A stretch of DNA of 22,273 nucleotides from a virus, in IMG/VR virus record IMGVR_UViG_3300007516_000174, positions 1-22,273 of that record; one strand, written 5' to 3'. The notes under the pieces were generated by a model, which was given only the letters and a program-made list of their open reading frames with translations, searched no databases and was not told the origin of the DNA. Numbering within the stretch: the first letter of the stretch is position 1; each line of letters starts with the position of its first letter. Shown in pieces: positions 1-22,273 of this stretch. The position numbers and the translations under genes are program-made.

Positions 1-3000
1 ATATACCAAACACTGTTATATGTGTCTTTAGTCCATGAATCCAATGTAGTTGGAGCATTGTTAATATTTTTAGTTTCTCCAAATAGAACATCTCTATAGC
101 CTGACAGTGTGCTATCATCCTCAACAGATCCAGCATATCCTAAAAATGAGAACACTGCTGTTGATCCATCACCAGTATAATATGTGTTATCAGGACCACG
201 CAATATTTTTCCATTGTGTTCTAACAGGGTAAAACTGGAATACGGGCCAATTGCACCAGCTGGGTAAGTCAATGGATATACCACTGTTGACCCATCATAT
301 GTGATTTGTTCAGATCTAATTTCTGTAACTGCTTTGGTTCCAGGTGTTTGGTTGTATGAAGATACTTGAATTCTTGAGTCTGCAGGCGGAGGAGTATTAA
401 AAGTAAGGTTAATAGTTCTGCTTTCAATAGTTTCAGTAAATGCTGTTGTGGGTACTCCATTAATTGTAACAAATATCTGAGACAACGAGCTATCAAATTG
501 ATATGTTTCTCGTGCATCAGTGTTAAAATAAACTGTTGACCCATCACCTATTAATACGTTCGAAATCATATAGTTTGTACCAGAAATCTTAAATGTCTTA
601 ATAGATATAACAGAGTTAATTAGTGGGGTATTTGTAAACGTTATTGTCTGGTCAGCAACATTAACTGTGTAATTGGTTGTGTTATCATCAGTTAATCGTT
701 GAGTTTCTCCATCTATAGAAACTATAATCGATGCCAATGTTCCTATAGTTGTTCCCACCTGGCTTGTACTTTTTCTTAAGCTGTACGTAGCAGTTGCTCC
801 ATCTGCTTTATAATTTCTAATTGTAATATATGGCACACCTGATACTGGCGTTTGGTACACTTTAATATCTACAGTATCAAAAATACTGCCTGGTAGATTT
901 TCTTCTGGAGAATAACTAGTATCAGGCGTTAAGAAAGTATCCCCCTCTAAAATAATATCACTAGAAGCAATACCCAATGCTGATTTAAATAATCCTCCAC
1001 TGATCAAACTGTCTAGTGTTTTTTCATCAGTTGGTATAGAAACTCCGTCAGACTCAAAAGGAATTAATTCAATTAATGTATCTGCCGGGGCGGGATTATT
1101 AGCATCACCTACAATAATAAATGCAGTAGTCGATCCGTCTCCACGAATTACCTGAGATATTTGTCTTGTTCTATTAACATTAGCAGTTGCTAGTGGTTTT
1201 GATGCCAACGATCCGCTTATATCTGTAAAGTATACTGTGTATACATCCAACGATGTAGGGGCAAAGTCAAAAATAAAGTTAGTAGTTGATCCATCACCAT
1301 AAAACACTTTAACTCTGCTTAATCCGTACCCATCCCAGGGTAAATCATACCAAGGAGAAGCGTCCCAACCTTGACTGTTATTAAATGCCAATCCAGTAAC
1401 TGTTACTCCGCCATAGTCTACTCCGGTCATCACATGTGACAACTCATTGCCAGGCATGCCTACTGTTGGAGTATATAATCCTAGAGTTCTCTCAGCGGCT
1501 GTGATGTATGGTTCGTCTCCTCTTAATCTTATTAGATTAGTCAATCCTTCATCAAAGTTAGTAGTACTAACATAACTGCTGATTACTTTATAGAATGTGT
1601 CGTTGTATCTTATCAAATCATTATAAGCATAAGCAGTTTTAGCTGTCCAAATTAACACTGTAGCAGTGGATTGAACTCTGTCAAATTTAATAGTGGTGTT
1701 GATGTCTCGCACAAGATCATTTTTAAGAAGAGCATAGGCTCTAGCAGTATCTAATGGCGTTACACCGTTATCTCCCCCGCCTGTAAGTACCACTCTTGGT
1801 GTTGCTGTGTAATTAGAACCGGTGGTTAATAAGCTAATTCTTACTACTGATCCTTCTCTAATAACTGCTCGAGCAGTCGCTTGGTCAACATCTGTTGTGG
1901 TGTACACATCATAATTTGAAGGTCTATCCACTTTGGCTGTATTTTTTCCTGTAGTTGGCATATAAAAAGTGATGCTTGGAAATTCTGAAAACTTAAAAAC
2001 CTCACTAGTATTTGATCCCCCGGCTTGACTATCTGCCACATTACTATCAACTTCAGCGGTGTATAATGGATAGAAATATCCATATGACCCACTAGTGCTA
2101 CCTTGTGTGCTGTATCCAAGCACTGTGAATGGCCCTACACTCTTTGTTGTGCCACCTACGAGAGTGACTGTGGGAGCAGTTGTATACCCACTACCTCCAT
2201 ACACTACATCGATACTGTTTACATATTTTTTGTGATGGTCTCTCCAAAAACGATGGGGATATGTGCTTAAAATATTTGCATCTGTATCTAAATCGACATT
2301 TCTAATCTGTGTTCTATCATACACAGCAGGTAAATCAAAATCGGTATAGATCCCATCTTCTGTGTCTGTACTAGTGTATCCTAAACGATATTCTCGAACT
2401 TTTGTATGGAAAGGTTTTACTTCATTGATGTATTCTTCCACATAGTTTTCAGTGTTAGCTCTATAGCTCTTTCTTTGGTCTAACTCTCTTAATTGATTAG
2501 ACACACTTATAAATGATGTTTTTGACAACCAGTCTGTATATGTTAATTGTTCTAACACTTTTCTAATACCTATAAAGAAAATATTATTGTACTCTATTGC
2601 CAACTCATTAATGAACAGATCATCTCTCAATGCCTTCATTATGTTTCTTAATTCTAAATGAGGTTCTCGGTCAAAGAAATTGTTATCGAAAGAATCTGTT
2701 CCGGCATATCCGATGTTTCCTAAACCATAATTGTACAATGATGATTTCAATTTGATCGCACCGTTTTGTGAAGCAACGTTCTCAAAACCATTTGATATTT
2801 TTTCAAAGATTTTCCAACCGCCGGTATCTGATATTAACACTTTAACATATTCGTTCAAATTAACTGGTGTTAACTCTAATTGATATTGATATTGAATTTG
2901 TTTGGCAATTATTCTATTACTGTTAAAAGAAGCATCATACCAATCTGTTGTCTCATAGTAGGCGTTGGTTTTATAAGTTTGCACTCTAATTCTAGACCAC

Positions 3001-6000
3001 TCAACACCGTTCCACTGATATATTGCCCAGAAGTTATTACTAACTTGCTCGTCGCTATGGACCAACACATTACGAGTGCCACTGATATCTCGTGTGTTAA
3101 TATAGGTTAAATCAGCGTAGGTATCAACTGCTTCATCCCATTCGCCAGATACAAAGGTTGGCTCTAGCTCTGAAGCATTTAGATTGTCATATCTAATACT
3201 ACTTGCCAATTGATATTTTATTAATACAGAGTTAGAATAATCAATAATCTCTTTTAGAGCATCGAATCTATTTGTGTACCAGCTCTGTCTTGGTCTGATG
3301 CTAGTTCCATATCTTTGTGATATAGGCACTGTGATATCAGGTACTTCGTTTCCTGCTATATCTGTTCCTGTTAAACTATCCCACCATTTGCTTTCAATTT
3401 GAACATTCGGTCTATCATCTTTATCACCCTCTCTGAGCAGTTTCCATACATAATGTACGTTGCCGTCTTTAATGTTGTCTCGATATGTAACATTCAAAAC
3501 AGTATTGCCGTTGTTTAAATCATCTTTAATATTGAATGTAATCAGTTTGTTTACATCAGTTACTGTGAAATAACGTATGCCTGATACAATGGGGTTTGTA
3601 ATAATATTAGAAATAAATGCTGTGGTGTTTTTTCTAGTTACCACACTCTTACCTGTATCGGGTAGGAATACAGAATTTTTTACCCAATAATAATAGTAAT
3701 TTACAAATGAATCTAATCGTGAGTTATATTTCTGTCTTACAGAATATACAGTATTGTCAAAATATTTCGGTGCACCTGAAATTCTTCTTGTTAATCCTTG
3801 TGTGGTATCAGCATTGCTGAACCATTGAGAAGGCGTTAGAGTTGATTCACTCCATTCATACACATCAATAGTACTGCCCGGAAACAGTCTTCCCCAATTT
3901 TTAATTTTGTACTCTTGGTCGCTTTGTTCATACCATAACCATCTAGCAGAAGACAGATCCCACCATACTTCTCCAATGTGTTCTTCTCCCCAAGATTGTC
4001 CTGATTGTGTTGTGACTGCAGAAGTTCCCACATCATACGCCGCTGGATCCCATTCTGTTTTGTAATTAATTTCTCTATCAGCAATACCTAGTATTCTGCC
4101 CTTGATTGGATCAAAATAGTCTAGATATCCTATAATTTTTTGTTCTGCTCTATTAAAAATAAATGCAGATTCAATGAGTCTGTTATCTATTAATGGTGTT
4201 TCTTGTGCTACTACTTTCCAAGAGTATGATCCAGCAGTTTTTAAATCATACACACCAACCATACCGTCATTCTCTCTTGTAGAAATATCAGATGTTTTTG
4301 TGTCGTCACCTGGCGATCCCACAAACACTGTATCATTAACAACAAATATCCCTTTACCAAAATTGTCATTAGCTGAGGTATGGGTTGAAACCAATCTTCC
4401 GTCTAATAAGAAGTCGTCATTATATTTGGTTGCTGTAAACACACCGCCCGAGCCAGTATTCAAATCTACAATGTGCGTATCATTTAGATCAAACGAAGTT
4501 AATCCGGTATCAAATGATATGTTTCTACTATTGGCATATGATTGTGCGCCAATCACTATCCTTGTTGCACCTTTATTGATATGCACAGTGGATCCAAACT
4601 GCATATTAACATCAGTATCTGGTGCTAGTATTGTTTGGTTCAGCGTGTATAATTGAGTAGAATCTTCGTTTGTGTCCCATTTATAAATGTAAATTGCGCC
4701 TGCATCATCTTGGAATCCTGTGTCTACTCCCGGAGCACCAATCACTAGTATTCTACCATCGTTGCTCATTGAGATAGTTTTACCAAAACTAGTATTCAGT
4801 GTGCTGTCTTCAGATGCAATACCTTTTAGTGTTTGTACATGAGTAAAGCTAGGTATAGTGCTACTATCGCTACCGACTGTATCACTTCTTACAAAAATTT
4901 CTACTTTTCCAGCATCACCAGGACTTAGTGAAGATATTGCAACAATGTCGCCGTTGTCATTAATGGACATTTTATGACCAAATCGTTTGCCTTCTCCTGG
5001 TTCATAACTAGATATTGTGCTAATTTGTGTCCATGCGGCATATGTACTGTCACCTACTGGATTATAATTGTATATGTAGACAATTCCTGTATCGTTGTTA
5101 TATCCGGGAGCAGATACCAGTAGATATTTTTGAGGAGTTTCTAAAGTACTTTTAATCGTTGGTTCTGCTAACACGTGAGACCATCCATAATTTAAATCTT
5201 CTGTAATGTCTACCTCAGGTGCTGTGATTGTAATGAATGGTTCGTATGCCCTAACAGATGTACTCCAAAGATACAAATGAATTATTCCAGAATTATTAAC
5301 TCTAGTGCTACCATCAGAAGCTACGTGAGCATAAGGTGCTCCGGCAATTACAAAATTTTCATCAGTGCTGATTGATAAACTTTCTCCCAATCGTCCGGTA
5401 CCTGGAGTACTATCATTCATTGTGAATGATTTTATTAGATTATATGCAGTTCCTATTTCTGTCCTCATAAAGAAATATATTACCCCTTGTGAACTAGCAG
5501 AAACACCCGAAGATGCATCTGCTCTGTTTCCAGGGGCAGATACTATTAAAAATCTTCCGTCTTCAGTAGAAACGGCTTGGTGCCCAAACTCTTGATTATA
5601 ATCAAAATCCGGACTGCCTAATCTTATAAGATTGTAAGGATCTGTTTTTTCGTAAATTTTCCATAACGATCCCGGATTATCAACAAAAATTTTATCTCCA
5701 GGAATATTAGTAACTTCATTTGCAACTTTATATTGGTCGTATGTTAAAATAGAAGTTGTTTTGTTTAATGCTGACATTCTTACACTAACGAAAGTATAAA
5801 GATTTCCGTATGTAATTACTGTGGACTCGTCTGCCAATAAATTTGAATTAACAGGAGGAAGTCCTGTCCCGTTAACCACAATAGAAGTTGTAGTTGGTAT
5901 ACTGTCAACCCGATATACTCTGTTTAAATCTGTGTATTGACTGTTAACTATTGCAATGTACTGTCCTACAATTAATTCATGAATATTATTAAATGTAAAC

Positions 6001-9000
6001 ACTACTTGAGTTCCGTCATTGATTGGTTCATAAGATGTTAGTGTTACACCTTTGTACGTAATTCGTTGAACGTCCCAATCTGTGTTAGATTTTTTTGCTA
6101 TCCAAATTAAATCACTGTTATTAATCTGTGTTACATCAAGATTTACTATATCCTGTATGTTTAATGCTGTGTGTTGTACATCAAACAGTCTAGCATACCC
6201 CGCAGTCTTGTAAATTTGGACAACATCTCGATCATAGCCCGGTTGTGTATAGTCATATTTTTTAAATGTTGATTCGGCTGTGTACTCTAAAGGTTTTGAA
6301 AATAAATTATCTCGATACACTATTGAGGATCGACTGTATTCTTTTTTTGAGTTTCCATCATTTAGTATCTCAATACTGTTATTGTTGTTTGTAAATTCTT
6401 CGTCTGACATTATTATTTGTATAGTTTTAGAGCTATCTACATTACCAAACTCTCCCACTTTAATCATCCACTCTGAGTAGGTGTTTAGATTGATATTTTC
6501 TCCATAGAATTTGGCTTTGACTAATTTTTGAATAGCATTGAGAGTGCCTTTTTCTCTGATAAACCCTTGATAGAATTTGTATTGTGAAATATCATTTTGA
6601 AATAAATTATCTAGATACGATCTAGACTGATATCCAATTAGATGTTGTGCTAATTGTTGCTGTGTTGCATCAAAGTTGTTGGTCTCTAATGAATAAAAAT
6701 CATTGAATTGAGAAATTTTATAGTCAAAATTTGGGATCAAACGAGCCGCAGGCTTATTAGATTTTTTAGTCCATTTTTCAATATCAAATACAGGGCCCGA
6801 ATTGTGATTCATTTTAGCAACATAAAAATAATTGCCATACTCTACTGTATTTCCGATATTATAATCAGTATTAGCAGTCCATCTATTCACTTTAGCTTCA
6901 TCAAAAACAAATCCTGGAGAATAATAATCCCCGTTCCAATCACCTGTTTTCCATCCAACTAGTTTTAATCTCTGTCTGCGGAATCCAGTTGTTAATTGAT
7001 AGATTATGTCGGAGAATACAGTGACATTATCAAAAATAATCAAGTGTTCTTTCTGTATAGCATTCATTGATACATTGTAAATGCCAGCGTTAGTATTTTT
7101 AACATTAAGAGCAAATTTGTTTCCAATTCGTTTTGTTGAAATATATGTTGATTCTATCGGTTTTCCGTTTGCATCTAATATAGAATATTGTCCAAGTAAA
7201 TTTTGAAACCTACTGATAATAGAATCTGTTGTTTCTAATACAAACCCACTAGACCCCGGGGATAATGTAATTGCCGACCCGGGAGCCCAGCCTTGACGAG
7301 TCCAATATAAAAACTCTTTAGCAGACATCTCCCAATTTTGAACTTCTTGTAATTCGTTGCTGAATTTATCAAATGTAAATCCTCGATCTTCTAAATATTT
7401 TCCATATCCAATTAAAAAGTCTATAACACTTTGTACAGTTTTAAATACAGTACCGTAGGTTACTATAGTTTCTTTTGATGACCAATCTTTATAGATCACT
7501 GCTTTAGAATTACCTGCTTCAATGCTGTATGCATTATTGTTTTTTACAGGAGAAAACACACGGAAGTATGGTCTATAGGTATTGTATCCAACTACTTTGT
7601 ATCCACCTTCGAGTGTACTATTATCATTGGTTGTGGCACTGTTGAGTTCAACTAATACCCCCGAATATTCAAACGTCTCTATTGGGTTGCTAGATCTAAA
7701 TAGGAGTTTGTAATTTTCTTCTGGAATAAATTGAGACCCTACTGTGGATCCGGGACTAACGCTGTCTGTTAACACTTTTATATTGTCTTTGTCTGTAAAT
7801 CCTCCCAATTTGTATGATAATTGGACATTTAAATTTTTTAATTTATCATAGAAATACACAGCCGGATCTAAACCATTTTTAATTAGATAGTTGACAATGA
7901 ATGGTTGATATCCTGCAGTTCTGTTGTATCCTGAAGTAAGATTAGAAGTTTCTAAATAGAATGTTGCAGATGCTAACGTAGGTGCTAGACCTGTATCAAT
8001 ATTGATAAGATTGCCTGCTAGGTTTTTTCCTAATCTGCTGTTGTCTACAAAATATCCAAAAAATTTGGCAGGTTTAGTTAATGCTAACAGCTTCATTATT
8101 GCAAAAGGATAATGACTACTTCTTCTCCATGCAGTTTCAGCTGACGCATAATCTCCAAACTTCCATTTGTTTTGAAGTCCTAAGTTTTCGTATTGTTTTA
8201 TTATACCAACATCTATCGGTGATCTAAGATTGCCGCTGTCATCCACCGGAAGATAATTTAATAACCCGGTTCTTTTATATTTTAAAATTGTTGTTTTTAA
8301 ATTAGCATCATATCCCACTGAAAGATCATTCCATAATAACTCATTACCTGATGTGTATGGTCCTGGACCATATGTGGTTTCCCAGTGATTTGGTTTTTCT
8401 GAATATCCTAGCATCTCCCATGGGTTAGTGTGTGGTTTGTCTGTGTCATAGAGATATTTGTAGATACCTCTCCAATATCCTAATAATTTTTCATTTGATA
8501 TAATGCTGTAATTACTGCTGTAATTAAATGTAAATTGATCACTGCTATCATAGTCAAAATTTTCTTGATAGTTTACACCATTAGCTCCTGCCCAACTATA
8601 AAAATCCAAACTTAATATATCATTAATTTCTTTTCTTGTATATTCTGTCTTTCTAAATGCTCCTGGCATTACATCATCAATAGATAATAATGTAGGATCA
8701 TATTGTGTTTTACAGTTGTTGTAAATTCGTTTTTCTAATTCTAATAATAAGTCATCTCTATAATCTCCAAATGCAATAGTTTGACTGCCGTCGTGTCCCA
8801 CAATAACATTAGTAGTAATTCTATATGTGTTGTCGATTATTATTTCTGGTTTAAACTTTGGATACAATCCTAATTTTGTAGGAGTTTGTGGAACAAAACT
8901 ACCTTCGGTTTCGGCATAATCTTTAATTGTAATAATGTCTCCTTCAACAAGTAGAGCAATAATAGTAACTCCGTCAAATGTTATGCTGAACGTATAATCA

Positions 9001-11876
9001 TACCCCAATGTTAACTGAACACCATTAAGATAAACGTAGACTGCTCTATTACTCAATTCTGTTACGCTGAAGTTTGATTCGATCGCATATTCTACTTCTT
9101 CTTCTGCCTGCACTGTGTACGTTCTTGTTCGAACTGTTTCTCCAAATCCAACCATGTCGTCATAATAGAAAGGAAAACTCTTATCTTTATTAATATTCAT
9201 TAATTTAAGAATTTCGTCCACTCTGTTTGGAACAGTGCCTTCTTGTGTTGTCCCTCCAGATTGAAGTAAAAATGTTTCTTTAAATCTTTGATATTCGTTT
9301 GAAGAATGTTCTAGAGCTTTAATTGCATTAGCATTAGTGTCTATCAACAAGAACATAGCTTGAGGCAATGTCGATCCGTGTTGAATTATTGTTCCACCTT
9401 TAGTTTTTATATCTCCTAAATCTCGTAGATTACTACTACCTGGGGTTTTTCCTAATATTTTGTTGTTCTTCTCATTAATATTAACTATATGATTTAAAAT
9501 TTGTCCATATGTAAAATCGCCCAATTGACTATTAAAAGGATTAACTTCTAAATTTTCGGGTACTTCATACCATCCTATATCTGCTACTTTGATTGCAGAA
9601 CTGTAAGCAGTTATTTTGAGTATATCTCCAACTGTTAAATCACTATTAAATCGAACATATTTGTGTGCAATACCGTCTACTAGTGTGTAATCTTCGACCA
9701 AGTTTTGGACTTTATTATTAACTTCTAGCACAACAGACAAATCAGTTAATGACTTACTGTCCTTAAACACATCGATAGGAAATAATCTTGTCTCTTTATC
9801 CGTTACCGTGAACGTTTTTATCGACCGTTGTTGACTTTCTTCAGTACGTTCAGTCCAGGCAAATTTACTAGTATGCCTATCTCTTTGTAAAACTTGATGA
9901 TAGTGCCCGGTGTTAAAATTCTTTTTTGTTATTTGTCCATTTTTTTGATATTCGAAATAATCAGTAGCATAGTCAGATGTAAAAACAATATCTCCTATAT
10001 TTTTAATAGTGTTATATTTAATTTGTAAACCTAACACAGGATCAATCGGTGCTAAATCACTAGTTTTATATTTAAATAGGTTAGCTCCTCCGAATGTAGA
10101 ATTTGTATAAACCGATGTATCATCAAATGCTGTGTGATTTGAATCGAACAGTCTAAACAAAGGTGATTGGTTCACTGCTGTTTTACTCTGTCCTAATACC
10201 CAACTGTTTTGAGATTGTTTGTAGTACCAAGTTTTACCTTGATATGTAGCACCCATTTCTACAGAAACAGAGTCACCCTCTGCGGGTGTGCCATCGAAGT
10301 CTTGAGTTAACTTTAATGAGGTAACTTCTGCGCCAGCCACATTAACAAAATTTACAAGATACACCTTGTTATTGATCAGCGGGTCTGTGTCGGATATTAT
10401 TAATAGCCTCATACCATCTTTCAATGGCACACCATCCACAATGTATCCAGTTTGATTGACTATTCTCGAAAAAACATCTGTGGTAACAGTATCTACTAGT
10501 GTAACAGGTTTTTTGGCCGTAATACCATGATTGTATAAACTCAATCCAGCATCAAATTCTATAATTGGTCTTTTGGCTCTATCTGTTTCTAATAGGTTAG
10601 GAGTATATCCAAGTTCTTCCGCTGTGGTTTCTATAGTTGCTCTGTGGACCCATCTGTTGTAAGCACTCCAAGCATTTCCATCGATACTATCCCTTTTGAT
10701 TGTGATATAATCTTTTTCAACTGGTCTATAGAAACTAACTGAATATGGTCTGTCTGCATATGGTACAGCATCATAGGGTTCTGTAACCTGTTCAGCATAT
10801 GATCCAGATACAACTAAATTAGCCGTGTCTGTTAGTGTGATACTAGTACCTACCCCTTCTACATAAAATTCTTTATTAGCGTACTGTGTATTGACAACAT
10901 TGCTATCAAATCGTACTTTCATTCCATTTGATAATTTTGTACCTGATGACAGTGTATAATTGTTAGTTCCTACTATTTCGTTTACAGTGTTGATATTGTT
11001 TGTGTCAGTAATTGTTCTAATAGTAAATGTACCTTGCATCGCGGCGTGTGAACTACACTGATAATACAGTACATGTGGTGCATTTGTAGGTACTGTGAAT
11101 GTTAGTACATCTTGTTCAACACCATTGCCCGATACACCTGTGGAATATAAAATTGAAGTACTGTCGTCTGAGGCTATTCCAGTTGTAAATGGTTCTGTCA
11201 TTATTGTAAAAGGATGACCTAGTGTATCAATAATAAATTTATATGTGTTGCCCCTGTATAAAGTTATTTTTGGATTGTCAATACTAGGATATGTGCTAAA
11301 ATTATAAGCACGTTGAGCAGAATGAGAAACAGCAATTTCAGAAACCACATTTGGTCCACTGTTAGTAATTAGAATAGGGTTTAATCCTTCTGATATCCAA
11401 TAATACTCTCGATAGTTAACTAATTTGTCAAAATCAATTCCAGGAGTCCAAGCGTAAACTTTCTCTTTGTTAAGTCTATCGTGATTGTCAACATTTCCTC
11501 CAAGGAATTTAATCTGATTGATGTAATCATCGTACGTTGCAGTAAATTGTATTTGGTCTTCTGGATTTATCGAAGATGTATCTTTTTTTGTATAGGTTAC
11601 TGTGGGCTCTAACTGATAATCGTTTCTGTTTTTTGAATTGGACGTAAGATAATAATCTGTTGATACAGCGGAGTGGGCATCTTTTCTCCCCACGTACCCA
11701 TCTAATCGTTCCAGTTTACCTGGCTGGATTAATTGATCCAGTGTGCTACTTAGAAATCGTTCATTAGTATCTGTTCTATAGAATGCCGGTAGATGAGCAA
11801 TGGATCTTTTATAAGTTATTCCATTTTGTACTACAACTACTTCGTTGTTTTGACTGTCTATAGGTATATCTGACAT
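1..11876 (-). CDS. Giant baseplate/tail structural protein, C-terminus beyond window
   Basis: Not a protein I can name. The frame was followed codon by codon from ATG 11876 to base 1 without a stop: 3,958 codons, 3' end missing. The start lies 2 bp after the gp6 stop, behind AGGA at 11885-11888. The N-terminus (FYRTDTNERFLSSTLDQLI, then ERLDGYVGRKDA) resembles large virion proteins of marine T4-like phages. Modules seen: cupredoxin-like at about 201-286, CBM5/12-like motif at W1666, seven FG-GAP repeats at about 2080-2560, a conserved-looking tail region at about 2560-3210 (it includes EVKPFHTKVREY), GSGY-type motifs at G3227 and G3353, a second CBM-like motif at W3410, and GDGST repeats from 3527. 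By position it replaces T4 gp7, the largest wedge protein (about 1,030 residues), but gp7 homology is inference. Likely role: peripheral baseplate scaffold carrying receptor- or glycan-binding modules. The coding call is near certain; the role is moderate. Confidence 0.93.
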   Translation of the reverse strand, partial: MSDIPIDSQNNEVVVVQNGITYKRSIAHLPAFYRTDTNERFLSSTLDQLIQPGKLERLDGYVGRKDAHSAVSTDYYLTSNSKNRNDYQLEPTVTYTKKDTSSINPEDQIQFTATYDDYINQIKFLGGNVDNHDRLNKEKVYAWTPGIDFDKLVNYREYYWISEGLNPILITNSGPNVVSEIAVSHSAQRAYNFSTYPSIDNPKITLYRGNTYKFIIDTLGHPFTIMTEPFTTGIASDDSTSILYSTGVSGNGVEQDVLTFTVPTNAPHVLYYQCSSHAAMQGTFTIRTITDTNNINTVNEIVGTNNYTLSSGTKLSNGMKVRFDSNVVNTQYANKEFYVEGVGTSITLTDTANLVVSGSYAEQVTEPYDAVPYADRPYSVSFYRPVEKDYITIKRDSIDGNAWSAYNRWVHRATIETTAEELGYTPNLLETDRAKRPIIEFDAGLSLYNHGITAKKPVTLVDTVTTDVFSRIVNQTGYIVDGVPLKDGMRLLIISDTDPLINNKVYLVNFVNVAGAEVTSLKLTQDFDGTPAEGDSVSVEMGATYQGKTWYYKQSQNSWVLGQSKTAVNQSPLFRLFDSNHTAFDDTSVYTNSTFGGANLFKYKTSDLAPIDPVLGLQIKYNTIKNIGDIVFTSDYATDYFEYQKNGQITKKNFNTGHYHQVLQRDRHTSKFAWTERTEESQQRSIKTFTVTDKETRLFPIDVFKDSKSLTDLSVVLEVNNKVQNLVEDYTLVDGIAHKYVRFNSDLTVGDILKITAYSSAIKVADIGWYEVPENLEVNPFNSQLGDFTYGQILNHIVNINEKNNKILGKTPGSSNLRDLGDIKTKGGTIIQHGSTLPQAMFLLIDTNANAIKALEHSSNEYQRFKETFLLQSGGTTQEGTVPNRVDEILKLMNINKDKSFPFYYDDMVGFGETVRTRTYTVQAEEEVEYAIESNFSVTELSNRAVYVYLNGVQLTLGYDYTFSITFDGVTIIALLVEGDIITIKDYAETEGSFVPQTPTKLGLYPKFKPEIIIDNTYRITTNVIVGHDGSQTIAFGDYRDDLLLELEKRIYNNCKTQYDPTLLSIDDVMPGAFRKTEYTRKEINDILSLDFYSWAGANGVNYQENFDYDSSDQFTFNYSSNYSIISNEKLLGYWRGIYKYLYDTDKPHTNPWEMLGYSEKPNHWETTYGPGPYTSGNELLWNDLSVGYDANLKTTILKYKRTGLLNYLPVDDSGNLRSPIDVGIIKQYENLGLQNKWKFGDYASAETAWRRSSHYPFAIMKLLALTKPAKFFGYFVDNSRLGKNLAGNLINIDTGLAPTLASATFYLETSNLTSGYNRTAGYQPFIVNYLIKNGLDPAVYFYDKLKNLNVQLSYKLGGFTDKDNIKVLTDSVSPGSTVGSQFIPEENYKLLFRSSNPIETFEYSGVLVELNSATTNDNSTLEGGYKVVGYNTYRPYFRVFSPVKNNNAYSIEAGNSKAVIYKDWSSKETIVTYGTVFKTVQSVIDFLIGYGKYLEDRGFTFDKFSNELQEVQNWEMSAKEFLYWTRQGWAPGSAITLSPGSSGFVLETTDSIISRFQNLLGQYSILDANGKPIESTYISTKRIGNKFALNVKNTNAGIYNVSMNAIQKEHLIIFDNVTVFSDIIYQLTTGFRRQRLKLVGWKTGDWNGDYYSPGFVFDEAKVNRWTANTDYNIGNTVEYGNYFYVAKMNHNSGPVFDIEKWTKKSNKPAARLIPNFDYKISQFNDFYSLETNNFDATQQQLAQHLIGYQSRSYLDNLFQNDISQYKFYQGFIREKGTLNAIQKLVKAKFYGENINLNTYSEWMIKVGEFGNVDSSKTIQIIMSDEEFTNNNNSIEILNDGNSKKEYSRSSIVYRDNLFSKPLEYTAESTFKKYDYTQPGYDRDVVQIYKTAGYARLFDVQHTALNIQDIVNLDVTQINNSDLIWIAKKSNTDWDVQRITYKGVTLTSYEPINDGTQVVFTFNNIHELIVGQYIAIVNSQYTDLNRVYRVDSIPTTTSIVVNGTGLPPVNSNLLADESTVITYGNLYTFVSVRMSALNKTTSILTYDQYKVANEVTNIPGDKIFVDNPGSLWKIYEKTDPYNLIRLGSPDFDYNQEFGHQAVSTEDGRFLIVSAPGNRADASSGVSASSQGVIYFFMRTEIGTAYNLIKSFTMNDSTPGTGRLGESLSISTDENFVIAGAPYAHVASDGSTRVNNSGIIHLYLWSTSVRAYEPFITITAPEVDITEDLNYGWSHVLAEPTIKSTLETPQKYLLVSAPGYNNDTGIVYIYNYNPVGDSTYAAWTQISTISSYEPGEGKRFGHKMSINDNGDIVAISSLSPGDAGKVEIFVRSDTVGSDSSTIPSFTHVQTLKGIASEDSTLNTSFGKTISMSNDGRILVIGAPGVDTGFQDDAGAIYIYKWDTNEDSTQLYTLNQTILAPDTDVNMQFGSTVHINKGATRIVIGAQSYANSRNISFDTGLTSFDLNDTHIVDLNTGSGGVFTATKYNDDFLLDGRLVSTHTSANDNFGKGIFVVNDTVFVGSPGDDTKTSDISTRENDGMVGVYDLKTAGSYSWKVVAQETPLIDNRLIESAFIFNRAEQKIIGYLDYFDPIKGRILGIADREINYKTEWDPAAYDVGTSAVTTQSGQSWGEEHIGEVWWDLSSARWLWYEQSDQEYKIKNWGRLFPGSTIDVYEWSESTLTPSQWFSNADTTQGLTRRISGAPKYFDNTVYSVRQKYNSRLDSFVNYYYYWVKNSVFLPDTGKSVVTRKNTTAFISNIITNPIVSGIRYFTVTDVNKLITFNIKDDLNNGNTVLNVTYRDNIKDGNVHYVWKLLREGDKDDRPNVQIESKWWDSLTGTDIAGNEVPDITVPISQRYGTSIRPRQSWYTNRFDALKEIIDYSNSVLIKYQLASSIRYDNLNASELEPTFVSGEWDEAVDTYADLTYINTRDISGTRNVLVHSDEQVSNNFWAIYQWNGVEWSRIRVQTYKTNAYYETTDWYDASFNSNRIIAKQIQYQYQLELTPVNLNEYVKVLISDTGGWKIFEKISNGFENVASQNGAIKLKSSLYNYGLGNIGYAGTDSFDNNFFDREPHLELRNIMKALRDDLFINELAIEYNNIFFIGIRKVLEQLTYTDWLSKTSFISVSNQLRELDQRKSYRANTENYVEEYINEVKPFHTKVREYRLGYTSTDTEDGIYTDFDLPAVYDRTQIRNVDLDTDANILSTYPHRFWRDHHKKYVNSIDVVYGGSGYTTAPTVTLVGGTTKSVGPFTVLGYSTQGSTSGSYGYFYPLYTAEVDSNVADSQAGGSNTSEVFKFSEFPSITFYMPTTGKNTAKVDRPSNYDVYTTTDVDQATARAVIREGSVVRISLLTTGSNYTATPRVVLTGGGDNGVTPLDTARAYALLKNDLVRDINTTIKFDRVQSTATVLIWTAKTAYAYNDLIRYNDTFYKVISSYVSTTNFDEGLTNLIRLRGDEPYITAAERTLGLYTPTVGMPGNELSHVMTGVDYGGVTVTGLAFNNSQGWDASPWYDLPWDGYGLSRVKVFYGDGSTTNFIFDFAPTSLDVYTVYFTDISGSLASKPLATANVNRTRQISQVIRGDGSTTAFIIVGDANNPAPADTLIELIPFESDGVSIPTDEKTLDSLISGGLFKSALGIASSDIILEGDTFLTPDTSYSPEENLPGSIFDTVDIKVYQTPVSGVPYITIRNYKADGATATYSLRKSTSQVGTTIGTLASIIVSIDGETQRLTDDNTTNYTVNVADQTITFTNTPLINSVISIKTFKISGTNYMISNVLIGDGSTVYFNTDARETYQFDSSLSQIFVTINGVPTTAFTETIESRTINLTFNTPPPADSRIQVSSYNQTPGTKAVTEIRSEQITYDGSTVVYPLTYPAGAIGPYSSFTLLEHNGKILRGPDNTYYTGDGSTAVFSFLGYAGSVEDDSTLSGYRDVLFGETKNINNAPTTLDSWTKDTYNSVWY
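150..1300 (-). repeat. GDGST repeats near the visible end of the giant protein
   Basis: The motif GDGST followed by a short aromatic/aliphatic strand recurs: G3527 (YGDGSTTNFIF), G3579 (RGDGSTTAFII), D3692 (variant ADGATATYSL), G3777 (IGDGSTVYF), D3861 (variant YDGSTVVYPL) and G3902 (TGDGSTAVFSF). Repeats of this kind are familiar from marine phage tail structural proteins, where each starts a small beta-sandwich. Spacing is irregular (about 40-110 residues), so some units may carry longer domains between the motifs. Confidence 0.6.
1545..1649 (-). other. CBM5/12-like aromatic motif, copy 2, in the giant protein
   Basis: From W3410 the protein reads WTAKTAYAYNDLIRYNDTFY. It lines up without gaps with copy 1 at W1666 (WTAxTxY, then Y and FY at the same spacing), so the two are probably duplicates of one module. 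No second tryptophan closes this copy. Confidence 0.35.
4200..5640 (-). repeat. Seven FG-GAP repeats, predicted beta-propeller in the giant protein
   Basis: Seven protein repeats begin with an F/L/Y-G motif followed by a hydrophobic strand and a GAP-like turn. They start at F2097 (FGHQAV...VSAPGN), L2163 (LGESLS...IAGAPY), Y2230 (YGWSHV...LVSAPGY), F2299 (FGHKMS...), F2364 (FGKTIS...VIGAPGVD), F2427 (FGSTVH...VIGAQSY) and F2506 (FGKGIF...VGSPGDD). Spacing is 63-79 residues. Seven such units are the classic integrin-alpha-type propeller. Several turns are rich in D/N/G, as in Ca-binding FG-GAP loops. The limits given are approximate. Confidence 0.75.
6765..6881 (-). other. CBM5/12-like aromatic motif, copy 1, in the giant protein
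   Basis: From W1666 the protein reads WTANTDYNIGNTVEYGNYFY and ends near a second tryptophan (EKWTK). The pattern W...Y..G..V.Y....Y resembles small chitin/cellulose-binding (CBM5/12) modules often found in phage tail-tip proteins. The resemblance is by motif only, and carbohydrate binding is inference. Confidence 0.4.
11019..11276 (-). other. Cupredoxin-like module in the giant protein (residues 201-286)
   Basis: The segment reads as a small beta-sandwich: an opening strand with NPKITLYRGNTYKF, then GHPFTI with H221, and after about 50 residues a closing strand with YYQCSSHAAMQG. C274, H277 and M280 form the C-x2-H-x2-M ligand loop of type-1 copper proteins, and H221 sits where the first histidine ligand lies. 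Similar modules (GHPF ... YYxCxxHxxM) are known to me from marine phage tail proteins and marine bacterial surface proteins. Copper binding is inferred from the ligands, not shown. Confidence 0.62.
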
Positions 11877-11878
11877 GA

Positions 11879-14800
11879 TTAGTATCCTGTTCCACTACTA
11901 CCCGTGCTGGCTCTAGAACCAGAGTTAGAAGCAGTAACAGACGACACAGCGGATGTTGATCTAATGTTAGTTGTTACTCCGGTAGTATTAGATATTACTA
12001 TACCGCTGGCTAACAATTGATTTGCCCCGAGTGCGTCAATAATAGCCACATCGTCTACCGTTGCACCACTAACAAATATTTCATCAGGAGCACTGCTGAT
12101 TTGAAATAGAGACCCAAACACCTGTCCAGATTGATTAGGCACTATCACTACTGTGAGTAGGTTTGGTGCTAATTGGTTGTGTATGTAAGTGGCTAATTCC
12201 GTAAAGTAAAAAGTATCGCCAAAGTCAAAATTATTTAGAGCAAAGAATTCGTTAATTGCTCGAATCGTTCTAGTTTTAATTATTGAATCTGTTGCATTAG
12301 TTGAGCTATTTTTTACAACTTTAAATGTTGCTTGGAATTGTTCATCTGCTTGATTTCCAAATAAAATTTTATATTTTACCGGATGGAATATTATTTGATC
12401 CGATACTGCTTTGATAGACATTAATGAACTGGCATAACTGATACGCATTTGATCCGATGTCGAAGGCAGTGGTTTGGCTTCTATTGATCTGTCACTTAAC
12501 CAAATTCTAAATCGCTGATCATATGATCTTTCTAAAAGATAGATGTCCATTATATTGGTTTGGGCAGGATCGATTCTTGTACTTTCTGTTGCAGTATGTT
12601 TATATAAAAACTCAATAGCACTTCTACCCCGACTAGCAGTATAATCTGTAGTTGTTATTAATGTGATTGTGGATGCATTATATTTTTTAATAACATTTTC
12701 ATTGTTATCATAGAAGTAAAATAATTGACCGGTAAGATAGTCACTAGGTAATGTTATATCTATTTCGTTCTGCGTCACAATAAAGTTGCTGGCCGCATAG
12801 GGTCTGTATCTCTCAATGCTGTTGTATCCGATGTATTTTTCAAAGAATACAGATTTAGTAGCAACGTTAGAATCGGGCTCGACAAAAATATCAAAAATTT
12901 CAGGATTGTCTACCACACCGTCATCATCCTTGTCAAAGAATCCTACTTTAACTTTTCTATTGTCTTGATATCCGTCAATCTCTTGCACAGTATCCACAAT
13001 CTGCCAATCAATAGGATATGCTAGACCTAATCCTGTACTAGGCACAGTGTTGCTTTTTAATAATCGCACAGTGTCTTTAACCACTGTGCCTGAAATATAG
13101 TCATAAGTTCTGTCCGCTTTATTGAAATAGAATTTGTTATCTCCTGCACTTTCAAAAATATAATCCAATGCTCTGTATGTCACTGTGTACACACTACCAT
13201 CACTAGTGAATTTAAACCACCAGCCGGCGTCTAGATTAGCCTGTGTAGTATCTCCTGTATTTGCTAGAGAAAATACAGATGTATCATTTAAATCTGCGGC
13301 AGTAATTACTGTCCATATCGAATTCTCTTCATCATATCTTAGAGCAAATTCTTCATATGCTTCAATTCTGCTAACGATATCTGTTTTTAGTGTTGTACTA
13401 AACATTGTTTTGAGTGGGGGGAACACGGCAGTTAATACAGCATCATTTGGAATTATATCATTTAATGTCACTGGTCCTAATCCGTTTTCGAGATTACCTA
13501 AACCTTGGTTTGCTCCATCTAATACTACTGCACTAATTTTTGACCAGATTCGATCTTGTGCTCCTGTGGTTCCTGCTGTGACTAATTTGCCATTTAAGAA
13601 CTGTCTCGAGTCAGGTGATGTGAATTTAACAAGAGATCCTACCTTAGCATATTTTAAATTATTAACCGCATAGTCTCCTAGTGTTAATGGTCCCAAGCTA
13701 TTAACATATCCTGTATTAGTGTTTGTTCCAGTTGTGGTACTAACCCAAGATGCATTCAATGGTTCTAGATTTTTGGTTCCGTATTTTAGGTAGAAGAACT
13801 GTCTTGAATATGCTTCTATCAGTTTCTTTTCTACCATAGTATTAATTGTATCTGTTATTTGATTTCTATTTGCAAATGTAAAAGTAAATTGAGGTATAGT
13901 TTCTTCCCTGTATAAAATCCCATCATCTGCAAATACTGATACATTACTGTATGCACCAGTTGGATCAATGATTTCCTTTGCTCTAGATATTCCACTAGCT
14001 GATCTGTTTACTGCTCTAACTTTTATAATTTCCTGAGAAACAGATAACGGCATCACATTGTAATCTTCTGCTGTAATCATTCTGTTTTGTGAATAATATA
14101 CCTGAGGTGCTTTAGTTTTAATACTGTTATTAGATTCAGTTTCTGTTGAGTTATAAACTGATTGTTGTAATGAAGCATTAATTGTTAATATCTGTCGAGC
14201 GTTGTTGGCATCAATATATGTCATAGAGAATTGTACACTTTGCATATCAGCCGGCTGGATAGAGAATTTTGCATTATCACTAGTTCTGTAATATACTCTG
14301 AATGACCCTGAAGGAATGTTTGCAAAGTTGCCATCTCCAAACACAAGATCCACAGCATCACCGTTTCTTGTGATTACATTATAGATGTCTCTAACATCTG
14401 CAGATAGAGAATTATAAATCGTATTGTTGCCTGCAAGAGACGGTACTTTGCTCCATAGTTTTTCTAATTGTCCAAAATCATCTAATTTGTATAACCAAAT
14501 ATCATCATTGTTAATGTTAGCAATATTGATATTTTTAGAAAGGTTTGTGGTAGGTTGAGTTATGTCAAAATCGTAATTGCCTATATTACCTTGTTTGAAC
14601 AATAAGAAAAAGCCGGTGTTGGGACTAGTATCTCCTGAGTTATCGTTTCGATAAAGGTAAGACATTGCTCCGCCCGGAACAGGAGAAACTTCGTAGATTG
14701 ATTCTGAGTTTGATATCGATGCTGGCACAATTTCAAATTCTCTGGATATACCGCTAACTGTTTTTGAATATTGATAAACTGGCACACCGATGTTGGCTGT

Positions 14801-15370
14801 ATTAATTGTATAGACCGATGTGTTTATGCCTCCTATTGAGTCCGATGTTAATGGTCTGCTAAACTTCTGTCCTTCAACGTTGGCCGCATTTAATATGTTA
14901 ATGAATTGTTCTCTGTAGTTACTGTTGGTTCCATCATTCCAAATAACAGTGGTGTTTGCTAGGTTTGTTCCAGTACTATCTAAAACTGTTTGTGTAGTGG
15001 ATACCGAAGAAAATTTTAATAATCCTGTAGCAGGTTTATTTCTTTTGACATTATAGTTAATCAGCCTTGCCAATCTTAAAATTGAATCTCTTCTCTCAGC
15101 AGTTTCTAAGAAATTTTCTCGAGCATTTAAATCCACTCTAAAAGAGAGTGATTGTGCCACATAGGCAATAAGATCAATCAGCGCCACATATTCTGAAGAT
15201 TCTACAAAATCATTGAAATCATCTGGATAGTTCTCGCGAAGATATCCTACCATGGTTCTTCTAAGTGTTTCAAAATCGTAGGATTTGAAATCCGCCTGCT
15301 GAAAAGCAGTGTAGATTTTACGCCAATCTTCGGCGACTAATAATCGGTTTTGTCTATCTGTAGTGGCCAT
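11879..15370 (-). CDS. 6: Baseplate wedge protein gp6, enlarged
   Basis: The N-terminal 115 residues (AEDWRKIYTAFQ, then DFVESSEYVALIDLIAYV and ENFLETAERRDSILRLARL) are typical of T4-type gp6, a gpJ-family wedge protein that ties gp25, gp53 and gp7 together and forms the ring around the hub. The C-terminal part (about 990-1125, with GSLFQISSAPDEIF) also fits gp6, and the last roughly 40 residues are a Ser/Thr/Gly-rich tail. Length is 1,163 against about 660 in T4; the extra sequence lies in the middle. Residues 813-824, DKDDDGVVDNPE, match the 12-residue EF-hand calcium loop with D1, D3, D5, G6, D9 and E12 in place. The gene begins 55 bp after the gp25 stop, with only a weak Shine-Dalgarno sequence. 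Confidence 0.93.
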   Translation of the reverse strand: MATTDRQNRLLVAEDWRKIYTAFQQADFKSYDFETLRRTMVGYLRENYPDDFNDFVESSEYVALIDLIAYVAQSLSFRVDLNARENFLETAERRDSILRLARLINYNVKRNKPATGLLKFSSVSTTQTVLDSTGTNLANTTVIWNDGTNSNYREQFINILNAANVEGQKFSRPLTSDSIGGINTSVYTINTANIGVPVYQYSKTVSGISREFEIVPASISNSESIYEVSPVPGGAMSYLYRNDNSGDTSPNTGFFLLFKQGNIGNYDFDITQPTTNLSKNINIANINNDDIWLYKLDDFGQLEKLWSKVPSLAGNNTIYNSLSADVRDIYNVITRNGDAVDLVFGDGNFANIPSGSFRVYYRTSDNAKFSIQPADMQSVQFSMTYIDANNARQILTINASLQQSVYNSTETESNNSIKTKAPQVYYSQNRMITAEDYNVMPLSVSQEIIKVRAVNRSASGISRAKEIIDPTGAYSNVSVFADDGILYREETIPQFTFTFANRNQITDTINTMVEKKLIEAYSRQFFYLKYGTKNLEPLNASWVSTTTGTNTNTGYVNSLGPLTLGDYAVNNLKYAKVGSLVKFTSPDSRQFLNGKLVTAGTTGAQDRIWSKISAVVLDGANQGLGNLENGLGPVTLNDIIPNDAVLTAVFPPLKTMFSTTLKTDIVSRIEAYEEFALRYDEENSIWTVITAADLNDTSVFSLANTGDTTQANLDAGWWFKFTSDGSVYTVTYRALDYIFESAGDNKFYFNKADRTYDYISGTVVKDTVRLLKSNTVPSTGLGLAYPIDWQIVDTVQEIDGYQDNRKVKVGFFDKDDDGVVDNPEIFDIFVEPDSNVATKSVFFEKYIGYNSIERYRPYAASNFIVTQNEIDITLPSDYLTGQLFYFYDNNENVIKKYNASTITLITTTDYTASRGRSAIEFLYKHTATESTRIDPAQTNIMDIYLLERSYDQRFRIWLSDRSIEAKPLPSTSDQMRISYASSLMSIKAVSDQIIFHPVKYKILFGNQADEQFQATFKVVKNSSTNATDSIIKTRTIRAINEFFALNNFDFGDTFYFTELATYIHNQLAPNLLTVVIVPNQSGQVFGSLFQISSAPDEIFVSGATVDDVAIIDALGANQLLASGIVISNTTGVTTNIRSTSAVSSVTASNSGSRASTGSSGTGY
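11885..11888 (-). promoter_or_regulatory. Ribosome binding site of the giant gene
   Basis: AGGA on the - strand, within the last codons of gp6, with 8 nt before ATG 11876. It supports this start and translational coupling to gp6. Confidence 0.6.
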
Positions 15371-15397
15371 CGTTTGTTAATACTCGTTGTGTAAGGG

Positions 15398-15405
15398 TAT
15401 TTATT
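15398..15405 (-). promoter_or_regulatory. Possible late promoter before gp6
   Basis: AATAAATA on the - strand, one mismatch from the T4 late octamer TATAAATA, 27 nt upstream of the gp6 start, in the only gap over 25 bp inside the baseplate gene block. It could give gp6 and the giant gene their own late transcript. The region is AT-rich, so chance is possible. Confidence 0.4.
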
Positions 15406-15425
15406 GGCATTATTATATACGCAGT

Positions 15426-15827
15426 TTAATACAAACGTTTGGCAGAGTTCTCATCAAAACTTAAAAGCAGTTTTTCAGTGATATTGTACGGAACATAGGT
15501 AATTGTGGCCTGTACAGATATGCCTTGCTCTGATTCAGAGACTAAAATCTCTTGAGTGCTGACACGAGGATCTGCATTAAGGTTGTTTGCAACATCTGCC
15601 GCTATCAGTTCTTTAAGAGCATCAGTTAATGGTTCAAATAATGCATCGTATATAATGGTACCAAACTCTGGATTTTCCACTCTCTCACCTTTTCGTATAC
15701 TGAATCTATTCATCAAATCTTGTTTGATCAATTCAAAGTCATAAAGTTTGTAGTTGGAATTGGTAGCTCTAGAACTGAATCCTTTAAAAACCTGTGATTG
15801 TGTAAATGAAACTTTATCTGTTGCCAT
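15426..15827 (-). CDS. 25: Baseplate wedge protein gp25
   Basis: A 133-residue protein of the gpW/gp25 family, close to T4 gp25 (132 residues). The family signature lies at residues 45-67: RKGER, NPEFGTIIYD and LFEPL, followed by a helix (ALKELIAADVANNL) and two strands. gp25 sits at the inner wedge next to gp6 and gp53, and its fold primes assembly of the contractile sheath. The start is 3 bp after the gp5-like stop, so the two are probably co-translated. Identification is very secure. Confidence 0.96.
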   Translation of the reverse strand: MATDKVSFTQSQVFKGFSSRATNSNYKLYDFELIKQDLMNRFSIRKGERVENPEFGTIIYDALFEPLTDALKELIAADVANNLNADPRVSTQEILVSESEQGISVQATITYVPYNITEKLLLSFDENSAKRLY

Positions 15828-15830
15828 ATT

Positions 15831-18134
15831 TTAAAATCCGAACATCTTTCCTATGCTTCTACCCACACTAGCAATGGTTGATCCAATATTACTGACCAAA
15901 CTAGTAACTTGAGTTATTGACGTTATCTGACTTCCTACAACATTTTTATAAGTGTCAGTAACACTATTTACAATATTTCCTGCCCCAGGAATGTTGGTGA
16001 TATTGCCCACGTTTATTCCTTTAGTTAAACTGCTTAAATTTGTTAAGTTGCCTAGACCACCTGTAATATTCCCTAAATCAATGTTACCTGTGATACCTGT
16101 AATGTTAGTGATTCCATCTGTTAAGTTGCCTGTTAACCTACCAATGTTTATGTTGCCTGTGATACCTGTTACAGTGTTAGGAAGATTTGCGTTGAGTATG
16201 TTGCCTGCTGAAGCAACAAAATTATCAACCGACGTTAGATCATTGATTGCTCCGGTCACTGTGCCTGAAATTGTTTGATTTAAATTGCCAGCTGTGAATA
16301 GTGTTCCTCCTTGATTTACAAATATTTGATTTTGCAGTAGATTCTTTACATCACCTATTATTGATCCTATGGTTTGATTTACTACAGAACTAATTGCATC
16401 GGTACCAATAGTAGGATTGCCAATATTGGGAATATTAAAATCTTTATTATAACTTTCTGTAAACTTTTTAGAGATTGATTGCAATTTGATAATATCACTT
16501 GTTCCGGAGCCATACCCTAATTCCTTTAGATGTACTCCTAAATCTGCTTGTAACTGAGCGGCTTGTACAAATAGATTGTCACTGATCCGATTTGATTGGG
16601 CCACAAATTCTGCTGTGCCTGGCACAGTGCTCAATGCACTAGGTTTGCCACCAGCAAAAGATACAATTTTATCTCTATGGAGTTTGAAAGGTTCATGTGT
16701 GGGTACACGCATACCATCCATTGAGAGATTACCGGCACTATTCACTTTGAGTGGTGAACTATTATATTTGTTTTTAGTATCGACATCCGGAATGGGAACA
16801 ATTAATGTTCCTGTGCCCGATAGATCATAAAATTTAGTTCTCTGATAGGTTGCAAGCAAATCAGCTGATGTTGGTCTGCTATTAAAGTGTATTTCGGTTC
16901 CTGTTAAATCATGTTTACCTCCGGACATATGTAATTGGCTTTTTTCAGCATAAGAAATTATTGCCCCATCTGGTGCTTTGCTTGTGATACTACCTTTTAA
17001 AGATTGAGTGTTAATATCATAATCAGCATAGGTCATAATTTGTTGTCCACCATCGATCACTATTTTTTGTCCAGCGGCTAATTTAATCTGCTCTTTAGCA
17101 TACATATTAATATTAGCGTCACTGTGAAAATCCATATTGCCTTTCGAACGAACTGCTACTGACTGCTCTGAATAGATATCTATAGATCCGTCAGCTGAGA
17201 ATTGCATCCAAGCATTGCCCGAACCATTTGCTATATAAACAACACCTGCTGTATCATTTAATAATATTTGATGTCCAGTTGCAGATCGAAACCTAATCAG
17301 TTGATTTTTACCCAATGCGTCACCATCATCCATAACAAACGAGTGGCCTGTTAATCTTTCTACTCGTTCTTTATGCTTGGACCCTGATACTCCTACAAAT
17401 TTTTCTTTAACACTAACACTAGGATCTCTTCTTCCCGGGGTACTGATTCCAAACACTTGACTTGGTGATTCTCTACGAGCAGAAGAGGTTGTTGTTCCTC
17501 TCACATTATCTTGCACTAATCCTTGAGCTCTTAAAATTTCTGCTTGAGGATGTATTGGTCTTTTTATTTTCGGATCAACCGACTTATCTCCTAAACTGTT
17601 TAATGTTGCTCTGTTAAGCTCTCCAGCTGGTAGATCATCTGTTCCATATATGGATTGTTTGGTATCATAATCTCCAGCATCACTGCTCAATCCTGTACTA
17701 GTAGACGATGCTATACCAGGTACCATGTGATTCATTAATGGTTCTGGTATGCATCCAATCCAATATGCTTGATCTGCTCTGCCTTCTACAAATATAACCA
17801 AGACTTTTGTGTCTATGTCTGGTGGAACCATCCACATTCCATATGAATGTGTTGAACTTTTATAATCATACGGATTGTTTTCTTCTATAAATTTTATAGA
17901 TTTTGATCCATAAAATGGTGCCAAATAATTGCAAGTGATCAATTGTCCAGTGTGTGGGTCATTTGTTCCAGCTACAGAAGGTATCAACACAGATACTCGT
18001 CCCATCCGAACTGGGTCAATATTGGATCTAACTATACCAATATATGGACCAGGATCTAATCTACTCCCTGTAATGTCTTTTTTTGGTAGATAGGGAGTGG
18101 CTGTATCTCCACTTATAAATGGTGTTAATGACAT
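15831..18134 (-). CDS. 5: gp5/VgrG-like central spike protein without a lysozyme domain
   Basis: The 767-residue protein has a gp5-type OB-fold at about 28-145 (GPYIGIVRSNIDPVRMGRV, then MVPPDIDTKVLVIFVEG). A linker of about 100 residues follows, then HSFVMDDGDALGKNQLIRF and a strand-rich segment (about 265-430; short units such as GSIDIYSEQSVAV, NMDFHSDANINMY, QKIVIDGG) that fits the trimeric beta-helix of the membrane-piercing needle. T4 gp5 carries a T4-lysozyme-like domain between these parts; the linker here shows no such domain. The C-terminal third is poor in motifs and holds 22-23-residue GIT/GNI repeats (656-723). The start overlaps the upstream stop (TAATG), with GAAGGG at 18143-18148 as ribosome site, 8 nt away. 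Confidence 0.88.
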   Translation of the reverse strand: MSLTPFISGDTATPYLPKKDITGSRLDPGPYIGIVRSNIDPVRMGRVSVLIPSVAGTNDPHTGQLITCNYLAPFYGSKSIKFIEENNPYDYKSSTHSYGMWMVPPDIDTKVLVIFVEGRADQAYWIGCIPEPLMNHMVPGIASSTSTGLSSDAGDYDTKQSIYGTDDLPAGELNRATLNSLGDKSVDPKIKRPIHPQAEILRAQGLVQDNVRGTTTSSARRESPSQVFGISTPGRRDPSVSVKEKFVGVSGSKHKERVERLTGHSFVMDDGDALGKNQLIRFRSATGHQILLNDTAGVVYIANGSGNAWMQFSADGSIDIYSEQSVAVRSKGNMDFHSDANINMYAKEQIKLAAGQKIVIDGGQQIMTYADYDINTQSLKGSITSKAPDGAIISYAEKSQLHMSGGKHDLTGTEIHFNSRPTSADLLATYQRTKFYDLSGTGTLIVPIPDVDTKNKYNSSPLKVNSAGNLSMDGMRVPTHEPFKLHRDKIVSFAGGKPSALSTVPGTAEFVAQSNRISDNLFVQAAQLQADLGVHLKELGYGSGTSDIIKLQSISKKFTESYNKDFNIPNIGNPTIGTDAISSVVNQTIGSIIGDVKNLLQNQIFVNQGGTLFTAGNLNQTISGTVTGAINDLTSVDNFVASAGNILNANLPNTVTGITGNINIGRLTGNLTDGITNITGITGNIDLGNITGGLGNLTNLSSLTKGINVGNITNIPGAGNIVNSVTDTYKNVVGSQITSITQVTSLVSNIGSTIASVGRSIGKMFGF
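15965..16169 (-). repeat. Three 22-23-residue Gly/Asn/Ile repeats at the gp5-like C-terminus
   Basis: Repeat units start at T656 (TGITGNINIGRLTG), T679 (TGITGNIDLGNITG) and S701 (SSLTKGINVGNITN). The second is 23 residues and the third 22 residues after the one before. At DNA level the first two share a near-identical core (ACAGGTATCACAGG). They lie after the predicted needle, so they may extend it or form its tip. Confidence 0.65.
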
Positions 18135-20296
18135 TATGTTGGCCCTTCGTAGATACTGTTAACATTATCGTGGAATATTCCAGTCTTTGGGTCTATCAGC
18201 CAATCTCTTATTTTTTGATCTTTAATTTCTTCAGATAGAGAAACAACTTTACCGTCTGCTGGATTTATAACATAGCGTAGTTTGCTGGGAGTGGAAGCAC
18301 CGCGGTCTGATTGATTGTGAAATCGAGTCATATGTAGCGTTTGAGTAAATGCACCATTATTAAAATTACTAGTTACTTTATATACTTGATACAATCCTGA
18401 GAACGCCGAACTATTCGTTCCTCCAATCTCATACCGTCCTTTGATCTCATTTAGATCACCAGGCATTATAAAATTTAATCTAACAATAGGATCGTGCGTT
18501 TCTACATTAAAACAACCATATATAGTATTCCATGCTGTGTCTGCTCCCAACTCTTTTCTCTTTTCATCTGTGGTTGTGCCTGTTCCGGGTGCTTTGTCTT
18601 TTAGGTTGATGTCAAAAAATTGACTCATACCTATCCAAGCAGGATCTCCTAGTATTTTTAAATCCACTTTGACCATATCAGCTTGTGGGTTTGCTAGAGC
18701 ATCCATAAACAAATCTGCTTGTGATTTACTTTCTGTACCTCGGATTATGCTGGAAGTTCTAACACCTCCGGCATATGATCTAATACCTAATCCGTTATCT
18801 AAATCTGTATCTGGTCCACTAGTTAATAAAAACTCTACGGGTTTTATTCCAATATTTCCATCACTAGGTGCCTCTAGTTTTAATTTTGTTTGATAATAAG
18901 CAACTTTGTAATTAATATCTAGATCCAATATATCTGTATTCTGTCCTGTAAAGATGTACTCATATTTCTTTTTGACTCGAATTGAGGCGGCAGATCCGAA
19001 TGTTATGCCTGGCTTAACCAATCTGTAGACATGAATTCGATAAGGTTCGATGTAGTACGTTATTGTCTTTGGGTGTTGCATGGTCCTTCTATCAAGAGCA
19101 CCTGTCTTAGTGTCTATTTTAGATTTAATCATAAACCAATTAACATAATAGTCTTTGTCATCTAGGTTTTCAAAATGTAAATTGGTCAAAGGTTTTTCAT
19201 TATGGTCATTAGCAAGTTTAGCAATTATTTTTGTGATCCAGTTGTCAACTACTGTTTGAATTGGTTGTAAACTTAACATTGCCTCTTCTAATATTTTTAT
19301 AATAGCAGTCCCTGCAGGGGCCGCGCCTGCCGTAGCACCAAATTTATATGTTTGTGGTGGGGTGCTATACTTATTGAAAGAAGTATCAGGATCCGTTATA
19401 TCAATCTTAGCATAATCATCAGTTGGCACTGTAGCAATCTGATTGTTTCGGGTGTTGACCTGTAGAGGGAGGCTACTAAATGTATCATCAATTTTAATCA
19501 CATAAGTGTCTTGCATACTAGGAGTAAACATCTGTTCTTTTTCTGCTTCGTCTTGGTTTTGTTTGTTTAGTTGGGTTGTAATATGGTTTAAAAATGCACC
19601 TATATCTGTAGCCTTATCTAGACTTATGCTGGTTCTAGTATAATTGTATTTGTTTAAAAATCCTGATTCATTGTAGGGTATTGCCTCAACTTCATATCTG
19701 GCTCCGCTAGTATTAACTTTGATCTGTATGTTTATAATTTTTATTGGGATCCATTTTCTACCTTTGTTAGGATCTAGCTGTTCACTGTTGCCGTGTTCAT
19801 TAAATCCTCTAAATTCCAATGATAATAGGTACGGTGCTTCCACGTGATCTTTGTAGCCACAGTTGTATGCTGTCGCTTTTAGTTTCTCTAGTATAGTTAC
19901 TCCAGTTGGTTCATTTAATATCATTCGAATTTTTCCAATAGAAGAGGATCGTCGACTTGGATTAAATGAGTGTACTGATTGTATGTCCACTGATTCAAAA
20001 TAAATATCTCGACCTTGATTTAATACTGATTGTGCTTTAGCTAAACCTGATTGTTCGTTCTCGTTTAATGTCTTATTATCAACTTTAGATGTGTTATTAA
20101 CAGTAGTCGACGGATCACCTATGCCTGCAGAACGAGCAATAATATCATGAGGCTTAGGACCTATAATATCAGATGGTTTCTTTAATTGATCCTCAGTTAG
20201 TCCACTTAGTGTGAACAAGTAATTGTAACTGGCATATTGATGTAATAGATTTTTATCAAGGATTGCTTGATCAACTTTTTTTTTAGTGGTCGGCAT
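18134..20296 (-). CDS. Putative central baseplate hub protein (gp27 position)
   Basis: I cannot assign this 720-residue protein by motif to a named family. The N-terminus after a basic start (LHQYASYNYLFTLSGLTEDQ) and the segment around 443-460 (KKYEYIFTGQNTDILDLDI) look like a structural protein found beside gp5 in marine T4-like phages. In T4 and in type VI secretion, the partner of the gp5-like spike is the gp27-type hub, and no other gene here could fill that role. A gp27-like hub, possibly with added domains (T4 gp27 is about 390 residues), is therefore the best inference. No signal peptide or membrane segment is seen. The gene follows gp53 by 22 bp and overlaps the gp5 start by one base (TAATG), which suggests coupled, balanced expression of hub and spike. 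Confidence 0.55.
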   Translation of the reverse strand: MPTTKKKVDQAILDKNLLHQYASYNYLFTLSGLTEDQLKKPSDIIGPKPHDIIARSAGIGDPSTTVNNTSKVDNKTLNENEQSGLAKAQSVLNQGRDIYFESVDIQSVHSFNPSRRSSSIGKIRMILNEPTGVTILEKLKATAYNCGYKDHVEAPYLLSLEFRGFNEHGNSEQLDPNKGRKWIPIKIINIQIKVNTSGARYEVEAIPYNESGFLNKYNYTRTSISLDKATDIGAFLNHITTQLNKQNQDEAEKEQMFTPSMQDTYVIKIDDTFSSLPLQVNTRNNQIATVPTDDYAKIDITDPDTSFNKYSTPPQTYKFGATAGAAPAGTAIIKILEEAMLSLQPIQTVVDNWITKIIAKLANDHNEKPLTNLHFENLDDKDYYVNWFMIKSKIDTKTGALDRRTMQHPKTITYYIEPYRIHVYRLVKPGITFGSAASIRVKKKYEYIFTGQNTDILDLDINYKVAYYQTKLKLEAPSDGNIGIKPVEFLLTSGPDTDLDNGLGIRSYAGGVRTSSIIRGTESKSQADLFMDALANPQADMVKVDLKILGDPAWIGMSQFFDINLKDKAPGTGTTTDEKRKELGADTAWNTIYGCFNVETHDPIVRLNFIMPGDLNEIKGRYEIGGTNSSAFSGLYQVYKVTSNFNNGAFTQTLHMTRFHNQSDRGASTPSKLRYVINPADGKVVSLSEEIKDQKIRDWLIDPKTGIFHDNVNSIYEGPT

Positions 20297-20318
20297 TTTT
20301 AATCTTCTTGTTCCATGT

Positions 20319-20618
20319 TTATAATCCTAAATCATTTTTTAAATTGCTCATCTTAGGTATTCTAATAATTTTATCAGGAGAAAAGTCGTAGATAGGATCT
20401 TCTATAACATCTGGATTTCTTTGAGCAAACACCCACCACAGTCTTGGTGTGCCATACAGATCATATGCGAGAAGGTCTGGTCGGTATGCGTAAATTTTAT
20501 CTATTGTATAGGATATGTCGTCTTGTTCGACAGTGATTACTCTTGGCACAAATAGATCAAGACTCATGTTGTTTTGAGGTGTACTAAAATATGGACTGGT
20601 ATTACTGTATGTGGCCAT
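20319..20618 (-). CDS. 53: Baseplate wedge protein gp53, short form
   Basis: The 99-residue protein matches the compact gp53 of marine T4-like phages: an opening Y/S-rich segment, then YRPDLLAYDLYGTPRLWWVF (45-64) and NPDVIEDPIYDFSPDKIIRIP. The end resembles a LysM-like fold, as described for gp53 (D...G..I.IP). T4 gp53 has 196 residues, so roughly half is absent. gp53 clamps neighbouring wedges together around gp6 and gp25. Its ATG overlaps the stop of the preceding gene (TAATG), and AGGA at 20627-20630 lies 8 nt upstream. Confidence 0.8.
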   Translation of the reverse strand: MATYSNTSPYFSTPQNNMSLDLFVPRVITVEQDDISYTIDKIYAYRPDLLAYDLYGTPRLWWVFAQRNPDVIEDPIYDFSPDKIIRIPKMSNLKNDLGL

Positions 20619-21490
20619 TAAATAAATCCTACTCCGTTTTTATCTGTCAACTCACCGTTAACAAACTCCTTCATATTGAATTTTTTAACACTGTCTCTTG
20701 AGTATATTGGTTGTAATTGTGTTGTGGTTGTGCTCATGGTTGGCGCCCAGGATTTATTAACCCCTGCATCAACTACTAGTTGAGAAGTCATTTGGCCTTT
20801 AGAAAAATTTTGCTCGGTACCTATATAATCTACGTCATTCCTCATATCCACACTGAAACTAGCAACAACAACTGGTACATTTTTAAAAACGTGATCTCCA
20901 TATCCAGAAAATCGTAAAATAGGAGGTGGGTTTCCTCTTAATGGGTTAGCAGTTCCTTCTCCACCAAAAAACATTTTGGTTGCTGATCTAAAGAAATGCA
21001 ACATGGCTATCCAATATTTTGCATCTTCAGAGTTTTGTACTGGGAAGTCTGCTGTAACTGTAAAGCTCGGAATTTCACTATGATTGTATGCATGGTGAGG
21101 ATAGTTACTGTGTGGCATAGACAATGGAGAATATGATGCTATATTATTAATGATTATTCCAGGAGACAATGGATACACCACTCCCCTATCGGCGCCCAGT
21201 GGTGCTAATATTTGATTGGTAGTGCCGGAAATATGTCGGTCTTCTGTATCTACCCCTGACGGTCCAAAGAAAGCGTCTCCTGCCGCACTGCCTGGTGGGA
21301 ATACTACTTTGACTCTATAATCGGCGGCTTCGGTTCGGATCCAGCGAGCAGAGCCTCTAAGTACTTCCCCTACCTCTCCGCCAGCTGGCAAGTTTGCTCC
21401 AAGCAATCGTGCTACTGTTTGACCACCTACGGTCTTACCGAGTGTTTTGTTTATAAATCCACCTGCAATGTTACCTAAGATATTCGCCAT
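20618..21490 (-). CDS. 48: Baseplate tail-tube cap protein, gp48/gp54 family
   Basis: A 290-residue protein. The block at about 157-176 (AKYWIAMLHFFRSATKMFFG), followed by PPPILRFSGYGDHVFKNVPV and a strand with MRNDVDYI, is characteristic of the gp48/gp54 family, which caps the hub and starts polymerisation of the tail tube. The N-terminus is Gly-rich and hydrophobic (NILGNIAGGFINKTLG). Between gp48 and gp54 I favour gp48 because it precedes gp53 here, but only one of the two is in the window. ATG 21490 is chosen over an in-frame TTG at 21493 because AGAGGG lies 7 nt before the ATG. It is the first gene after the late promoter. Confidence 0.75.
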   Translation of the reverse strand: MANILGNIAGGFINKTLGKTVGGQTVARLLGANLPAGGEVGEVLRGSARWIRTEAADYRVKVVFPPGSAAGDAFFGPSGVDTEDRHISGTTNQILAPLGADRGVVYPLSPGIIINNIASYSPLSMPHSNYPHHAYNHSEIPSFTVTADFPVQNSEDAKYWIAMLHFFRSATKMFFGGEGTANPLRGNPPPILRFSGYGDHVFKNVPVVVASFSVDMRNDVDYIGTEQNFSKGQMTSQLVVDAGVNKSWAPTMSTTTTQLQPIYSRDSVKKFNMKEFVNGELTDKNGVGFI

Positions 21491-21497
21491 CAATAAA

Positions 21498-21503
21498 CCC
21501 TCT
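21498..21503 (-). promoter_or_regulatory. Ribosome binding site of the gp48-like gene
   Basis: AGAGGG on the - strand with 7 nt to ATG 21490. It decides between this ATG and the in-frame TTG one codon upstream. Confidence 0.65.
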
Positions 21504-21521
21504 TATTATAATTCATTTACA

Positions 21522-21560
21522 AATATTAGGTTGCTTTGTTGTACAAAGTACACTAATATT
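21522..21560. promoter_or_regulatory. 39-nt imperfect dyad / hairpin in the divergent region
   Basis: The outer arms AATATTAG (21522-21529) and CTAATATT (21553-21560) are perfect inverted repeats of 8 bp. Inside, CTTTG (21534-21538) and CAAAG (21544-21548) form a second perfect stem around TTGTA, extended by a G-T and a T-A pair when read as + strand RNA. Neither side ends in a T-run, so it is not an intrinsic terminator. It lies in the 5' leader expected from the late promoter, and also upstream of gene 55. Confidence 0.55.
21531..21559 (+). promoter_or_regulatory. Candidate sigma70-type promoter for gene 55
   Basis: TTGCTT (21531-21536), a 17-bp spacer and TAATAT (21554-21559): three of six and four of six matches to consensus, about 90 bp upstream of gene 55. 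A host-type promoter is expected because gp55 must be made before late transcription, but such matches are common in AT-rich DNA. Confidence 0.25.
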
Positions 21561-21578
21561 GCTAATGTTATCACATTG

Positions 21579-21586
21579 TATTTATA
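21579..21586 (-). promoter_or_regulatory. T4-type late promoter driving the baseplate genes
   Basis: A perfect TATAAATA octamer on the - strand, 88 nt upstream of the gp48-like start in the only sizeable intergenic region of the window. In T4 this octamer is the whole late promoter, recognised by gp55 with gp33 and the sliding clamp. Transcription would start about 6-7 nt downstream, leaving a leader of about 80 nt that contains the dyad at 21522-21560. Confidence 0.8.
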
Positions 21587-21657
21587 GGCAAAAAAGTAGG
21601 CACATTTTAAGCTCAAAAACAAGCAAACAGATTTAAATATTAAAGGATTAAGCAGTT

Positions 21658-22273
21658 ATGAAACGAGTAAATTATTTGAACAACAAAGATCTATTAGCAG
21701 AGATCCACAAGAGCAAGAACAGGTATTGTTCATATGTGTCTCCTGAAGACAGTAACTATGATCTAATTGTGTATGACGTTAAAAAGATTAATAGCACCAA
21801 CATTGCCAACGCAAGAAAAGTAAGGGCTAAACGATTATCCCAAGAAGCATGGGAAGCGGCCAAAGCCACAGGCGACAAAAGAGTAAAAATGAGTGACTTT
21901 ACTGTGAGTGCTCGCAAGATTGACAAGACCAATCTAGTGTTTCGAGTTATGACGTTTGATCATATACCCACAGACGGGGACAGAAAAAAGAATCCTAAAA
22001 CTCGAGCAGATCATCATTCCAAAGTGAACTTTCCTCCTTTCCAACATTACAGGATAGACAACAAAGGTGAGACTGTGTGTGTGGGTAAAAGTCACTGGAT
22101 TGGTGGCATGGGGAACGGTCATTTCTCTGTGGATCACGGTAAAATGACAGACAAGCTCGCCCTGATGTACATGAAACTGTGTGAGAGATATGGCACACGA
22201 AGCAACTGGAGAGGCTACACCTACAATGATGAAATGCAATCACAGGCCCTGATGCAACTGTCACAGATTGGTC
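21658..22273 (+). CDS. 55: Late-transcription sigma factor gp55, 3' end beyond window
   Basis: 205 residues are visible and the frame is open to the window edge. The N-terminus (NYLNNKDLLAEIHKSK) matches the T4 gp55 start (YVNNKELLQAI). Residues 163-205 (DKLALMYMKLCERYG, then WRGYTYNDEMQSQAL) match its sigma region-2-like core ([20 protein letters not shown]). gp55 directs host RNA polymerase to TATAAATA promoters on replicating DNA. Between the two blocks lie about 140 residues (21-160) that T4 gp55 mostly lacks. This insert is basic and, in its second half, His-rich (H119, H120, H130, H146, H155, H160, with C141). An AAAGGA at 21642-21647 serves as ribosome site, 10 nt before the ATG. The gene is divergent from the baseplate operon that its product should switch on. 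Confidence 0.85.
   Translation, partial: MKRVNYLNNKDLLAEIHKSKNRYCSYVSPEDSNYDLIVYDVKKINSTNIANARKVRAKRLSQEAWEAAKATGDKRVKMSDFTVSARKIDKTNLVFRVMTFDHIPTDGDRKKNPKTRADHHSKVNFPPFQHYRIDNKGETVCVGKSHWIGGMGNGHFSVDHGKMTDKLALMYMKLCERYGTRSNWRGYTYNDEMQSQALMQLSQIG

Follow-up and report, generated by a model that had tools for sequence, protein, structure and literature searches.

Blue-copper proteins, known from photosynthesis and respiration, are secreted electron carriers, and the locus described here raises the question of whether a domain of this type, with a predicted metal site, can lie inside a giant virion protein. The window, a 22,273-nucleotide stretch of viral DNA (positions 1 to 22,273 of the IMG/VR record IMGVR_UViG_3300007516_000174), carries on its minus strand baseplate genes in the order gp53, gp5-like, gp25 and gp6-like, followed by a giant open reading frame (ORF). 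The gp53-like wedge protein (20319..20618) matches PF11246 at 22.2 bits against a cut-off of 21; the gp5/VgrG-like hub protein with its OB domain (15831..18134) and the gp25-like wedge protein (15426..15827) score above the cut-offs of PF04717 and PF04965, respectively; and the gp6-like wedge subunit (11879..15370) matches phrog_10646 with an E-value of 1e-288 and also phrog_219. The giant ORF (3..11876), which runs off the end of the window and encodes at least 3,958 residues, lies immediately after the gp6-like gene, an arrangement also found in jumbo phages, and so occupies the position of gp7 in T4. Most of its length is matched by phrog_10938 (virion structural protein), and its homologue in phage PA5oct bears an ESI-MS/MS mark in the GenBank record. 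Based on the gene order and the PA5oct homologue, the product is a putative baseplate protein.

The first-pass annotation had proposed a cupredoxin-like module within this protein. Using AlphaFold, Foldseek and phmmer, the domain was delimited to residues 181-287 (11016..11336, minus strand), and the proposed fold is borne out by the AlphaFold model, which has a mean pLDDT of 90.4, and by the PDB matches listed by Foldseek, all of which are cupredoxins or cupredoxin-fold oxidases, with amicyanin, plastocyanin, azurin loop variants and nitrite reductase among the top matches. The span originally assigned to the module (11019-11276) covers residues 201-286 and thus lies within the domain, but the whole domain is wider, at about residues 181-287. 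At the level of the structural model, this region is confirmed as a cupredoxin domain sharing the beta-sandwich of amicyanin, plastocyanin and azurin, with TM-scores to solved cupredoxins of only 0.41-0.57 and sequence identities to the listed PDB matches of only 11-21%. The same listed matches rule out an immunoglobulin-like phage decoration domain. In sequence searches, phmmer matched the domain to an azurin with a CAAHAAM loop (E 0.003), and the Pfam scores fell under the cut-offs for both PF00127 (Copper-bind; 18.5-18.8 bits, cut-off 21.2) and PF25489 (At5g54830-like; 19.4-19.7 bits, cut-off 27); the latter is the best Pfam match for many members of the family, and bacterial relatives, unlike the gp7-slot domain, pass its cut-off. 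A fold search with residues 1-640, whose model has low confidence towards the N-terminus, returned only cupredoxins and copper oxidases among the matches listed, T4 gp7 not being one of them. The PDB search with A1 gave noise from repetitive designed proteins, and the A1 profile proved too divergent for searching contigs.

The four residues previously put forward as type-1 copper ligands, together with their blue-copper spacing, are all present at the expected places in the ORF translation: H221, the first histidine ligand, in a GHPF motif (11214..11216); C274 (11055..11057); H277, the second histidine ligand (11046..11048); and M280, the axial methionine (11037..11039), all on the minus strand. 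C274, H277 and M280 have the amicyanin-type C-x2-H-x2-M spacing, and a histidine followed by Cys-x2-His-x2-Met between the last two strands is shared with amicyanin and with azurins carrying amicyanin-type loops; the arrangement also agrees with the general type-1 pattern, His ... Cys-x2-4-His-x2-5-Met. In the AlphaFold model, H221 precedes a strand, C274 lies at the end of a strand, and H277 and M280 fall in the loop that follows, so that the modelled strand and loop order of the four residues is the blue-copper layout. A chance motif is ruled out by the composition of the ORF, for which 0.00017 occurrences of C-x2-H-x2-M are expected, and by the pattern H-x40..65-C-x2-H-x2-M, which arose in 0 of 2,000 shuffles. 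C274 is one of just two cysteines in the 3,958-residue ORF; a CuA centre is ruled out since it needs two cysteines and the domain has one, and a disulphide role for C274 is unlikely for the same reason, with a single other cysteine in the entire ORF. The residue after H221 is a proline. Plastocyanin and azurin have an asparagine after the first histidine ligand, and multicopper oxidases have His-Pro; the proline was counted against the favoured reading.

Were these residues unimportant, they would be expected to vary among relatives, and such free substitution was checked in orthologues of the gp7-slot protein and in cyanophage gp9, the baseplate wedge-tail fibre connector (phrog_677). Both samples were gathered with ligand-free anchors, the gp9 sample through its non-cupredoxin part; loci retrieved by pattern were kept out of the conservation evidence because the search pattern itself includes three of the ligands, and although a few of them lie within the 108-orthologue tree, the anchored samples alone show the same picture. 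Free substitution was not observed: the full set of four ligands is present in 100 of 108 gp7-slot orthologues and in all 55 distinct cyanophage gp9 proteins. Of the 110 alignment columns, the 22 with the highest conservation include all four positions, C274 is nearly the sole conserved cysteine, and the methionine varies least; outside one ligand-free clade, H221 is kept in 102 of 103 rows, C274 in 101, H277 in 102 and M280 in all 103. This clade comprises five orthologues that retain the fold while having lost all four ligands (DSNR, DSDK, NSST, NSDL and KDDS at the ligand positions), and it retains 25-28 of a further 38 conserved positions (about 70%). A related copy in phage RB11-B has lost three ligands (FAVM). 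The persistence of the clade and of the RB11-B copy is consistent with a fold that descends from a copper protein and has an exclusively structural or adhesive role; the ligands would then remain as a folding core and bind nothing important. We regard this explanation as unlikely, given that the ligands are near-invariant over a large divergence and that one clade discarded the whole set yet retained most of its other conserved positions. Near-invariance in two protein families, combined with loss of the set as a unit, suggests that the ligands are selected together wherever they are present. The loss may represent a single event, which limits its statistical weight, and the clade also indicates that the metal site is not essential to every virus with the domain.

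The cupredoxin fold and the retention of the ligands in nearly all relatives make metal binding likely, and we infer that the site probably binds a metal, which phage particles would then carry on their tails. Copper is most likely the metal, as a best guess. Baseplates are assembled in the host cytosol, which supplies zinc more readily than copper, and azurin-type sites can take zinc when the protein is made there; zinc or another divalent metal, bound during assembly as a static structural site with no copper involved, would accord with this. That alternative seems unlikely, however, since a His2-Cys-Met set with an axial methionine is characteristic of copper sites and uncommon in zinc sites, and the methionine is precisely the ligand that varies least.

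The domain is also found well beyond the gp7-slot protein. It matches the C-terminal part of phrog_677 (E 1.2e-19, profile positions 328-409 of 412), so that by sequence the same domain, with its four ligands kept, stands at the C-terminus of the 400-residue gp9 and near the N-terminus of the giant protein; the gp9 of cyanophage P-SSM4 is one example. It also occurs in tail fibres and in around 18 additional clusters of viral proteins. In the giant protein, it is preceded by a conserved segment of residues 1-186 (11319..11876, minus strand), present in at least 80 viral contigs, and followed by a second segment of residues 301-640 (9957..10976, minus strand), aligned in 40 orthologues. Four cultured jumbo phages (Phosso, Atu_ph07, PA5oct and CBB) have gp7-slot proteins of phrog_10938 with homologous flanks, in the same order after gp25 and gp6, but lack the cupredoxin: the counterpart of residues 301-640 follows the N-terminal segment, with a short unrelated segment or nothing at the cupredoxin position. 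Judged from these sequence comparisons, the cupredoxin is a mobile module of many marine-phage virion proteins. Cyanophages are known to carry the plastocyanin gene petE (PMC3037559), whose product likewise has a blue-copper fold but acts as a soluble electron carrier of photosynthesis, produced inside the host, and is not a virion domain; capture of petE is not favoured, as it is a separate gene and the PF00127 scores are weak. The gp9 database records examined contain the C-terminal domain without a cupredoxin name, and literature searches for cupredoxins, blue-copper or copper-binding proteins in connection with phage virions, tails or baseplates, or with cyanophages, yielded no pertinent paper; we found no description of a blue-copper-like cofactor class for any virion, and the recurring tail-protein domain is unnamed.

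Taken as a whole, the reading that we favour, and consider reasonably likely, is that of an amicyanin-type type-1 site in a movable surface module, binding a metal, likely copper, after lysis, and acting as a staple. In this marine T4-like phage the module is inserted between the conserved segments that flank it in the giant protein, and it would be loaded with copper after lysis, given that free copper is extremely low in the host cytosol. Somewhat less certainly, the metal would staple down the ligand-bearing loop, at one end of the beta-sandwich, and so fix a stable and exposed contact face. Displayed on tail fibres and on the outer part of the baseplate, this face may mediate contacts to other virion components or to the surface of the host; the module would decorate the baseplate periphery.

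Two more specific roles were weighed. In one, a redox-active copper would sense redox state, or would dock to a copper protein or an electron-transfer protein in the host envelope, and would so trigger or orient the baseplate; the closest folds among the matches listed (amicyanin, plastocyanin and rusticyanin) are electron carriers, and the domain occurs on outer tail proteins of phages infecting cyanobacteria and other marine bacteria. Nonetheless, such a role has no known partner, one clade works without the ligands, and the spread of the domain over numerous virion proteins that are not related to each other is more in keeping with a general module than with a specific trigger, which makes this role improbable. 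The second role is a copper "Trojan horse", in which the virion would attach by presenting the copper on its tail to receptors that the host uses for copper uptake, as has been proposed for the iron-binding HxH sites of tail fibres from T4-type and marine phages (PMC11705849). Those sites likewise place a metal on marine phage tails, but it is octahedral iron, with no cupredoxin. Although tail proteins of ocean phages carry the module repeatedly, the copy in the giant protein is internal, at around residue 200, and does not lie at the tip of a fibre, which leaves this role very improbable.

If the sites do bind copper, blue-copper-like tail centres would be present in a substantial fraction of marine T4-like phages and in nearly all the cyanophage gp9 proteins examined, phage infectivity would be linked to ocean copper chemistry, and the recurring unnamed tail-protein domain would be explained. 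More tentatively, marine T4-like virions might possess several functional type-1 copper centres on baseplate and fibres (in the gp7-slot protein, gp9 and others), with copper affecting stability, attachment or triggering; under this possible, though doubtful, extension, copper would be loaded from the host or from seawater, and tailed phages of the ocean would be copper-protein particles. Copper binding would also be a measurable virion property, through metal content, colour and EPR, and the ligand-free clade provides natural controls.

The minus strand of the 22,273-base virus record carries a T4-type baseplate block comprising a gp53-like protein (20319-20618), a gp5-like hub protein (15831-18134), gp25 (15426-15827) and a gp6-like wedge protein (11879-15370), with a giant ORF of at least 3,958 residues, open at the window end, in the gp7 slot (3-11876). 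The order gp25, gp6-like protein, giant protein is common to the jumbo phages Phosso, Atu_ph07, PA5oct and CBB, and it is this gene order that would place the giant protein in the baseplate. The protein is very probably a virion component, since detection by mass spectrometry is noted for its homologue in the PA5oct record. Cyanophages too have giant gp7-slot proteins, as the annotated P-SSM4 gp7 gene is approximately 21.9 kb long, encoding about 7,300 residues (L016, AY940168.2:57144-79082). The giant ORF also contains three stretches of FG-GAP repeats, an integrin-type beta-propeller motif (PF14312, E 1e-14; 2877-5876, minus strand), one of them near residues 2356-2398, and two weak, below-cut-off CBM_5_12 carbohydrate-binding module matches (approximately 6792-6881 and 1566-1649, minus strand) suggest sugar-binding modules. 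Opposite to the block, a plus-strand ORF of at least 205 residues (21658-22272) runs off the window and has no Pfam match.

Within the giant ORF, the first-pass annotation had described a cupredoxin-like module with a full type-1 copper ligand set. H221, C274, H277 and M280 are indeed present, with Cys-x2-His-x2-Met spacing, in a domain reaching somewhat beyond the interval proposed (residues 181-287 approximately; 11016-11336, minus strand). C274 is one of two cysteines among the 3,958 residues; 0.00017 C-x2-H-x2-M motifs are expected at this composition, and the full four-residue pattern arose in 0 of 2,000 shuffles. The proposed fold is borne out by a structural model built from 91 homologues (mean pLDDT 90.4, eight strands), whose best PDB matches in Foldseek are cupredoxins (E ~4e-4, probability 1.00, TM 0.41-0.57), including AcoP, amicyanin, plastocyanin, nitrite reductase, rusticyanin, pseudoazurin and azurins with engineered amicyanin-type loops. 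Residues 1-640, modeled separately from another alignment, gave the same class of structural matches. In the domain model, H221 immediately precedes the strand at domain residues 43-46, C274 ends the strand at 89-94, and the loop leading into the last strand (101-107) contains H277 and M280. At the sequence level, phmmer recovered an azurin whose loop reads CAAHAAM (E 0.003), and the 91-member profile gave weak matches, mostly to copper proteins. Because the PF00127 score is below cut-off, the modeled domain is assigned to the cupredoxin fold class and not to that family.

To assess ligand retention, contigs were retrieved using ligand-independent anchors (residues 1-186 alone, residues 301-700, or ligand-free profile stretches) and pooled with other orthologues. 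Every viral contig with a sufficiently long orthologue of the N-terminal segment has the cupredoxin in the same place. The N-terminal-anchored sample on its own contains 45 complete, distinct domains, of which 43 keep all four ligands; of the 108 distinct domain-bearing orthologues overall, 100 do so. Three orthologues show one or two changes (HSNM, HGHM and MCHM at the four positions, in order), and five, forming one clade with 99% support (L257, L259, L266, L271 and L273), carry other residues at every ligand position (DSNR, DSDK, NSST, NSDL, KDDS) while keeping the cupredoxin fold and 25-28 of 38 other conserved positions. With this clade left out, the ligand columns rank 12th, 16th, 19th and 22nd among 110. 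The clade serves as a natural control, and the pattern points to selection on the four residues as a unit and to a fold that can do without them. The orthologue tree was built quickly and has some long branches, and the ligands may have been lost in a single event; loss rather than late gain fits the tree, since all four ligands are present in the deeper-branching L252/L253/L255. Contigs encoding the giant protein also lie inside bacterial metagenome bins (L029, L032, L050, L064; Pelagibacter, Betaproteobacteria TMED41 and Porticoccaceae), and may represent binned phage DNA or host hints.

Phosso, Atu_ph07, PA5oct and CBB have the conserved segments that flank the insert on both sides, but the cupredoxin site holds a short unrelated segment or nothing. 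The insertion site tolerates exchange, and the module is an accessory of the baseplate protein, outside its core. The same domain forms the C-terminus of cyanophage gp9, the wedge-tail fibre connector (phrog_677, E 1e-19), which is the annotation of the majority of the 312 phage records matching the domain. Residues 1-309 of P-SSM4 gp9 retrieved 80 contigs, of which 79 carry the domain, the last being interrupted by the contig end, and the four ligands are complete in 55/55 distinct copies. A P-SSM2 proximal tail fibre (TM 0.81), the Bellamy and RB11-B tail fibres, and about 18 further viral protein clusters, some with two or three copies, also carry it; a copy in the tail fibre repeat protein of Synechococcus phage RB11-B has three ligands replaced (FAVM; L018:6213-6488).

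The fold, the arrangement of the ligands, their joint conservation and the modularity of the domain are established. The site likely binds a metal. That metal is probably copper, because His2-Cys-Met is the type-1 copper set and Met is the least varied ligand; zinc may be bound instead, or the fold may be metal-free. Because virion assembly takes place in a cytosol with very little free copper, copper would probably be loaded on lysis or in seawater. Bound metal may staple the ligand loop and so hold in place a contact face that is exposed on the fibres and the outer baseplate; alternatively, the site's role may be redox docking or copper-mediated attachment. A search of open-access papers found none that reports a cupredoxin as part of a phage virion. 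The plastocyanin of cyanophages (petE) is soluble and separate (PMC3037559), unlike the domain within a virion protein described here, and tail-fibre iron sites are the nearest published idea (PMC11705849).

Proteins of 440-540 residues on Gammaproteobacterial and Gallionellaceae-binned contigs (L039, L045, L069) contain the same four-ligand domain, which there matches Pfam At5g54830-like. Pithovirus- and marseillevirus-like giant viruses encode small 'beta-sandwich proteins' that also match the model of the domain, with TM 0.62-0.73 (BFVD A0A481Z6J5, A0A481YVH3, A0A481Z7Q7).
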